Virus record (IMG/VR): IMGVR_UViG_3300023184_000082
Location: 1 to 64,000 of that record
DNA: 64,000 nt
Reading direction: 5' to 3' (one strand)
Source of the DNA: a virus
Part shown: in pieces, positions 1 through 64,000 of the stretch
How the letters are laid out: every line of letters begins with the position of its first letter
Numbering within the stretch: position 1 is the stretch's first letter
Notes under the pieces: model-generated
Database searches by the model: none
The model's input: only the letters and a program-made list of their open reading frames with translations
Told to the model about the DNA's origin: nothing
Translations under genes and position numbers: made by a program

Positions 1-465
1 CATGAGTCGCGACAATGTCTCGACATTGGTGACATCGTACTGGGTGCCAACATACGGATTGATATCAGAGATGCCCTTGTTAATCAATGAAAGTTCCATA
101 GGTTTCTCTGTAGGCTTCTCTGTAGGCTTCTCTGTAGGATAACCGCGAAGTGCATCGAGCCTCTCTGGTGACAGATGTGTGGTTTTCTTACGCGGTGCGG
201 CCGGAGGCGGTGGTGCTTGCAAAGCTCTACGTTCTTCAACTAATCCTCTGAAATCCTTTTGACCAATAGGTCCCGTGTCCTTCATATTCGCCTGGATTTG
301 TCCAACCTTTTCTTCAAATGCCGAAGTATCGGCTTTCACCACTCTTGTCGTAAGCACCTTGTTCGCCCAGAGCTTATCAATAACTTGTTCCTTTGGCATG
401 CGAAGCATGGAGGCAAGATTCGTCACCAACGCATCGTCATAGTAGGACTTCTTAATTCTTTCCAT
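1..465 (-). CDS. Hypothetical protein with PTEK repeats, 3' end outside window
   Basis: This reading frame is open from an ATG at 465 to the left edge, so 155 codons are visible and the C-terminus is missing. The start is preceded by an AGGAGA ribosome site six bases upstream. The N-terminal part (MERIKKSYYDDALVT, then a helix with MLRMPKEQVIDKLW) looks like a small helical domain. It is followed by a proline/alanine-rich stretch (ALQAPPPPAAPRKK) and three tandem PTEK units encoded by a 12-bp direct repeat. I do not recognise a family. It is the last visible gene of the minus-strand cluster, 31 bp downstream of the next gene's stop codon. Confidence 0.7.
   Translation of the reverse strand, partial: MERIKKSYYDDALVTNLASMLRMPKEQVIDKLWANKVLTTRVVKADTSAFEEKVGQIQANMKDTGPIGQKDFRGLVEERRALQAPPPPAAPRKKTTHLSPERLDALRGYPTEKPTEKPTEKPMELSLINKGISDINPYVGTQYDVTNVETLSRLM
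103..138 (-). repeat. 12-bp tandem repeat, three units, coding for PTEK
   Basis: The plus strand shows TTCTCTGTAGGC-type units starting at 103, 115 and 127. On the minus strand they code for three consecutive Pro-Thr-Glu-Lys units in the partial gene at the left edge. Copy number of such repeats can vary by slippage; the peptide is probably a flexible linker. Confidence 0.8.
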
Positions 466-496
466 TGCAATCTCCTATACTCAATAGTATATAGTA

Positions 497-1144
497 CTAC
501 CAGCGCTTGCGTAATGTTTGAGATTTTGCAAGGGCTTCTTCTTTTGACGAAACACCAAAGGTTTGCAATGCGCGAAGCAACCATGTAGGCTCACCACGTT
601 TGTTGCGCAATGCCCCAGGCATGACACCTAGGCGAGCCAATTCGTCGGCAAGATCCCGAGCATTTAGCGCAAGAGACGATTGCGACTCGATGGAGTAGGA
701 TTTTTCAAGATCCACAACAAGTTCTTTTGGCAACTTTTTCTTGTCAATCTTCGCGCCAGAGGAAGTGACCGCCTCAAGCTTGTCTTTCCCTGCCTGACGA
801 AGGACAACCTGATCGTCAGGGTCATCCTTCTTGATCACACGCACGACAACCTTGGTTCGAACGACAGGATGAGGCGTCTCCTCCAGCAAAGCTTCCGGAG
901 GAAGGATCGCCCCATTGGTCATGGAAGCAAACGATGCAATCTTCAAGGGTCGAAAATCGCGTCCTGCGACCGCACGACCATAAGGCTTTAATTTGTGAGA
1001 CCCTTGAGTGGCGCCTCTGGGCCCTTGATTCAATGGGCGATCAGAGCCATCGCCTATGTGAAATCCTCCAACAACAGCGTGACCAGTGCCGGATCTGGGA
1101 CGAAACATCCTCTTGGCAAAAACCAATCGTTTTTCCGTTGACAT
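497..1144 (-). CDS. Hypothetical basic protein, 215 aa
   Basis: The ATG at 1144 has an ideal GGAGG site with a six-base spacer, which supports the start. The first 80 residues are Gly/Arg/Pro-rich and look disordered (MSTEKRLVFAKRMFRPRSG). The middle is a charged segment (RTKVVVRVIKKDDPDDQVVLRQ) that could be a small beta domain. The C-terminal 60 residues form a helical unit ending in SKEEALAKSQTLRKRW. No catalytic motif or membrane segment is visible and I do not recognise a family. It is co-oriented with its neighbours, so it is probably part of one minus-strand transcription unit. Confidence 0.75.
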   Translation of the reverse strand: MSTEKRLVFAKRMFRPRSGTGHAVVGGFHIGDGSDRPLNQGPRGATQGSHKLKPYGRAVAGRDFRPLKIASFASMTNGAILPPEALLEETPHPVVRTKVVVRVIKKDDPDDQVVLRQAGKDKLEAVTSSGAKIDKKKLPKELVVDLEKSYSIESQSSLALNARDLADELARLGVMPGALRNKRGEPTWLLRALQTFGVSSKEEALAKSQTLRKRW

Positions 1145-1178
1145 CGAAAACCTCCAGCAACATCATAGCAAAATGATG

Positions 1179-1361
1179 CTACTTCCTGCCTTTTACCACG
1201 AATTGCTTGTTGTTGTCACCGGACATACGGTTTCTCACAACATCAAGACATGGATCACAGACATCATGTCGTTTTCCAAGCTGAATATTTGCCTTGGGTT
1301 GAATCTCGGCAATGTTCATTGCCTTGTTGATACCACAGTTTGCACACATCTCATTGTCCAT
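1179..1361 (-). CDS. Small zinc-finger-like protein, 60 aa
   Basis: A 60-residue protein with two Cys pairs: CANC at residues 6-9 and CDPC near residue 35, about 26 residues apart. This is the spacing expected of a small treble-clef or zinc-ribbon unit. It ends in a basic tail (KQFVVKGRK). The ATG is preceded by AGGAGG with a six-base spacer. Small CxxC/CxxC proteins are common in phages as DNA- or RNA-polymerase-binding factors, but nothing here fixes a specific role. It lies in the minus-strand cluster, downstream of a 113-bp intergenic segment that may carry its own control signals. Confidence 0.75.
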   Translation of the reverse strand: MDNEMCANCGINKAMNIAEIQPKANIQLGKRHDVCDPCLDVVRNRMSGDNNKQFVVKGRK

Positions 1362-1394
1362 CCGGATCCTCCTGAAAAATTTATGAACACTCTC

Positions 1395-1485
1395 TAACCC
1401 CTTAGTAAGAATACTTTATTCTCCTCTTTATGATAAATCCGGGAATACCCGTGAGGGGTAAGTATATATATTCTTTAAGGGGTTA
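1395..1485. repeat. Perfect 10-bp inverted repeat in an intergenic gap
   Basis: TAACCCCTTA at 1395-1404 and TAAGGGGTTA at 1476-1485 are perfect reverse complements about 70 bp apart. Between them lies a short CGGG-AATA-CCCG stem and several AT-rich TATA-like strings. The right arm overlaps the stop codon of the next minus-strand gene. It may be a long-range hairpin, a pair of operator half-sites or a terminator/attenuator. No U-tract follows either arm clearly. Confidence 0.45.
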
Positions 1486-1726
1486 CTGTATCAAGAAAGG
1501 AAAATTCAGATTCCGTAGGGTCAAACAGTTCAACAACAACACGATACTTCTTTGAGCTTCCCAATGTTGTTGTTTTGATATCCTGAAGAATTTTTTTTGC
1601 TTGGAACTTGCTGATTGATGCTGGTAGTTTTTCATTTTCCTGATATTCAAAACTGTCAGCATAAAATGATACGGACTTATCAAATAACGCATGTGAATGG
1701 TTATTTACTAACGATATTCTAATCAT
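1475..1726 (-). CDS. Hypothetical protein, 83 aa
   Basis: The ATG at 1726 is preceded by GGAG with a six-base spacer. The sequence alternates short strands and helices (MIRISLVNNHSHALFDKSV, later KKYRVVVELFDPTE), consistent with a small alpha/beta fold. There are no cysteines, signal peptide or membrane segment. It begins 11 bp after the stop of the gene upstream, so it is in the same transcription unit. I do not recognise a family. Confidence 0.7.
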   Translation of the reverse strand: MIRISLVNNHSHALFDKSVSFYADSFEYQENEKLPASISKFQAKKILQDIKTTTLGSSKKYRVVVELFDPTESEFSFLDTVTP

Positions 1727-1737
1727 GGCGATCTCCG

Positions 1738-2106
1738 TTACACCTTTACGGCACTAGCTGAAAGCAACGTGGTGAGGAGACCGTCCGGAAGGTGTTCTCT
1801 CATCCAGTTTGCGTAGCTGGCATAATTTTTTTCTCTACTGGCAATTTTCTCCTGGGTTCGCTGTTCGACTTGTGCCCATTGCTCCAGTATAGCAGACAGC
1901 ATCTCGCGATTTTCCGCAAAATTTTCCGGCACTGGCGCGTATTGTTCCGTACCGTCAGCCTCCACGATGATGCGACGGTTCCTTCTTGGCACCAGTGCCA
2001 TGCCCAGTACCGACAAGCCGTAGGTATATTCTATCTCGTCCCGGATGATCATGCCATCCGGCATGACAATTTCCCACACATCAATGATTGGTTCAGACAG
2101 ATTCAT
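1738..2106 (-). CDS. Hypothetical protein, 122 aa
   Basis: I take the ATG at 2106 (MNLSEPIIDVWEIVM), which follows a purine-rich GAGAGAGAAAG ribosome site. An upstream in-frame TTG at 2127 has no such site. The gene overlaps the end of the preceding gene by 14 bp, a sign of translational coupling. The first half has beta-strand character (DVWEIVMPDGMIIRDEIEY; RRIIVEADGTEQY); the second half is a long charged helix (EQWAQVEQRTQEKIASREK). Function unknown. Confidence 0.7.
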   Translation of the reverse strand: MNLSEPIIDVWEIVMPDGMIIRDEIEYTYGLSVLGMALVPRRNRRIIVEADGTEQYAPVPENFAENREMLSAILEQWAQVEQRTQEKIASREKNYASYANWMREHLPDGLLTTLLSASAVKV

Positions 2107-3181
2107 CTTTCTCTCTCTCGTCGCCAAAATAGAATTTCAGCACTTTCAGGATGTCAGTTTTGGAAAACTTTGCCAATTTATCCAAGTCGATTGGTGCGCC
2201 ACGCTTTTGTGCCTCCTTGATCAGGTTTGCCACATGATCTGGCAACTTGGCTAACGATTGCTTTGTTGTCTTGGTAGCCTCCACGATGTCCACCGGCGCG
2301 TTCATTGCCATCAGGCTTTCGTAGGCATCATCGCGATCAGGATGATCATTGGTGATGAGATCTCGAATGAGTGGAGCTTTCATGTCGCGCAGCAAGTCTT
2401 CCGCCTCGATATGTTGCCGCGGATCGAGCATCGTGATGTCCATTGGCATGCCCATTTGTCCAAGCATGAGCAAGGCTTCTTTCTGGTCTCCACTTTCATG
2501 CTTGTCATGAACAGGTTTCTTGATGTCGTGTACATGCTCCCAGCGAATGTTCCGTGTTTTTTCATCGGAATCCTTTACGGAAATTCCATGTTTTCCCAAG
2601 GAAAGTATCTGGCACCATTGAGGACTGTCGTGATCAAATGGATGCTGGACAAAAGCGAATGATCCTTGTGCAAGGTCAGGATGAAACAACCAGTTCTCTT
2701 TTGAAACGGGAACATTCTTTTTTCCCGCCATTATGGCAAGCGAAATGGTGGGCGATGCAGAAGAACCAGCGCTTCCGGGAGACGGGATGTCTGCTTTGGG
2801 AGGACCATAATGCCGCGTGGTTTTTCCGGCAGGTCGCATTCCTGCGCCAACATGTCCGACAAACTTGTCCGAAGAAGGAAGCGCCACGGGTCTTGTTTGT
2901 GGAGCCCTCGTTGCGCCCAAGCCTTTTTCAAATCCTTCTTCCTGCTGGACATAGTTGACAAATTGAAACGCGTCCAGAAGAAAAGAAAAACTTTTTTTCA
3001 ATCCATCCAACGATCTTTGTTGCAAGGCTTGATGTTCCACAATTCCTTGCTGATCAAAAATGGTATATTCTTTATGGATACTGGAGTCATGACCGTTTTG
3101 CTGGATATCCGCAATGGATTTCCTGAGTGTATTTGCAGTTCTTGAGTATACCGAAGTCTTTTTTTCTAGGATAACACCCAT
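2093..3181 (-). CDS. Hypothetical protein with repeated Pro-x-Asp-hydrophobic motifs, 362 aa
   Basis: The start at 3181 (MGVILEKKTSVYS) is preferred because an AAGGA site lies eight bases upstream. The ATG at 3187 would sit only two bases from it, and the longer frame would run into the divergent gene. The N-terminal 90 residues are helical. A Pro/Gly/Ser-rich linker follows (GPPKADIPSPGSAGSS), then a compact domain with conserved-looking Trp and His. The C-terminal third carries repeating units around MPMDITML, APVDIVEA and APIDLDKL, each followed by a helix, which resembles a helical-repeat scaffold. I do not recognise a family. It is the first gene of the minus-strand cluster. Confidence 0.7.
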   Translation of the reverse strand: MGVILEKKTSVYSRTANTLRKSIADIQQNGHDSSIHKEYTIFDQQGIVEHQALQQRSLDGLKKSFSFLLDAFQFVNYVQQEEGFEKGLGATRAPQTRPVALPSSDKFVGHVGAGMRPAGKTTRHYGPPKADIPSPGSAGSSASPTISLAIMAGKKNVPVSKENWLFHPDLAQGSFAFVQHPFDHDSPQWCQILSLGKHGISVKDSDEKTRNIRWEHVHDIKKPVHDKHESGDQKEALLMLGQMGMPMDITMLDPRQHIEAEDLLRDMKAPLIRDLITNDHPDRDDAYESLMAMNAPVDIVEATKTTKQSLAKLPDHVANLIKEAQKRGAPIDLDKLAKFSKTDILKVLKFYFGDEREKDESV

Positions 3182-3212
3182 TTGCATGATCCTTCTTGCA
3201 ATAATCAAAAAA

Positions 3213-3221
3213 AGTATATCA
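3213..3221 (-). promoter_or_regulatory. Candidate extended -10 promoter for the minus-strand cluster
   Basis: On the minus strand the sequence reads TGATATACT, an extended -10 element (TGn plus TATACT). It lies about 26 bp upstream of the start codon at 3181, leaving a short leader with the ribosome site. No good -35 box is visible at 16-18 bp, which is typical of extended -10 promoters. It sits in the 55-bp divergent gap, the natural place for a promoter. Similar TGnTATACT elements occur at 16737 and 47878. Confidence 0.5.
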
Positions 3222-3236
3222 CAAGAAAGATGTCCA

Positions 3237-3629
3237 ATGAGAGTATCGTTGACAAGGCAAGACAATCCGGAAGATGATCCAGACATCGTTGTACATGGAG
3301 CAAGACCACAAAGAACAAAGGTTCCGTCTTGCGGAACATGCACTAAGCGGTTCAATTGCATAATACTCAATTATTCATTGGCATCAATGCAAGTGCTCAT
3401 GCCAATGCCCACCAAGTCAACCCAGATTATTCTGGACAAAAACGGAAGGCCCGTTGAATCACAGGAAAGTTTTTTCCCATTCCCCATGCCGTGCAGAGGT
3501 GAGGCGTACTCACCAAACACCAACGTTGATTTCGAAAACAATCCCCTTGTGCAACGTCTCGGTCTTGTAAACGTCTCCGATCCTGTCTCGTATTATGATC
3601 ACGAAAAAAAACTCAAGGAAAACGAATGA
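3237..3629 (+). CDS. Hypothetical Cys-containing protein, 130 aa
   Basis: The ATG at 3237 (MRVSLTRQDNPEDD) is the first start that does not run into the divergent gene. Its ribosome site (GAAAGA) is weak. A cysteine cluster CGTCTKRFNC follows an acidic N-terminus and could bind a metal. The C-terminal part is rich in Pro and Phe (SFFPFPMPC) and ends in a charged helix. The stop codon overlaps the next start (ATGA), so the two genes are translationally coupled. No family recognised. Confidence 0.65.
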   Translation: MRVSLTRQDNPEDDPDIVVHGARPQRTKVPSCGTCTKRFNCIILNYSLASMQVLMPMPTKSTQIILDKNGRPVESQESFFPFPMPCRGEAYSPNTNVDFENNPLVQRLGLVNVSDPVSYYDHEKKLKENE

Positions 3630-4093
3630 TGGATTACGAAGGGCTGATGACATTTGCAACAATTTCCTACGCGCCCATATTGGCGTCGGTAGCAACTTTT
3701 ACAGTAAATAAACTGTGGCAGGCACAGGCTGCAAAAAAAAACCGCAGCATATCATTGGATGTTGCGGAACAGCGTTCCCTGTACGAAAAACAGAAAAATC
3801 TTACCGAAGAAGTTAACGTGCTTCTTTCTGCAAACAAATCTTATCGGGAAGAAATCAAAAAAGATCTTGATTCATTGAAAAACGAATTGGAGGAGTCCAC
3901 ATCTTTTCATCGCAAAGAAATGGAAATGATGAAGAAAGAATATGAGGAAGAAATCCAGAGGTTGCGCACAAAAATATCAGAACTGGCTTCAGAACTGTTA
4001 ACATACAGGAGAGAAAACGGCGCGTTGCATCTTTTGCTGAGCGAACGAGGCATAGAAGTTCCATCATGGGTAAAGAAATCTACGGACAAGTGA
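3626..4093 (+). CDS. N-terminally anchored coiled-coil protein, 155 aa
   Basis: The gene overlaps its upstream neighbour by 4 bp. Residues 7-30 (TFATISYAPILASVATFTVNK) form a weakly hydrophobic segment that could span or touch the membrane. Residues 45-130 are a long, strongly charged coiled coil with heptad spacing (KNELEES, HRKEMEMMKKEYEEE). The C-terminus is a short helix with RRENGALHLLLSERG. This layout is seen in phage inner-membrane, spanin-like or virion rod proteins, but there is no lipobox or holin signature, so the role stays open. The giant helicase gene begins seven bases after its stop. Confidence 0.7.
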   Translation: MMDYEGLMTFATISYAPILASVATFTVNKLWQAQAAKKNRSISLDVAEQRSLYEKQKNLTEEVNVLLSANKSYREEIKKDLDSLKNELEESTSFHRKEMEMMKKEYEEEIQRLRTKISELASELLTYRRENGALHLLLSERGIEVPSWVKKSTDK

Positions 4094-4100
4094 GGAATTA

Positions 4101-7100
4101 ATGGTTGTTGTTTTCAGAAAATCAGAAGAAGGCCCAAGCTCGCGTTCAGTTCCGCTTGGATTTTTTGGCTCAAGTACGCCAAGAAGACCAGCCGCGCCGA
4201 AAGTGGATGTGTCACCCGAGCCAGTTGCGGAACCTGCTGCGCCCCCGGAGGCGCGTCCTGAATCAAGGCACTTGCCGGTTGAATACATCGGCAATGCGCG
4301 AGGAAGGCGTCAGGCATCACGAGTGACGGGCCGAGGCATTGCACCTCCAACAAACTTGGCTATTGCGGAAGCGCTGACAAAGGTACGCGCAAAAGACGGG
4401 GGACCATTGGGTGTTTCAAGGTATACTGGATTGGCGCCTGATAGACTTCGTGTGGATGACGACGCTGATGCAATAACCGATTTGTACAAGCCAGGCGCAA
4501 ATCAACCCGTTGTTCTTGGTGCAACGCTTAATCGCGTGGCCACAGCGCCAGGCGTGTTCAATTTGAATCCCACTATGGATACCTCCATTGCTGGAATTCA
4601 ATCAGCCAATGGAGACGAGATTGCTCCAGAAATAAACGGAAATCTCGTGCGAGTGCTGCGTCATCATCTGCACGTCGAGAGCGATGGAACCACGGCGCGT
4701 CTGAAACATATTGACGCCCCTGGTGCCGCAAGAGTGGAAGCTCTTTTCCCGAGACTTGGACCGTTTGGAGTACATCAGGCAAGACAGGAAATTGAAGATT
4801 CTCGGACCGGTGCTGAAGGAGATCAATCCGGAACATCAAGAATGGTCTTGATGCCAAGTGAAAATGGTTTCAAGTTTGTGCGCGGATTACCACCTGTTGT
4901 TCCCGGAACAGACGATTTTCGGGATAATGGAATTTTGCATCCAGCGCATACGCTCGGTGTTCCATTGTTTGCTGGTGTGGCACAGGGAGCAAACAACATA
5001 TCAGGGACAAAGACCTCGGTCACTGGCAAACCACAAAGAGATGTTTATTCAACAAAGCCGTTTTTGGAAGAGGCGCAAGAAGTACTTAGCATAATCAAAG
5101 CCAAAACAATTGAATTAGAAAAACCAACAACAACAGCAAGCGAAAGAGAACGACTTCAAGCGGAAATTACCAAATTGCATTCGGCAAGACAATTGATGCT
5201 AAACCCTGACGTTGCGGCTGGTTTTCGAGATGCCTTGTTTGCTGGAAGCAATCAACTTGGAAGAAGGTACATCGGATTGGCTCCAGGAGTATTTGGTGGG
5301 CCATCGTCTCCTCAGGAATGGAACAGTGCGGAAGAGCGCAAGGCAGCATACGCAACTATCGAATCCTCGCGCTCCATGTTATCACGAGGCATGCACAATG
5401 GATTGTTCCCATTTCTTCATGAAGATGGAATGAAGAGGATATTTGCAAAGCAGTCGGTCGATATTGATGGAAAACCAGCAGTCAACAGCGAGTTCTTCGA
5501 TGTTGTTGGAACAAGGGCAACATTAGAGGTTCCTGTCTTGCCAAACACTTCACACGCTCCTGATGCAATGAAAACACACATTGTAAATGCCTCGCGTCTT
5601 TTTGCTCCTATCAGGGCGACCATGGATGATTCGGTATTATTTCTTAACCCAAATGACGAGCAGAAAGGCGAATACAAACCGGCTTATGTAGTCATGACAA
5701 TAAATTCAAGGTCTACATCCGGAAAAACAACGAGTCTTAGAATTCTGGACGATCCAAGATTGCGATATAGGGCATCAACATTGGCGTCAGGATTGCAAAG
5801 TTTTTCTCATTGGGGGGTTGCCCTTACGGATCAAGGCGCGGGACACAGTCGCGCAATAACCTATTGGAGTCAAAAATTAGCAGAAACAACGCGGAAACTT
5901 ATTCTTCAAAAAGGAACTTCTGCGCAATACGACGTTTTTGCTGATCCTGAAATCATAGAAATCAACAAGAAATTAAATGCTGCCAAAGCAGCGCAAATAA
6001 AAACGGATACCGAAGTTGCCAGACGCAAAGACGGAAAGAGACCAAGGGGATTCAAGGAATCAATTGGCACCAAGGAAAATCCAATACAATTGCCAATGGC
6101 AGGATATGGAGGATTATCCTCAACACCGGTTCCCATTTTGGATCCCAAAACGGAAATTTCCGGACAATTGTATGCGTTTAATCCCCTTGTTCCCGGTCAA
6201 TCAATCAGCGCTATTTCAATGCATCCATCTTCAGTTGACAACGTTACTGGATTGACTGAATCGCCATGGTACAGATTGCAAACAGACCGCAAATTAACCC
6301 CCTCAAAAGATTCGGAAAAATTGTCTCAAGAAGTTTTATCGCAAGAATCCTTGGCACAATCCGGACTTCGCGCTCTGGTGATCAGTCAAGGAGTGGATGG
6401 TTACGCAATGGTCTTGAAATCACCAGACGGACATGTGATACAAGCACATGGATTTCAATGGAGCCCTGCGGTTCTTGCAGTTCATCCACCAATATTCCGC
6501 GACAAGTCGGGCACAACACTTCCAAGTGGATCATTGTTTGGTGCTGCAATTTCAAACACGGTGGAAACATTCAACAGGTCAGTAGAAGAATATGGTCATA
6601 TTCGCAGAATTCAATCACAAATAATTTATGATGACGACGATAAGGAAACTGAACAGGCAGACATCTTGGGCAAGGCAATTGAAAAAAGAGAAGATCCATT
6701 TGCCTTATACAGGGAAACTCCCTTATGGAGCCCTGTGTTTGACAAAAATGGGGATCCAATCCCTGGTCAATTTGAGCAATCGCCCAACCACAATTCACTG
6801 ACAATGTCGGATCCGGGACATTACGCGCTTGACGATTTTGGCGTATGGAGATTTTTTTCGGGCATAAGCAGTGATACTGCAATGGAATATGGAATTCATA
6901 ATTTTCCTACAAAAATGATGAGGGGCGGAGTAAATCATGATGCATTCTATCCTCACGACGTTGGGGGCAAATCCCGATGGAACAGAAAAACAACAAGGAC
7001 GACCGGTGTCGATGAATCATGGCCAGACAGGGGTGGTGATTCTGGTTGGGCGGTGCCGGGACAACGGTTTTCTTACGACAGGTTCAATGGCACTCCTGAA

Positions 7101-10100
7101 CGATATGTGCTGACAGGAGATGCTGTTCGTCAGTATCAAATTGCCAATCCTGAAAGAAGGGCCCTGTCCGACAGGATTTCACGGGAAATATATGATTTGC
7201 AAATGCAGCGTCATTCAATGGCTTCCGGACGATATACAGTTATTGCACAAAGAGAACGCACAAAATCAACACGCAAGTTGGGCAAATACAGCGAAGACAC
7301 AAAAAAAGATTGGGAAACAGTTGCAACAAAATGGGCAACGACAACATTTATGGAAAACATTCCTACGATCAGCAGCGCGGAAAACGATCCAAACAGAAAT
7401 AGCATGCCGGTAGCGGAATTTCTCGCGGAGGGAATAAAAACATTTCTTTGCCAAGATCAGCAGTTTATTCATCATTTTTCCCAAAATATTGAAAAACCAG
7501 AAATACAAGAAGCAATAGCTTCGGTTCTCTGTCAAAAATTTGGTGTAGCCTCATTGGAAGATCTTGATGCTCAAACCAAGGAATTGATCAATACAACAAT
7601 GAAGGAAGCAACAAGTAACGCAACAACAATCAGGGAAAAAGAAGAAAAAGACAAGGATAATGAAATTGAAGATTTGGTTATTACTGACTTGCATGGTCAG
7701 GATATTGTTACTGGATCATATCGGTTATTTTCGAGACCCGCAAAAGGTGCGGTCCATATGCCGTGTGCACTCATGGATAACGACGACAAAGAAACAATAT
7801 TGTTTTTCCCAAGAGATCCAGAAGACAAGAATAATCTTTTCTTGGGAATGCGAGCAGGCAATCGCATTGAATGGGTAGATGGAAAAAAGGTAATTTCAAA
7901 CGCAATTCCAGAAAACAGGGGCGATCACAACTCGCCAATTTTCATAAAATCAGTTTCAGTTACTCCCAATGGATCATATTGCACACTTTCAAAATCCCAA
8001 GAAATGTTTTCGGACGAATTAAAAGCGCACATTGAACAGTATAATCCCACAAAAACAAAAACAGACGGCTCGCTTTTAGTTCGCATTTCACAAGATGAAC
8101 TTGTTCCAATTTTGCCTTCGCAAATCCGTCCGTACGACGGATTTATCGAGCAGCATGGAGAAGAGCTTCCATCGAGCTTATTCACAAACATGTTGCTTTC
8201 GAAAAAACAAAGAGAATCAGCAGAAAAAGAAAATAACAATGAAACTATAAGAGAAGAAATTATTCGCTATCTTAACAATGTGGCAACAAAAAGAGATCCG
8301 CTGCAAGCAAGTGGCGTTGACGCAAATGGAAATATCATTCCAAATGAGCGTTCCGGATTCTTGAGAAAAATAGGAATAGATATTGGCGTAGAAGATTCTC
8401 ACTATATGTTTGCAAGCATGAATCCGGATGATTACACATGGATAAAGGAATCAATTCCTGAAACCATTGATTTGCAGGATCCAATGTATTACTTGGCATC
8501 AAGAATAACGCCGAATACTACTGGAAGTTTCAATGCAATCAGGAAATCTCGACAAAGCGCGGATCAGCAGGATTACAACATACAGCTTTGGTCCTTGAAT
8601 AACATGCAAAAAGTTGCTCGCGCCCTTGTTGTGAAACGAGCAGATGCAATTAACGGAAAATATGATGTCAAATCACTTGTGGTTCCATCAAAATATACCG
8701 ATGATGAAGATCAAGAGATTACTCTGGAAGCTGATGATGATTACAAAAAAATCATGCAAGAAGATGATGATATTCCCATTGAACACTTGAAAGATCCCAA
8801 TCAGGCAATGCAAACGCTTATCTTGGCGTTGGAAATGGATGCATTCAGGTCAATAACTCCTCATGGAAAAGGCGGCTATGACGAAAAGGGAAATGCCGAT
8901 TCAGATGGCGAGTACGATGAGCATGGCAATCATATCCTTGAGTTCATTGAAATTCCAAAAGAAATTACTGACATTTCACAAAATTCAGCAATGAAACAAT
9001 TCAAAGATGCATACGGATATGCAATTAGTGATCAATACATAAAGTTGATAGGCATGAATGGATTGCTTTCCGAACTATTGAATTCAAGAAATGAAGAAAC
9101 CTTATCAGATTTGAAATCCGTGCATCCAGAAATCGGAGCAATGTTTGAGAAAGCTCTTAATATTTCAGACAGATATGCAAAAACAAATGACAAGGAAGAA
9201 AAATCCAGACTTAGGACAGAAGGTTTGGAAATTAGTCAAGATATTGTCTATGCGCAAATGTCCGATGTGTTCAAGCGAATAAAAGGATATAGCGCTCTTT
9301 CTCCATTGCAAAAACTGGCTTTTGTCGAGCTTGACAACGTCGGAATTGTGGGAAATTTCAACAAGCTTCGCATGGGTGTGCCAAAATCATCGTATCAACT
9401 TGACGGAACTGACGTTTCAGACGAGCAATGTCAAGAGGCAGCGCTGGTGATTCATGGATTGGCTTCAAGTTCTGTTGCGGGAAACCACATGGCTAACAAC
9501 AAGGGATTGTATCGATCAGACGGAACTCAAAAAATAGAAATTATGCAACATCAAATCAACCCCGACGCTTTTCAAGCGGTATTCATCAAAGGCAAACTGA
9601 CACATGTTCGCGCATTGGATTACCCAGAAATAGACCCAAAGATAAGAGATCTTGCAAAATTGTCTGAACAAGTGGCATTTAAGGGAAATCCTTCCGAGGC
9701 AAAACTTGATGAAATGATAAAAATCATTGCAGATTATCCAGAATGTCAAGCAGAATTGATCAAGGCAAAAAATACATTCATGGACAGAGGAGAATTATCA
9801 AGGACAGATAGATTAAAGATCATACAAACAGTAGGTGTCAGACTTGGTCTTTCTCCCGAAGACTTGCCATACGGAATGCTCAAGAACATAAAAGATAACA
9901 TCACAACTGCGATGGCGTTGACTGTTGCATCCCAAGCGCAAATGCATGCCATGTGGACACACCGCAAACAAGAAGATCAATTGACTGCAGGTCAAGAAAA
10001 ACCAATCAAAAGACCAGGCTTGGGAGTTACGTTGAATGCGTTGCCTCTTGGATTAAGCGGAGAACATCAAGCGCTTGCCGATCACGGTCATTCCGATGGT

Positions 10101-13100
10101 TCAAAGATATTTGATGGCACCGTTCCTTCAGTTCTTCCAAGACCTATTCATGATAACGAACAATTTTTGCCTGCTGATGAAGAAGAAAAAAATCTTGGGC
10201 GCAAGACAATAGCATTGCAGGACGGAAGAAATTTTACTAAAGAACTTCTCATGCCAGCGCGTTTGCCACAAAGAAGAATTGTAAATGGTCAAATTGTAAA
10301 TCAACTTGATGCTCAAAGCGTGTTTGAGAACTTGTCAGCAAGTGGCGTTACTGTCTCTCTGCCAACTATTGATTACGAAAATGATATTCGAACGTCTCCA
10401 GCGGCAATTCGCGCATCAATGGCCGGGTACGCATCTCCAAGATGGTCAATGCTCATGCTTTTGGGCGACGACGATGAAGAAAACAGCCTCATAAAGAAGT
10501 ATCTTCACGTACCACAAGGCGTTTCTGCCGCGCAGGGCGGAATTGGTCAAAAAATATGGGATCGATTGATAGGCGGCAAGGCGTTGAATGGCATTCTTGT
10601 AGCCGGAAACATTGGATTGGGAAAAGACGAGGATGTTGTTAATCCTGTAACAAAAGAAAAGCTCATGGGAAGCAAAAGACCTTTGAGAATAGATGGATTA
10701 GATAACGAGCTTGGAAGAGCAAGAACAACAAGCGGTGTGTACTTGTCATTTGATCCAAGCCCAGACAACATCACATATGACGAAGACAAAAAACAAGTTA
10801 CTATCAACCAGGCAGTGTTTACACAAGTCAACAAGTCGCGTCAAGGATCATTTTCCAGAGAAAGAAAAATGAATGCTCCGCTTGTCATATCATGGCAAGT
10901 TGACAATGGTCAAACAAAAATAAACATGTCTGACATAAGAAAAAAGCTGTATTTTTTCACACAAATTATCGATGACGATACACAGCAATTTGTATCTGAT
11001 TCGCAAGAAAGACTGGCTATCGACAAGACTGGTCTTGCAACGGATATTATTAGCATTATGCCATCTCATGTCGAACGACTAATGGGCATTGCAAAAACAG
11101 AATCCGATAGAAGAATCGGTGTCGGAATTGCAAGTTTTGAGGATTTGTTTGACGAACAGCATCATGCTTTAGCGAGTGCGTTCAGGGCAATGTGGGAAGC
11201 TCCCACATCATTCGATAGCATTCCCGGTGTTGCTGGCGCACAAAGACAAAAAGCCATCTATGATGCAACGGGTTGGACTGTCAGCGGACCTGATCAAATT
11301 AAAGATGCGTTTCTTTCACCGTCATTTGCTGCCGCTTCCTCATCTTCCACATGGGGGACGCGAGGAATTGTCGTAGGAAGGACAGGTCACAAGGACGAAG
11401 GATCAAACAACGATTTGGCAATAGTTTTTGTTCCAATGAAACCAAGTGAGGCGGTATGGTTTGACGCAACAGATCATGAGGACAGGGCAGCAAAAATACG
11501 CGAAGAAAGACTTGCCGATCAATCCGAGGCGATGGGACATTTTCGAAGCTTATTTCATTCAATCATGACTGGAAGCAGCCATGATCCGCAAAAAACGGTT
11601 CACGAAGAAAAGAAAAAATCGCCATTCTGGCTCTATGGCAAACGTTGGAACATATCATCGTCAACAGAGGATGGAGCAAGATTTGGCAGGCCATTTGCTG
11701 CTGGACCTGAAGCAGCTGCACTTAAAGCCGCAAGAACAATAAATGCGGCAACCAAGAATCCCATGACGCTCGGAAGATTTGTGCTGATGCGCATTGACAG
11801 GAATGAGTTGAATCAAATTCGCAATCAGGATGGAACTCCATCCGATGCATTGTGGGTATCCTTAGGTGATTCAACAGCAGCGGAACACAGAAATCTTTTG
11901 TCAGATGTAACAGAAAAACGAAATGAATACAATAGAGCGCTGACTGCTGCTGGAATTAGTGAAGTTCCAAGAATGTCTCAAATCAGAACATTTTCTTTGG
12001 AATCGCTTTCAGAACAACAACAAAAAATACTGAGAGCAAGAAAAGCATATGAAGAATGGAGGTCCGCAAAAGCAACTCTTGCAGCCAAGAGTATCCAAGC
12101 TCATGATGAAGAAAACTTGATCATTGCAAATCCAGAAAAAGACATTGTGGCATCATGGGATCCAAAGATGACATTGACTCACGAATCTGTCGCAAAAATG
12201 GCGCCATACATGGCGTATTGGTTAACGCAAGTTGCTCAATTGCAAGGCGACAGTGCCGATATCCATTATGGGAAAGCTTTGGATGAAATAGCGAAAAAAA
12301 GAGGATTGTCAGAAGAAAGCAAGTCTATCATAGATAAATTGAAATCAGGAATCCTGGAAAAAGCAGAAACCACACAAATTGCACAAGGAAAGCAGGATCT
12401 GTTACCCGAAAGACACATTCCTGAAACAATGCACAAAAAATCTTCTGAAGAATGGGGAATTGTTGAAATACCGGATTTCATGCTAGTGCCTGATCACAAA
12501 ATACTTGACAGGAAAGTTGGTTTTTCTACGGAAAAGATGATTCAAGTAATTGATCAGCTTCCTATCGGATTAAGAAATCTCATTAGTGAAAAAATACAAC
12601 TTGCAATTATCTCTCATAATGGAGCAAGTCATGAATTTCCCTCTATTATTGATCGAACTACTCCAGAGCCTGTCTATACATGGAGAGATGGAAATGTTAT
12701 TTATGCAAGCACAATAGGAATTGATCCGCAAAATGATTTTCTCAATAATCTTGCGGATATTTTTGCCGGTGAAATATGGTTTCCTGAAGAAGGAAAAGAT
12801 CGTCCCGAAGAAAAACAAACCAATATATTTGGGCAATCAAAAAATGAATCCTATGAAAAATCAAAAGAATACGCAGACGCGGTGGTGAAATATGCGCGTT
12901 CCATTCGTCAACAAGATAACTTTGATCAAATGCAACCAATAAGCAGGAAATGGATTGAGTCAATCATTCAGTGGCATGAAAATGCAATGGAGCAAGCAGA
13001 CGAAAAAGTCACACAACTATATCCCGGCATTAACGAAGAAGACAAAGAATCATACATGCGAAATTATGCGCTCAGTAAAGTTGCATTGAATCTTCATCGA

Positions 13101-16100
13101 GAATGGTTCAAGGCCGTTGTTACGCGTGGTGGCCCGGTTGAACGGTTCGTTCGGGATAACCGAACAAGAACAAGTCAGCCAAAAACGCAATACAATGGAA
13201 CACCTTCTTGGATTGATGCCCATGAAATTGACTCCGGCGCCATGCCAGTAAAATTCTTGCCTTATTATCTTTTGAGCCAAGCCAAGGCCTCATTGAACCA
13301 AGGCAAGCCTCCAGAGCAATGGGAGGGTTGGGATACCATTGCAAGACCACAAATGAAAAGTCTGCTTCGCGGAGAAGAAGAACTGCGTCCATTGATAGAA
13401 AAACGTGAACAACTGGATTCAGAACAAAAAGCCTCAGCACTATATGGTCTTGAAACAGCACTTACATTGGATAGTACTGATAATCGCTACACGGGAGCCT
13501 TGGCGATTACTGCATTTGCGGGAACAGGAAAAACAAGAACCATCGTTCATCGCGTATCAGAACTGGTAAATCTTGGGTTCAATCCAAAAGAATTCTTTAT
13601 TGCAAGTTTTACAAGAAAATCTTCCCAAGACCTTCGGGACAAAATCAATAAGAATTTAATCGAAACCGGTTTTGGCGAAACCAGTCAAGGGGTAACAAAA
13701 GTAGCAGAAGGATTTGAATTTAATGCCCAACAAGTTCATACTTGGCATGGACACGCACTGTTCATGCTCAGGAATGATATTCCCGTGCCATCTGAGCTTT
13801 TGTCTCCCGGACAACAAAAATCTGGTCAACAACTTATTGATCTTTATACAACAGAAGTGTATGACAAGGCATCAAAAACTATCATTCATTACAAAAATGA
13901 ATTTTACACTGCAGACAACATAAGAGTTATAGATGATCAAAGACCTGAGGACAAAAATCTTCTTATGAGATTAATGAGAAGATCTTTTCGAGACTTGAAG
14001 TTGCCAACGTCCACAGTGAAAAATGGCAAGAGAGTATCAAGGCTGGATGATTTTCGTTCGTTTATTGATCAAGTAAAAAGCTTGGGAATAACTCCCGCAC
14101 AATATGAGCAACAACTTGATATTGCTGGGGAAACTGATATCCAGACACGTCATTTTTCAAAAGTATACGCAAGATATCAGGCGCTCATGGCAGAACAAGG
14201 CCTCGTTGATCAAACAGATTTGCTCAACATGGTTGTATCCATATTGAAAAGAAACCCAACAGTTCTATCGATGTACCAGCAAAAATACCGACAGTTCATC
14301 GTTGATGAGTACCAAGATCAAAACGGCGCACAGGAACAATTGCTGCAATTGCTTTCAGATAAAAAGAAAGGAGGATCAGGAAACGTTACGGTAGTTGGTG
14401 ATCCTAGGCAAGCAATTTATGGATGGCGCGGATCCACGCCGCAATACCTGAAAGATTTTGCAGATAACTATAAATACACAAACTCCAAGGGCGAGACCAT
14501 TGTTCCCGGGATGATGACCATCAAAACAAACTATCGGTCAACCGAAGAAATCGTCGACGTTGGGAATACCATCAGGGGAACAGATGAGTCTGGTTTTTCT
14601 CACGCAAAAATGCAAGCAAATCCAGCAGCACTCAAGGGATCTCCAGTAGAGATTGTTGCTTGTGATGATGAGAATTCTCAAGCAAATTTCATTGCAGATG
14701 AAATCAAGAGACTTGTTGGCAAAAATCACAGCGACACAATGACTCCAAAGATGGCATCGTCAGTTGACGAATCATTATCGACCCCCGCATATGGCGACAT
14801 GATGGTCGTAACCCGGCTTCTGTACCAAGCGCGAACCCTTCAGCGAGAGCTGCAATCAAGAGGAATTCCTGCAACCATTGATCATGGCGAATCATCAGTA
14901 TCATCATCAAGAGAAAGGACGATGAGCGTTCCTCAAATAATACGGGGACTCCTAGAATCAAGCAATGAAAAAGATTCCGCACATCTCAATGAGCTTGCTG
15001 ATATATTTTCACTTGCAAAAGACGCATTATCCAACAACGCGTCGTATGGTTCGTTGCCCGAAACGTCTCAGAATGGAAAAATTTCTGTATTGACAACCAT
15101 TGCAAGACTTCTAAAAAGAAATAATTCCACATTAAGATATGATCAAATGAACAAACTGCTGGCAGCCTACGACGTGACGATGGAAAATGCACAGACACGA
15201 AATGAAAAAGTATCTCTTATGAGATTCATATTGGACAATCAGGAAGAAAAACGTTTTTTTACCGCCGCACAATGGAGATCACTGAGCCCCGTTGCTGAAT
15301 CCATAGAAGCCAACAATGATGGGGAAGGAAGATCATTATCAAAGATACTCATGCATGCCATAGGTGAAACTTCATTGTTTGGAAAAAAATTAAGAAACAT
15401 AGCAAGCAAATCAATCATAAACAAGACATTTGATTCGACAGAGGTAAGAAAATTTCTTGCTGATTTGAACTTTGAAAATCTTTCAGTCGGACAAATACAA
15501 AGAAAAATTGATAATTTGGAGAACAGGCTCAATCAAATTTCCGACAAGAGAGTTGACGATCAAGAATTGGCGCAGAAAAAAATTCGACAGACAGGAAATG
15601 CTGTCCGCATCCTCACAATTCACGTTGCAAAAGGAACGGAAGCCCGAGTAGTTTTCAATGCTTATTGGAATGAAGGATCAATACCCATAGCAAGAAGTGA
15701 AAACAGGGGACCTGAATCAAGGCAAGAAGAAAGAAATCTTGCGTATGTTTCCTCAACTCGCGCAAAAGAAAGGAATTATTTTGTTTATCCAAAAAAGACA
15801 ATAACCAAGGCAAAATCTGTTCGTTCAGTAAATCCATCACGATTCATCGGAGAAATTCCAGAAAAAAATTCAAATTATTCCGAATATGAAAATGGCATAA
15901 GAACATACAAGCGTCATCCAAGCACAGATTTGGGTCAACAAATTGAGCAAATTGTTCAAGATCCATCAATGTTGCTGGAAAGTTTTGGCATAGAGCCAAC
16001 AAAAGATCTTGAAAATCTTGTTGACAAATTGCGCAGGATGTGGGCAGAGCCACAAGAGTCAACAGCGCCTTCGGGCGGGTCATTCCGACAAGTGTTGTTC

Positions 16101-16709
16101 GATGGCGTCCCTTTCCAGTCTCAATTCACGATCAATCCGTGGGGATCCCTGCCACAGGCAAACAGTGGAAATGTGCTAAATGGTCAATACGCAGGAGAGA
16201 CAGGCGCTGGTTCAACAGGAAATGTCACAAGGGTCAGAAACGTCCGAGGAACAGGAACGCCAGAGCCGGAAGAGACCGCAACGAGCAGGGCAATGGACAT
16301 ACTCACGGGACGTGTAAAAGCTACGGCAACAAAAGCCCGGGTTGCTCCTGCTCCGGCGGTAAATATCATCAAGGCAATCAAGGGTTCAATCCTAGATGAT
16401 TGGCATGCAGTGATATCAAGCGGAGAAGAACCCGATGTTCCCGATGCAATAGATCTCATTATCAAATACCTAAGCAAAAAGCCGCGCGATCAAAAAACAA
16501 TCCGACAACTATTTGATCTCCCGTCATACACCATGCCAAGCGACGAAGAACTTGGTGTGGGGGAGTGGTCGACTGATAAGGAGTATTGGGACGCTGTCCT
16601 CCAAGACGCGGCCCCAAATAATAATGAGGAAATGCAAAAGAAAATCGATGAGATTATAGAACAACTCACCAAGGAGAAAGGTGAATCAGCAAGCCCTCGT
16701 CTTGTGTGA
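4101..16709 (+). CDS. Giant 4202-aa protein with C-terminal UvrD-like SF1 helicase
   Basis: One uninterrupted 12.6 kb gene; the ATG follows GAGG with a five-base spacer. Residues 1-110 are Pro/Ala-rich and disordered. Residues 110-3100 contain many alpha/beta segments but no family I recognise. Residues about 3120-3900 carry the SF1A (UvrD/PcrA/Rep) helicase motifs in order: Walker A AFAGTGKTR at 3138, DEYQD at 3402, VGDPRQAIYGWRGS at 3432, TNYRS at about 3475, TIHVAKGTEA at 3839 and AYVSSTRAKE at 3881. All key residues (GKT Lys, DE, Gln, Arg) are present, so it should be an active ATP-dependent 3'-5' DNA translocase. A Pro/Gly linker and a 170-residue acidic helical tail follow. UvrD itself is about 720 aa, so this is a fusion six times larger. 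Size and setting suggest a virion-delivered polyvalent protein like P1 DarB; this is inference. Confidence 0.9.
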   Translation: MVVVFRKSEEGPSSRSVPLGFFGSSTPRRPAAPKVDVSPEPVAEPAAPPEARPESRHLPVEYIGNARGRRQASRVTGRGIAPPTNLAIAEALTKVRAKDGGPLGVSRYTGLAPDRLRVDDDADAITDLYKPGANQPVVLGATLNRVATAPGVFNLNPTMDTSIAGIQSANGDEIAPEINGNLVRVLRHHLHVESDGTTARLKHIDAPGAARVEALFPRLGPFGVHQARQEIEDSRTGAEGDQSGTSRMVLMPSENGFKFVRGLPPVVPGTDDFRDNGILHPAHTLGVPLFAGVAQGANNISGTKTSVTGKPQRDVYSTKPFLEEAQEVLSIIKAKTIELEKPTTTASERERLQAEITKLHSARQLMLNPDVAAGFRDALFAGSNQLGRRYIGLAPGVFGGPSSPQEWNSAEERKAAYATIESSRSMLSRGMHNGLFPFLHEDGMKRIFAKQSVDIDGKPAVNSEFFDVVGTRATLEVPVLPNTSHAPDAMKTHIVNASRLFAPIRATMDDSVLFLNPNDEQKGEYKPAYVVMTINSRSTSGKTTSLRILDDPRLRYRASTLASGLQSFSHWGVALTDQGAGHSRAITYWSQKLAETTRKLILQKGTSAQYDVFADPEIIEINKKLNAAKAAQIKTDTEVARRKDGKRPRGFKESIGTKENPIQLPMAGYGGLSSTPVPILDPKTEISGQLYAFNPLVPGQSISAISMHPSSVDNVTGLTESPWYRLQTDRKLTPSKDSEKLSQEVLSQESLAQSGLRALVISQGVDGYAMVLKSPDGHVIQAHGFQWSPAVLAVHPPIFRDKSGTTLPSGSLFGAAISNTVETFNRSVEEYGHIRRIQSQIIYDDDDKETEQADILGKAIEKREDPFALYRETPLWSPVFDKNGDPIPGQFEQSPNHNSLTMSDPGHYALDDFGVWRFFSGISSDTAMEYGIHNFPTKMMRGGVNHDAFYPHDVGGKSRWNRKTTRTTGVDESWPDRGGDSGWAVPGQRFSYDRFNGTPERYVLTGDAVRQYQIANPERRALSDRISREIYDLQMQRHSMASGRYTVIAQRERTKSTRKLGKYSEDTKKDWETVATKWATTTFMENIPTISSAENDPNRNSMPVAEFLAEGIKTFLCQDQQFIHHFSQNIEKPEIQEAIASVLCQKFGVASLEDLDAQTKELINTTMKEATSNATTIREKEEKDKDNEIEDLVITDLHGQDIVTGSYRLFSRPAKGAVHMPCALMDNDDKETILFFPRDPEDKNNLFLGMRAGNRIEWVDGKKVISNAIPENRGDHNSPIFIKSVSVTPNGSYCTLSKSQEMFSDELKAHIEQYNPTKTKTDGSLLVRISQDELVPILPSQIRPYDGFIEQHGEELPSSLFTNMLLSKKQRESAEKENNNETIREEIIRYLNNVATKRDPLQASGVDANGNIIPNERSGFLRKIGIDIGVEDSHYMFASMNPDDYTWIKESIPETIDLQDPMYYLASRITPNTTGSFNAIRKSRQSADQQDYNIQLWSLNNMQKVARALVVKRADAINGKYDVKSLVVPSKYTDDEDQEITLEADDDYKKIMQEDDDIPIEHLKDPNQAMQTLILALEMDAFRSITPHGKGGYDEKGNADSDGEYDEHGNHILEFIEIPKEITDISQNSAMKQFKDAYGYAISDQYIKLIGMNGLLSELLNSRNEETLSDLKSVHPEIGAMFEKALNISDRYAKTNDKEEKSRLRTEGLEISQDIVYAQMSDVFKRIKGYSALSPLQKLAFVELDNVGIVGNFNKLRMGVPKSSYQLDGTDVSDEQCQEAALVIHGLASSSVAGNHMANNKGLYRSDGTQKIEIMQHQINPDAFQAVFIKGKLTHVRALDYPEIDPKIRDLAKLSEQVAFKGNPSEAKLDEMIKIIADYPECQAELIKAKNTFMDRGELSRTDRLKIIQTVGVRLGLSPEDLPYGMLKNIKDNITTAMALTVASQAQMHAMWTHRKQEDQLTAGQEKPIKRPGLGVTLNALPLGLSGEHQALADHGHSDGSKIFDGTVPSVLPRPIHDNEQFLPADEEEKNLGRKTIALQDGRNFTKELLMPARLPQRRIVNGQIVNQLDAQSVFENLSASGVTVSLPTIDYENDIRTSPAAIRASMAGYASPRWSMLMLLGDDDEENSLIKKYLHVPQGVSAAQGGIGQKIWDRLIGGKALNGILVAGNIGLGKDEDVVNPVTKEKLMGSKRPLRIDGLDNELGRARTTSGVYLSFDPSPDNITYDEDKKQVTINQAVFTQVNKSRQGSFSRERKMNAPLVISWQVDNGQTKINMSDIRKKLYFFTQIIDDDTQQFVSDSQERLAIDKTGLATDIISIMPSHVERLMGIAKTESDRRIGVGIASFEDLFDEQHHALASAFRAMWEAPTSFDSIPGVAGAQRQKAIYDATGWTVSGPDQIKDAFLSPSFAAASSSSTWGTRGIVVGRTGHKDEGSNNDLAIVFVPMKPSEAVWFDATDHEDRAAKIREERLADQSEAMGHFRSLFHSIMTGSSHDPQKTVHEEKKKSPFWLYGKRWNISSSTEDGARFGRPFAAGPEAAALKAARTINAATKNPMTLGRFVLMRIDRNELNQIRNQDGTPSDALWVSLGDSTAAEHRNLLSDVTEKRNEYNRALTAAGISEVPRMSQIRTFSLESLSEQQQKILRARKAYEEWRSAKATLAAKSIQAHDEENLIIANPEKDIVASWDPKMTLTHESVAKMAPYMAYWLTQVAQLQGDSADIHYGKALDEIAKKRGLSEESKSIIDKLKSGILEKAETTQIAQGKQDLLPERHIPETMHKKSSEEWGIVEIPDFMLVPDHKILDRKVGFSTEKMIQVIDQLPIGLRNLISEKIQLAIISHNGASHEFPSIIDRTTPEPVYTWRDGNVIYASTIGIDPQNDFLNNLADIFAGEIWFPEEGKDRPEEKQTNIFGQSKNESYEKSKEYADAVVKYARSIRQQDNFDQMQPISRKWIESIIQWHENAMEQADEKVTQLYPGINEEDKESYMRNYALSKVALNLHREWFKAVVTRGGPVERFVRDNRTRTSQPKTQYNGTPSWIDAHEIDSGAMPVKFLPYYLLSQAKASLNQGKPPEQWEGWDTIARPQMKSLLRGEEELRPLIEKREQLDSEQKASALYGLETALTLDSTDNRYTGALAITAFAGTGKTRTIVHRVSELVNLGFNPKEFFIASFTRKSSQDLRDKINKNLIETGFGETSQGVTKVAEGFEFNAQQVHTWHGHALFMLRNDIPVPSELLSPGQQKSGQQLIDLYTTEVYDKASKTIIHYKNEFYTADNIRVIDDQRPEDKNLLMRLMRRSFRDLKLPTSTVKNGKRVSRLDDFRSFIDQVKSLGITPAQYEQQLDIAGETDIQTRHFSKVYARYQALMAEQGLVDQTDLLNMVVSILKRNPTVLSMYQQKYRQFIVDEYQDQNGAQEQLLQLLSDKKKGGSGNVTVVGDPRQAIYGWRGSTPQYLKDFADNYKYTNSKGETIVPGMMTIKTNYRSTEEIVDVGNTIRGTDESGFSHAKMQANPAALKGSPVEIVACDDENSQANFIADEIKRLVGKNHSDTMTPKMASSVDESLSTPAYGDMMVVTRLLYQARTLQRELQSRGIPATIDHGESSVSSSRERTMSVPQIIRGLLESSNEKDSAHLNELADIFSLAKDALSNNASYGSLPETSQNGKISVLTTIARLLKRNNSTLRYDQMNKLLAAYDVTMENAQTRNEKVSLMRFILDNQEEKRFFTAAQWRSLSPVAESIEANNDGEGRSLSKILMHAIGETSLFGKKLRNIASKSIINKTFDSTEVRKFLADLNFENLSVGQIQRKIDNLENRLNQISDKRVDDQELAQKKIRQTGNAVRILTIHVAKGTEARVVFNAYWNEGSIPIARSENRGPESRQEERNLAYVSSTRAKERNYFVYPKKTITKAKSVRSVNPSRFIGEIPEKNSNYSEYENGIRTYKRHPSTDLGQQIEQIVQDPSMLLESFGIEPTKDLENLVDKLRRMWAEPQESTAPSGGSFRQVLFDGVPFQSQFTINPWGSLPQANSGNVLNGQYAGETGAGSTGNVTRVRNVRGTGTPEPEETATSRAMDILTGRVKATATKARVAPAPAVNIIKAIKGSILDDWHAVISSGEEPDVPDAIDLIIKYLSKKPRDQKTIRQLFDLPSYTMPSDEELGVGEWSTDKEYWDAVLQDAAPNNNEEMQKKIDEIIEQLTKEKGESASPRLV

Positions 16710-16736
16710 TGCAGCATGCGGCTCAATCAATCGGCA

Positions 16737-16745
16737 TGCTATACT
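16737..16745 (+). promoter_or_regulatory. Candidate extended -10 promoter with overlapping inverted repeat
   Basis: The gap between the first giant gene and the next small gene contains TGCTATACT, an extended -10 element. AGCATGC at 16713-16719 and GCATGCT at 16735-16741 form a 7-bp inverted repeat whose right arm overlaps the -10. This could be an operator or a weak hairpin. No -35 box is evident. A transcript would start about 10-15 bp before the AAGGAG site of the next gene, which is close, so the promoter is only tentative. Confidence 0.4.
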
Positions 16746-16763
16746 TTCCACAAGGAGAACATG

Positions 16764-17048
16764 ATGGCCATTACCAAGAAGAACGAAAACTTTTATTACG
16801 AGTATGACGAGGATAACGAAGACGGCACGACAAATACCGTTTGGATGCCTGTTGAAAAACTCAAGGGAAGGCAGAGAAAGCAAGCCATCAACGAGCTTCA
16901 GCGCGGTCGATCAGCAAATGTCAAGAATCGCGATCTGGAAGAAAGCGAAAATCTTCTTAAGTGGATGAAGAAAAAGAAATCATTTTCTGGCCGAGATATT
17001 GCGAAACTTGAACAACGCATCTCGGCAGAAAAAAAGCTTTTCGATTAA
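16764..17048 (+). CDS. Small charged protein between the two giant genes, 94 aa
   Basis: Two adjacent ATGs follow AAGGAG. The second (16764) has the better six-base spacing; the first (16761) would add one Met. The protein begins with an acidic strand segment (FYYEYDEDNEDGTTNTVWMPV). It continues as basic helices (KGRQRKQAINELQRG; LLKWMKKKKSFSGRDIAKLEQR). It has no Cys, membrane segment or enzyme motif. It lies 18 bp upstream of the second giant gene. A role as partner or chaperone of a giant protein is possible but unsupported beyond position. Confidence 0.7.
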   Translation: MAITKKNENFYYEYDEDNEDGTTNTVWMPVEKLKGRQRKQAINELQRGRSANVKNRDLEESENLLKWMKKKKSFSGRDIAKLEQRISAEKKLFD

Positions 17049-17066
17049 AAATCCAAGGATTATGCA

Positions 17067-20000
17067 ATGATTCCGGATAAAACAGGGGAGATTTTGTCGG
17101 CAGTCCATGCTCAAAAAACTGGCGGCATTCCAGATACCGCTGCACGTGGTGGGGGCTACATAGTTCAGCACAAACCTGACGTACCTCGTCCTGATGAACC
17201 AGGATCACTTGCATTGCCTCTTGTTGATCAGGCTCATGTGCGCAGTTCAGGAATGAGCGCTAGCGCAATAAGCAGTGATGTTGCAGATATTGGCACCATG
17301 CCGCCTTCTTCCCTGACGCATGGGTCGCCAATGATAACTGCAATGCAAACACCGCGGCAAACTGAACCAAAATGGACAGAAAATGGTCTTCAATATATCA
17401 TCAATGGGCAACCTGTAAATGTGCTGTCAAATGGTCAGGATTTGTCGGTGCAGCTTCCAACGGTTACCGGCGCTCCTACTGCACCTCTAGGCAAGCCTGA
17501 GGATGTATCGTCTCACTTGCTGTTTGATCCATCAAAAATTTCACGCAATTCAGGCGGATTGGATAATCTTACATCACAGCAGCTCGACCGTATAACTGCA
17601 TCGATAGGCGCACATGAGGCCAATCAAAAACTCTTGTTCGGGATACAGCGGATCTTCCGTGACGGAGGAAGGGATCCTGCTGCTGGGGAGCTGACACAGA
17701 AACAAAAAGATGATCAGCATAAAGACAAGAAATATGCCAGTCTTGAGCGAAAATACACAAAGGATGGACGCTTGCTTCTGGATGCATTGCCCCTTACAAC
17801 TCTCACATCGCTGGCAAGTACAGCCCGTGATCGCGCCAATGCTGCCTACAAGGCGTGGTACGAAAACTCAGGCCCACTTGAAGGAAAAGCAACAAAAGCC
17901 GATATCAATCAATTGCAACAAATGCGCATGTCTCGCAAAAAACAGTTTGAGTACGGTTTTGAGCCCGGCAATGGCATCATGCGGGTATTCACACTTGACG
18001 ACGGTCGAAAATTCTCCGAGCCAGTTATTCCCGGAAAAATATCCACCTCAAGGGAATTGCCTGATTCCGTGGATCATTTTTCCGGAGTATTATTTCCGGG
18101 AGATCTTGCTCAATCCGAAGACGAGTTGATAAAGTTTTTGGGCAATCCATCGTATCACCGCGATGCATCCGGAAAAACTGTTCTGGAAGCTCATAGCGAT
18201 GCGATGAGAGGCTTCATGGACAATCATCTTGAGCAAGGCATTTTCCCAATGTTGGGAGATAACCGACCAATTTCCAGAGAAACATCGCGTACACCTAGTC
18301 GTGCGGAAGGTATCGCCGGAGAAGAGTCTGCTGCGTCCAAGACTGCATTGGTCGAAGAGAGGGTTAAGGATGACTTTGCTCTTCTCATGGATGAAGTTGC
18401 CGAGAAAAGGGCTTCCATGGAGATTGCCCTGCAACAAATCCTTGAGACAATTGCATCGCCTACAGAAAAGTTGGATCTTCCTGAGATCTTTAAAAAAATA
18501 GAAGCCTTGGGCGACACTAAGCTTCCTGAAGCAAAAAAGTTGGAAGAAGAATCCATAGGCGTCCTTCAGCAACGTGAACTGCAGGAAAAAATACAGGCTA
18601 TCAAGTTTTCTGATGGAAAACCATTACGATTGGAAGATCTCATTTCCCCTGCTGTCGATTCCGACGGGAATTCACTTCCGGGTTCATTGCTTGTCAATAT
18701 GTCGACACATGGATTCATAGGAAAAACCGCGGCAACTCCTGGCGCGAGGCATCCACTAGCGTCTGTCGCAGCCATTGAGGCGCAAGCCTACAACACGGGA
18801 AGGATCAGCAAGGGACTTACGACACTTGATGCAGCCAAAGCACGTATTGATCCGGACAATCTCAAGAAAGAAAAAGATTTTGCCGAAAAAATCAAAGCCT
18901 ATTTACAGCAAGCAATGGAAGCATCTCTTCTCAAGTACCGAGCTGATACTCAGCAAACAATAAAAATCCCAACGTTACGTCAAAAAGTACCCCTCCCTGT
19001 TGACGCTGCAATGAAATTTCACAAAAAGCAATTATTTTCCGCACTGCAAATACCAGTGACGACAGGCGTGGATGTAAAAAAATACGCAATGAGACTGCCT
19101 CAGGACCAAGGATCCGAAAAATTAGTTCCAGTCATACGTCTTGTAGACCTCAGACCCGACGAATTTGTCGATCAAGTATCATCCTCAATTTTCAGCCGTG
19201 ATGAAGCAAATATTTTTGATACTAAATTAAGTGCTGCGTATGAAAATTTCTCAAGTGCCAAACAAAACATGCAGACGGTTTCAGGGCCCGAAAGCGAAGC
19301 GGCGGTTGCCAATGCACGACAAGGAATTGAGAATGTACTAAAAGAAAATCTTGTCTTGAATGAAACTGAAAGACAAAGCATAGAAAATATAATCGGAAAA
19401 GATGCCAGTCCATACATAAATCTTGTGAAAAAAGCTCTTCCTAAGGCATTGTTTGACTCATGGCTTGACAAAGTGAAAAATGGCAATTTTCTAGGCGCCC
19501 TGACAATCATGCGGGATCGACTTGACGCAAGTTCCACAAAAACCGCAGCACAACAAAAAATCAAGGCAGACCTTGCGGAGTACACAAGACAATTAAGAAA
19601 TGATGTTTCCTATTATATTCGATCAGAAGGCGAACAAAGCAAAACCCCTACGGGATTATTTTCGCCGAGAATCATTCGCGAAAAGTCACAGAAATTCACG
19701 CCGTATGAAGATTCTACGAATGCCGCATTGTTCAGAAAAGCATATCGGCAATCATTGATAAATTCAGATTCAACGTTATTGGATCCGCAATCATTCGATG
19801 ACGACAAAAGTCCGGAAATGGCAAAGTTTATTGATCAATACCCTCATGTGCTGGTTGATTCCGGACAAGCAGACATCAGGAGTTGGTTTTCCGAGTCAAT
19901 ACTCAATGCTGCAAAAGACAGGTTTCTTTCATATGAGATTCAACCCAAGAATCCATCAAATATTATACTCCAGTCAACGAGCGCTGCGCAGGAGGCGAGA

Positions 20001-23000
20001 AGCATCATTGACCACATGAGAAAAATGATCGATTACGAAGGTGAATTCCCGTTTGGCGTCCGTACAGATGATCCGAAATCCGATCACCCTTGGCATGATG
20101 CAGAGTGGCATCGAAGGTATACAGTTCCAGGAACCGAATACAAGGAAGACTTTTCAAAAACAGGAGAGTTTGCAACCGGACCTGATGGTTCTTTTGTGCG
20201 CAAAAAAATTAACGTAAAAAAAGACAAAATGCCGGATTACAAAACTGGAGAACTGAAACTTTGGGTACCTACCAAGCAACCTACCGCTGACGCACAAGGA
20301 AGAATGAAGTACGAAATCAGCAAGGAAGACGACATAAGTTTTCAACCTGAGAAGAGTCTTCTTACTGCGCGGGATTCTAATGGCCTCATGATACCGGTAG
20401 GATTGCCGAATGGCCTAGATGCAACACAGCTTCAAGGGTACTTCCCCAATCCAACATGGCAAGGTCTTGCAAGAACACCGAATGCTGTTTCAAAAACTTA
20501 TGCAGCGCCCATTCTTGCAGCCGTGTATGGCATCACTGGCGATTCTTCTTTTTCAAGGCACCCAGAGTCGCCAATAACCGACGCGGATCTTAAAAACAAA
20601 TTACAGGAAGGCATAAATACGTTAAAAAAAGATATCGATACGTACTATGCTAAAGCAACAAAATCTTCAACTGCCGATCCATGGAGACAAGCACGAGCTG
20701 ACATGATAGCCATGAGGACATCCAGAGCAGTAGGTTCAGGATCACAGGACATCCTCAAGAAAATTCTTTCTGTGCTGTCAGTAAATAATGAGGAAATCAT
20801 GAAGGCCATTGAAGAAAAATATCCCAGAGCTGAACAGTGGCTACCCGAACATGTCAAAGATTTCGAGCTTCTTGCTCAGCTTAACATGCGTTTGTCTGGA
20901 AGCAAAGATGGTAGTGCACCCTCCATGGAAAATATTTTCTCGGGCGATATTCCATCGTATTTTTATCCTGGAAATGACAAGGAAGAAAACGGAAAAGATG
21001 CAGACTGGGTAAAAATGGCACTGGATGTCAAGGCGGATTTGCTGAAAAAATATGCGATACCGGAATTGCCACCCAGTTCCGAAGTGTGGCATGAAATTTC
21101 TCTTGCTTCTGCTGGACAATTGGTGGCGGACGCCGAAAAAAGAATACAGTTTATTAATGAAATCCAAAACACACCGAGATTGCAAGGAGAAATTGCTACT
21201 GCAATCAATGAGGCCAAATCGGAAATTGATCAAGCAACATCAAGGTCCCAGCAACAGCAAGCGGTTATGCGTCAACCATTGGATATTGCAGCGCATTCAA
21301 GAGACGTTCTGGATAGATGCATCGCTGAAAAGGTCATGCCATTTGATATATCAAGTTCCCTGTATCCTGACCAAATGAGAGGGAGCGGAAGTCCGGTGGC
21401 ATTTTACGCTTTGGGCGACACTGATGCAATAGATTCCCACAACATGATCCATATCGCCTCAGACCCATTGGCGGTCAGATACAATCCTTCCGCGACATTG
21501 AATGAAGCGGGAGAAGCAATTGACTCCATATCAAGATTGCTTTTGTCAAGGAAATCAGGAAATTCACCCGCAAATGCAGGGTTGCCGCTTCGAACACGCA
21601 AGCAACATCAAAAAGATCATGTTCAATCCATGATTGCAGAAATGAAAAAAATATATGATATGACTTCAGGGGACAAGAATCCTTTGTATGACATCATAAA
21701 TGAGATAAATCCCCATGTTGCACCAATTCTCAAGTTGAGCAGCGATCATTTTGACACGCCAGATTGGGAAACCAAATTCCTGAATGCCCTTGATGCCTAT
21801 TGCAAAGCGCAGGACATATCGATGATAACTCCTGCTGATGAACATTATCCATCTCGATTGCTTGCCATGCCGGAATCATGGCAGTTCAAAACAGAACAAG
21901 GCTCCATGATTTCGCATGTTCCAAAAATGATATTTGTAAAGGGAAACATTGAAAAATTCAAACAAAAAAAATTCGATCTTGACAGGACTGTTGCATGCAT
22001 TGGCACGGCAAAGTTAAAAGAAGGCGACCCTCTCGATGCAGAAGTGGCGCAGATTGCAAAAAATACCATACAGCAACTGGCAAAGGACAACTGGATAATT
22101 GTATCTGGAATGGCGAAGGGAATTGATAGCATTTGTCACGGTCAGGCGCTGGAAAGCGGAACGGCAACCATAGGAATATTGCCTCATGGAATCACCTCGA
22201 CACCGGGCGCCTCACAAGCAGAACTCTACAAAAGGATGACGGACCCCAAAGGAATGGGGGTTGTGATGACCGAGTATCTTCCGGGGATGCAAAATTACGG
22301 ATCCACAGAAGGAAGTACCGTAAAACAGAACTTGCACAGGAACAGACTTCAGGCAGGACTATCAATTGCAACAGTCATGTTTTCCTCGACAGCCAGACAA
22401 AATTGGATCAAGGAAAACATGGGTGAATACCAGATACAAGCCAATGAAAATGGACTCCTCACAGAAAGAGACATTGAAGACGCCGGTTCAATGGCAACCC
22501 TTCGGCATTCGTTATATCAAGCAAGAAGAAATTTTGTCCTTGATCCATCCAGCATCGTTGATTCTAATAACAATCTCATTTACAAGGACATGGATCTATC
22601 AAAAGGCGTCATGACGGGAAACTTCGAGGCAATGGAGAATCTCAACGCAACGAGTTTTAATGCATTAGAGATATCAGGATTGATCGATAACCTGAATATC
22701 GCCTACGCAACTCGAAATGAACCCAAAAGAACATTTATTGGAGATGGAGCAAACGCTGAACGAGTCCTTACAAACCTTGGAATGACCCAATCCCCTGATG
22801 AAACCAACGAGTCGTTTTTAGACAGGGTAACACAAGAAATAATGAAGAAGATTGCAGCAAAGGATGCTGATACCAAGGCGGTATTGAAAAAAATTTCAGA
22901 CTCATACAATCCGGACGGATCCACCAAGAAATCAATTGTCATTTATGCTCCTGATGAAAATGATGCAAGCTTGAAGCAATTGATCATGGCTCGCGAAATG

Positions 23001-26000
23001 GGAATACCGACCGTTGTTGTTCCGGCAAAGGTAAACTACTCCAAGACAAAGATGGCCGACGAATATGATGAAAATGGAGAACTCACAAGAATAAATTCAC
23101 TCAAGGACTGGGCTCCATTAAAACCAGATACTGTTCACGCACAAAAGGATGAACTGACCGCCACATTGAAGGGAAGCACATACACATTTGGATCGGCGGA
23201 AGCGCTCTATTATGCCTTTTTGTATGAGAATCCGGAAGACATAAGCAGCATTTCAGATCTTTCAAAAAGACAGCAGGGAATGAACGAAATCAGGAGAAAA
23301 GCAAAACAGGATCAAGAGGCAGGAAGAATCCTTGAACTCACTCGTGACCAGAAAGTTTCAAGGATGTATGATGCTCTCAAGATAAAATTCAGCAATAAGA
23401 ATTATGCTAACGTCCTTGCAAAGACCGGAAATGCCACTATTGTGCACGAAAGTCCTGACGCATTCTGGGGCGTCATTGGGGATAGTTCACCCAAGAATCA
23501 AGCAAGCATCGGAACTGGGGCAAATGTCGTTGGTAAATTGCTCATGTTCATTCGCGATCAGCAAAGATCCAATAGCAACACATTGACTCCCAATGAAATC
23601 AGAAGCATGCACTCCACGCAGGAGAATTGTCAAATTCCTTGGAACAAGGCGCTGCCATTTTTTGGCATGTATGCCCAAGATGTGGATTCATCAAAAATAA
23701 CTTCATTGAGTAATGAGCCTCTTCGTGTGGGAATTACCGGATCAAGGGAAGGCTTGACCAGCAGCATGATAGAGGCTGCCTTGCGCGGATCACTCAAGAT
23801 GAATTCTGGCAGCCGCTTGATAACGGAAGATGCAACTGCTGCTCTAGGTCTTTCCGATTTTGAAAAACGAATGGGCATAAAAAGACAAGCGGTAAGCTCG
23901 AATTCGGCGACCAGAAAAATCACCCCTTTGTCTTTCGTGCATGGAGGCGCAAAAGGAGCGGATTCTCAGGCAATAAACTACATATTGTCAAACGTAAAAA
24001 GATTTGCCATTGATGGAATTGAAAATTCCATAACGGAAATACCATTTGATGCCATGTCTTCAGACGAAAAGGATTTTCAAGATGGCACGGCTGGCAACAG
24101 AAGAAACTCGAAAATCGTGGCGAATTCCGATGTTCTCATTGCAATCTGGGACGGGAAAAGCAGAGGCACCATGCATGCCGTCATGACGGCAATACAGCAA
24201 GGCAAGCCTGTTCATCTTTGGTCACCTGACGGGAGAGGAGGCATGAAACTTCAGGAGATATACCCATCCAGCAAAGGAAACATGTCCGTTATTTCCCCTT
24301 CGGATCCATCTCCCAGGGAAAACTCCACACTAAGCATCGCCCAAGATGAACATCCATCACATATTCGCACCTCCACATTGAATCTTGCGGAAAAATTGCG
24401 CACACAGACCTTGACATTGGGAGTAAGTCATGATTCTCCATACATGAGAGGAATTCGAGGAAGCCTGGTCAACTCCGTGAGGCCAAAATCAGTAAGCATC
24501 ATGTATTCTCCTGCTCCGTATTCTGCCCAAGAACCAAGTGACGATTTTGCTGTGCCTCGCGGTCATTATCGTGGAGATCATGAATTATTTCACGGAAGAA
24601 TTCACAAGGGTGCGACAAGATACGGTGATCGCGCTTTGCCGGTGGATAGTCCTGACAGTTGGGAATCATTTTCTGGTTTTGAACAGAAAACACCGCTTCA
24701 AAAAAGAATTGAAAAAATGGCGAAAGAACGAGCAAGACAAGAAGAAGTAGATTCGTTGTCACTCGGAGGCGCAAAAGAAAAGGTTTCGTCAACACCGGGG
24801 ATGGAAGCTATTGCCATGGCAGTAAGGGGGAACAACAGGGCTTCAAGATACGCATCGGTTGCATCGCAAAATCCCTCGGCTGAAACGTCAGCGTGGCTCG
24901 ATGAGTACAACAATGAAAATCCAAAGTTCTTTTCTCCCGAATCAGACAGCGGAAAAAGAATGGCAAAATCAACCTCGCGATCAATGGTTATAAAAAATGA
25001 TCTTTTCCCGAATTTGTTCGCAAAAGTGTCGATTTCCTTTGCTGACAATGAAGCTTTGGGAAGGAGCAGGGATCAGCGCGAATTCAATCAAGCGACGGCA
25101 AAGTTCCACGTGATGTTGTTTCACAGACAACAGCAAACTGATGCATCTGGAAAACCAGCAGATCCATTGATAGTTCCTGTTGGAAGCCTCGTGTATGAAG
25201 TGCCAAGATCTCCTGCGCTTACAAGTCTTTCCGCATCAAGAACTGATTCAGGAAGAGGTGTGTTCGGCGAAGGATACATGAACTATCAACGAGTCATAAG
25301 CATGCTAGCCACAGATGTGGCTAGCAATCTCCTTGCATCCCATCAGGCAACGTCAATTCATCAGGAATTGACCAGACATGCAAGTGGGCTTTCAACCTTG
25401 CTGCAGAACAATGCAAGATATCAGGAATTGAAGAAAAAGAGGGATCGGACAGCAGAAGAAACGTCCGAAATGAAATTGCTGGACGCAAGTCGTAAAAAAC
25501 TTGGCACTATTGGCATACCCTTGACTACAGCACCGCAATCTCACGGTCTTGCCACATTGAGGACAAGACAGGAAGACAATCTTGGCGACTTCATTCATAC
25601 ACATCTTTCATCCACAACATTGCAGCCGAGCTTGCTGCCCACAGCCAGAGGAACAGTAAGTGATCGTCTATCTAGTGCACGAGATCTTTCCCAGTACGAT
25701 CCCATTAAAATACCGATAGAGCAGATCAATGAGTACATCGAGAGCCTTCGTGCACACACACAAACCATTGGCTCCCGAGAAGCGTGGCCTCCTGCGCCTG
25801 CGTTGGAAAGCATAGGGCAAACTACCAGAAGAAACAAGCAATTATCTGCAAATCCCAACATCAGATATCAAGCATCACATCAGCAGAGAGGAAGTTCCCC
25901 TCAGTCCGGAATGCTGATGTTATTCAAGGCTCTTGGTGGGGAGGTAAAAGCCGCTGCAGACCATACTCCTCTCGACAAGGATCGCGGAATATATGGAGAC

Positions 26001-29000
26001 GCAACCAGATTGACGGGATTGGCCGGTATTAATCAATTATCATCTCGAAAAATGAATGTAAACGCTGTAGCCTTGCTTTTTGGTTCGCTTCTTTGGGACA
26101 AAACACAAAGAGGACCCTTTGCCACTTTGCAAAATCCAGAAACAAGCACACTTTATCACCTTATTGCTACTCCTTCGAATTCCAGCACAATCAAGTATGA
26201 TGGCAATTTTATGAAACTCTTGCAACAGGGAAGAATTTTCAATTCGCTGAAAAATGTACAGGCCGGGACAATGTCTGCTGACAATTTTCAAGAAAATGTT
26301 GTTTTCAAGAATAACATGTCAGATGTTCAACTTTGGCATGATATTCAAATTGCTGATCTTTTATCAAGCCAAACCAACATGTCTGATGGACTCAGAAATG
26401 TGGCAAACGACATATTGACAGAGATAGGTGGTAAAAAAACACTGCTGGATGGCAAATACACTCGTGATGGAGTAGCAACAAATCCTGTGGTGGTCTCGTT
26501 GGCCACAAGATGGGCGATGTTTCGTGACAATCTTTTCTGGATGGGAAGAGATGCAAATTTTTCTCAGGATTCATACGCATTAAAAGATGATGTACGGAGA
26601 AGAATGGCAGAAGCGACAAAGGTCTTGGGTGGCTCGGCTCCTGCGCTTCTGCTTGCGGGACATGTTGCCGAGAATTCAGATGCGTTTTCGCACATGAATA
26701 ATTCCTTGGCGGGAAAAATGCAGGAGACTATCAAGAGAATGATGTCCCAAGGCAGCAAGGGACCAAGAAGCTTGTACGAAACGCTATCTGATTTGAAGGA
26801 TTCCATTTCCCGCGCAAAAAGCAATTTTGTTTTCTTGGAAAATATCAGACATGATGGCCAGGAAAACATGATAAAGATGCGTCCATTGGCTTCATCAAAT
26901 GGAGTACAGACAGATCCGCTTGCAGTATCCATCAAGAAATCCTTGGGAATCTCAGCAGGAACTACGTTACTTACGTTACCGGCATATCTGTCGTCAGCAT
27001 TTGACCTGATTGCGTCGTTGGATATTTCGTTTGGGGCGGTAAAAAGGAAAATCGGCTTTGAGTCAACGATTGCAAATATCTCAAAATCAAATATTGTAGA
27101 TCAATCAGGCATAACGGAATCCAAAGATACAAAGTTTGTCTTTGTCCCAGGATCCGTATGGCAAGCGACCAAGATGCCCTTTGATGGAATGAAAGATACA
27201 CAAGGAAACCTTGTCGTTCCCAATAAACTAAATCCGACTGCCTATGCTCTGGTTGCATCTCGACATCAAGAAATAAACAGGATATTTTTTGGGCTGACAG
27301 GAGGAAAATCATCCGATCAGGAGTTGATTGACGAAAGCGCTCTTTTTTCTAGTGATCAAAAAAACGAACCTCAAGACAGAAGCGCTTCCCATTATGTATA
27401 TATCGGAACGCCGATGGGCAAACAAATTGACGAAGGTCTTGGGGTATTGAATGCCAATGAAAAAGAAAGAATGGCTGAATACCAAAAAGCGGTCGCAATT
27501 GCTATCGGGCATGCAGCAAACATAAAGGGAGCGACCAGACTGCCATCCAATGCCCAATGGTTTCTTCCAAGTGATTCATCAACATTCAAGATTATGCAGT
27601 CGCAAAATAAGGATATCTTTGAAAAGATCGCTCTCGATGCAATATCCGGAGGAGCTCAAGGATCACTGTCCAGCGAGAAGGATTTGCGAGATAGGCAAAT
27701 ACGGGCACTCGTCTGGGCAAGAATGTATATCAATGCAATCCATGAAGCCAAGAGGGACGAAGAAATCAAGACTGCGGAAAAAAATTCGCCATCACCATAT
27801 ACAGTGCATGCTCCAGAGGAAGCATCGTTATTCAAGGATTTTGGCGATGAGGATAAAAAGCTTGCGCAAGATTGTTCTTTCATCAAAATACGCGCCCTTC
27901 AAGATGCATCAATCGATTCGACATCTGAAGCATTGACGTACAGAGACGTTGTTCCAACTTCACTTTCAACACCTTCCCCAACCATTTCCGATTCCAATAG
28001 TGTCCGCAGCATGACAACGAGGATTTTTACGCTTGAATCAGAGATTCAAAAGGTAAAGCGTGACTTGGAGATGCCCCTGCTGAGCGCAGCAACCAAAAGA
28101 GATCTTGAAGCAAAGAAGAAGGAACTAACCGATACTCTGTCCAAGCAAGTCGATGTTCGCGCCGCAACAATACGCGCGTCAATGACCACTGAAGAACTGG
28201 CAATCGTTGCAGACAAGAAAAAAATGCTTGATTCCATGGATGAGATAATGAATGACGAAAATGAATGGGAAGCTTTTGATGATGCAGTCGATAGCGCAGA
28301 AAAACTCAGAAACGTTGATCCTGAGAACCCTGATTTCTTTACCGAAATCACGCACAGTCCTGAGGTTCTTGACATAGATTTTGAAAATCAGGATTCCATA
28401 GATGAGGCGGCATCTGCGCTTGAACAAGGGCAATTGTATTTGCAAAAAGCACTTCCTGTTCTAGCGGCGTACAAGGACACATTAGCGCAACTTCAATCAG
28501 ATGAGGATTATCCTATTCCATCGTATTCTCTTGACAACTCACTTGCTGGAAGCGGGAAAAAGAACATTTCCTATTTCCAATGGTATGAAAATCTTGACGA
28601 CCATCAGAAATCAAGTTCTCAAAAAAATCTCATGAGAAGATATGTGGCTCTCTTGGAATCTTCATTGCTACGACAATTTTTTATCAATGAGCAACTCAAG
28701 AAGGCAACCGGAGATGGACAAAAGTTTACAGTTGCCAGAATGACCAATTATTTCGATGAGTCTTCCGCGTTGCGCAAACGAGAAAAAGATCGCAATGCAT
28801 TCATTGAACAATTGACACCAAATGAGTCAATGCTATTGGGAAGTCCGCGAGTGAGCAAAGTTTTTGGTGAAAATCCTCTCAGCGAACCGACCGTTGATAC
28901 ATTGTCAATAAAACAACTGAAGGGAATAAGCAGGGGTGGGACATCCATTGAAGATGCCATTTCAAAAGAGCAGGTCATTCCTGTAACTAATGCGATAATA

Positions 29001-29885
29001 GATTTCATGACATATCATTGGAAGCCAGTCAATGTCGGACTGGATACGAATATATTGGGCGAACTGTTTTCTTGGGGATCGCCATTATTTACGTATTTGA
29101 AGAAAAACGGCGACCAGTCGTTATTCTGCATAGACGCAACGTCAGGTTCATCTATTTCATTTTCTTCTTCACTGCTCAAGAAGAGAGATGAAATAGTTGC
29201 GGACATTGCGCTTACCAAAGAAAACGTCAGGAGTGGGAATCTGACGCCAGATGAGGAGATTGAGTCAACACTGAAGCTGGAAAGACTTGAACAAGACAAG
29301 AAACGAATCATTGAAGCGATCAATGACGAAACCACCAAGACAAACCTCATTGAAAAAGCATTCAATGCGTTTCGCTTGGAGGCAAGGGAGGCATACCAAT
29401 GCATCTCTTCCGGATCAGAAGCGTTCAACGGAAAACTTTCCTTGGACTTCTGGAGAGATCAGTTCATCGATCTCAAGGCACCAAGGGCCATTCAAATACA
29501 GTCAGCAACGGGAGAACCAACAAAGCAATTCACAAAACACGCGTGGCCACAATCGGAACGCAGGAAAATGGCGCGATCTGCCCAGCAGAAATCATCAACA
29601 ATGACGGAGTCCATACAAATAAGAGCCGCAACGGATTTCCCGCCGCTGAAGCCAGAATCCTTCAGCGCTTGGGCGACGGAGCTGAGCGCGGGGCAGCAAG
29701 ATCCCGACAGCGTTGACACGCAGATGGAGGTTTTCAAGACAAGGCTGCGAAAATCATTCGGAATCGTGTACCATGTTCCGAAGACACGGGCTCCAAAACC
29801 GCCCCCTCGGCAGGCGCAGTTGCATAAGAGCCGCAAGGTTACATTCTTTGTCCGCAAGGCAGCATTTGACAGCAAAGGCAGGTAA
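17067..29885 (+). CDS. Giant 4272-aa protein with DprA, NADAR and YspA-type SLOG domains
   Basis: A single 12.8 kb gene; the ATG is seven bases after AAGGA. Three linked domains stand out. A DprA/Smf-like domain (about residues 1590-1830) has HYPSRLLAMPESW, PKMIFVKGN, SGMAKGIDSICHG at about 1680, IGILPHGI and HRNRLQAGLS. A NADAR/YbiA-like domain (about 2035-2170) has TYTFGSAEALYYAF, the long helix pair, then HESPDAFWG and GANVVGKLLMFIRDQQ. A second SLOG domain of YspA/DUF2493 type (about 2215-2385) has GITGSREG, HGGAKGADSQA at 2292 and AIWDGKSRGTMHAVM at 2359. SLOG folds bind nucleotides or DNA. NADAR enzymes act on ADP-ribose conjugates, including ADP-ribosylated guanine in DNA. The flanking roughly 1600 and 1850 residues are unrecognised and mostly helical. 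It is probably a phage polyvalent protein that counters NAD/ADP-ribose or DNA-directed defences; the domain calls are strong, the function is inferred. Confidence 0.9.
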   Translation: MIPDKTGEILSAVHAQKTGGIPDTAARGGGYIVQHKPDVPRPDEPGSLALPLVDQAHVRSSGMSASAISSDVADIGTMPPSSLTHGSPMITAMQTPRQTEPKWTENGLQYIINGQPVNVLSNGQDLSVQLPTVTGAPTAPLGKPEDVSSHLLFDPSKISRNSGGLDNLTSQQLDRITASIGAHEANQKLLFGIQRIFRDGGRDPAAGELTQKQKDDQHKDKKYASLERKYTKDGRLLLDALPLTTLTSLASTARDRANAAYKAWYENSGPLEGKATKADINQLQQMRMSRKKQFEYGFEPGNGIMRVFTLDDGRKFSEPVIPGKISTSRELPDSVDHFSGVLFPGDLAQSEDELIKFLGNPSYHRDASGKTVLEAHSDAMRGFMDNHLEQGIFPMLGDNRPISRETSRTPSRAEGIAGEESAASKTALVEERVKDDFALLMDEVAEKRASMEIALQQILETIASPTEKLDLPEIFKKIEALGDTKLPEAKKLEEESIGVLQQRELQEKIQAIKFSDGKPLRLEDLISPAVDSDGNSLPGSLLVNMSTHGFIGKTAATPGARHPLASVAAIEAQAYNTGRISKGLTTLDAAKARIDPDNLKKEKDFAEKIKAYLQQAMEASLLKYRADTQQTIKIPTLRQKVPLPVDAAMKFHKKQLFSALQIPVTTGVDVKKYAMRLPQDQGSEKLVPVIRLVDLRPDEFVDQVSSSIFSRDEANIFDTKLSAAYENFSSAKQNMQTVSGPESEAAVANARQGIENVLKENLVLNETERQSIENIIGKDASPYINLVKKALPKALFDSWLDKVKNGNFLGALTIMRDRLDASSTKTAAQQKIKADLAEYTRQLRNDVSYYIRSEGEQSKTPTGLFSPRIIREKSQKFTPYEDSTNAALFRKAYRQSLINSDSTLLDPQSFDDDKSPEMAKFIDQYPHVLVDSGQADIRSWFSESILNAAKDRFLSYEIQPKNPSNIILQSTSAAQEARSIIDHMRKMIDYEGEFPFGVRTDDPKSDHPWHDAEWHRRYTVPGTEYKEDFSKTGEFATGPDGSFVRKKINVKKDKMPDYKTGELKLWVPTKQPTADAQGRMKYEISKEDDISFQPEKSLLTARDSNGLMIPVGLPNGLDATQLQGYFPNPTWQGLARTPNAVSKTYAAPILAAVYGITGDSSFSRHPESPITDADLKNKLQEGINTLKKDIDTYYAKATKSSTADPWRQARADMIAMRTSRAVGSGSQDILKKILSVLSVNNEEIMKAIEEKYPRAEQWLPEHVKDFELLAQLNMRLSGSKDGSAPSMENIFSGDIPSYFYPGNDKEENGKDADWVKMALDVKADLLKKYAIPELPPSSEVWHEISLASAGQLVADAEKRIQFINEIQNTPRLQGEIATAINEAKSEIDQATSRSQQQQAVMRQPLDIAAHSRDVLDRCIAEKVMPFDISSSLYPDQMRGSGSPVAFYALGDTDAIDSHNMIHIASDPLAVRYNPSATLNEAGEAIDSISRLLLSRKSGNSPANAGLPLRTRKQHQKDHVQSMIAEMKKIYDMTSGDKNPLYDIINEINPHVAPILKLSSDHFDTPDWETKFLNALDAYCKAQDISMITPADEHYPSRLLAMPESWQFKTEQGSMISHVPKMIFVKGNIEKFKQKKFDLDRTVACIGTAKLKEGDPLDAEVAQIAKNTIQQLAKDNWIIVSGMAKGIDSICHGQALESGTATIGILPHGITSTPGASQAELYKRMTDPKGMGVVMTEYLPGMQNYGSTEGSTVKQNLHRNRLQAGLSIATVMFSSTARQNWIKENMGEYQIQANENGLLTERDIEDAGSMATLRHSLYQARRNFVLDPSSIVDSNNNLIYKDMDLSKGVMTGNFEAMENLNATSFNALEISGLIDNLNIAYATRNEPKRTFIGDGANAERVLTNLGMTQSPDETNESFLDRVTQEIMKKIAAKDADTKAVLKKISDSYNPDGSTKKSIVIYAPDENDASLKQLIMAREMGIPTVVVPAKVNYSKTKMADEYDENGELTRINSLKDWAPLKPDTVHAQKDELTATLKGSTYTFGSAEALYYAFLYENPEDISSISDLSKRQQGMNEIRRKAKQDQEAGRILELTRDQKVSRMYDALKIKFSNKNYANVLAKTGNATIVHESPDAFWGVIGDSSPKNQASIGTGANVVGKLLMFIRDQQRSNSNTLTPNEIRSMHSTQENCQIPWNKALPFFGMYAQDVDSSKITSLSNEPLRVGITGSREGLTSSMIEAALRGSLKMNSGSRLITEDATAALGLSDFEKRMGIKRQAVSSNSATRKITPLSFVHGGAKGADSQAINYILSNVKRFAIDGIENSITEIPFDAMSSDEKDFQDGTAGNRRNSKIVANSDVLIAIWDGKSRGTMHAVMTAIQQGKPVHLWSPDGRGGMKLQEIYPSSKGNMSVISPSDPSPRENSTLSIAQDEHPSHIRTSTLNLAEKLRTQTLTLGVSHDSPYMRGIRGSLVNSVRPKSVSIMYSPAPYSAQEPSDDFAVPRGHYRGDHELFHGRIHKGATRYGDRALPVDSPDSWESFSGFEQKTPLQKRIEKMAKERARQEEVDSLSLGGAKEKVSSTPGMEAIAMAVRGNNRASRYASVASQNPSAETSAWLDEYNNENPKFFSPESDSGKRMAKSTSRSMVIKNDLFPNLFAKVSISFADNEALGRSRDQREFNQATAKFHVMLFHRQQQTDASGKPADPLIVPVGSLVYEVPRSPALTSLSASRTDSGRGVFGEGYMNYQRVISMLATDVASNLLASHQATSIHQELTRHASGLSTLLQNNARYQELKKKRDRTAEETSEMKLLDASRKKLGTIGIPLTTAPQSHGLATLRTRQEDNLGDFIHTHLSSTTLQPSLLPTARGTVSDRLSSARDLSQYDPIKIPIEQINEYIESLRAHTQTIGSREAWPPAPALESIGQTTRRNKQLSANPNIRYQASHQQRGSSPQSGMLMLFKALGGEVKAAADHTPLDKDRGIYGDATRLTGLAGINQLSSRKMNVNAVALLFGSLLWDKTQRGPFATLQNPETSTLYHLIATPSNSSTIKYDGNFMKLLQQGRIFNSLKNVQAGTMSADNFQENVVFKNNMSDVQLWHDIQIADLLSSQTNMSDGLRNVANDILTEIGGKKTLLDGKYTRDGVATNPVVVSLATRWAMFRDNLFWMGRDANFSQDSYALKDDVRRRMAEATKVLGGSAPALLLAGHVAENSDAFSHMNNSLAGKMQETIKRMMSQGSKGPRSLYETLSDLKDSISRAKSNFVFLENIRHDGQENMIKMRPLASSNGVQTDPLAVSIKKSLGISAGTTLLTLPAYLSSAFDLIASLDISFGAVKRKIGFESTIANISKSNIVDQSGITESKDTKFVFVPGSVWQATKMPFDGMKDTQGNLVVPNKLNPTAYALVASRHQEINRIFFGLTGGKSSDQELIDESALFSSDQKNEPQDRSASHYVYIGTPMGKQIDEGLGVLNANEKERMAEYQKAVAIAIGHAANIKGATRLPSNAQWFLPSDSSTFKIMQSQNKDIFEKIALDAISGGAQGSLSSEKDLRDRQIRALVWARMYINAIHEAKRDEEIKTAEKNSPSPYTVHAPEEASLFKDFGDEDKKLAQDCSFIKIRALQDASIDSTSEALTYRDVVPTSLSTPSPTISDSNSVRSMTTRIFTLESEIQKVKRDLEMPLLSAATKRDLEAKKKELTDTLSKQVDVRAATIRASMTTEELAIVADKKKMLDSMDEIMNDENEWEAFDDAVDSAEKLRNVDPENPDFFTEITHSPEVLDIDFENQDSIDEAASALEQGQLYLQKALPVLAAYKDTLAQLQSDEDYPIPSYSLDNSLAGSGKKNISYFQWYENLDDHQKSSSQKNLMRRYVALLESSLLRQFFINEQLKKATGDGQKFTVARMTNYFDESSALRKREKDRNAFIEQLTPNESMLLGSPRVSKVFGENPLSEPTVDTLSIKQLKGISRGGTSIEDAISKEQVIPVTNAIIDFMTYHWKPVNVGLDTNILGELFSWGSPLFTYLKKNGDQSLFCIDATSGSSISFSSSLLKKRDEIVADIALTKENVRSGNLTPDEEIESTLKLERLEQDKKRIIEAINDETTKTNLIEKAFNAFRLEAREAYQCISSGSEAFNGKLSLDFWRDQFIDLKAPRAIQIQSATGEPTKQFTKHAWPQSERRKMARSAQQKSSTMTESIQIRAATDFPPLKPESFSAWATELSAGQQDPDSVDTQMEVFKTRLRKSFGIVYHVPKTRAPKPPPRQAQLHKSRKVTFFVRKAAFDSKGR
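25304..25325. repeat. 22-bp near-perfect palindrome inside the second giant gene
   Basis: GCTAGCCACA at 25304-25313 and TGTGGCTAGC at 25316-25325 are perfect reverse complements separated by only GA. It lies within coding sequence and encodes an ordinary helix segment. A site of this shape fits a dimeric protein-binding site, or a chance event in a 12.8 kb gene. Confidence 0.5.
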
Positions 29886-30533
29886 ATGGTGGAAACCAGC
29901 AAAAACAGCGCCAACGGATATGGGCATTGGGCCATTCAAGTCAACGGAATGCCGCTTTATGTTTCGGGAGATTTCTCTTCCCTGCATCCTCATCATGCCC
30001 TTTCGCGTCAGAAAACAAACATCAAGGGCGCCAAGGCGACCAAAATGCACGGATTAGCCGCGCAACACGACATCAAGGATGTTATCATTATCAACGGAGA
30101 AGATGTTCCACACAACAATGTCGGGAAGCTTTCTCAGTTGATACGAAAGATACTGAAGAAAGAATCCCGAACCGTCAGGACATCATCAAGGAAACCCAAG
30201 GAATATGACATGTCATTCCCGAACACCACATTGACGGGAACGACGCATGAGTCATCCGGCGGAATCCTGTTTGTAGTTTCTGATGCAAATAATCATCCCG
30301 TAATGATCACAAAGAGACCTTCAAGCATCAAGGATATTGAGGGAGCATTGCTTACCGATGTGTCTGAGTATCTTGCCCATGAACAACATCGGGCTGCGTG
30401 GTTTGTGCATCATGACATGAGCAATGACATTCGACATGCTCCTGATCATATTCTCCCCGATCACTCTCCATTGGCTTGCTGGCCATGTCACAAAGGAAAA
30501 ATGATATGGCGTTATCCTTCTGCCATACGGTAG
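29886..30533 (+). CDS. Hypothetical protein, 215 aa
   Basis: The ATG directly abuts the stop codon of the second giant gene, which suggests translational coupling. The N-terminus (YGHWAIQVNGMPLYVSGDF) has beta-strand character. Residues 60-100 contain a strand-turn segment (KDVIIINGEDVPHNN) followed by a basic helix. The C-terminal half is rich in His (EQHRAAWFVHHDM) and ends in a CWPCHKG cluster, a possible metal site. I recognise no family. It sits between two giant polyvalent-type genes. Confidence 0.7.
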   Translation: MVETSKNSANGYGHWAIQVNGMPLYVSGDFSSLHPHHALSRQKTNIKGAKATKMHGLAAQHDIKDVIIINGEDVPHNNVGKLSQLIRKILKKESRTVRTSSRKPKEYDMSFPNTTLTGTTHESSGGILFVVSDANNHPVMITKRPSSIKDIEGALLTDVSEYLAHEQHRAAWFVHHDMSNDIRHAPDHILPDHSPLACWPCHKGKMIWRYPSAIR

Positions 30534-30547
30534 AGAGTTTGGAGTGA

Positions 30548-33500
30548 ATGATGCAGCAAGCACTGATGAAATCCGCAATAGAAATTCCGGATCAGTTCGA
30601 ACCACAGGAAGATCATGTTCCTGAGAGAGATCATGAAGGGTTGGCAAGAAGAGCGTGGATTCTGCAATCTGCCTTGTTCATGGGTATCCCTGTTGATGAC
30701 ATCCTTCCTCAACCACTAATTGATAGCATGGAACTCAATCGCATATCGCAAGAATTCCAGGTTGTCATGCGAGAACTGCTTGCAAGGGGACACCATCATG
30801 AAAGGGCAGTGGGAAATTTCATAAAAAAATTGAATGGCTACGCAAAACTTTATTGTTATTCGGGAAAGAAAGTGATCCGATCCGATGATATCCATACGAT
30901 GCTTCAAGTGTTCTCTCCATCGATGACCAGGGAACTCATGGCATCCATTGCCAATGCCACACGAAACATGTACCGACATACAAAACTTGAAATGGATCGA
31001 TTGAGCAGAGAAAAGAAGATATCCTTGCCGTATCGACATCCTTCGTTGCTCAAGGGACTTGACAATACCTATCCGCATGGACAAGGCTCATACGGACAAT
31101 CAAATGAATGGAGATACGGAAAACAATCCTCCGTTGAATTCACGAATGCGTCGGCAACGAGATCCGGAACGTCCGTGCATCCATTTCTTCTTGTCCCAAT
31201 GCATATCGATGCGCTTCCTTCGGGGTCAAAAATCCTGAGCTGTGAACTCGTGCATGAATCCATGCTTTTTTCAAGTGATGGTTCAATCAGGAAAAACGAT
31301 CACGTCAGCATGACTGATGCGTGGGCAAGGTACCTGAAGCCGTTCACGGGCAATGCCGAATTGTGGCAGCAATCATCATCAAAGAATGGCGAGCTAAACA
31401 AGCGACTGTTCATTCAGCATCCACGAAAGAAAATCACATGGTTTTTCGCATCAGTCACCGCTGGCAACTCTCCTCTTGACCAGGAGCAATCCACAAAGAT
31501 TGAGATATTCCTCGGGAAGACAAAGAAGATCGGAGAGATCACTTATGATTCTCGTCCCTCTGCCATCTTGAGGACGGCACAAGCACATCTCAACATTTTT
31601 CTGGCGCGATATATTGCTTCCGAGCTGGCTGCATATGGATTTGCGGCTGCCATGGGTCTTTCGGTGCCGCAATCATGTGAGGTTCCTCCAAATGGAAATC
31701 CGTGGCTCTCCTTCAGGATATCAGGACGGTTGTCATCAACACCGTCAATGGCAATGGGACAAGCGGCATTTCCCGAAAATTACATCATTTTTTCGCGCGA
31801 CAAGGAAGATGCATACACAACTGACATCTCAAGGTTTCTTCTTTGGGCAGAGTTTGACAAGGAAGTCCGGGTAATCCATGCCAATGACGGCGTATTGAGG
31901 ATCATGCATGATTCATTCAATTATCATGTGGATATCATGACGCTCCCCAAGGGGCGAGGCATGAAAGTCACGCTCTTCTCCGATTCCTTCAATTATATCG
32001 ATGAATTGCGCATACAGCCACAAAACAAGGACAGCATGGAATTCATCGGCAAGGTTGCACTTGCCCAAGCAATGGGAGTGCCGGATGGGCCTGATTACAG
32101 CGAAATAGAATGCCTTGTCAGTCATGTTCCCATGAATTTCTCATCAAGTGATGGAGTTCGATTGCGGCCTGCGTTTGAAATGGGAGACATTCTCCCCTCT
32201 GATGACTACGCGCCATTGGATAGCCTTCCGCAAAGTTCCATATCCTATCACATGAACGCAGCATCAACCGTCATATACAAAAACTCGAACATGAGCCGGA
32301 TACGTGGAGATCTCACTGGATCGCTGAAGCTCTTTGAATCCCAAACCATTGATCAAAGTCATTTCTCCGAATACGCATCATGGCGGGATGTGATTGCTTC
32401 TTGCCAGAAGCAATTCAATTCAAATTTCTTCCGTGCCAAGAAGAAGAAGGATCGTGAGGAGTTGTTCAGTCAATCGCATATCCAGTCCCTCCTCGCAAAC
32501 ATACACACCCAGTTGAGCGCACACGAGACAAATGAACTGCAAGTATCCATCATTACCGAAGTCAAGGAAAAGAGCGATAACACATTCTGCGCGGGTGATT
32601 TTTTCCCCTTGCTTCGTACCTCGCTGTTGAAATACGGACTCTCGTATGATGTCTATCTAATTGGAAGAATATCTCATAAATCATATTATGAATCCATGAT
32701 TGCCCAAGAAAAGACATTTTTCAATTCCCTGTTCTCATTCATGATTACATGCAAGAATGCATACGGGCAGGAAATATGCATTTACCAACCATCATATAGC
32801 GTACAACCGGGAAACTATCCAAGATACTCCTCAATCGGTGACATCCTCTGCGGATACTTGCCAGATTTCATGCTATGGATGTGCAGGGAAGGATTACGCA
32901 ACCACAAGAACGATCAGCTTTCTTCGGCGTATTTTGCACAAAGATCAGATGGATATTCTTCCCTCACCAAGGACAAGCGGGAAGATGAGACCTTGCCATT
33001 TTCTCCGGATGCCTCCATGATCGTGTTCCAGAAAGAGATGGTCAGGCGTTGGATTTCGTATCACTTCCCCTCAATCTCTCGCACGTCCTCGGGTTATCAC
33101 GGAAGCGATCTGTCCATTCTTGATCATTTGATTCTTTCCGTGCAAATGGTTGACGAGCCGCGAGGAACCGATGACTATTGCCCTTCTTCGGAGCTGGATG
33201 ACGAAGACATGGCAAGATTGCTTCGCATAACAATGCTCTTGCACGACATAGGAAAAAGCAGCGTCCTTGATGGAGGAATCGGGCCACATGCGATCAATCA
33301 CGAGCGCTATTCTTCAGCGCTTGCCGCCAAGTTGCTGCCTCAATTCTTCCTGAAACGCAGTGAGTGCGAGTCCATCGAGAAATGGATCTATCATCATTCG
33401 GCATTCGAATACGCCGTCGCTGGCAAGTATGGAAATCTGGAAGACGCTTCCGCTCATATAGCCAAGCTCTGCGGATCGGTGACTGATGCCGCGATGCTCT

Positions 33501-34498
33501 ATCACATCTATCGATGCGACCTTGACTCATCATCCCGCGAACCATACGACAAAACAAGCAAGGAAGAATCATTTTCTCCAGAAGAACTCCTGGAAAAGAT
33601 CGAATCGTATCTTGAGTCAAGTTCGTTCAGTCCAGTTACCCCGGAAAGGATACACTGCCAGAGATCATTCGATACTGTTTCAAAATTCTGGAACAACATG
33701 TCTGGTCTTTCCGCAAATGGCGAAAAGGCAATCAGGAACGATGACCTTGAGAATTACTTGGGAGTTTCCAAGTATTCCATTTCGCGACAAAAATTCTCGA
33801 TAGAATATCTTCTCAAGGCAGAATCGATGCTGCCCGAAATCATGAAGAATCCTGAACTTTCGTTTGCGCGTTCACTTGGCATGTCGTATGAAGGACCTAC
33901 GGGAAGTATTGTCCGTTGCTTTCAGTGGGTCAATGTTGATTCAATACAGAACATATTCCTTGAGGGACTCATGCCCTACGCATCAATTGACGGAAGAAGC
34001 ATCTATGCATCAGTCAATGAGGCAGCGCCGTTGCCTGTTCCTCTCTATAACGAAAATTTTGTGGCACTTCTGGTTTTTGACTATCACTGCGGCAAGATGA
34101 TCAAACGTCACAAGCTTGATGAGTTGGCCAAGGAATTCTCCCAGGCGAAGAAAGCGACCATGGGTAGCCCATTGTTCTCCTTGTCACTATGCGAAAATGA
34201 TCTTGTGGACAATGCCCGTATAGGATTGAAATTAGGATATTCGGCATCGCTTGATGTGCACAACGACAAGAAAATTCTTTGCTGCTTTGATCCGAGCAGG
34301 ACCGCATTGATCACTGCACTGATGGTTCCCATGTCAATTGCGCGGAAAGAGCTTTCTGCGGACTTCAAGGGAGCTCCCATGGAGTTTCTTGATCGTCAGC
34401 ACACAGGGAAATTCAAGAAAGTGTCCCTTCCTGATCTTGCGTATGAGGATTTGCGAGTCAGGAACAACAATCTCCAATGGATCAGTGATGTGCAATGA
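30548..34498 (+). CDS. 1316-aa protein with HD phosphohydrolase domain
   Basis: Two tandem ATGs follow GGAG; either may be used. The HD superfamily signature H...HD...D is complete: His860 (DHLILSV), His899-Asp900 (LLHDIGKS) and Asp991 (RCDLDS), with further metal-site His residues between (GPHAINHERY, YHHSAFEYA). HD enzymes are metal-dependent phosphohydrolases of nucleotides, cyclic nucleotides or phosphoproteins. Residues about 200-560 form an unrecognised globular region. Residues about 1117-1180 (CFQWVNVDSIQNIFLEGLMP, then SIYASVNEAAP) faintly recall the opening of ADP-ribosyltransferase/Tpt1-type folds; this is a weak guess. Its length and multidomain build match the two preceding giants. 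The stop overlaps the next start by 4 bp. Confidence 0.8.
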   Translation: MMQQALMKSAIEIPDQFEPQEDHVPERDHEGLARRAWILQSALFMGIPVDDILPQPLIDSMELNRISQEFQVVMRELLARGHHHERAVGNFIKKLNGYAKLYCYSGKKVIRSDDIHTMLQVFSPSMTRELMASIANATRNMYRHTKLEMDRLSREKKISLPYRHPSLLKGLDNTYPHGQGSYGQSNEWRYGKQSSVEFTNASATRSGTSVHPFLLVPMHIDALPSGSKILSCELVHESMLFSSDGSIRKNDHVSMTDAWARYLKPFTGNAELWQQSSSKNGELNKRLFIQHPRKKITWFFASVTAGNSPLDQEQSTKIEIFLGKTKKIGEITYDSRPSAILRTAQAHLNIFLARYIASELAAYGFAAAMGLSVPQSCEVPPNGNPWLSFRISGRLSSTPSMAMGQAAFPENYIIFSRDKEDAYTTDISRFLLWAEFDKEVRVIHANDGVLRIMHDSFNYHVDIMTLPKGRGMKVTLFSDSFNYIDELRIQPQNKDSMEFIGKVALAQAMGVPDGPDYSEIECLVSHVPMNFSSSDGVRLRPAFEMGDILPSDDYAPLDSLPQSSISYHMNAASTVIYKNSNMSRIRGDLTGSLKLFESQTIDQSHFSEYASWRDVIASCQKQFNSNFFRAKKKKDREELFSQSHIQSLLANIHTQLSAHETNELQVSIITEVKEKSDNTFCAGDFFPLLRTSLLKYGLSYDVYLIGRISHKSYYESMIAQEKTFFNSLFSFMITCKNAYGQEICIYQPSYSVQPGNYPRYSSIGDILCGYLPDFMLWMCREGLRNHKNDQLSSAYFAQRSDGYSSLTKDKREDETLPFSPDASMIVFQKEMVRRWISYHFPSISRTSSGYHGSDLSILDHLILSVQMVDEPRGTDDYCPSSELDDEDMARLLRITMLLHDIGKSSVLDGGIGPHAINHERYSSALAAKLLPQFFLKRSECESIEKWIYHHSAFEYAVAGKYGNLEDASAHIAKLCGSVTDAAMLYHIYRCDLDSSSREPYDKTSKEESFSPEELLEKIESYLESSSFSPVTPERIHCQRSFDTVSKFWNNMSGLSANGEKAIRNDDLENYLGVSKYSISRQKFSIEYLLKAESMLPEIMKNPELSFARSLGMSYEGPTGSIVRCFQWVNVDSIQNIFLEGLMPYASIDGRSIYASVNEAAPLPVPLYNENFVALLVFDYHCGKMIKRHKLDELAKEFSQAKKATMGSPLFSLSLCENDLVDNARIGLKLGYSASLDVHNDKKILCCFDPSRTALITALMVPMSIARKELSADFKGAPMEFLDRQHTGKFKKVSLPDLAYEDLRVRNNNLQWISDVQ

Positions 34499-35157
34499 AC
34501 AGGCAAGTGCAGCGGTATGAGGAAAATCACAAAAGCGGAGAAATGGAGCAATACATATCCATGATTCCCGCAAACATGATGTCAAGAAGTGCGGAGGTGC
34601 TTGAATACGCTGCAATCCTTGGCGTCGAACGTGTTGACATACCAAAGATGCCATCAGGAGAAGTGACAAAATGGTGGTATTTGATACAGATGAAAACGTG
34701 CAAGACCTGTGTATTTCTTTCACAGAAAATACCACAATTCCCGTATCGCGATTGCAGCAACCCAAAGGTATCGCCATTGTATTTTGATATTGTTTCTCGC
34801 AGCTTGTCCCTTTGTGATCTTTGGCAGGCAGGATTTGACGAAGAGCGGATCGATGATGAGATTGAATCCGGATACGCGGAGAACAAGTATGTCCTTGCGG
34901 CAATGATCAAGATGGGATTGACAGATACTCCCAAGGATATTGCTGTTCCAACCGTAGGCAGCGTGGAAATGCTGAAATTCAATCTGGAGCTTGCAAGTGC
35001 AGCGGATATTCATAATTCAATTGTCTTTTCGTATGTACAAGCAGCAACAATGATTCGATCCGGACATCCCGTTGACGAAGACTACTTGTCCCAGATATCC
35101 AAAAAGTCACTTCCCGTGGTTCAGGGAGATAAATTCAATACAAATTTGTTACTATGA
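34495..35157 (+). CDS. Hypothetical helical protein, 220 aa
   Basis: The start overlaps the stop of the HD gene by 4 bp, so it is translationally coupled. The protein is mainly helical, with a Cys-containing segment (KTCKTCVFLSQK, later RDCSNP) that might bind metal. A later stretch has repeats of the form AAMIKMGLTDTPKDIAVP, reminiscent of the P-x-D-hydrophobic repeats in the minus-strand protein at 2093-3181. No known domain is evident. It ends 16 bp before the next gene's start. Confidence 0.65.
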   Translation: MNRQVQRYEENHKSGEMEQYISMIPANMMSRSAEVLEYAAILGVERVDIPKMPSGEVTKWWYLIQMKTCKTCVFLSQKIPQFPYRDCSNPKVSPLYFDIVSRSLSLCDLWQAGFDEERIDDEIESGYAENKYVLAAMIKMGLTDTPKDIAVPTVGSVEMLKFNLELASAADIHNSIVFSYVQAATMIRSGHPVDEDYLSQISKKSLPVVQGDKFNTNLLL

Positions 35158-35173
35158 AAGCATGGAGCGTAAC

Positions 35174-38100
35174 ATGAAATCGACCACAAGAAAAAGTTTG
35201 CCTGCCGATCTTTGGAAATTTCAGGAATTGGCAAGTGATTCGCAATTGAATCAAGCGCCAAGAAACTCCGTTGGATTTGTTGTGAAAAAAATGGGCAAAA
35301 TGGTCACCAGTGCAGATCTGGAGACCCTTGCTGGTCCACGCGCAACTGCCGAGGGACTCAGGGCGGCTCTTGGATACACATCAGCGCGAGAACAAGTCGG
35401 AATGAGTGACAGCGCCCAATTGGCTGTGCTCCTGAATCGCATGAACAAGGCGCTCCGCAAAAGTCTTCCCTTTGAGGATCATCCGAATAATTCATTTCCC
35501 GTGCGCGATGAACGGTATCGCTCTCCCGATGGAACGATTAACGATCACCAAAGTGAGCATACTGCGCGAGCCGTCAGTGACTTGAGGGTCAAGGAAGGAG
35601 ATGAGGCCGCAGATGAATATCTGAATGACATCGCAGGGCAAAAAACAAATGACGCGCAGAAGAAGTATGAGAATGATGAGGTGCAGCCAGGAACAAAAGC
35701 TGCATCCGCCGAAGATGCTGATGATTGCGATCATCCCGGTGGAGATCTTGACAGTTATGTAAAGCCGTCGGCTCGTGCACGAGGATACAATCCGCGCACA
35801 AAGCAGATTGATCCTGATTTGGTTGGCATGGACGAAAGGGAATACACCGAAAGGTTTTTTGGCGACAAGATTGCCGACGCGATCCACGGACCCAAGGAAG
35901 GGGCAAAAGATCGTGGCGAGTATCGTGTAACACAGCGCGGAAAAATGAAGATTGGTGATTTTGAGAATTCGGCCGATGAAAATGGGGAGAAAACCGGAGG
36001 AGATGGAGAACTTTCCGATGAAGTGAAGCAAAATGGTATTTGGCCAGGTGGAGCAAGTTCAAGTCCGCCGCCACCCGAGGAATCCGGAAGGCCTCCCAGC
36101 AGGGCCGAGGAGCAGGAAGGCGGTCCTCCCGGGGGCATTGTTCCTTCCGAAAAAGACCCCACTCCCGACAAGCCGCTTTCTCCAGAATCTGCAGAACGTG
36201 ATCCGCTCGCCGAAGCCAGACACAGTCCGGACGGAACAAAGGTCAGTGATCCCGCAAAGTTCAAGGCATTTATCACAAACGCGAGGAAGTATCTGAGAAG
36301 CCAAGGGATTGGGACGAAAGTCATCAACAAGGCTGCAAGCATGGAAATTGCCCGAGGATTGCTTGCGGGAAAAAAGGGCGGTGGATTTGGTTCCAAAAGC
36401 ATGGGAATGATTCATGAGCAAGCACAAAAGGAAGCAGCAAACGCCGGTGTGCGGAACAGCAAGCATCAAAGTGGCGACCCATTGCAAGGCCTTTCTCCCA
36501 AAAAACTGACAAAGTACTACGCCATGGCCATCCGATCCATCTTTGGTGCGCATAAGGAAGGCATGAAATCATCCCGTTCTCGTGCAACAGTCATGAGTGC
36601 GCCATCCGAAACTGCTCCCTCGGAGCCACCGAAGGATGCCGGGACTGTTGCCAAGGAGGCGCAGCAGCTGCTTGACCCGTCCGGATCCGCTCCGGAAACA
36701 AAGGTGTCAGACGATAGGTTGGCAAATTCGGTCAAGCTGCTTGAAGACCTCCAGCCAGACATCGAGGACGGTATGTGGAGCGACGGAAGCAACACGGTGG
36801 ATCTCAATCCATTCCTGACTGCGGACGGCCAGTTGAAGCCGGGGTATTTTCTGAGGATGGGGTCAGATAATACCCCGACGATATACAAATCATTCAGGAA
36901 ATCAACTGCGGATGGACTGCCTATTGACAGGATAACCGCAGACCCGGAGAATGCTCCGGGGGGACATCGAAATTATTATCAAGGATCACATGAAGAAGGC
37001 AGGGGGCCGGGATTCCTCAGCCTGGATCAACCAGCATTCAAGCGAGACCAGAATCTCTCCAATGGCAGTTCTGTCATTGGAGATGCCGGATTGCAACGCG
37101 AACAACTAAACATCTTCAATGATCGCCCCGACGGCAAACTGATGCCAGGGATTCCCAATGATCTGTCAGCTCCCAAGGATGAGCCGTGGTTGACCGTCAA
37201 TCCCGAAACGGGAGACTGGGAAGGAAAGCTTACCCGATTCAAGTTGGGGGCGTTAAGTCTTCCTGTTCGCGGTGCGTATCATATTGCATCACAGGCCTTG
37301 CGAGGATTGACTGGAATCAATTCGGATAACGTCCTGAGTAATTTGGGAGACGCAGCAAAGCTTGCCTTTCATGGAGCCAGACAGATCAACTTGGATCCAG
37401 AAGCATGGGAACATGCCCAGCATAATGGAAGACTCGTGCAATTGAACGAGCAAAATCCGTTACCAAATCCTCATGGAGGCCCCATGCGCGGAATGTTTAA
37501 AAACAACATGTCTTTTGATGATTGGGAAAAGATTGCACAAGATAATTTCCAAAACCCCGATCATGAGTACGCAAAAGCAATGCACAGGCTCTTGGCAGGG
37601 CATCCTATCACCCAAGACGCCTACAAGGCATATATGGCAAACCAAAACGATGAAAGCGCACGAGACACTCTGAAAGAGGCGTACGAAACACTTCGCAAAG
37701 AATACTTGGCGAAAGAAGCAACTGAGCAGGTAACGGGAGTGCAGCAGGCAACAGCAGCTACATTGAATCAGTCTGTTCCGCCAACAGATCAAGCCCCGTC
37801 ATTGGGTAACGGAGTAGGAAGTGTTGCCAGACAATCCACTTCGCCTGTGGCAGCAGCATTGAGAGGTGCTCAGTTGAATCCGCAGGCGGGGCAAGAATTC
37901 GAGGACGCAATTCAGAGGGCTAAGGCAAGGGCCGCCGCTCCCAGGTCCACGCCGGAGGAGCGGCGGGAACAAAGAGATGCCAGGAAACTCGCACAGGCAG
38001 CGGATGTAGCGGTTGCTCCACAAAACGAGCCACCTCCTGATTCGATAGGAGGAGAACGGTTTGGACTCGTCATGGGCATACTTAACGCTCCCGGAAGCAA

Positions 38101-39016
38101 GGAGAGTTTCTGGAATCATCTTCCTGACGAGTTCAAGCAGCTTGATTTCAAAGATCAAGTGAAACAATTCCAGTATGTTCTTGAGAATGTTCACAGCATT
38201 GACAGGGTATTTCAAGACCGCGAGGCGGCGATTTATAATGCCTCAACACAAGGGGACAGCCACGAAGTCGGCCCTCGCCTCGTAGCAGCTCAGGAAGACT
38301 TTGCTAGAAACTTACAACGCGTACTACTTCGTGTACTTGGCCAAATACAGCTTGCGCCTAAACCAGCTGCAGCACCTTTGGAAGAACCTGTATCCCGTGA
38401 ACGTCGGATCGCTCCGTTGCCTCAGCGCGAACGACCTCGTGCTTCAAGGCCAGAGCAAACCTTTTCGCCTGTGGCAGCAGCATTGAGGGGTGCTCAGTTG
38501 AATCCGCAGGCGGGGCAAGAATTCGAGGACGCCATTCAGGCCGCTAAGGCAAGGGACGCCGCCGCTCCTGCGGGAGGCCAGCGAGTCGGGCAGACCGCTG
38601 CCCGTAACGCAGAGCTTCAACGTCTGGCGCAGGATCGGGAAGCACGAGGACGATCACGTTCGCAGACAGCAGTGCAAACGGAGGAACAGCCTGAAACCAG
38701 CATGGCTGCCCAAACGATTGAACGACCCGTCAGAGTTCGTGCGCAGCCTATCCAGCGCACGGAAGAGGAAATTGACGAAACACTGCGACAGATAGAGAGC
38801 ATGCTTCGAAGAAAGGATTCCGTCCAGCGTATTTCAAGGACACTCGGAATAAAATCAGATCTTCTGAATCGTGTCATCGCAGAAGCCGGTTGGTCCGGAT
38901 TGTTGCCAAAGCCTGCAAAACCCCGTCTTCGGGGAATTGACCGGTACAGAAGGTCTTACAATCAGGATGAAAGCCATTATGGCAGTCTTCTGAAATCAGT
39001 CTATAATTCATTATAA
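35174..39016 (+). CDS. 1280-aa low-complexity protein with internal repeat, probable virion protein
   Basis: The ATG at 35174 (MKSTTRKSLPADLW) has GGAG with a six-base spacer; longer starts overlap the upstream gene and have no site. Most of the protein is charged, Pro/Gly/Ala-rich and probably disordered (SSSPPPPEESGRPPSRAEE). A 30-residue segment starting SPVAAALRGAQLNPQAGQEF occurs at about 890 and again at about 1098. The C-terminal 60 residues include a possible helix-turn-helix (VQRISRTLGIKSDLLNRVI). No enzyme motif is visible. Position before the head genes suggests an internal head, ejected or portal-associated protein, but I cannot assign a family. Confidence 0.75.
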   Translation: MKSTTRKSLPADLWKFQELASDSQLNQAPRNSVGFVVKKMGKMVTSADLETLAGPRATAEGLRAALGYTSAREQVGMSDSAQLAVLLNRMNKALRKSLPFEDHPNNSFPVRDERYRSPDGTINDHQSEHTARAVSDLRVKEGDEAADEYLNDIAGQKTNDAQKKYENDEVQPGTKAASAEDADDCDHPGGDLDSYVKPSARARGYNPRTKQIDPDLVGMDEREYTERFFGDKIADAIHGPKEGAKDRGEYRVTQRGKMKIGDFENSADENGEKTGGDGELSDEVKQNGIWPGGASSSPPPPEESGRPPSRAEEQEGGPPGGIVPSEKDPTPDKPLSPESAERDPLAEARHSPDGTKVSDPAKFKAFITNARKYLRSQGIGTKVINKAASMEIARGLLAGKKGGGFGSKSMGMIHEQAQKEAANAGVRNSKHQSGDPLQGLSPKKLTKYYAMAIRSIFGAHKEGMKSSRSRATVMSAPSETAPSEPPKDAGTVAKEAQQLLDPSGSAPETKVSDDRLANSVKLLEDLQPDIEDGMWSDGSNTVDLNPFLTADGQLKPGYFLRMGSDNTPTIYKSFRKSTADGLPIDRITADPENAPGGHRNYYQGSHEEGRGPGFLSLDQPAFKRDQNLSNGSSVIGDAGLQREQLNIFNDRPDGKLMPGIPNDLSAPKDEPWLTVNPETGDWEGKLTRFKLGALSLPVRGAYHIASQALRGLTGINSDNVLSNLGDAAKLAFHGARQINLDPEAWEHAQHNGRLVQLNEQNPLPNPHGGPMRGMFKNNMSFDDWEKIAQDNFQNPDHEYAKAMHRLLAGHPITQDAYKAYMANQNDESARDTLKEAYETLRKEYLAKEATEQVTGVQQATAATLNQSVPPTDQAPSLGNGVGSVARQSTSPVAAALRGAQLNPQAGQEFEDAIQRAKARAAAPRSTPEERREQRDARKLAQAADVAVAPQNEPPPDSIGGERFGLVMGILNAPGSKESFWNHLPDEFKQLDFKDQVKQFQYVLENVHSIDRVFQDREAAIYNASTQGDSHEVGPRLVAAQEDFARNLQRVLLRVLGQIQLAPKPAAAPLEEPVSRERRIAPLPQRERPRASRPEQTFSPVAAALRGAQLNPQAGQEFEDAIQAAKARDAAAPAGGQRVGQTAARNAELQRLAQDREARGRSRSQTAVQTEEQPETSMAAQTIERPVRVRAQPIQRTEEEIDETLRQIESMLRRKDSVQRISRTLGIKSDLLNRVIAEAGWSGLLPKPAKPRLRGIDRYRRSYNQDESHYGSLLKSVYNSL
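37841..37931 (+). repeat. Internal direct repeat, copy 1 (about 90 bp)
   Basis: This segment and the one at 38465-38554 are nearly identical, differing at a handful of bases over about 90 bp. Both encode the same roughly 30-residue peptide beginning SPVAAALRGAQLNPQ. The near-identity at the DNA level suggests a recent duplication or ongoing recombination. Confidence 0.85.
38465..38554 (+). repeat. Internal direct repeat, copy 2 (about 90 bp)
   Basis: Second copy of the repeat at 37841-37931, in the same frame of the same gene, 624 bp downstream. The surrounding sequence is unrelated between copies, so only this short unit was duplicated. Confidence 0.85.
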
Positions 39017-39035
39017 TTCTGCAAGGAGAAAAAAC

Positions 39036-39656
39036 ATGTCAGTGCTTGAAGGACACATAAAGAGGTTGCGAATCAAGACAGGAGGTCCTGATAAACTAGC
39101 AGTGGATCGGGCAGCAACATCTGGAGGGCATCGATCAAAGAAATCCTATCAGGCCGTCATGGCGCCAAAGACTTCATCGCCAAGAACAAGCATTGAAGAA
39201 AGACAGCGAAGGCTTGAGAAGTCCGTACAGAAGCAGGACGCCAAGGGCATCGGGCGGATCATGGAGCATATTGCCGATGTGATTGGGTCATCCTTTGAGT
39301 CTCCCTTGATGATGCCAATGACTGGAGAGGGCAATCCTGATTGGGATGCTCCCGACAAGGACAGCTTTGTCATGATGCCGATCAACAACAAGAAGTCCAG
39401 TCTTCATGGACGATTTGTCATCTTGCAGAAGCTTCCAAATGGCATGTACAAGATTGCCGAGAAACCCACCAAGGAAAAGAAAAAGAAGAGCGATGATGAT
39501 GATGACGGTGACGTGAACAAGGCTGGCATCACAGGCGCACGAAAAGTCAGGAGCGACACGGGCGCCACGCATCATTGGTCACCAAAGGGTGCTTCCATCC
39601 GCGGAGCAAGATCTGCCGGTCGGTCACCAAAGGGATCCAAGAGTGGTGCGCTCTGA
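39036..39656 (+). CDS. Hypothetical basic protein, 206 aa
   Basis: The ATG follows AAGGAG. The N-terminus is basic (IKRLRIKTGGPDK, RSKKSYQAV). A central domain of about 100 residues with MMPMTGEGNPDW and LHGRFVILQKLPNGMYKI looks beta-rich. A KEKKKKSDDDDDGD charge block follows, then a Ser/Gly/Arg-rich tail. The charge pattern fits a nucleic-acid-binding or minor head protein. The stop overlaps the next start by one base. No family recognised. Confidence 0.7.
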   Translation: MSVLEGHIKRLRIKTGGPDKLAVDRAATSGGHRSKKSYQAVMAPKTSSPRTSIEERQRRLEKSVQKQDAKGIGRIMEHIADVIGSSFESPLMMPMTGEGNPDWDAPDKDSFVMMPINNKKSSLHGRFVILQKLPNGMYKIAEKPTKEKKKKSDDDDDGDVNKAGITGARKVRSDTGATHHWSPKGASIRGARSAGRSPKGSKSGAL

Positions 39657-40249
39657 TGCGTACATCGCGAAAGGTGGGGGTACGGAACGCTCCCGCGTTA
39701 ACGCCATCGGGGTTGCGGAGCAGCAAGCAGTCCGATCAGGGACGCAATGCAGGAAAATCGTACGGACAACCTACTGCATTGCAATCTGAAAAATCTCCCG
39801 CGTTGCAAAAAGCGACAAACATCGAGAATCAATTTCGATATGCATTGCTGAGAAAGGGTTTGAACTTCATCGAACAAGCCAACATTGGTCCTTGGTCATG
39901 CGATTTTTTTCTCCCTGAACACAAGCTGGTGATTGAAGCGGACGGGGAATACTGGCACTCGATTCCAAAAACGATGATGAAGGACAGGCGCAAGGATCTT
40001 TGGTTGCGATCACATGGCTATTCGGTCTTGCATTTTGAAGGCAAGAAGATATCTTCTGATCCAGATGGCTGTATCACCAAAGTGATACAATTGATAGAAA
40101 ATAATAAACTTTCCCTTTCTCTTGAGGTAGAAGAGGAGGAATTTTCAGAAGAGCCGGAAATAGCCATAGCAAAGGAACACGACGACGATGCAGAATACGA
40201 AGCTTGGCTCTCTTCCGGATCCATCGGACCAGGAGGAAGCGCTGGTTAA
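39656..40249 (+). CDS. Vsr/DUF559-like PD-(D/E)XK endonuclease, 197 aa
   Basis: The ATG at 39656 (MRTSRKVGVRNAP) overlaps the upstream stop by one base. Residues 55-150 match the Vsr/DUF559 nuclease pattern: ENQFRYALLRKGLNF, then CDFFLPEHKLVIEADGEYWH (Asp83, Glu94, Asp96), KDRRKDLWLRSHGYSVLHF and DPDGCITKVIQLI. These are the expected metal-binding and structural residues of this restriction-endonuclease-like fold. Family members serve as mismatch-nicking enzymes, homing endonucleases or DNA-repair nucleases. The N-terminal 50 residues are basic and the C-terminus is acidic. Its place among head genes suggests a free-standing homing nuclease or a packaging/repair nuclease. Confidence 0.8.
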   Translation: MRTSRKVGVRNAPALTPSGLRSSKQSDQGRNAGKSYGQPTALQSEKSPALQKATNIENQFRYALLRKGLNFIEQANIGPWSCDFFLPEHKLVIEADGEYWHSIPKTMMKDRRKDLWLRSHGYSVLHFEGKKISSDPDGCITKVIQLIENNKLSLSLEVEEEEFSEEPEIAIAKEHDDDAEYEAWLSSGSIGPGGSAG

Positions 40250-40490
40250 GAGGCTGAAGAAAAGTCTGCGTATTCCCCACATTTCCCACTCAGGCAATGC
40301 CGTTTGCACAAACCCAGCTTGCAGGGCAAGAATGATCAAATCAAATGCAGTCCTTGAGGCAAATTCAATCTCACATCGCGCAGTCATGATTACTGGAAAA
40401 ACAAAGATTTTCTTGATCGGCAAATCCATCATTGCCGAGTGTGTATGCGGAACAAGATACGACCTTGACGGTGCGTTAAGCGAGGAATGA
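40188..40490 (+). CDS. Small zinc-ribbon-like protein, 100 aa
   Basis: It starts inside the 3' end of the nuclease gene in another frame (62-bp overlap), with a weak AAAGGA site. The motif pair CTNPAC (about residue 40) and CVCG (about residue 90) gives four cysteines placed as in a zinc ribbon, with beta strands between (SHRAVMITGKTKIFLIGKSIIAE). It ends one base before the next start. A role in DNA or protein binding is likely; no exact family recognised. Confidence 0.65.
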   Translation: MQNTKLGSLPDPSDQEEALVKRLKKSLRIPHISHSGNAVCTNPACRARMIKSNAVLEANSISHRAVMITGKTKIFLIGKSIIAECVCGTRYDLDGALSEE

Positions 40491-40491
40491 T

Positions 40492-41952
40492 ATGCCAGTC
40501 ACTGAAATGACCGTTGCAACAGACAAGACAGAATATTCAAGATACAATTTCAATACCCGGACCATTACGATTACCGGAATGGTGATTGCTGGACAGATTG
40601 CCGTAGGGGATTCCTTCGTCTTTTCCGTCAGGAGAACGCTTTCGGAAAACTGGCCGGAGGAACACTCCGCGCTGATGACCAAGACGGTTGTGGCCAATCA
40701 GGGTCATGTGACGGCACAGATGATCACGTGCCAGCTTGTTGTCGGATCAGACGACCTTGATGCGGATTTCATCGGACGGGCACTGCATTCCCAGTATCGG
40801 GTGAGGATTGCCCATGGGGCATCATACTGGCAATGCACATCGCTGATTTCCATTGCCATCATTACCACGAAGGAGATGCGGGATGAGTGGTGCTATGGAG
40901 CGCCATTGAAAGCCATGGAAGTGCTTGGCGTAAAATTCCAGCCGAGAAACATCACCGGATTCTCCATTGACGAAGTTTCAAACGGCGTGGTTCCTGGAGT
41001 GAAGGTTTTTACGCTGAACTACATCGCGCCCGTTGCTCCAGCCACCACCCATCAGTGGACGTTGCAATGGGATGGGGGAACCCCGATTTCGATCAGTTCT
41101 CCCATCAGGCAGCAGTACCTGCTCCTTGATGAGACCAATATCAACTACATGCTTGTGGATATCAATCCTGCATACCTTCCTCGCGCAAAAGTGGTGGAAT
41201 CCCTGCTTGTCTCGGAATTGGCCATGACAGACGAGATGATCCAGAGGAGGATCTCCTTTGCCATAGGATCAGCGGAGTCGCTGCTTGGCTTCCCGATGGA
41301 GCCGTACCTGATAACCACATTGCCTCGTCATCCCGGACAGCAACAGGAGTTGCAGCACCAAGTGGATCATTGGGATCGGATCGGCAGACCGGCAGACTTC
41401 ATCGCTCCGGTTGACCTCATGATGTGGCCGACATTCAGGCTCCCCCAGCAATGGTGTCTCAAGCTGCATGAAATTTATGGGTACCATTCCACCAACAAGA
41501 TCGTGAAGGTGACGGAAGACTGGTTTGCCACCACGGTTGACCGGATGAGCGGACTGGTCTCCCTTGTTCCTTCATTGGGAAGTTTCGCGCAGTGGCAGGT
41601 TTACACGTATCCGCTGATATCTCCTTTTTACATGCGCCATAATATTCCTTCCTTCTGGCAGTACACAGGAATCTTCGGATTGCCTGACCTTGCCAATGAT
41701 GGACGCGCCCCAGTGCGTGAGCTCATTGGCCGCATGGGTGCGACTTCCATCCTGATGGAAGCAGGGCGCGGGTACCAGGGTGGACTTTCAGGCGAATCGA
41801 CTTCGCGTGACGGCATATCCAGCAGCCGGTCGTTCAATCCCGGCGGCCCCTATGCATCAACGATCCAAGCGCACCAGCAATGGATACAGGCTGAGGCACC
41901 GCGCCTGAAGAGCAAGCTCGGAGGCGTCCTCATCCAGATGATCGGGGCCTAG
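40492..41952 (+). CDS. Probable neck/head-tail adaptor protein, 486 aa
   Basis: The ATG is preceded by GAGGA. The N-terminal 200 residues are beta-rich (TRTITITGMVIAGQIAVGD) and look like Ig-like or jelly-roll structure. From about residue 240, MTDEMIQRRISFAIGSAESLLGF is the type of opening helix seen in head-tail connector (gp6/gp15-like) proteins. Conserved-looking Trp/Pro segments follow (DLMMWPTFRLPQQWCLKLHE). The tail is Gly/Ser-rich. The position before other neck genes and the prohead protease supports a neck or adaptor role, but the assignment is inference. Confidence 0.6.
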   Translation: MPVTEMTVATDKTEYSRYNFNTRTITITGMVIAGQIAVGDSFVFSVRRTLSENWPEEHSALMTKTVVANQGHVTAQMITCQLVVGSDDLDADFIGRALHSQYRVRIAHGASYWQCTSLISIAIITTKEMRDEWCYGAPLKAMEVLGVKFQPRNITGFSIDEVSNGVVPGVKVFTLNYIAPVAPATTHQWTLQWDGGTPISISSPIRQQYLLLDETNINYMLVDINPAYLPRAKVVESLLVSELAMTDEMIQRRISFAIGSAESLLGFPMEPYLITTLPRHPGQQQELQHQVDHWDRIGRPADFIAPVDLMMWPTFRLPQQWCLKLHEIYGYHSTNKIVKVTEDWFATTVDRMSGLVSLVPSLGSFAQWQVYTYPLISPFYMRHNIPSFWQYTGIFGLPDLANDGRAPVRELIGRMGATSILMEAGRGYQGGLSGESTSRDGISSSRSFNPGGPYASTIQAHQQWIQAEAPRLKSKLGGVLIQMIGA

Positions 41953-41953
41953 C

Positions 41954-42631
41954 ATGCCAATTGATATCCAGCAACATGTTCGCTTTATCCTTCGGCATGG
42001 TGATCGTGTCGTGCATTACAAGGGTGTGCTTTGTTCATGTTCTTCAACGGGAAGGCCGGAAGAAGCAGACCTGACGTGCCGGAAATGCAGCGGCCTTGGC
42101 GTATTCTGGATTGATCCCATCACCATTGTCGCGCTCATTCACGGACTTGATTCGGATCGGTCAGGCAGGATGTGGCTGCAAACCGGCATTGCGCTTCCCG
42201 AAGACATGTCCTGTTCCCCATTGCCAAATGCGCCGAGAAGATTCAAGGATTATGACAAGGTCATTCCAACATGGCAGAGAGGGTTTCCGTACCCTGGGGA
42301 ATTGCTTATTCGCGGCCAAAAGGATACGCTCATCTACAGGCCTGTCGGAAAGATCCTGCGTGTCTCGCAAGTCAATCCTGTCAGTGGCAAGGAAACGCTA
42401 TGGGAAGAAGGTGAAGACTTCGAATTGCTTGGTGATGACAAAAAGAAGGTCGGATGGAAGGAAAACAAGGGTCCAGCGGCAAGCACGACCTACGCGGTTC
42501 AGTATGAGCCTCGATTCGAATTTGTCGCGTGGAACCCCCCGGCTCCCAGATGGGAGCGTGGGCGCGATCTTGGGTTGCGGGTGTTGCTGCGAAAGATCCA
42601 TCTCCCGTGGCCGGTGACCAACTGGGGGTAA
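41954..42631 (+). CDS. Neck-type protein with Cys motif, 225 aa
   Basis: The gene starts one base after the upstream stop. Near the N-terminus, CSCSSTG and then CRKCSGLGVF (a CxxCxGxG half-motif like that in DnaJ zinc units) give a likely four-Cys metal site around residues 27-45. The rest is beta-rich (LLIRGQKDTLIYRPVGKILRV). It ends with RKIHLPWPVTNWG. Proteins with this Cys motif followed by a beta domain occur in phage neck regions. I would call it a structural neck or completion protein with modest confidence. Confidence 0.6.
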   Translation: MPIDIQQHVRFILRHGDRVVHYKGVLCSCSSTGRPEEADLTCRKCSGLGVFWIDPITIVALIHGLDSDRSGRMWLQTGIALPEDMSCSPLPNAPRRFKDYDKVIPTWQRGFPYPGELLIRGQKDTLIYRPVGKILRVSQVNPVSGKETLWEEGEDFELLGDDKKKVGWKENKGPAASTTYAVQYEPRFEFVAWNPPAPRWERGRDLGLRVLLRKIHLPWPVTNWG

Positions 42632-42632
42632 C

Positions 42633-42661
42633 TTGTATCCCGGCTGCATTCATGGTATATT
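42633..42661 (+). promoter_or_regulatory. Candidate sigma70-type promoter
   Basis: TTGTAT at 42633-42638 and TATATT at 42656-42661 are separated by 17 bp, and the -10 is extended by an upstream TG (TGGTATATT). It lies in the 48-bp gap before the gene starting at 42680. The predicted transcript would start about 12 bp before the start codon, so the leader would be short and would clip the AGGAGG site. Confidence 0.35.
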
Positions 42662-42679
42662 CGCGTCAGGAGGACCGCA

Positions 42680-43279
42680 ATGGTCGCAAACAGAGGCGCA
42701 TCGCAACCGTATCGCTCACAATCAGGCGGGAGGGACTCTGGCCCTTCCTACGATCAAGTCCTGCAGGAAGTCCGCAATGCAGGGATGATCTCCACAACCA
42801 CCTCCGTTGACGTGGCACCAAATGCAGGGAATGAATATCTCTGCATTGTCCGCGCCGAATGCACGATGCCCCCACTCCGCGAAGGCGATCAACCCCGTGT
42901 TTACTCCGGCCTTGGTGCGGCATATCCGCGCAAGAATGGACAGAATGTTGTCCATGGGGTTAGCAATCCTGCGTTCTACATGCACATTGCAGAAAGCCGC
43001 GCGAAGAAACGGGCGTGGATGGATGCAGTAGGACGTGGCGATGGCCTTGAGGAGAACATCCGTGAGGATGTCATGATGGAACGCGCTCACACTTCTGCTG
43101 CCCGAGACGCAGCCGCACTGCCTCCGCCCCCATGGCAGATGTCTGACGAAGCGGCGCATCGCCTCGTTTCGCTTAGCACCTACACATTTGAAGAGGCGAA
43201 AGCCATGACCAAGGAAGAGGCAAAAGCAGCCGTGCAAGCCATCAATGCACAAATGGCTTCAGCCGAAAATCAAAATTGA
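42680..43279 (+). CDS. Hypothetical protein, 199 aa
   Basis: The ATG follows AGGAGG with a six-base spacer. After a disordered N-terminus, residues 35-120 form an alpha/beta region with VYSGLGAAYPRKNGQNV and then HIAESRAKKRAWMDAVGRGDG. That AESRAKKRA helix resembles the closing helix of Rad52/Erf-like annealing or other phage DNA-binding proteins, but the match is short and I do not rely on it. The C-terminus has a repeated EEAKAMTKEEAKAAV helix. The gene is followed by a 160-bp gap with a strong hairpin. Confidence 0.65.
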   Translation: MVANRGASQPYRSQSGGRDSGPSYDQVLQEVRNAGMISTTTSVDVAPNAGNEYLCIVRAECTMPPLREGDQPRVYSGLGAAYPRKNGQNVVHGVSNPAFYMHIAESRAKKRAWMDAVGRGDGLEENIREDVMMERAHTSAARDAAALPPPPWQMSDEAAHRLVSLSTYTFEEAKAMTKEEAKAAVQAINAQMASAENQN

Positions 43280-43350
43280 TAAGCCCCGGTCACTACATGA
43301 ATAGGGTATGATTAGTAGTGTAAAGAATTAGGGTCAACGCATTTACGCGA

Positions 43351-43414
43351 AGGGGCCGCCATTTACGCATTCTGGCTTGATATATGCAAGCCATTCTGCG
43401 CAATGGCGGCCCCT
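43351..43414 (+). ncRNA. 64-nt multi-stem hairpin before the prohead protease
   Basis: AGGGGCCGCCATT (43351-43363) and AATGGCGGCCCCT (43402-43414) form a perfect 13-bp stem. Inside it, CGCA/TGCG (43366-43369/43397-43400) and TGGCTTG/CAAGCCA (43373-43379/43387-43393) form two more stems, capped by a 7-nt loop. Symmetric 3x3 internal loops separate them. Only a poor U-tract follows (ATTAATTTT). It may be a terminator, an RNase processing site or a structured leader for the capsid operon. It is not a tRNA. The rest of the 160-bp gap shows only AT-rich candidate -10 strings. Confidence 0.65.
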
Positions 43415-43439
43415 ATTAATTTTGGGATAGAATTGATAT

Positions 43440-44423
43440 ATGAATCAAACAGATACCATTAGACAACATCGCAAAAGCCTAGCGGAAATGGACGGAGTAA
43501 GTGCAACCTTTGAGGTTCCTCTCACGTATATCAAATCGTTTGTCGGAAACTACACGACATCGATGGGTGATATCAAGAAGGGAAGAATCATCGAAGGCAT
43601 TGCGTCTACCGAAGACATGGATCAGCAAGGCGAAATCGTTGTGCAAGACAAGATGGATTGTTCATACCTGCTTGAAAAAGGATATCTGAACTGGAATCAT
43701 TCCCACTCCCCTGAAGACCAGATCGGCAAGCCGCTTGAAGTGATCAAGCTTGCCGGAGGACCATCGACACCAAAGGGACTGCCGTGTACATTCTTCCGCG
43801 CCTTGTTATTTGAAAGCATGCCTCGCGCAGAAGCCGTCTGGACATTGAGCAAGGCGCTTGAGGAATCCGCAGGGGTTGGGGAGGATCGACATCTGGGGTT
43901 TTCGGTAGAAGGTGGCGTTCGAGTCCGGCACAACAATATCCTGATGGAGACCATGGTCAGGCACATGGCCGCTACGCATGAACCGGTAAATGCACAAGCT
44001 GTGGCACGATGCGTCCTTGCGAAAAGCCAGGGATTCAAGGTAGATGATTCAGTACTCATCGATACCCTTGATGACAATGTTCCGCATTTTATCTTCAAGA
44101 GTTTTTCGCAGCTTTCAAAATCACTGCTGTTCTCGAAGAACATGATGGTTGATGCAGCACCTGAGGCATCAATGAATCTTGGAGGCGCCAAGCCGCTCTT
44201 GACAGAAAACCTTTCTGGGGGGCGGCGCAAAAACAAGTCCCGGAAATCCTTTGCAGATACGCTGTATAGCGAATGCATCCACGGAAATACGTGTAAATCC
44301 GGAGATACATTCAAGAAGGGATATCAAGGAGCACTTGATCATCTGGTGTATTGCGGAGGGATGAATCCTGTGGATGCGGCAAATGCACTCTTGTCGCATA
44401 TCCGTATGTTAAAATCCAATTAG
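43440..44423 (+). CDS. Prohead (HK97-type) maturation protease, 327 aa
   Basis: Cleaves scaffold and capsid proteins inside the prohead during head maturation. The N-terminal 220 residues have the pattern of the phage prohead protease family: GRIIEGIASTEDMDQQGEIV, then NWNHSH with candidate catalytic His87 and GFSVEGGV with candidate nucleophile Ser155. A further His occurs in THEPVNAQA. The C-terminal 100 residues are an added region with a basic patch (GGRRKNKSRKSF) and four Cys. The ATG at 43440 lacks a strong ribosome site, so translation may depend on the structured leader; an in-frame ATG at 43488 is an alternative. Scaffold and capsid genes follow directly, the classical order. Confidence 0.85.
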   Translation: MNQTDTIRQHRKSLAEMDGVSATFEVPLTYIKSFVGNYTTSMGDIKKGRIIEGIASTEDMDQQGEIVVQDKMDCSYLLEKGYLNWNHSHSPEDQIGKPLEVIKLAGGPSTPKGLPCTFFRALLFESMPRAEAVWTLSKALEESAGVGEDRHLGFSVEGGVRVRHNNILMETMVRHMAATHEPVNAQAVARCVLAKSQGFKVDDSVLIDTLDDNVPHFIFKSFSQLSKSLLFSKNMMVDAAPEASMNLGGAKPLLTENLSGGRRKNKSRKSFADTLYSECIHGNTCKSGDTFKKGYQGALDHLVYCGGMNPVDAANALLSHIRMLKSN

Positions 44424-44442
44424 AATCTTTAAGGAGGAAATA

Positions 44443-45954
44443 ATGGTTAGTGAAATGCAGTTAGCCAGAAGACAGCTCGACAAGGAGCTTAATCGGCATA
44501 ACATCCCAGATGCGCTGCAAGTCCTTGACCGTGCTGTTGGCGGGTTGATCGACCTTGCCAAGAGCCGTGTCGGCGATGGTGTGACAAATGCCAAGGAAGT
44601 CAAGAACCCCTTTGGTGATCCGCCCGGTATTCCGGGAGCGGGGAAGGCTGATGGGAACTACCGCTTGCCGAAGTTCGCTGGCGTCTACACCAATACCCAG
44701 AGTGTGCCGAAGAAGAAGGTGAAGGCCAAGTCCGAGTCTTCGACTGCGCTGCCGACCGCAGCCGGAAGCATGCGCCTTGGCAAGGCGCAGTTCGGCGGCC
44801 AGGAAGAAGACGGATACGGCGACGGCGATGATCAGGACGATGGTCAGGGCAATGGTCCGGACGATGGTCCGGACGATGATCAGGACATGAGGCGCCAGCG
44901 CTACAAGGCCATGCGAAGGAACGAAGAGCCTGAAGAAGAAGAAGAATACGAAGACGATGATAATGATCAGGATGACGATGAGGAAGAAGGCAATCCCGAC
45001 GATCCTGATGACGATGGGGACGAATACGGCGATGATGACGATGACGGGGACGGAGGAAATCCCGACGACCCTGATGACGACAACGACCCTGATGCTGATC
45101 AGGATCCGAACGATCCCGAAAACGGCGAGTCGGACAGAAGAGCAGCCTTGGAAGCCTTGCTTTCCCGCAACAGCAAGTACGACAAGGGACCGGGCATGCG
45201 GCCTCGTCAGCCAGTAGCCCCGCCAGCCCCACCGCAGGGTGGAGCTCCGGGCATGCCTCCGGGAGCAGGACCAATGGCAGGAGGAGGTGCGCCTATGGCT
45301 CAGAGTTTCCAGCGTAGCCGCAAGGCCAAGCTTGGCGATATTCACAAGGCTCTGGTTTCTGGCCCTGATGGGGCACAGGTTGCAGAAGTTGTGGAAGCCA
45401 GCAAGGAACTTGCACAGATGGTGAATGTTTTCGGACGATTCCTCGCGGACATCTCGACACAGGTCGAGTCGGTTCGTCAGGAGCAGTATGAGAGCACCGC
45501 CATGCTGGCCAATGCGGTCAGCACAGTCGTGAAGAGTCAGGCGGCCATGGCCCTTGGTCTTGAGCGAATTGCCAAGTCGGCAACGGCATTGGCGCAGAAC
45601 AGTGCCCCGATGCAGAAGTCTTTCCGTGAGGAACCTGCTTCTCGCCCGAATCCGGGAGTGCTGATGAATGGGAAGGTTCTGTCCGAAGGAGCGCAGCTCC
45701 GTCGTTCGAACACCACCGTTCTTGATGACTCGGGATACGCGATGGTGTCCGGTGCCCAGATCGAAGGGCGTCTGACAAAGTCCTTGGTTGGAACGGTTAT
45801 CCAACAGTCGGTACTGGACGGGGAATACTCCCCGAAGGAAGCGCTCCGTTGGCTGACTGAAACCGATAGCCCGACAACGGGTCCGGTTGGAGTGTTCCAG
45901 CAGCTTCCCCCGAAGCTGCGTGATCGCATCATCGCGAAGACACAAGAAGTCTAA
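44443..45954 (+). CDS. Scaffolding/prohead core protein with acidic block, 503 aa
   Basis: The position between protease and major capsid protein is the scaffold position. An AAGGAGG site precedes the ATG. Residues about 120-230 are an extreme Asp/Glu block with Gly, Asn and Pro (such as DDNDQDDDEEEGNPDDPDDD). A Pro/Gly/Met-rich linker follows, then a long helical region (EVVEASKELAQMVNVFG; STQVESVRQEQYESTAML) likely to form a coiled coil. The C-terminal 100 residues contain a compact segment (SGAQIEGRLTKSLVGTVIQQ). The acidic stretch may act as a DNA mimic or space filler removed on maturation. The scaffold role is inferred from position and composition. Confidence 0.75.
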   Translation: MVSEMQLARRQLDKELNRHNIPDALQVLDRAVGGLIDLAKSRVGDGVTNAKEVKNPFGDPPGIPGAGKADGNYRLPKFAGVYTNTQSVPKKKVKAKSESSTALPTAAGSMRLGKAQFGGQEEDGYGDGDDQDDGQGNGPDDGPDDDQDMRRQRYKAMRRNEEPEEEEEYEDDDNDQDDDEEEGNPDDPDDDGDEYGDDDDDGDGGNPDDPDDDNDPDADQDPNDPENGESDRRAALEALLSRNSKYDKGPGMRPRQPVAPPAPPQGGAPGMPPGAGPMAGGGAPMAQSFQRSRKAKLGDIHKALVSGPDGAQVAEVVEASKELAQMVNVFGRFLADISTQVESVRQEQYESTAMLANAVSTVVKSQAAMALGLERIAKSATALAQNSAPMQKSFREEPASRPNPGVLMNGKVLSEGAQLRRSNTTVLDDSGYAMVSGAQIEGRLTKSLVGTVIQQSVLDGEYSPKEALRWLTETDSPTTGPVGVFQQLPPKLRDRIIAKTQEV

Positions 45955-45977
45955 GAAAGAAAGAAGGAGGATCGAAA

Positions 45978-47873
45978 ATGGCACTTTTAACGGAATTCCC
46001 TTCGGGGTATCACAAGTCAGAGCCACTTAACAAGTCGTTTGACATGATTGTTCGCGACTGGAGTCGGCAGCAGTTCGGAGGCGACGACATCGTCGACGAG
46101 ATTCGCAAGGCACTCAGCACAGGCGTTGCCTCGCAGATCGCCGCTGGTGGCGCGGTCACCGCTGGCAACAACAATCCGGGTGAGACCACTGCGTTGCGTC
46201 TTGAGAACCTCGACAACACCATGACGAGCGTTCTTGCGACTGCGGAGCATCTCAAGATTTTCCGCTGGCTTCACAAGGAGCCTAGCAAGCAGCCGTTCTA
46301 TCAGTGGAACCGTCGCGAGTCGTATGGCTCGACAAGAGGGTTCTTCGGATTTCAGGAAGGCGGGTCACCCACCGGCGGCAAGGGCAATTGGTCGAGAAAC
46401 GGCGCGTACGTCAAGTTCCTCGGAACGAAGGGCGGGGTAACCCATCCTGCGGTGCTGACGAATATCCTCGGTGGCATGTCGGTTGACCCGGTTGCCGAAG
46501 ATCAGCTTGGCCGTACCATGGACTTCATGCAGCGCATCGAAAGAGCCGTCATGTATGGTGACGAGGATATCTGGGACAACACTAACCAAGATGCCAACTA
46601 CGACGGAATCCTGAAGCAGCTCACAATGGCCCGTGCGAAGAACATCATTGACCTTGAAGGCAAGCCGCTCACGCTCGACGTGATCGCGAATGTCGCGTCG
46701 CGACTGGTCAGTGAGGGCAAGCTTCTTTCCTTCAATGACATCTCGCTCTTCATGAGTCCCCAGAACATCGAGGACTTCGGCAAGCTGCGGTACTCGACCA
46801 TTCTCGGCGCTGGCAACGATGTGGGTGGCGTAGGGTCGCGCGTGGACCGTGCTGACCTGACCACCTCGGCTCGTAACAACCTCATCGCCGGTCTGTCCAT
46901 CGTTGGGCAGGCGACATCGTTCGGGGTCATTCCTTTCGAGTGGTCGATTTTCACTGAGCCAGTCGAAGGTGGCGAGCCACTGTCGGTCGCCGACCCCGGA
47001 GCACCCGAAGCTCCATCAAACACCGCGTATATATACGCAACCCATTCGGCGTCTGACACGCCGCTTGCTACCGCGAACGTGACAACATCAACTAACTCCG
47101 CGACCTCTGGTGCTATTGTGTCCGTGTCCAAGCGATACAAGGGCGTAACAACTGCGGGGTCTTCCTCCTACTATTACAGGAGATCCGGGCCACCTGGATT
47201 GGCACTTGCAATCGCGGCTCGGGATGGCTCGGGTACTACAATTCCGTCCGGACCAGGGATTACGGCGCCCTCTACTCAAAACGTAGGGAGTACGCTTATA
47301 GATGAGTCCGTCGTTGTTCATAACATCACGCTGGCTGTAAGTGCGAGCAAGCACGATGCTGTTTCCAGTACTTCGCTTGGAACGCAGTTCTACTGGTATC
47401 GGGTAGCTTCAGTCAATGATATCGGCGAATCCGCTGCTAGCTACGTATCGACGGGTGCGGTCAGCCCTGACAACACCGTGGTCGTGAAGTTGCTCATCCC
47501 TCATGCCGCCAATGCTCGTGCATACCGAATCTATCGGTGCACAACATATCAGGACACGTCTGTACCCGCCCTCAATGCTGCCACATGGCAGTTTGTCGGA
47601 TATGTTGCTGATACCGGTGCTGACTGGCACGAGTTCACGGACTCGAACGGAGCTGCTGCTGACTACACCAACTTCCGACCGGGCACCAACATTGCCCCAT
47701 TGCTTTGCCGCAACAGTGCTGACCTGTGCATCGCGCAGATGTCGCCGCTGCTCAAGATGCCGCTTGCTCCGACAAGCACAACCTTTGAGTATCTGCTGCT
47801 TCTGTACCATACGCTGGTTCTCAAGGCACCGGAGCGTCAGTTCATCTTCAAGAATGTCGGCAAGCTGAACTAA
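45978..47873 (+). CDS. Major capsid protein with inserted Ig/FN3-like domain, 631 aa
   Basis: A strong AAGGAGG site precedes the ATG. The gene directly follows protease and scaffold. Residues 1-330 contain capsid-type features: an N-terminal arm, an extended beta loop (KQPFYQWNRRES), a spine helix region (RTMDFMQRIERAVMYGDED) and a P-domain-like segment (LSFNDISLFMSPQNIEDFGK). Residues about 335-565 are a beta-rich Thr/Ser-heavy insert with FN3-like strings (FYWYRVASVNDIGES; ARAYRIYRCTTYQD), then the C-terminal capsid strand region (EYLLLLYHTLVLKAPERQFIF). The insert probably projects from the shell as a decoration. The fold is inferred to be HK97-type from context. Confidence 0.85.
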   Translation: MALLTEFPSGYHKSEPLNKSFDMIVRDWSRQQFGGDDIVDEIRKALSTGVASQIAAGGAVTAGNNNPGETTALRLENLDNTMTSVLATAEHLKIFRWLHKEPSKQPFYQWNRRESYGSTRGFFGFQEGGSPTGGKGNWSRNGAYVKFLGTKGGVTHPAVLTNILGGMSVDPVAEDQLGRTMDFMQRIERAVMYGDEDIWDNTNQDANYDGILKQLTMARAKNIIDLEGKPLTLDVIANVASRLVSEGKLLSFNDISLFMSPQNIEDFGKLRYSTILGAGNDVGGVGSRVDRADLTTSARNNLIAGLSIVGQATSFGVIPFEWSIFTEPVEGGEPLSVADPGAPEAPSNTAYIYATHSASDTPLATANVTTSTNSATSGAIVSVSKRYKGVTTAGSSSYYYRRSGPPGLALAIAARDGSGTTIPSGPGITAPSTQNVGSTLIDESVVVHNITLAVSASKHDAVSSTSLGTQFYWYRVASVNDIGESAASYVSTGAVSPDNTVVVKLLIPHAANARAYRIYRCTTYQDTSVPALNAATWQFVGYVADTGADWHEFTDSNGAAADYTNFRPGTNIAPLLCRNSADLCIAQMSPLLKMPLAPTSTTFEYLLLLYHTLVLKAPERQFIFKNVGKLN

Positions 47874-47877
47874 TACC

Positions 47878-47886
47878 TGTTATACT
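47878..47886 (+). promoter_or_regulatory. Candidate extended -10 promoter after the capsid gene
   Basis: TGTTATACT, four bases after the capsid stop codon, is an extended -10 element identical in core to those at 3213 (minus strand) and 16737. No -35 box is clear. Transcription would begin about 47893, directly at the base of the hairpin that follows, giving a transcript with a 5' stem-loop. It could drive the connector and sheath genes. Confidence 0.45.
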
Positions 47887-47897
47887 TACACTAATGA

Positions 47898-47950
47898 AAT
47901 ATTGCCGGGAACGGGGAACCATTCTGGGTTGCCAGGTTCCCGGCAATATT
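47898..47950 (+). terminator. Hairpin with 15-bp perfect stem after the capsid gene
   Basis: AATATTGCCGGGAAC (47898-47912) pairs perfectly with GTTCCCGGCAATATT (47936-47950). The 23-nt loop can fold further (AACC/GGTT). It is followed by CTTTATATCTATT, a weak U-rich tail. It is most simply an intrinsic terminator or attenuator that keeps capsid mRNA more abundant than downstream mRNA. Because a promoter-like element lies just upstream, it could instead be a stabilising 5' leader hairpin. Confidence 0.65.
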
Positions 47951-47978
47951 CTTTATATCTATTAAAAGAGGTGCGAAT

Positions 47979-48413
47979 ATGCCACGAATGAATGCCCAAG
48001 AAAAAGCAGAAGAGATGAAAGCGCGATTGGAAACTGTGCAGCGTGAGCAGCAAGCGATTGCACTGGCCGCTATCGAGGCGGTTGAAAAAGGTGCTGATCC
48101 CGAATTGGCCGTAAAACTTGCCGAAGCAGCCGCGAATGAGATCCCTAGCGTATCCCATTATCGAAATATTGATACCAATCGCCTCGGGTCACAAGCTCCA
48201 CAAGCGCCTCAACCTGTCGAAACAGTCGCCCCATTCACTGAAGGAATCCGCATTGTCCGACGCGATAGGCAAGGCGGAGTCTATCGTCTCACGTACGAGG
48301 ATGCACGAGTAGCGGTTGCATTTGACGAGAACGGGTTTGGTGTTGCCCCTGAAGGAGTGGCCATTCTTCTCTGTCGCTCAGGACAGTGCAGAATTGCACC
48401 GGATCAAGCATAA
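47979..48413 (+). CDS. Hypothetical head-region protein, 144 aa
   Basis: The ATG follows AGAGG. Residues 1-55 are a long helix (AQEKAEEMKARLETVQREQQ, then AAIEAVEKGADPELAVKLAE). A Pro/Ala linker leads to a beta-rich C-terminal domain (GGVYRLTYEDARVAVAFDEN). It ends at a TAATG overlap with the next gene. Position after the capsid gene suggests a head-completion or decoration role; no family recognised. Confidence 0.7.
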   Translation: MPRMNAQEKAEEMKARLETVQREQQAIALAAIEAVEKGADPELAVKLAEAAANEIPSVSHYRNIDTNRLGSQAPQAPQPVETVAPFTEGIRIVRRDRQGGVYRLTYEDARVAVAFDENGFGVAPEGVAILLCRSGQCRIAPDQA

Positions 48414-49078
48414 TGCCATACCCGACATTCTCTCCCAATGCATCTACCGTAAACATCCTGAATGATGTCAGCAGCAACAGTCTCGTTGTTCATGATATCA
48501 ATGAGGCGCAGAGACAGTATTTGATTTCTCGCGCCCCGTTTATCGTTCGTGATATTCTCCTTGCTAAAGACTATCCCCTGCGATTTGAGCTGCCCGGACG
48601 AACCTCGTTTGTTGTTGAGAAGCCTTATCGAAATCCTGCGTTGACAACAACCCTGACTGCGTCGATCTCCAACTATGGTGGCATTACCTTGTCTCCCACA
48701 ACACTGGAGGCCGGATCAGCCACAGCTCCTACCGTGAATGGGTATTCGACAACGTATCCGTATCGGTTTTTTTCAGCAGCACTGTCCGCGGGATTCGGCA
48801 GTGGTTTTACGATAAACTTGACTGCAATACCCGGCAATAGCGGCTCTTCGCTCAATGACTTCACTCTTGCGATTGGAGCAGCAGGAACTGGATGGGCTGT
48901 TGGAGATTTGATTGTTATCGGAGACCCATATTTCAACGGTGGGGTGTTGCGAGTTGCCGCTATTGCAACGGGTGTTGATACATTCATTGTCGTGAAGCCG
49001 GGAAAGGGCTATGCAGCAGGAGCGGCGCAAATTGGCGTACATGCCACGTATATCAGCCTGTCTGCGATGAGGGTATAA
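48413..49078 (+). CDS. Probable head-tail connector or structural protein, 221 aa
   Basis: The start codon overlaps the upstream stop by one base (TAATG), indicating coupled translation; a longer start is less likely. The N-terminal 80 residues (ASTVNILNDVSSNSLVV; RAPFIVRDILLAKDYP) form a mixed fold. The rest is a Gly/Thr/Ser-rich beta segment (GAAGTGWAVGDLIVIGDPYF, GKGYAAGAAQIGV). That GTGW-VGD pattern recurs in the insert of the sheath protein downstream, so the two may share a beta module. Structural role inferred from position. Confidence 0.65.
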   Translation: MPYPTFSPNASTVNILNDVSSNSLVVHDINEAQRQYLISRAPFIVRDILLAKDYPLRFELPGRTSFVVEKPYRNPALTTTLTASISNYGGITLSPTTLEAGSATAPTVNGYSTTYPYRFFSAALSAGFGSGFTINLTAIPGNSGSSLNDFTLAIGAAGTGWAVGDLIVIGDPYFNGGVLRVAAIATGVDTFIVVKPGKGYAAGAAQIGVHATYISLSAMRV

Positions 49079-49079
49079 G

Positions 49080-49742
49080 ATGTCCCTGCCCGAATTTGTA
49101 TTCCACTCCCGCGTAGTGGATTTCTACGAAAGGATACGGGCAGGCAAGAACCTGCAAAAGCTCGATGAGATATTTTTTTATCTCGATGAGAAGAGCCTGT
49201 CCATGACCAAGAAGTGGATCATGGACGAGCGGTTCCCGTGGACCATCGGCAAGGGGTGGTCTCTCCTCTCCCAAACCCCTCCGTTGGTTGCCATGACCAT
49301 GGACACGGATAATGATCGTCCCGGCGGACAGTTCCTCGGAGACGTGGCTGGGGAGCCATCCATTTCGTACGAGCCTGATGGCGTGACTCCGCAGTTCTAC
49401 TTTGAGACCAGTGGACGATTGAAGACGGCGACGTACAGGTTTTTCCTTGTCGCGCCAAATCCCGACATGATCTCTGTCATGTATGCCATGGTCCTTCGCG
49501 CATTGATGGAAGGTGAGCAGCCTCCCATTGACGAAACGCATATCATTCCCTATGAGCAGTATGGCATCGGGGAGTTGCACTATAGTGGATCGGACATCAG
49601 CCCGAATCAGAGTTTCCTGCCAAATGTGATGTTTGCGCGAAATTTGACCGTGAATTGCACCTATCTCTCCACATGGAGAGGGAGGTCTTTTGGGAAAAAC
49701 GGCTTTGTATCAAGCATAGATATAGAACAAAAAATACCGTAG
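49080..49742 (+). CDS. Probable tail completion/terminator-region protein, 220 aa
   Basis: GAGGG lies six bases before the ATG, just after the upstream stop. The N-terminus is helical (RVVDFYERIRAGKNLQKLDE). A beta-rich domain follows (GVTPQFYFETSGRLKTATYRFFLVAPN). It ends with NCTYLSTWRGRSFGKNGF. Its place just upstream of the sheath is where tail completion and terminator proteins lie in contractile-tail phages, but the sequence gives no firm family match. Confidence 0.65.
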   Translation: MSLPEFVFHSRVVDFYERIRAGKNLQKLDEIFFYLDEKSLSMTKKWIMDERFPWTIGKGWSLLSQTPPLVAMTMDTDNDRPGGQFLGDVAGEPSISYEPDGVTPQFYFETSGRLKTATYRFFLVAPNPDMISVMYAMVLRALMEGEQPPIDETHIIPYEQYGIGELHYSGSDISPNQSFLPNVMFARNLTVNCTYLSTWRGRSFGKNGFVSSIDIEQKIP

Positions 49743-49762
49743 GATACATATGAGGTTGAAAA

Positions 49763-50083
49763 ATGGCCAGAACAAATAGATCTTCACCCAACGTTTCCGA
49801 AATTCCGGAAACTACCCCAAGCGATGCTCCTCTTCCTGAAGAAGTGATTGAGGATGCTTCACCCCCACCAGCACCGTTGCCGGAACAACCACACATGGAG
49901 TGGGAAGTTCCGGGCGAAATGGAGGATCTCACCAGCCTTGAGACATGGGGCAAGGATTGCAAGGCAATCAGCCCGGAACTCATTGGTGGATTCACCCATC
50001 ATGCCCGAGCGATTAACCTGCGGTATGACACCCCTTCCGGGTGGAAAGCCAAGGCAATTGCATGGTCAAGAAAGCCCGTATAA
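49763..50083 (+). CDS. Small Pro-rich protein before the sheath, 106 aa
   Basis: The ATG follows GAGG with a seven-base spacer. The first 55 residues are Pro/Glu-rich and disordered (ETTPSDAPLPEEVIEDASPP). The last 50 residues are a small folded segment (LETWGKDCKAISPELIGGF, later GWKAKAIAWSRKPV). No family recognised. It is co-transcribed with the connector and sheath genes. Confidence 0.65.
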   Translation: MARTNRSSPNVSEIPETTPSDAPLPEEVIEDASPPPAPLPEQPHMEWEVPGEMEDLTSLETWGKDCKAISPELIGGFTHHARAINLRYDTPSGWKAKAIAWSRKPV

Positions 50084-50122
50084 TAAAAAATATTGAGTAC
50101 TGAGTGATGATAGGAGGAAACA

Positions 50123-53100
50123 ATGTCTGTTGCTTTTAATGGTGTGGTGCTCGTTGCTCCAGGAGTCGCTTCGTATATTGACGATTCAGCCTCCAGTAGT
50201 TCCCCAACGACGACTGCAAATGCTATTGCGATCTTGGGAGAGTCCGAGCGTGGAGAGACTGGGCAGCCAGTAGTCTTCACGGACTCGTCTGCCGTTCGCG
50301 CGTATTATGGCACAAGCAGTGTCGATTTGCCGCTAATCTATGGCATCACAAGAGCCATGAATGCCGGTGCTTCCCGTGTGTATGGGCTGCGCGTTGGCAA
50401 TGCGACGAAGGCTTCGGTGTCCATCAAGTCCGGAAACCAGAATCTCATCAACATCCTGACGAAGGAGTGGGGGAACACTGGGAACGCATGGAATCTTGAA
50501 ATTACCACCAATGCGTCCGATCCCCTTGCAAAGGATATCAAGCTGACTTTGCACGATGGAAGAGTGTACAGGCAGACGAAGATCGGCAAGAATGTCGCGC
50601 AGATTGAATATTTCTCTCCAGTGTATTCCTTGGGCACAGGAACCATCTCGCCCAATGGTAGTATTAGTAACTCTTACGTATTGAGTGTGGCGGCGACACA
50701 GGGTGTTGAGGTGGGTTCAGTATTGTCTGCAACGGGAGCCGGTAGCGACAATGGGAGTTTCGGCTCGGGGAAATGTGTCGTTACGGCTGTGAACCCGCCC
50801 ACATGGCTCAGCGGTGCCTTTGTTCCAGGAACAATCACTTTCACAAGCACAGTAACAACGAATCCTGGCGCACCGCGCGGGGCTGTGTCAGGGATCATGG
50901 CGCAGAAGACCACAGCGAAGGATGCATCGGGCGGATACACGTTCCAGCCAGCTGTCGAGATTGCCGTGTTGAATGGGGTTGCCAACCTGAGGCTTTACAC
51001 ACCTGGAGAACCTACACCAGTAGCCATTCCGCTGCAACCCTACGACACATTGGCGAAGTTGACCGCTCGCGTCAATCAGTATTTCGTGGTCTCAAAGGCC
51101 GGTCAGGCAGCAATTCCACAGGTTGTCGGTTCCGCGTATGGATCTCCATTGAGTGCCAACCTTCAACGATTAGGAGTGACAGAGGATTCCGGATCAGTGG
51201 TATTTGGAATTACTGACAGTGGGGGTGGGAATCGCTCTTCCGTCAGCGTTCCCTATACAAAGACGATGCTGCTTTCAGAATTCCGCAATGCAATGCAGGA
51301 CAGCTTGAGAGCAGTGAATAACAATGGGCTCGTTGGTCCAGATAGTCTTGTTAGCGCAACGGTCGACTATCTGCAGAGGGCAGGCACTGCCAGCGGGAAG
51401 TCTGGCCCGTCAAACGTCACCACTCCGGGCACGGCAATTATCACCACGGCTTCTGACGGTGCAATCACTGGCGCATCTGTGAGTAGTACAGGATGGGAGA
51501 CAGATGACCTTGCAACGCTTACTCAGGGCACAAGTACTGCAACCATCAAGTACAGCGGAACAGCTTGGTCGGTCATTTCGGGCGGTACCGGGTTCAAGAG
51601 GGGAACGCCGGTTAATTTTACCGGAAGTGTTTCGGGCGGCACATTGTCCTCTCCCGTTGTTACAGTCGGAGGAGGAGGATCGAATCATAGAGTCGGCGAT
51701 GTCCTGTCAACAACAACAGGAACAAATCCTGCTACCGTAACCGTTGCTTCAGTGAAGGTTCTCGAAAAGACAAGTCTTACCGGCACTACAATTGACAAAG
51801 AATCTAATGGCGCCACGCCACCAACATACACGTATACGTTCACGGGCGGCACCTTGGCTCCAGCCGATCTTGCCAACGTGGCGACGGGCGATTCTGTTAG
51901 CGTTAGTATTGGCGGAACTTCCCTCGTGAACGCAGTGGTATTCAGCGTAACAGGGCCCACCGCGGATCCTCCTGCTACGTTCTCACTCAGGTCGTCGACC
52001 AGCGCCACCACTCTTACAGCATCAACCATCACAATCACATCAACCAGAACGAGCGTTCTCGGTGCAGCTGCCACATTGAATATGACCGCTCAAGGCACCG
52101 GACTGACGGGAACCTCTTTCGCGACGGTTGATTATTCCTCTATCCCATTGGTACCGGTCAAGCCAGTCCTGAAGATTTCTACCGGTTCTGCAGCCAAGTT
52201 TTATAGTCTGGCAGCCGATGCAAACAGCACCATTCTTAACGCAATTGGACTCGCCGGTCAATCAAGTCTTAGTTTGTCCTCGATTACCGGAGTATCCTTT
52301 GATACGCCGCTGATTACCTTCCGGGCCATGATTCCTGCGGTAAGTTCGTATGGGTGGAAGTTCGGCATCGCTCCGGGCATGGCTGACGGCACACTTTCGA
52401 GTTCCAAGCTTGACATGTGTCCGAAGACTAATGTCTACACGACGGCTGCCATGCAAGAAGATCCCAATCTCGGCAAGACCTACTTCTCGGCAAATACCAA
52501 CGCGCTCGTCGATGCCCTCAATGGGAGCATCTTTGGCGCCTTGATTGAGGCAACCAAGGTCTATAGCTCGTCGCGAATTGACAATGGAGTCTATGCTTTT
52601 GGCGGCGCAATTGAAACTCCTGTTGAGCCTTCCCATTGGGACGAGGCGTTGGCAAAGTTGCAGCAGCTTGAGGATCTGGAAATCATTGTCCCCATGACAC
52701 CAAATGCCTCCATCCAGAGTGCAACACTTGCCCATTGCCTGAGCATGTCGGGTCCACTTGGGAAGCGTGAAAGATTTGCAGTGTTTGGTGGGGGATTGGG
52801 GCAGAGTACTGCTGATGTCAGCACCCTCGCTTCCCAGTTCAATGACAAGCGAGCAGTGCTGGTGTGGCCGGGAGTCAAGGATTATGACGAATCCGGAAAC
52901 GTCATCACATGGGCTCCGTATTTTGCGGCAGCCACCATTGCAGGACAGCTTGCTGCACAGGCAGACATCGCCGAGCCACTCACCAACAAGAGCGTGAGTG
53001 TCCGTGGATTGGAGACCATTCCGAGACTCAATGACATCGACGCGCTGATCAACGCTGGAGTACTGGTTATCCGGTACGATTCCAATCGCGGATACAGTGT

Positions 53101-53437
53101 TGCGCAGTCCTTGACGACATGGAGTGGAGATACCCGCTATGTTCGACGTGAAATCTCGACCATGCGCAGTGCGGATACGGTGATGCGAAGGGTTCGCGCT
53201 TCAATTGCAAACATCGTTGGATCGAAGCTTACTCCAGATCTTCTCAACACGATCAGGGCCAGAATCACTACCCAGCTCCAGCTTGCCGAGAACGGCCAGA
53301 TCATCGTTGGTAGTGGACAGTTCCCTGCATTCAAGGACATTCTCGTCCGTGCCGTTGGGGATGCGATCTATGCGGAATTCTCAATCAGTCCTGCAATTCC
53401 AGCCAATTATCTCCTGATCACTGCGCATATCATGTAA
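50123..53437 (+). CDS. Contractile tail sheath protein with large beta-rich insert, 1104 aa
   Basis: Forms the sheath that contracts to drive the tube through the envelope. AGGAGG precedes the ATG. Sheath hallmarks are at both ends. Residues 1-170 have the N-terminal pattern (GVVLVAPGVASYI, then AIAILGESERGETGQPV, SSAVRAYYG, RAMNAGASRVYGLRV). Residues 840-1104 have the conserved C-terminal domain (AAATIAGQLAAQADIAEP, INAGVLVIRYDSNRGY, ISTMRSADTVMRRVR, QFPAFKDILVRAVGDAIY). Typical sheaths are 400-700 aa; here about residues 175-720 are an insert of Gly/Thr/Ser-rich beta repeats, probably displayed on the tail surface. Two tube genes follow. Confidence 0.93.
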   Translation: MSVAFNGVVLVAPGVASYIDDSASSSSPTTTANAIAILGESERGETGQPVVFTDSSAVRAYYGTSSVDLPLIYGITRAMNAGASRVYGLRVGNATKASVSIKSGNQNLINILTKEWGNTGNAWNLEITTNASDPLAKDIKLTLHDGRVYRQTKIGKNVAQIEYFSPVYSLGTGTISPNGSISNSYVLSVAATQGVEVGSVLSATGAGSDNGSFGSGKCVVTAVNPPTWLSGAFVPGTITFTSTVTTNPGAPRGAVSGIMAQKTTAKDASGGYTFQPAVEIAVLNGVANLRLYTPGEPTPVAIPLQPYDTLAKLTARVNQYFVVSKAGQAAIPQVVGSAYGSPLSANLQRLGVTEDSGSVVFGITDSGGGNRSSVSVPYTKTMLLSEFRNAMQDSLRAVNNNGLVGPDSLVSATVDYLQRAGTASGKSGPSNVTTPGTAIITTASDGAITGASVSSTGWETDDLATLTQGTSTATIKYSGTAWSVISGGTGFKRGTPVNFTGSVSGGTLSSPVVTVGGGGSNHRVGDVLSTTTGTNPATVTVASVKVLEKTSLTGTTIDKESNGATPPTYTYTFTGGTLAPADLANVATGDSVSVSIGGTSLVNAVVFSVTGPTADPPATFSLRSSTSATTLTASTITITSTRTSVLGAAATLNMTAQGTGLTGTSFATVDYSSIPLVPVKPVLKISTGSAAKFYSLAADANSTILNAIGLAGQSSLSLSSITGVSFDTPLITFRAMIPAVSSYGWKFGIAPGMADGTLSSSKLDMCPKTNVYTTAAMQEDPNLGKTYFSANTNALVDALNGSIFGALIEATKVYSSSRIDNGVYAFGGAIETPVEPSHWDEALAKLQQLEDLEIIVPMTPNASIQSATLAHCLSMSGPLGKRERFAVFGGGLGQSTADVSTLASQFNDKRAVLVWPGVKDYDESGNVITWAPYFAAATIAGQLAAQADIAEPLTNKSVSVRGLETIPRLNDIDALINAGVLVIRYDSNRGYSVAQSLTTWSGDTRYVRREISTMRSADTVMRRVRASIANIVGSKLTPDLLNTIRARITTQLQLAENGQIIVGSGQFPAFKDILVRAVGDAIYAEFSISPAIPANYLLITAHIM

Positions 53438-53447
53438 AGGATCTGTA

Positions 53448-54119
53448 ATGAGTGCAAAGCTCTGGAAAACTGGTGTACGGACAGGGGGAAAAGTCCTGCT
53501 TCGTCTAGATAACAAGGTGATTGCCTTTGCGCAGTCAGCAAGATTTCGAGATGACTATGGCCTTGAACCTGTCCAGATCATCGGTCAACTGCAAGCAATT
53601 GAATATGTCCCCACACACGCAAGACATGAGATCACGATTACCATGCTGGTGGTTCGCAACACCAGCTTGGTAGCGATGGGGCTGGAGCCCGGATCGGCAG
53701 GCAGCTTCGGGTTGCTGGAATCAGCGACGGATCAAGTCGGATCCGGAGTGGTGCCAGCCTCGCCAGCACGTCAAGGCACTGATGGCGTTGCCGGTTCCGG
53801 TCAGGGAACGTGGGATCAGAGCATCAATAATCCAGATATCCCTGCATATGGATCGATGACTTGGTATCGCGTTCTTCACCAGAAGGTGTTTGACATTGAA
53901 GTGGTAGATATGGAATTTCTTGAGCCAGAAGATGCCGCTCCTGTAGATCCAAACAAAATATTCACAGGAAATGTGCTGCTGAAATATCTCAATTGTTTCT
54001 TCGCTGGTGGAGAAGTATCGGTGGAATCCAACCGCGTCCTGATGCATAGCGCAACATTCTACGCGCAGGATAAGGATGGTAACTACGGGTTGCATTCACG
54101 GCCATCACCGCGTACGTAA
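53448..54119 (+). CDS. Tail tube protein, paralogue 1, 223 aa
   Basis: Located directly after the sheath, ten bases from its stop, with an AAAGGA site. Its closest relative is the next gene: both begin with TGVRTGGKVLL and share RFRDDYGLEPV, IGLQ-type strands, TSLxAMGLEPGSAGSFGL and a C-terminal YLNCFFAGGExSV segment. The beta-rich composition, size and position fit the inner tube of a contractile tail. A variable loop of about 40 residues near the middle (QVGSGVVPASPARQGTD) differs from the paralogue. Confidence 0.82.
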   Translation: MSAKLWKTGVRTGGKVLLRLDNKVIAFAQSARFRDDYGLEPVQIIGQLQAIEYVPTHARHEITITMLVVRNTSLVAMGLEPGSAGSFGLLESATDQVGSGVVPASPARQGTDGVAGSGQGTWDQSINNPDIPAYGSMTWYRVLHQKVFDIEVVDMEFLEPEDAAPVDPNKIFTGNVLLKYLNCFFAGGEVSVESNRVLMHSATFYAQDKDGNYGLHSRPSPRT

Positions 54120-54153
54120 TAATACGTGTCAATTTAGGAAAAGGAGAACTATC

Positions 54154-54825
54154 ATGGCAAAGATTTGGGACACAGGGGTACGGACAGGAGGTAAAGTCCT
54201 CCTCAAGATGGACAACAAGGTGATTGGTTTTGCACAGTCCGCAAGATTCCGTGATGATTACGGACTTGAGCCGGTGCATATCGTCGGACAGCTGCAGACC
54301 ATTGAGTATGTACCAATGCATGCTCGACACGAAATCCAGATGTCAGTCCTCGTTGTTCGCAATACCAGCTTGGCGGCGATGGGACTGGAGCCGGGTTCGG
54401 CTGGAAGTTTTGGATTGATCCCAACGACTGATGCCGCGCAATTGGGCGGCGGAGGATCCATCGTTGGGGCAAATCCTTCCAAAAAAGGAACTGACAACTC
54501 TTGGAATAAGATACTCGCAAATGCGGATATCACTTCTACTTCAGATGGTGCTGCTCCATACCGTGTGCTGGCGCAAAAGGTTTTCAACATTGAAGTAGTT
54601 GATGCCCAGTACACTGCGGAACAAGCCGCATTGGACAACTTTGATGGGAGTATCATTTGCCGGTATCTGAATTGCTTCTTCGCTGGTGGAGACCTTTCGG
54701 TTGATGCCAACCGTGTCCTTATGCACAATGTCACATTCTATGCACAAGACAAGGACGGAAGATTCGGACTCAATGGGAACAATAAGATTGCCGCCACTGG
54801 AGGAAATATTCCAAGCAATCAATAA
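54154..54825 (+). CDS. Tail tube protein, paralogue 2, 223 aa
   Basis: The ATG at 54154 (MAKIWDTGVRTGG) has an AAGGAGA site; the frame is open further upstream but those codons have no signal and overlap the first paralogue. It is the same length as paralogue 1 and similar throughout, with differences concentrated in a central loop (AAQLGGGGSIVGANPSKKG) and in the region before the last strands. It ends the high-expression sheath/tube unit: a strong intrinsic terminator begins 20 bp after the stop codon. Confidence 0.82.
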   Translation: MAKIWDTGVRTGGKVLLKMDNKVIGFAQSARFRDDYGLEPVHIVGQLQTIEYVPMHARHEIQMSVLVVRNTSLAAMGLEPGSAGSFGLIPTTDAAQLGGGGSIVGANPSKKGTDNSWNKILANADITSTSDGAAPYRVLAQKVFNIEVVDAQYTAEQAALDNFDGSIICRYLNCFFAGGDLSVDANRVLMHNVTFYAQDKDGRFGLNGNNKIAATGGNIPSNQ

Positions 54826-54844
54826 TCTCTTTCATGCGCATTTT

Positions 54845-54892
54845 GTATACCACGGTTTTCGACTGACAAAGAAAACTGTGGTATACTTTTTT
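54845..54892 (+). terminator. Strong intrinsic terminator after the tube genes
   Basis: GTATACCACGGTTTTC (54845-54860) pairs with GAAAACTGTGGTATAC (54871-54886), a 16-bp stem with one G-U pair and a 10-nt loop. It is followed by TTTTTT (54887-54892), a textbook intrinsic terminator. The next gene starts only 22 bp later with no room for a promoter, so the tail chaperone, tape measure and hub must be reached by read-through or antitermination. This would keep sheath and tube mRNA in excess. Confidence 0.88.
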
Positions 54893-54914
54893 CAAACACC
54901 TAAAGGGAGATCCC

Positions 54915-55352
54915 ATGAATAACGAAGAATCACCGCTCACACCAGACCCGGTGGCGACAATCGCCCAGATTGCAGCGAAGGCAACCGAACCGGCGCGACC
55001 CCTCTTTGGCGTGGATACCAAGACGTATGACCCCAACAAGCCGCATGAAATCAACGGGTCCGCTGGAACAATCGGCGTGGTGCGCGGACACATGAACTTG
55101 CAGCGATTGGCCGGGAAAGCCGTAGCCGTTGCCCTGCAGGGTCTCACGGTAGACAATCGCACGTATGAGATGACGTACATGAGCATCATGCTGCAGTTTG
55201 TCACGCAATCGCCAGGGTATTTGCCTTCCTATGCCAATGGGAACATTGACAAGTTCATTGAGAATATCTATGAGTTTGAAGATCTTGCGTATTACTTCAA
55301 CGAATGGGAGTCCTGGCGAAACTCGTTTCGTGTATCCGGACCCTCAAACTGA
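54915..55352 (+). CDS. Tail assembly chaperone, first frame, 145 aa
   Basis: It lies between tube and tape measure, where tailed phages place the two-frame tail assembly chaperone (lambda G/GT type). GGGAG precedes the ATG. The protein is mainly helical after an acidic/Pro N-terminus (PDPVATIAQIAAKATEP). It contains MSIMLQFVTQSPG and ends EWESWRNSFRVSGPSN. Its last codons include CCC followed by T at 55341-55344, where a +1 slip would move ribosomes into the overlapping frame. It should bind the tape measure during tail assembly and be absent from the virion. Confidence 0.75.
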   Translation: MNNEESPLTPDPVATIAQIAAKATEPARPLFGVDTKTYDPNKPHEINGSAGTIGVVRGHMNLQRLAGKAVAVALQGLTVDNRTYEMTYMSIMLQFVTQSPGYLPSYANGNIDKFIENIYEFEDLAYYFNEWESWRNSFRVSGPSN

Positions 55353-56022
55353 CAGGAAAATTCGGCGTGACGCTCTCAGTGGCGTCTATGAGTCCGACAT
55401 GCTGGAGTGGTACAGGCAGCAATATAATCTCCCATTGGATGATGAAAAGTTCCTGCGCGTAACGCCAGAGGCTGCATCACTCGATTATTATCGGCGCCAA
55501 TTTTATTGGGAAGTACAATACGGTGTGCGCAAATGGGGATCGTTCGATCCGAAGTTGCAGATGCCTCCGTTGCCCATGCTCAAACCCTTTGGCGGGATCC
55601 TTCCGGTTCCCAATGGGTATGGCTATACGGATGATGACACGATTGATAATTCCCAGCTTCAAAAACAAGCTGCCGAGCGTGAGCGATCTCGTCCTCCGTC
55701 CTATCGTTCGGAGCGCCCTTCCCCCGCGCCTTCGTCTTCACGTCCGGAGAGGGAGGAGCCTGAGAGGACGCGTCCGACTGGTCCTTCGGAATATCTGGAG
55801 GAATCACCAAATTTGCCACCGCATCTGAAACATGAGATTGTAAAAACCGGATCCAACATGGTGAAAACCGAGGATGCGGAATATGGAATGTCAGATGAAG
55901 AGTTCTGGAAATTCGTGGAGATTGTTGAAAAGATGGATGCAGCCATTGCCTTGGCTGCCAACAAGGGAGAGGAATGGGAAGTGGTTGAATCCCTTCGTCC
56001 TTCATCCAATAAAGATGAATAA
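55345..56022 (+). CDS. Tail assembly chaperone, frameshift extension
   Basis: This frame is +1 relative to the preceding gene and overlaps its end. It is open from about 55198, but the only upstream start is a TTG with no ribosome site, and the first internal ATG (55399) has none either. A +1 slip of tRNA-Pro from CCC to CCT at 55341-55344 would join 143 residues of the first frame to about 225 residues here, giving a 368-aa product. The extension has an alpha-helical part (ESDMLEWYRQQYNLPLDD, SLDYYRRQFYWEVQYGVRKW), then a Pro/Arg/Glu-rich linker and a helical C-terminus. If no frameshift occurs it would be a separate protein starting at 55399. Confidence 0.65.
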   Translation, partial: QTDRKIRRDALSGVYESDMLEWYRQQYNLPLDDEKFLRVTPEAASLDYYRRQFYWEVQYGVRKWGSFDPKLQMPPLPMLKPFGGILPVPNGYGYTDDDTIDNSQLQKQAAERERSRPPSYRSERPSPAPSSSRPEREEPERTRPTGPSEYLEESPNLPPHLKHEIVKTGSNMVKTEDAEYGMSDEEFWKFVEIVEKMDAAIALAANKGEEWEVVESLRPSSNKDE

Positions 56023-56115
56023 TCTTCTTTCTTTGCATACCCTTTCTTGAGCATTTATCAAAACAACAAAGATGTTATCATAAGAATAGAGAGTAATGCT
56101 GAGGAATAACGAACA

Positions 56116-59100
56116 ATGAGTTGGCAGAGTCTACTTGCTACACAGGCTTTTAGAGGAGCAGGCAAGGTTACCGGTGGGGTTATGGAGCAACTTGCTGCGT
56201 CCCAAGGCGTTGCTCCAAGCCAGTTGGCTGCACAAGCACGTGAAGGCGCAACCGGAGCTCGGCAGCAAGACTACGATATTGGCCAATTTTCACGACAGAT
56301 CAAGGATATCGGCGGATCTCTGGAACAGCTGAACCGCTCATTCATCAATGCGGCAAAGGGTCTGGCTACAACTACTCAAGAAAACCTTACCATGATGAAG
56401 ATTGCCATGCGGAATGCTGGCAGTGATCCCAATTCGACCTTCAATGCAGCACGTGCGACACAAAGCACAATGGCCACCGCGTTTTATGGGGGCATGAACC
56501 GCGGACAATACATGCAGAATATCGATGCGCTGTCAACGTCCGGTGCGCTGGGAATTGGAAACAGGGGAACGTCAGGCGCGGGGATGTCCATTCAGGGCTA
56601 TAACCAGTCATTCACGTCAGCTGGTGGTGCGTCCGGAGGGTTCGGGACACGGGTTGATCAGTACGGAATGGCGTCAGCAGCCATGATGAATTCAATGGCC
56701 CAGCGTGGGGCGATGGGTATCAATGGCCGGGAAATCAATACGACGCTAGGGGCAGTCAACATGGCCGCCCAACGAACTGGCAATGCCATGCTGCATTCAG
56801 TTGCTCCCGGGGCATATGCCCAGCTGGAACAATCAGCCATGTCGGGAATGGCGCAATCGAATCCCGCAATGATGGCTGCGTATTCACTTGCCCGTCCGGG
56901 ACTGGTGAACCAGAACGCTACCGATCTTGCGCGAGCCCAAGAAGAGGTAAAGAGCCTCAAAGACCGATTAAGCAAGACAACGGATCAGGGTCAAAAGGAC
57001 AAGCTGACTGATTCTCTCTCCGTCCAGCAGGATCAGGTCTTGAAATTGACAGAACGGGGCAATATCCTTAATTCCAAGAGTGCGGGACCAATGGGTGCTC
57101 AGGCGGTCATGGAGAGTGGCAATCAATCGGCACAAGGCCAGATGGTTGTGGCAGCCTTGCAAAGCCGGATGAAAGGTCAGGATATCTACGCAGATACCAA
57201 TCGTTCCCTTATTGCGCGACAGCAAGTAGGGGCAATGTTTGGCATGTCGCAGATGCAGGTAAGCGCCATCGCATTGACGGAACGTGAGCGTCCAAAGGTG
57301 GAGGAGGCGCAAAGACAGGCAGACGAGTACAAGAAAACTGCATTTGACCGGACAGGAACCAGGAGAACCAGAGAAGATGTCGAGGCTGCAACCTATAGGG
57401 AAATGGAATCGGCTCAAGTCGATGGATCTAGAGTGCAGGGATATGCAAGGCAAGCGGGTGGAAATCAACAGAAACTTCATGAATTGATTCGGGGCGACGC
57501 AGATTTTGACGAGAAATCGTATTTTGACGCACAAAATTTGGCCACACGGGGAGGGTCCGAAGCCCAAGTTGCTGCAGCCCTTGGGACAAAAAACATGGCT
57601 ATGTTTGGCGGTGACGCATCTGCCGCATACAAACAGGTCAACTTGCGGGAGAACACAGCGAACCAAGTTCGGGCAGAAGGTGGTGGAAAAATCCTGGGTC
57701 TGGAATGGGGCAAGCAAGGCCCAGCGCGTTCGGATCGTGCGCAGGAAAACCTTGAAGCCATGTGGAGTCCTGTCATCGACAAGTCGTTTGCCCCCGGCGC
57801 TACCGTCGGTAGTGTTCGCAAGGAAGCTCTTGCGGCCGCGACACAAAGCGGCCAGTCACAAACATGGAAAAACGCATTGGACGATCAGCTTCGGGCAATA
57901 GAAAAGGACAGCTCGCTTACTACTGACACGCAAAGGTTGGACAGAGCGAGAGAGGTCATCAAGACGGGAACCGGGAAAGGTTTCACCAACGCGATAGTCG
58001 CTTCCGGTGAGCGGGACTATGGTGGCTACGGGGCTACAATGCGTCATGAACAATACAAGGCATCAGAAGACGCGACAAATCCCTTGCAAAAATCACAGGA
58101 ATCCGCTGTGGAGCTGGACAACAGTTTCAAGATCTTGGGAAGAAGTGCAAACGAAGCTGCCTTGTATTTGGGAAATCTTCGAGGAATGGTCGCCGGAGCA
58201 AACAATCGGCTTGGGCCACAAGGAGGATCACCAAGAGCGTTTGGTGGAAGCGTTTTCGGCGGTCTCACCAACATCGTTGGTGAGCGAGGATCCGAGGTAT
58301 TCGTTCCAAAGACCGATGGGACTATCATCAGCAACAAGGACATGCATGAAGGCATCGCGTCAAAATTCACATCCTCGCTTGCATCCATCAATCAAGCATT
58401 CACCAATGCCGTGCGCACGACAAGGACTGGCGGTTCATCGGGTGGTGGAGCAGGCGGGGCAACTGGCGGAGGTGGTGATTCGGTAAATGTCGGTGGGGAC
58501 GGGGATTATTTCGGGAAAGTAGCGGCGACATTCGAGTCGGGCGGCGATCCGGGGGCGGTATCTTCCGGCAAGGGGGATGCCGGTGGCAAAAGTTTCGGGG
58601 CTTTCCAGCTCTCCAGCAAGACCGGGTCGCTTCAGGCATTCCTGAACAAGACTGGATACGGAAAACAGTTCGAGGGAATGGACCTCAAGAATCCCGGCAA
58701 GGAAGTCGAGGCCAAGTGGAAGCAGCTCGCTTCTGATCCCGAGTTCATCAAGGCGCAATCCCAATATGCCAAGGAGAAATATTTTGATCCCCACATGGCA
58801 ATGCTCAAGAAGAACGGCATTGACCTTTCGGGCAAGGGTCGGGCGGTGGACGAGCTGGTTCTCAGTACGGCCAACCAGTATGGTGCCAACTCTTCAGTCC
58901 TGATGAATGCCTTCAAGGGCAAGAACGTCTCTCAAATGGAGCCCGAAGAGATCATCCGCCTAGCACAGGAATACAAGGCCGGATCAACGGGATCATACTT
59001 CGCCAGCAGCAGCGAAGCAGTACGCGCTGGGGTAAGAAACCGCATTGCCAAGGAACAGCAGATGTTGCTTGGCATGACAAAACGCGCGGAAGGAGGGGCC

Positions 59101-59358
59101 TTGGATGTCAACCAGCCATCACTGGTTGGTGAGAAGGGCCCCGAGATGTTTGTGCCAAACACTGGCGGTTCCGTTGTCCCTGCGTCCAAGACCAAGGAAT
59201 TGCTTGAGGGAAAAGATGGAGACGGATCAGCAAGCAAGGAAGTGTCAGGAAAGATTATTGTAGAATTTGTTGCTGATGGACAAAAAGTTGGCGAAACAGA
59301 ATTGAAATTCAACGGGCCAGATCAACGCATTTCCATCAATCCACGACGCAAGCATTAA
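56116..59358 (+). CDS. Tape measure protein with lysozyme-like domain, 1080 aa
   Basis: Sets tail length and is ejected ahead of the DNA. A GAGGA site precedes the ATG after a 93-bp gap that holds only weak -10-like strings. Residues 1-700 are long helices rich in Ala/Gln/Met (such as DIGGSLEQLNRSFINAAKGL). Two copies of the tape-measure motif VGExGxExFVP occur at about 721 (VGERGSEVFVP) and 1004 (VGEKGPEMFVP). Between them, residues about 795-985 match a lysozyme/transglycosylase-like fold: FESGGDPGAVSSGKGD with candidate catalytic Glu807, SFGAFQLSSKTGS, and ANQYGANSSVLMNAF. This domain should digest peptidoglycan during entry. Next is the baseplate hub. Confidence 0.9.
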   Translation: MSWQSLLATQAFRGAGKVTGGVMEQLAASQGVAPSQLAAQAREGATGARQQDYDIGQFSRQIKDIGGSLEQLNRSFINAAKGLATTTQENLTMMKIAMRNAGSDPNSTFNAARATQSTMATAFYGGMNRGQYMQNIDALSTSGALGIGNRGTSGAGMSIQGYNQSFTSAGGASGGFGTRVDQYGMASAAMMNSMAQRGAMGINGREINTTLGAVNMAAQRTGNAMLHSVAPGAYAQLEQSAMSGMAQSNPAMMAAYSLARPGLVNQNATDLARAQEEVKSLKDRLSKTTDQGQKDKLTDSLSVQQDQVLKLTERGNILNSKSAGPMGAQAVMESGNQSAQGQMVVAALQSRMKGQDIYADTNRSLIARQQVGAMFGMSQMQVSAIALTERERPKVEEAQRQADEYKKTAFDRTGTRRTREDVEAATYREMESAQVDGSRVQGYARQAGGNQQKLHELIRGDADFDEKSYFDAQNLATRGGSEAQVAAALGTKNMAMFGGDASAAYKQVNLRENTANQVRAEGGGKILGLEWGKQGPARSDRAQENLEAMWSPVIDKSFAPGATVGSVRKEALAAATQSGQSQTWKNALDDQLRAIEKDSSLTTDTQRLDRAREVIKTGTGKGFTNAIVASGERDYGGYGATMRHEQYKASEDATNPLQKSQESAVELDNSFKILGRSANEAALYLGNLRGMVAGANNRLGPQGGSPRAFGGSVFGGLTNIVGERGSEVFVPKTDGTIISNKDMHEGIASKFTSSLASINQAFTNAVRTTRTGGSSGGGAGGATGGGGDSVNVGGDGDYFGKVAATFESGGDPGAVSSGKGDAGGKSFGAFQLSSKTGSLQAFLNKTGYGKQFEGMDLKNPGKEVEAKWKQLASDPEFIKAQSQYAKEKYFDPHMAMLKKNGIDLSGKGRAVDELVLSTANQYGANSSVLMNAFKGKNVSQMEPEEIIRLAQEYKAGSTGSYFASSSEAVRAGVRNRIAKEQQMLLGMTKRAEGGALDVNQPSLVGEKGPEMFVPNTGGSVVPASKTKELLEGKDGDGSASKEVSGKIIVEFVADGQKVGETELKFNGPDQRISINPRRKH

Positions 59359-59369
59359 AAGGAGAATCG

Positions 59370-62300
59370 ATGAGCAGTCAAAATGCCAGCATATCTCCAC
59401 TTCTTCAGCGAATACAAGTGGGAAAATATGACATTACCGAATACGTACTCAGTTGCCAAGTGATGAAAGCCTTGGCAGAACCTGCTGGATTCTTTTCCAT
59501 TTCATTGCGGCCGGAAATTGTCAACGCCGCAATCGTGGATTTTTCAAATATCCAGATTAACGACTTTGTTGAAATCCGCGTGGGAAGAGTACTTGTGGAT
59601 ACACCGGGCGGCAAGGATGCCCCGATTGTCATGCGCGGATTGGTTGATGCCATAGAGATCAGTGAGGACTATGCCCAGGATATGGATGGCACACCGCAAC
59701 GAACCGTCTCCATCAGTGGCCGGGATCTCACCAAGCTGATCATTGACAAGAGCCTGTGGGTGCCACAGGAACAGTGGTCCGACTATTCCTTGGAACGAAC
59801 AAACATGATCCTTGGCCTTGATTCAGCGCTTGATGAAAAAAACTCCGAAACAAATCTGGATCAAAGCGTCTTTCAGGAAATCAAGCCGTGGATTGAAGGA
59901 ATCATGCAGAAGGTATTCAATGATCCGTTGGTCGGAATGGATTTTGGAAACAATGTGCGATTTTCCATTGATGTCAATCTGCCCAAGAATAACAATGCCG
60001 CAGAGCGCGTGAAGGCACAGGCTGGATTCACCCTGAATGGGTTCAAGGGAACCTTGTTCAATTACATTGAAACCTACATTGCCAGACCATTCATGGAAAT
60101 GTTCATTGAGGACTACGAACAGGAAACAAAACTCAAGATCCGTTGGGCACCTTTCCGAGATCGATGGGGCGATTTTCCTCGTCAGGCAACCGAGCACTTA
60201 GGCGGAAAAACAGACGACAAGAAGTGGGCATATGATGGAAATGCGCGATTCTGGTGGGACACCAAACGGGATCCCTACATGTCTGTCATCAACTCGAACG
60301 AAATTCTCAGCAAGAACATACGTCGTCACTCAGGTGATGTCTACACCTATTTCTTCACGACATGGGGTGGATTCACTCCGATGGATCCGAGAGCAGCAGA
60401 CAGGGGAATCTGGGATAGTGCGGAAAAGGAAGTGGCGGAGGAAACGGATACCTTTGTTGCTGGCCCAAGAAAATACCTGAATACCAATCCCCGGTTCAAC
60501 CCGCAATATGATTTCCTTGGAATGAAGAGGTTTGGGCTGAAGCCACTTGTCGTAGCTATTCCTTTCTGGACACAAGACGATGGGAAGGCGGAAGTCAGCG
60601 AAGAACGGGTTGTCGGGGAAGTCGGCGCCCCTGACCTCAGTGGTAGCACCGCATCGGCTTCGACCACGACAACCACCGTATCCTCGCTCTATGCATATAC
60701 CATCAAGAAAGAGAAGAAAGAGATATCTGAGCTTACACTTTACCAGTCACGCACCAAGGATGAAAATAAGAAACTTAACATACACAATCAAGTGAAGACT
60801 GCAGACTCTCCTGTCATCGATGTAAAGATATGGCCCAGAACACCGAAAATAATTTTGCCGGGTCTTAACTTAACATACACAAGACAAAGTTCCAGCCGAG
60901 ACAATGATGTGACCATGACCACTGATACGCCAAAACCTCACGCACGTCTTTCACATCAAACGGCATACTCAACGGATTTTCCTTTGCCAGCTGGGATAAC
61001 AGGAGATCTGAAGGTGTTTGTGGGAATGTATGCGGGTTCCCAACAATATGCTACTGTTATTTTTAGTACGGTAGATAAATCTGGAAATGCAATTCAGGAT
61101 GTTTCCATACCTGTGCATTGGGAGGGATTGAGCCCTCAATCTCTCGATGGAACGACGATCACCATACCCGTTAACGCTGTTGCGGGGAGATTTTCAATAC
61201 CCGGTGTCACTACACTGGATCCACTGCACGTTGCGGCAGACAGCTTCATCGGAGATTTCTATGTCACACATACGGAGAAAAAAACCAGTACGACTACGGC
61301 TGCGTCTGGAACCACGACCTCGACAACAGGTTCTTCCGGCATAAGAGGAAGGGACGCGGCGGTTAAGTGGGCACGAGAAGAGCTTGCAAGGAATCCGTCT
61401 GGATACCTGAGGGCTGGAATGACATATTGCGAAGAGTTCACAAGAAAAGCATTTAATAATACCACAACTTTCTACGCCGATGCCTGGGCCAATGCATCAG
61501 CAAACACGCTGGGCAATCACCTTCAAGACGCTGTGCTTGGAGATCTTGTCTTCTTCGTCAAACACGCTGACAATAAGCAGCATGGACATGTCGCGATCAT
61601 TAGCAAGATAGATGTTGGGAAAGACGGCAAAAAAAATTATTTCATGATCGGCGCATTAAATAGTGGATTAGAAGAAACATCCATTAACCAGAATGACTAT
61701 TGGCGTGGCAAGTTTCATGGTTATGGCACGGGAGAGAAATCCTACGGAGATGGCGTTCGAACCAAAACGGTTTCAACGACAGTTACCGTCCCTGCATCTG
61801 GACTTTCAGTCCCCGCAGGTGGTGGCACAAAGACCGTCATCGTGGATCGCGTCATGAAGGAAGCTGTTTCCGATGAAATCAGCACCCTCCTTGATGATTG
61901 CAATCAATGGATGTACGACACATTGCGACAAATGGACAAGTGTTATGCCGGAAAAATTCGCATCATCGGAAATCCTTTCATAAAGGTCGGCATGGAGCTG
62001 GTCATTGATGATGATGAAACGAATAATTATTCCGCGCAAAAATCATTCAAGAACAGGAATTCGGTGAACTATTCACAAAACATGGAGAAAAGCACAGACA
62101 CCCTTTCCGACAAGAAAGACACTAGGGAGCGGTACTATGTCGAATCCGTTCATCATTCATGGTCTGTATTTCCTCGTCCAAATTTTGTTACCGAGCTGGG
62201 TCTGACAAGAGGAATATTTGTCAGTGGCAAGGATGTTCCATTCGAAATCGGGGACAAGGGCGGATTTGCCGCAGCGAATACCGCATATGGTAACCAAGCA

Positions 62301-62372
62301 GTGAAAAAATTAAGCCAAGCAGAAAAAGACGCCATTAATCCGCCTCTCGTTGCCCCGATTGCCGAACCGTGA
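59370..62372 (+). CDS. Baseplate hub protein with embedded CHAP/NlpC-like peptidase, 1000 aa
   Basis: AAGGAG precedes the ATG. Residues 1-150 have the late-control-D/gp27-like hub pattern (GKYDITEYVLSCQVM, DFVEIRVG, MRGLVDAIEIS, TVSISGRDLTKLI). A charged and Thr-rich region follows. Residues about 655-800 look like a papain-fold peptidase (CHAP or NlpC/P60 type): YCEEFTRKAF with candidate nucleophile Cys687, GDLVFFVK, then HGHVAIIS with candidate His738/His740. After Thr/Ser-rich linkers the hub fold resumes (KIRIIGNPFIKVGMELVI; RYYVESVHHSW). The enzyme should cut peptide bonds of the cell wall at the tail tip. Together with the lysozyme domain upstream this gives two complementary wall hydrolases. 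Confidence 0.85.
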   Translation: MSSQNASISPLLQRIQVGKYDITEYVLSCQVMKALAEPAGFFSISLRPEIVNAAIVDFSNIQINDFVEIRVGRVLVDTPGGKDAPIVMRGLVDAIEISEDYAQDMDGTPQRTVSISGRDLTKLIIDKSLWVPQEQWSDYSLERTNMILGLDSALDEKNSETNLDQSVFQEIKPWIEGIMQKVFNDPLVGMDFGNNVRFSIDVNLPKNNNAAERVKAQAGFTLNGFKGTLFNYIETYIARPFMEMFIEDYEQETKLKIRWAPFRDRWGDFPRQATEHLGGKTDDKKWAYDGNARFWWDTKRDPYMSVINSNEILSKNIRRHSGDVYTYFFTTWGGFTPMDPRAADRGIWDSAEKEVAEETDTFVAGPRKYLNTNPRFNPQYDFLGMKRFGLKPLVVAIPFWTQDDGKAEVSEERVVGEVGAPDLSGSTASASTTTTTVSSLYAYTIKKEKKEISELTLYQSRTKDENKKLNIHNQVKTADSPVIDVKIWPRTPKIILPGLNLTYTRQSSSRDNDVTMTTDTPKPHARLSHQTAYSTDFPLPAGITGDLKVFVGMYAGSQQYATVIFSTVDKSGNAIQDVSIPVHWEGLSPQSLDGTTITIPVNAVAGRFSIPGVTTLDPLHVAADSFIGDFYVTHTEKKTSTTTAASGTTTSTTGSSGIRGRDAAVKWAREELARNPSGYLRAGMTYCEEFTRKAFNNTTTFYADAWANASANTLGNHLQDAVLGDLVFFVKHADNKQHGHVAIISKIDVGKDGKKNYFMIGALNSGLEETSINQNDYWRGKFHGYGTGEKSYGDGVRTKTVSTTVTVPASGLSVPAGGGTKTVIVDRVMKEAVSDEISTLLDDCNQWMYDTLRQMDKCYAGKIRIIGNPFIKVGMELVIDDDETNNYSAQKSFKNRNSVNYSQNMEKSTDTLSDKKDTRERYYVESVHHSWSVFPRPNFVTELGLTRGIFVSGKDVPFEIGDKGGFAAANTAYGNQAVKKLSQAEKDAINPPLVAPIAEP

Positions 62373-62395
62373 TCAAAGACTGACAGTAGGAAAAC

Positions 62396-64000
62396 ATGCC
62401 ACCAAAGACGATGTCTGGAGACTCATTTGCCGATCAGGCGCTCGGTGGACAATCGGCGTTATCGGGAATTGGTCAGCGAAGTGTTCATCATGATGCCACG
62501 CCATCCATGGTGTACGCGAGTGTCGTTGCGGTAAATTACGCAACACATTCCATTGATTGTGTCGGGATGGGATCGGTTCTCAATAACCGCTTCAACAATG
62601 TTGCCGTACTGTCCTCTTCGTTTACCAGCAAGGACGGAACGACAAATCTCCCGGTGATCAAGCGCCCAAGCGGATCGAGGGATCTCGACGCGACAAATCC
62701 TAGCAACGAGATTGACGCAATTGCCGTTCTGGTTTTTGCGCAAAATGATCCAACAAAACCTGTCTGCATAGGATTCCTGTACCCCAAGGAGCAAGGAGAA
62801 GTTCTTTTTGCGGAAGAAGGACTTTCCATAAACAGGCACAACAGCAACGTCTATGAGCGACTGGATAGCAAGGGGAACTGGGAATTCGTTTTCCCTGATT
62901 CAACCTACATGAAAATTGCCCGTACGGATGAGCTTCCCGACATTACCAATCTGACCGCCAAGAATGCAAACAATCCAAGAAGAAAATGGCAGATTGATTA
63001 TGATCACGACCGCATGATCATCCTCTCCCATGCGTTCGGATCGCAGTTGCGACTAGGCAAGGACGGGCTTGGAATCATCGGGGCGCGTCGCGATGGAGTA
63101 ATTGATCCCGCATCGGGTCTGCCAATCAGCACCCAGAACCTTTCATGGTCATTCAATAGCGACGGATCCATCGTTTCAAACTTCACATCACTCTCTTGGA
63201 CAACTCCGAACGGATCAACGTACAACATCGACAAGGATGGGAACATCGTTACCAACATGTCGTTGACGGTAAACAATTCCTTTACCGTCACTGGAACAAC
63301 GAATCTTCCATTTGAAACCTATGTCGATGGAAAGCGGATTGATCTGCTGATCTCCGAGATTGCAAAATGGTACACGGAAAATCATCATCATCAATATTAT
63401 GACAAGTATGGAGAAGGATCGACAGATACCCGATGGACAGATGGCGTGGAGATCACCGACACGCTGACCATTTCTCCTGCCAGCGGAGCCACCACTGGAG
63501 GAACCACTGCCGGAGGAACCACTGCGGATACAGGAACTGGCACTGCAGGAACTGGCACTGCATCCTTGCAGCTTTCAGTTGGCATTGAACCGTCAAAGAT
63601 CCTGTTTGATCTGGTAAGCAGCGAAGGAACATCGGAGTTTGCAGCGCATGCGGATCACGTGCATGGACTTGATGCCCCAGCCACTCCCACGCCTCTCACC
63701 GTCCTTGTTCCCGGTCTTGCTGGCGAAAGCTCAACTCCTGCACGAAGTGATCACAAGCACGAACTGATTGATGTCGCAGGATTGAAGGTTCCCAACATCT
63801 TCACCGCTTTCAACACATTTCAGGCGGGGATACAAGTCACATCGGCAAGCCTGTCCGTAGCATCACGCTGGATGGGAGCCACGGAGAATGGTGCTCCGGC
63901 GACGGGAACGTACAGCAAGGGTGATTTCGTCGTCGATGTAGCAGGATCGTTTTGGATCTGTACTGCCCCAGGCACACCAGGGACGTGGGTGCAGGCAGGA
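62396..64000 (+). CDS. Baseplate spike/fibre protein, 3' end outside window
   Basis: The ATG follows AGGA and the frame stays open for 535 codons to the right edge. Residues 1-170 (ASVVAVNYATHSIDCVGMG, later KPVCIGFLYPKEQGEVLF) resemble the OB-fold N-terminus of gpV/gp45-like spike proteins. Beta-helical strings follow (SWSFNSDGSIVSNF; YNIDKDGNIVTNM). A Gly/Thr low-complexity linker (GATTGGTTAGGTTADTGTG) comes next. Then come fibre-type HADHVHG and SDHKHEL histidine motifs and a domain with KGDFVVDVAGSFWICT, all common in receptor-binding fibres. It may be a spike fused to a fibre shaft. C-terminus missing. Confidence 0.78.
   Translation, partial: MPPKTMSGDSFADQALGGQSALSGIGQRSVHHDATPSMVYASVVAVNYATHSIDCVGMGSVLNNRFNNVAVLSSSFTSKDGTTNLPVIKRPSGSRDLDATNPSNEIDAIAVLVFAQNDPTKPVCIGFLYPKEQGEVLFAEEGLSINRHNSNVYERLDSKGNWEFVFPDSTYMKIARTDELPDITNLTAKNANNPRRKWQIDYDHDRMIILSHAFGSQLRLGKDGLGIIGARRDGVIDPASGLPISTQNLSWSFNSDGSIVSNFTSLSWTTPNGSTYNIDKDGNIVTNMSLTVNNSFTVTGTTNLPFETYVDGKRIDLLISEIAKWYTENHHHQYYDKYGEGSTDTRWTDGVEITDTLTISPASGATTGGTTAGGTTADTGTGTAGTGTASLQLSVGIEPSKILFDLVSSEGTSEFAAHADHVHGLDAPATPTPLTVLVPGLAGESSTPARSDHKHELIDVAGLKVPNIFTAFNTFQAGIQVTSASLSVASRWMGATENGAPATGTYSKGDFVVDVAGSFWICTAPGTPGTWVQAG

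Follow-up and report, generated by a model that had tools for sequence, protein, structure and literature searches.

The stretch of DNA analysed here (the window) comprises bases 1-64000 of a virus record of 79,891 bases. Its source is, as judged from matches to PHROG profiles, a contractile-tail phage, with genes for a head maturation protease (43440..44423, + strand; phrog_1028, E 4.2e-32), a major capsid protein (45978..47873, +; phrog_752, E 3.6e-40) and a tail sheath protein (50123..53437, +; phrog_279, E 1.7e-47). Upstream of these head and tail genes, tightly packed on the same strand, lie two giant open reading frames. The first (4101..16709, +) encodes 4,202 aa with a UvrD/SF1 helicase near the C-terminus (aa 3130-3896, window 13488-15788; Pfam E 4.7e-47). 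The second (17067..29885, +), preceded by AAGGA, a ribosome-binding-like site, encodes the 4,272-aa protein under study. It is followed by a 215-aa ORF with no assigned function (29886..30533, +), for which two relatives have 221-aa homologues at identities of 44% and 32%, and by a 1316-aa ORF (30548..34498, +) with an HD domain at aa 886-972 (Pfam HD E 1.8e-4; PADLOC Cas3-HD E 3.6e-5).

A sequence-only reading had placed three domains linked to nucleotide or ADP-ribose chemistry within the 4,272-aa protein. All three were recovered at about that place, in the order DprA, NADAR and YspA/YpsA-type SLOG, using Pfam and PHROG. Profiles from which the present protein had been left out recovered the last two, and 20 shuffled copies of the protein, searched as a control for chance matches, gave no match. 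The same array is found in a 4,486-aa protein (locus L047) of a related contig, IMGVR_UViG_3300043446_005775 (hereafter G001). The DprA-like (SLOG) domain (aa 1579-1775; 21801..22391, +) matches Pfam PF02481, DNA_processg_A, with 102.8 bits (E 1.9e-29) and has intact VSGMAKGID and RNRLQAGLS motifs. It is also found by TIGR00732 (E 5e-22), at 78.2 bits, which is below the NCBI dprA equivalog cut-off of 191.15. The claim of a complete DprA-like unit was thus right about the domain but not about its completeness, as the Pfam match covers the profile only up to position 165 of 212, the remainder is broken up by an insertion, and the GSR motif reads GTAK. With DprA/Smf and ShosA the domain shares a Rossmann SLOG core bearing SGMAKGID and RNR..AGLS; it differs from them in this replaced GSR and interrupted C-terminal part, and in sitting inside a giant protein. 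The AlphaFold model of aa 1545-2028 (DprA plus linker) was poor (mean pLDDT 46.9), and in that of aa 2001-2430 the C-terminal half of the NADAR was of low confidence, with no NADAR chain among the matches listed. The DprA and NADAR calls therefore rest on sequence profiles.

The NADAR domain (aa 2036-2165; 23172..23561, +) scores 41.8 bits against Pfam PF08719 (cut-off 35.1, E 1.8e-10), and a profile of four other NADARs recovers it without the present protein (E 2.8e-13). The Pfam match begins at profile position 32 of 163, and the first 31 positions, that is the N-terminus, are missing. In the NADAR of E. coli C7, residues E88, K95 and D171 matter (PMC11543638), and a K95R variant keeps its activity in vitro but fails to protect cells (PMC11543638; PMC11125620). 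We aligned the present domain with YbiA, Listeria phage A511 gp50, the NADAR of a 485-kb phage and that of a more distant relative, G004. The first conserved Glu (E88 in E. coli C7, E43 in P. nicotianae) is kept as E2045, as is W2134, but L2052 stands at the K95/K50 position seven residues after this Glu and H2127 occupies the catalytic E/D position. The proposed ESPD-FWG core does belong to a NADAR, but its Glu (E2128) is not the catalytic one; this Glu directly follows H2127, and G001 has Gly in its place. At the three key positions G001 has E, R and H, whereas the residues of G004 are canonical (E, K and E). NADARs differ at the D171 position, with Glu in the YbiA family, His in phage members and Asp in the DarT1-linked BC4488 subfamily (PMC11543638; PMC11125620), and both array-bearing giants, having His, carry the residue of the phage (gp30.3) subfamily and not that of YbiA or BC4488. 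His alone does not imply an inactive enzyme, because T4 gp30.3, a NADAR that is likewise of the His type, shows activity in vitro towards guanosine-ADPr (PMC11125620). However, although gp30.3 has the same fold and the same replacement of the catalytic Glu/Asp, it is a stand-alone protein of 152 aa with the Lys kept, whereas the NADAR of the giant is internal, has Leu for Lys and lacks the N-terminus. Judged from these residues, guanosine-ADPr hydrolysis by the present NADAR is doubtful because the essential Lys is missing. Reversal of DarTG, which had been put forward as a role for the array, fares poorly, with only one of the three key residues kept (E2045, against L2052 for K95 and H2127 for D171); the replacement of E/D by His and of Lys by Leu, together with the missing N-terminus, makes reversal of DarT1 unlikely. 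Of the NADARs tested in the literature, none but the E. coli C7 and EPEC enzymes could rescue cells from DarT1 (PMC11125620). Comparison with YbiA and other NADARs, which had been suggested as a check on catalytic residues, thus retains the first Glu and loses the other two.

The YspA/YpsA-type SLOG domain (aa about 2217-2415; 23715..24311, +) carries the motifs GSR, GGAKGAD, AGNRRN and AIWDGKSRGT. It matches phrog_289 (YspA-like SLOG) over aa 2269-2395 (window 23871-24251, E 2.7e-17), and is found at E 1.1e-18 by a profile from 62 stand-alone phage YspA ORFs, the present protein being excluded. In an alignment it keeps every motif common to 18 stand-alone phage YspA proteins (GSR, GGAxGxD, AGxxRN and IWDGKSxGT). 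It thus has the motifs and fold of the YpsA/YspA (DUF2493-type) phage proteins, but unlike these it lies within a larger protein and has long insertions in its loops. In the AlphaFold model of aa 2001-2430 the core of this domain was confident, with blocks near 90 pLDDT, and the second SLOG that had been proposed from GSR and GGAKGAD is borne out in both motifs and fold. The best fold match was B. subtilis YpsA (2nx2; Z 11.2, rmsd 3.0, 133 aligned; VIA-align), with molybdenum-cofactor carrier proteins and DprA at Z 10-11, and the named top structural matches in a viral library were YspA-type SLOG proteins. The SLOG domains of ThsA scored lower than YpsA and DprA (Z 8.8), so that the suggested link to Thoeris is not specifically supported. 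The two giants stand apart in this respect, because YspA in 62 other viral contigs is encoded by a short, stand-alone ORF (about 115-263 aa).

Identity between the giant and its G001 counterpart, calculated in sliding fashion per 100 aa, reaches 38-50% at aa 2101-2400 and 42% at aa 1901-2000, while the bulk of the protein, mostly at 15-33%, is less conserved than the array region. Among the most conserved stretches is a linker block (aa 1930-2020; 22854..23126, +; ~42% identity to the relative), likely to form one beta-alpha-beta unit according to a low-confidence model. Another block of the protein (aa 3290-3600; 26934..27866, +; 39% identity) is also conserved, and a profile search of the PDB with the two terminal parts of the giant gave no convincing match. 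A zincin-like HELFH motif at aa 2505 was dropped as a candidate, being absent in the relative. GC content hardly differs between the array and the rest of the ORF.

A search with the capsid protein yielded 13 related viral contigs, and G001 is the only one of these with the same array. G001 matches the present giant at 34% identity over the array segment and the present capsid protein at 75%, so that divergence has been far quicker in the giants than in the capsid. As G001 keeps the array, the array is no accident of assembly. The DprA site of G001 is degraded, with TSLTGGTND in place of SGMAKGID. In the more distant G004 (184 kb) the corresponding position is taken by a protein of 2,222 aa that has a good DprA and neither NADAR nor YspA, and the NADAR of G004 lies in a separate 849-aa protein (L030:2595-5144), in which Pfam detects NADAR alone and a region matches the DarG macro profile (E 3.9e-6). 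This protein likewise ties the NADAR of a related phage to another ADP-ribose domain, but it is a separate gene with canonical E/K/E and a DarG-like macro region, whereas the NADAR of the giant is accompanied by SLOG instead. Since G004 has DprA alone in this position and its NADAR elsewhere, DprA is probably the older part of the giant; and because its separate protein combines NADAR with a DarG-like macro region, ADP-ribose handling is a recurrent feature of this phage group. Three phages share the order of UvrD-helicase giant, DprA giant, 215-221 aa protein, ~1,300-aa HD protein and then head genes, and in all three this cassette adjoins the protease, capsid and sheath genes. The HD motif is kept in the three phages, and the UvrD giant has a homologue in locus L019 and a 2566-aa version in locus L028. 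No clear cassette match was found in G003, G008, G009 and G012, which are long contigs with the same capsid genes but are fragments, except that one of them matches the HD part over 65 aa. When viral contigs were scanned with the whole array, the NADAR or the C-terminal block, nothing beyond G001 came back, and scans with DprA only returned no match, these being short patterns that miss distant relatives. The array scan of genome contigs returned one stand-alone Clostridium DprA, and among annotated phages and plasmids no record covered 80% of the array segment.

Polyvalent proteins are multidomain proteins predicted to enter the host with the DNA; in phages they join unrelated activities and are usually encoded near virion genes (PMC5512222). 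As in the proteins described by Iyer et al. 2017 (PMC5512222), the giant is a very large phage protein in which several unrelated domains share one chain, and its gene lies among late virion genes. The main text of that account leaves NADAR and SLOG unnamed and mentions DprA only in passing, and for the giant we infer the packaging. Phage SLOG and NADAR domains are known to co-occur and fuse, with a predicted action on ADP-ribose derivatives (PMC9503650, PMC7824862); SLOG-NADAR-Macro architectures have been reported in viruses, in which NADAR and SLOG proteins are typically stand-alone (PMC9503650). The present array shares with the YAcAr-SLOG, NADAR and Macro fusions of phages (PMC7824862, PMC9503650) a YspA-type SLOG joined to NADAR, but here the pair is accompanied by DprA, within a chain of 4,272 aa. 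DprA, NADAR and YspA in one chain were not found in the annotated records or open-access literature searched. The exact triple therefore appears to be unreported, as had been supposed, although multi-tool phage proteins and fusions of YAcAr-SLOG to NADAR or Macro had already been described.

The reading that we favour, with a probability of a little under one half (about 45%), is that the giant is a virion-linked polyvalent protein in which an old DprA part has been joined by a lineage-specific NADAR-YspA pair directed against NAD/ADP-ribose defence. The protein would probably be produced alongside the virion proteins, enter the particle and reach the host together with the DNA; such packaging would fit its cassette partners (the UvrD giant and the HD protein) and the neighbouring capsid genes. 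Its base function would probably be the handling or protection of phage DNA soon after entry, because the DprA-like domain, a nucleotide/ssDNA-binding type, shares a cassette with the UvrD giant, the 215-aa protein and the HD protein. To this part the NADAR-YspA pair would have been joined in the present lineage: the YspA domain may bind or cleave an ADP-ribose- or nucleotide-type ligand, the NADAR with its altered active site may bind or slowly cleave an N-glycosidic ADP-ribose bond, and together they might blunt a NAD/ADP-ribose-based host defence acting on signals or incoming DNA. The broader NAD/ADP-ribose part of the earlier proposal thus agrees with the conflict biology predicted in the literature for phage NADAR and SLOG domains, even though DarTG reversal is not supported; a counter-enzyme to DarTG or Thoeris is no more than a possibility. 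If the giant is delivered with the DNA, NAD/ADP-ribose counter-defence would precede any phage gene expression, and the three domains would lend themselves to joint testing as a unit. The comparison with G004 suggests that an older DprA slot gained the NADAR-YspA pair, the relative holding its NADAR and macro region elsewhere, and comparing the two is a natural way to see how phages put such tools together. Several observations speak against our reading: the key residues of the NADAR are changed, so that it may not be an enzyme; the SGMAKGID motif of DprA is not kept throughout; the full array is common to one relative only, and four other phages with the same capsid genes give no clear sign of the cassette, although all contigs are fragments; and Pfam found no ADP-ribosyltransferase, Macro or Nudix domain in the two giants.

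Alternatively, the giant could be mainly a DNA-transaction factor, a recombination mediator or protector of DNA ends, in which DprA binds ssDNA, the UvrD and HD partners process DNA, the NADAR de-ADP-ribosylates guanines of the incoming phage DNA and YspA is a nucleotide-sensing regulator. The intact DprA of the present phage (G000) and G004, the UvrD and HD partners in three phages, the proposal that the DprA kept by jumbo phages is an extra ssDNA-binding protein (PMC7824862) and the in vitro activity of gp30.3 would all suit such a factor. We nonetheless consider it doubtful, given the degraded DprA motif of G001, the Leu at the position of K95 and the confinement of DarT1 rescue to the C7 and EPEC NADARs among those tested. 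A second alternative is that the NADAR, perhaps together with the SLOGs, lacks catalysis and that the array serves as a platform or sponge to bind and sequester signals of the ADP-ribose type. The two substitutions and the missing N-terminal part of the NADAR point this way, and members of a phage anti-Thoeris family either degrade or sequester signals (PMC13232231); but the fully kept YspA motifs could make that domain catalytic, and phage NADARs, which are still active in vitro, usually have His (PMC11125620), leaving the sponge unlikely. A more novel reading, namely one virion-delivered chain in which a DNA-binding DprA, a repurposed His-NADAR and a catalytic YspA together process ADP-ribose and so remove signals or adducts derived from NAD where the DNA enters, seems to us quite improbable.

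Mimicry of DprA-type antitoxins (ShosA/PsyrA) by the DprA-like domain, with neutralisation of the host toxins ShosT/PsyrT, is very improbable. ShosA is among the PDB matches of the domain, and the PADLOC models of ShosA and PsyrA match it at E 8.6e-36 and 1e-12, but a stand-alone bacterial DprA used as a control (L117) scores higher on the ShosA model (E 2e-68); the match is thus not ShosA-specific and an identity with ShosA was rejected. We found no point in favour of chance matches to motifs or of a fusion made in assembly, and both can practically be set aside, as the profile scores are significant where the shuffled copies gave none, and the same architecture recurs in an independent contig.

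Within the giant protein, the linker lying between the DprA and NADAR domains (window 22854-23126; KSIVIYAPDENDASLKQLIMAREMGIPTVVVP...DWAPLK) is strongly conserved and looks like one beta-alpha-beta unit, and this linker matched no known family. A further conserved block lies in the C-terminal third of the same protein (window 26934-27866).

The third phage, G004, encodes an 849-aa protein (G004 locus L030:2595-5144, minus strand) that combines a canonical NADAR domain with a macro region resembling that of DarG. This NADAR retains the E, K and E residues, at the positions occupied in the giant protein by E2045, L2052 and H2127.

The 1316-aa protein at window 30548-34498 is conserved over its full length in two relatives, both of which also encode a giant protein with a DprA domain. 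Its HD domain shows likeness to Cas3-HD. A 521-aa open frame (window 44461-46026, minus strand) runs antisense to the ORF preceding the capsid gene, and the relative IMGVR_UViG_3300043446_005775 has a 519-aa antisense frame in the equivalent place; the 521-aa frame is probably a by-product of codon use. Finally, an 1147-aa protein extends beyond the window end (record 62396-65839, of which 62396-64000 fall in the window), and its C-terminal ~125 residues are repeated in several other proteins of related phages.
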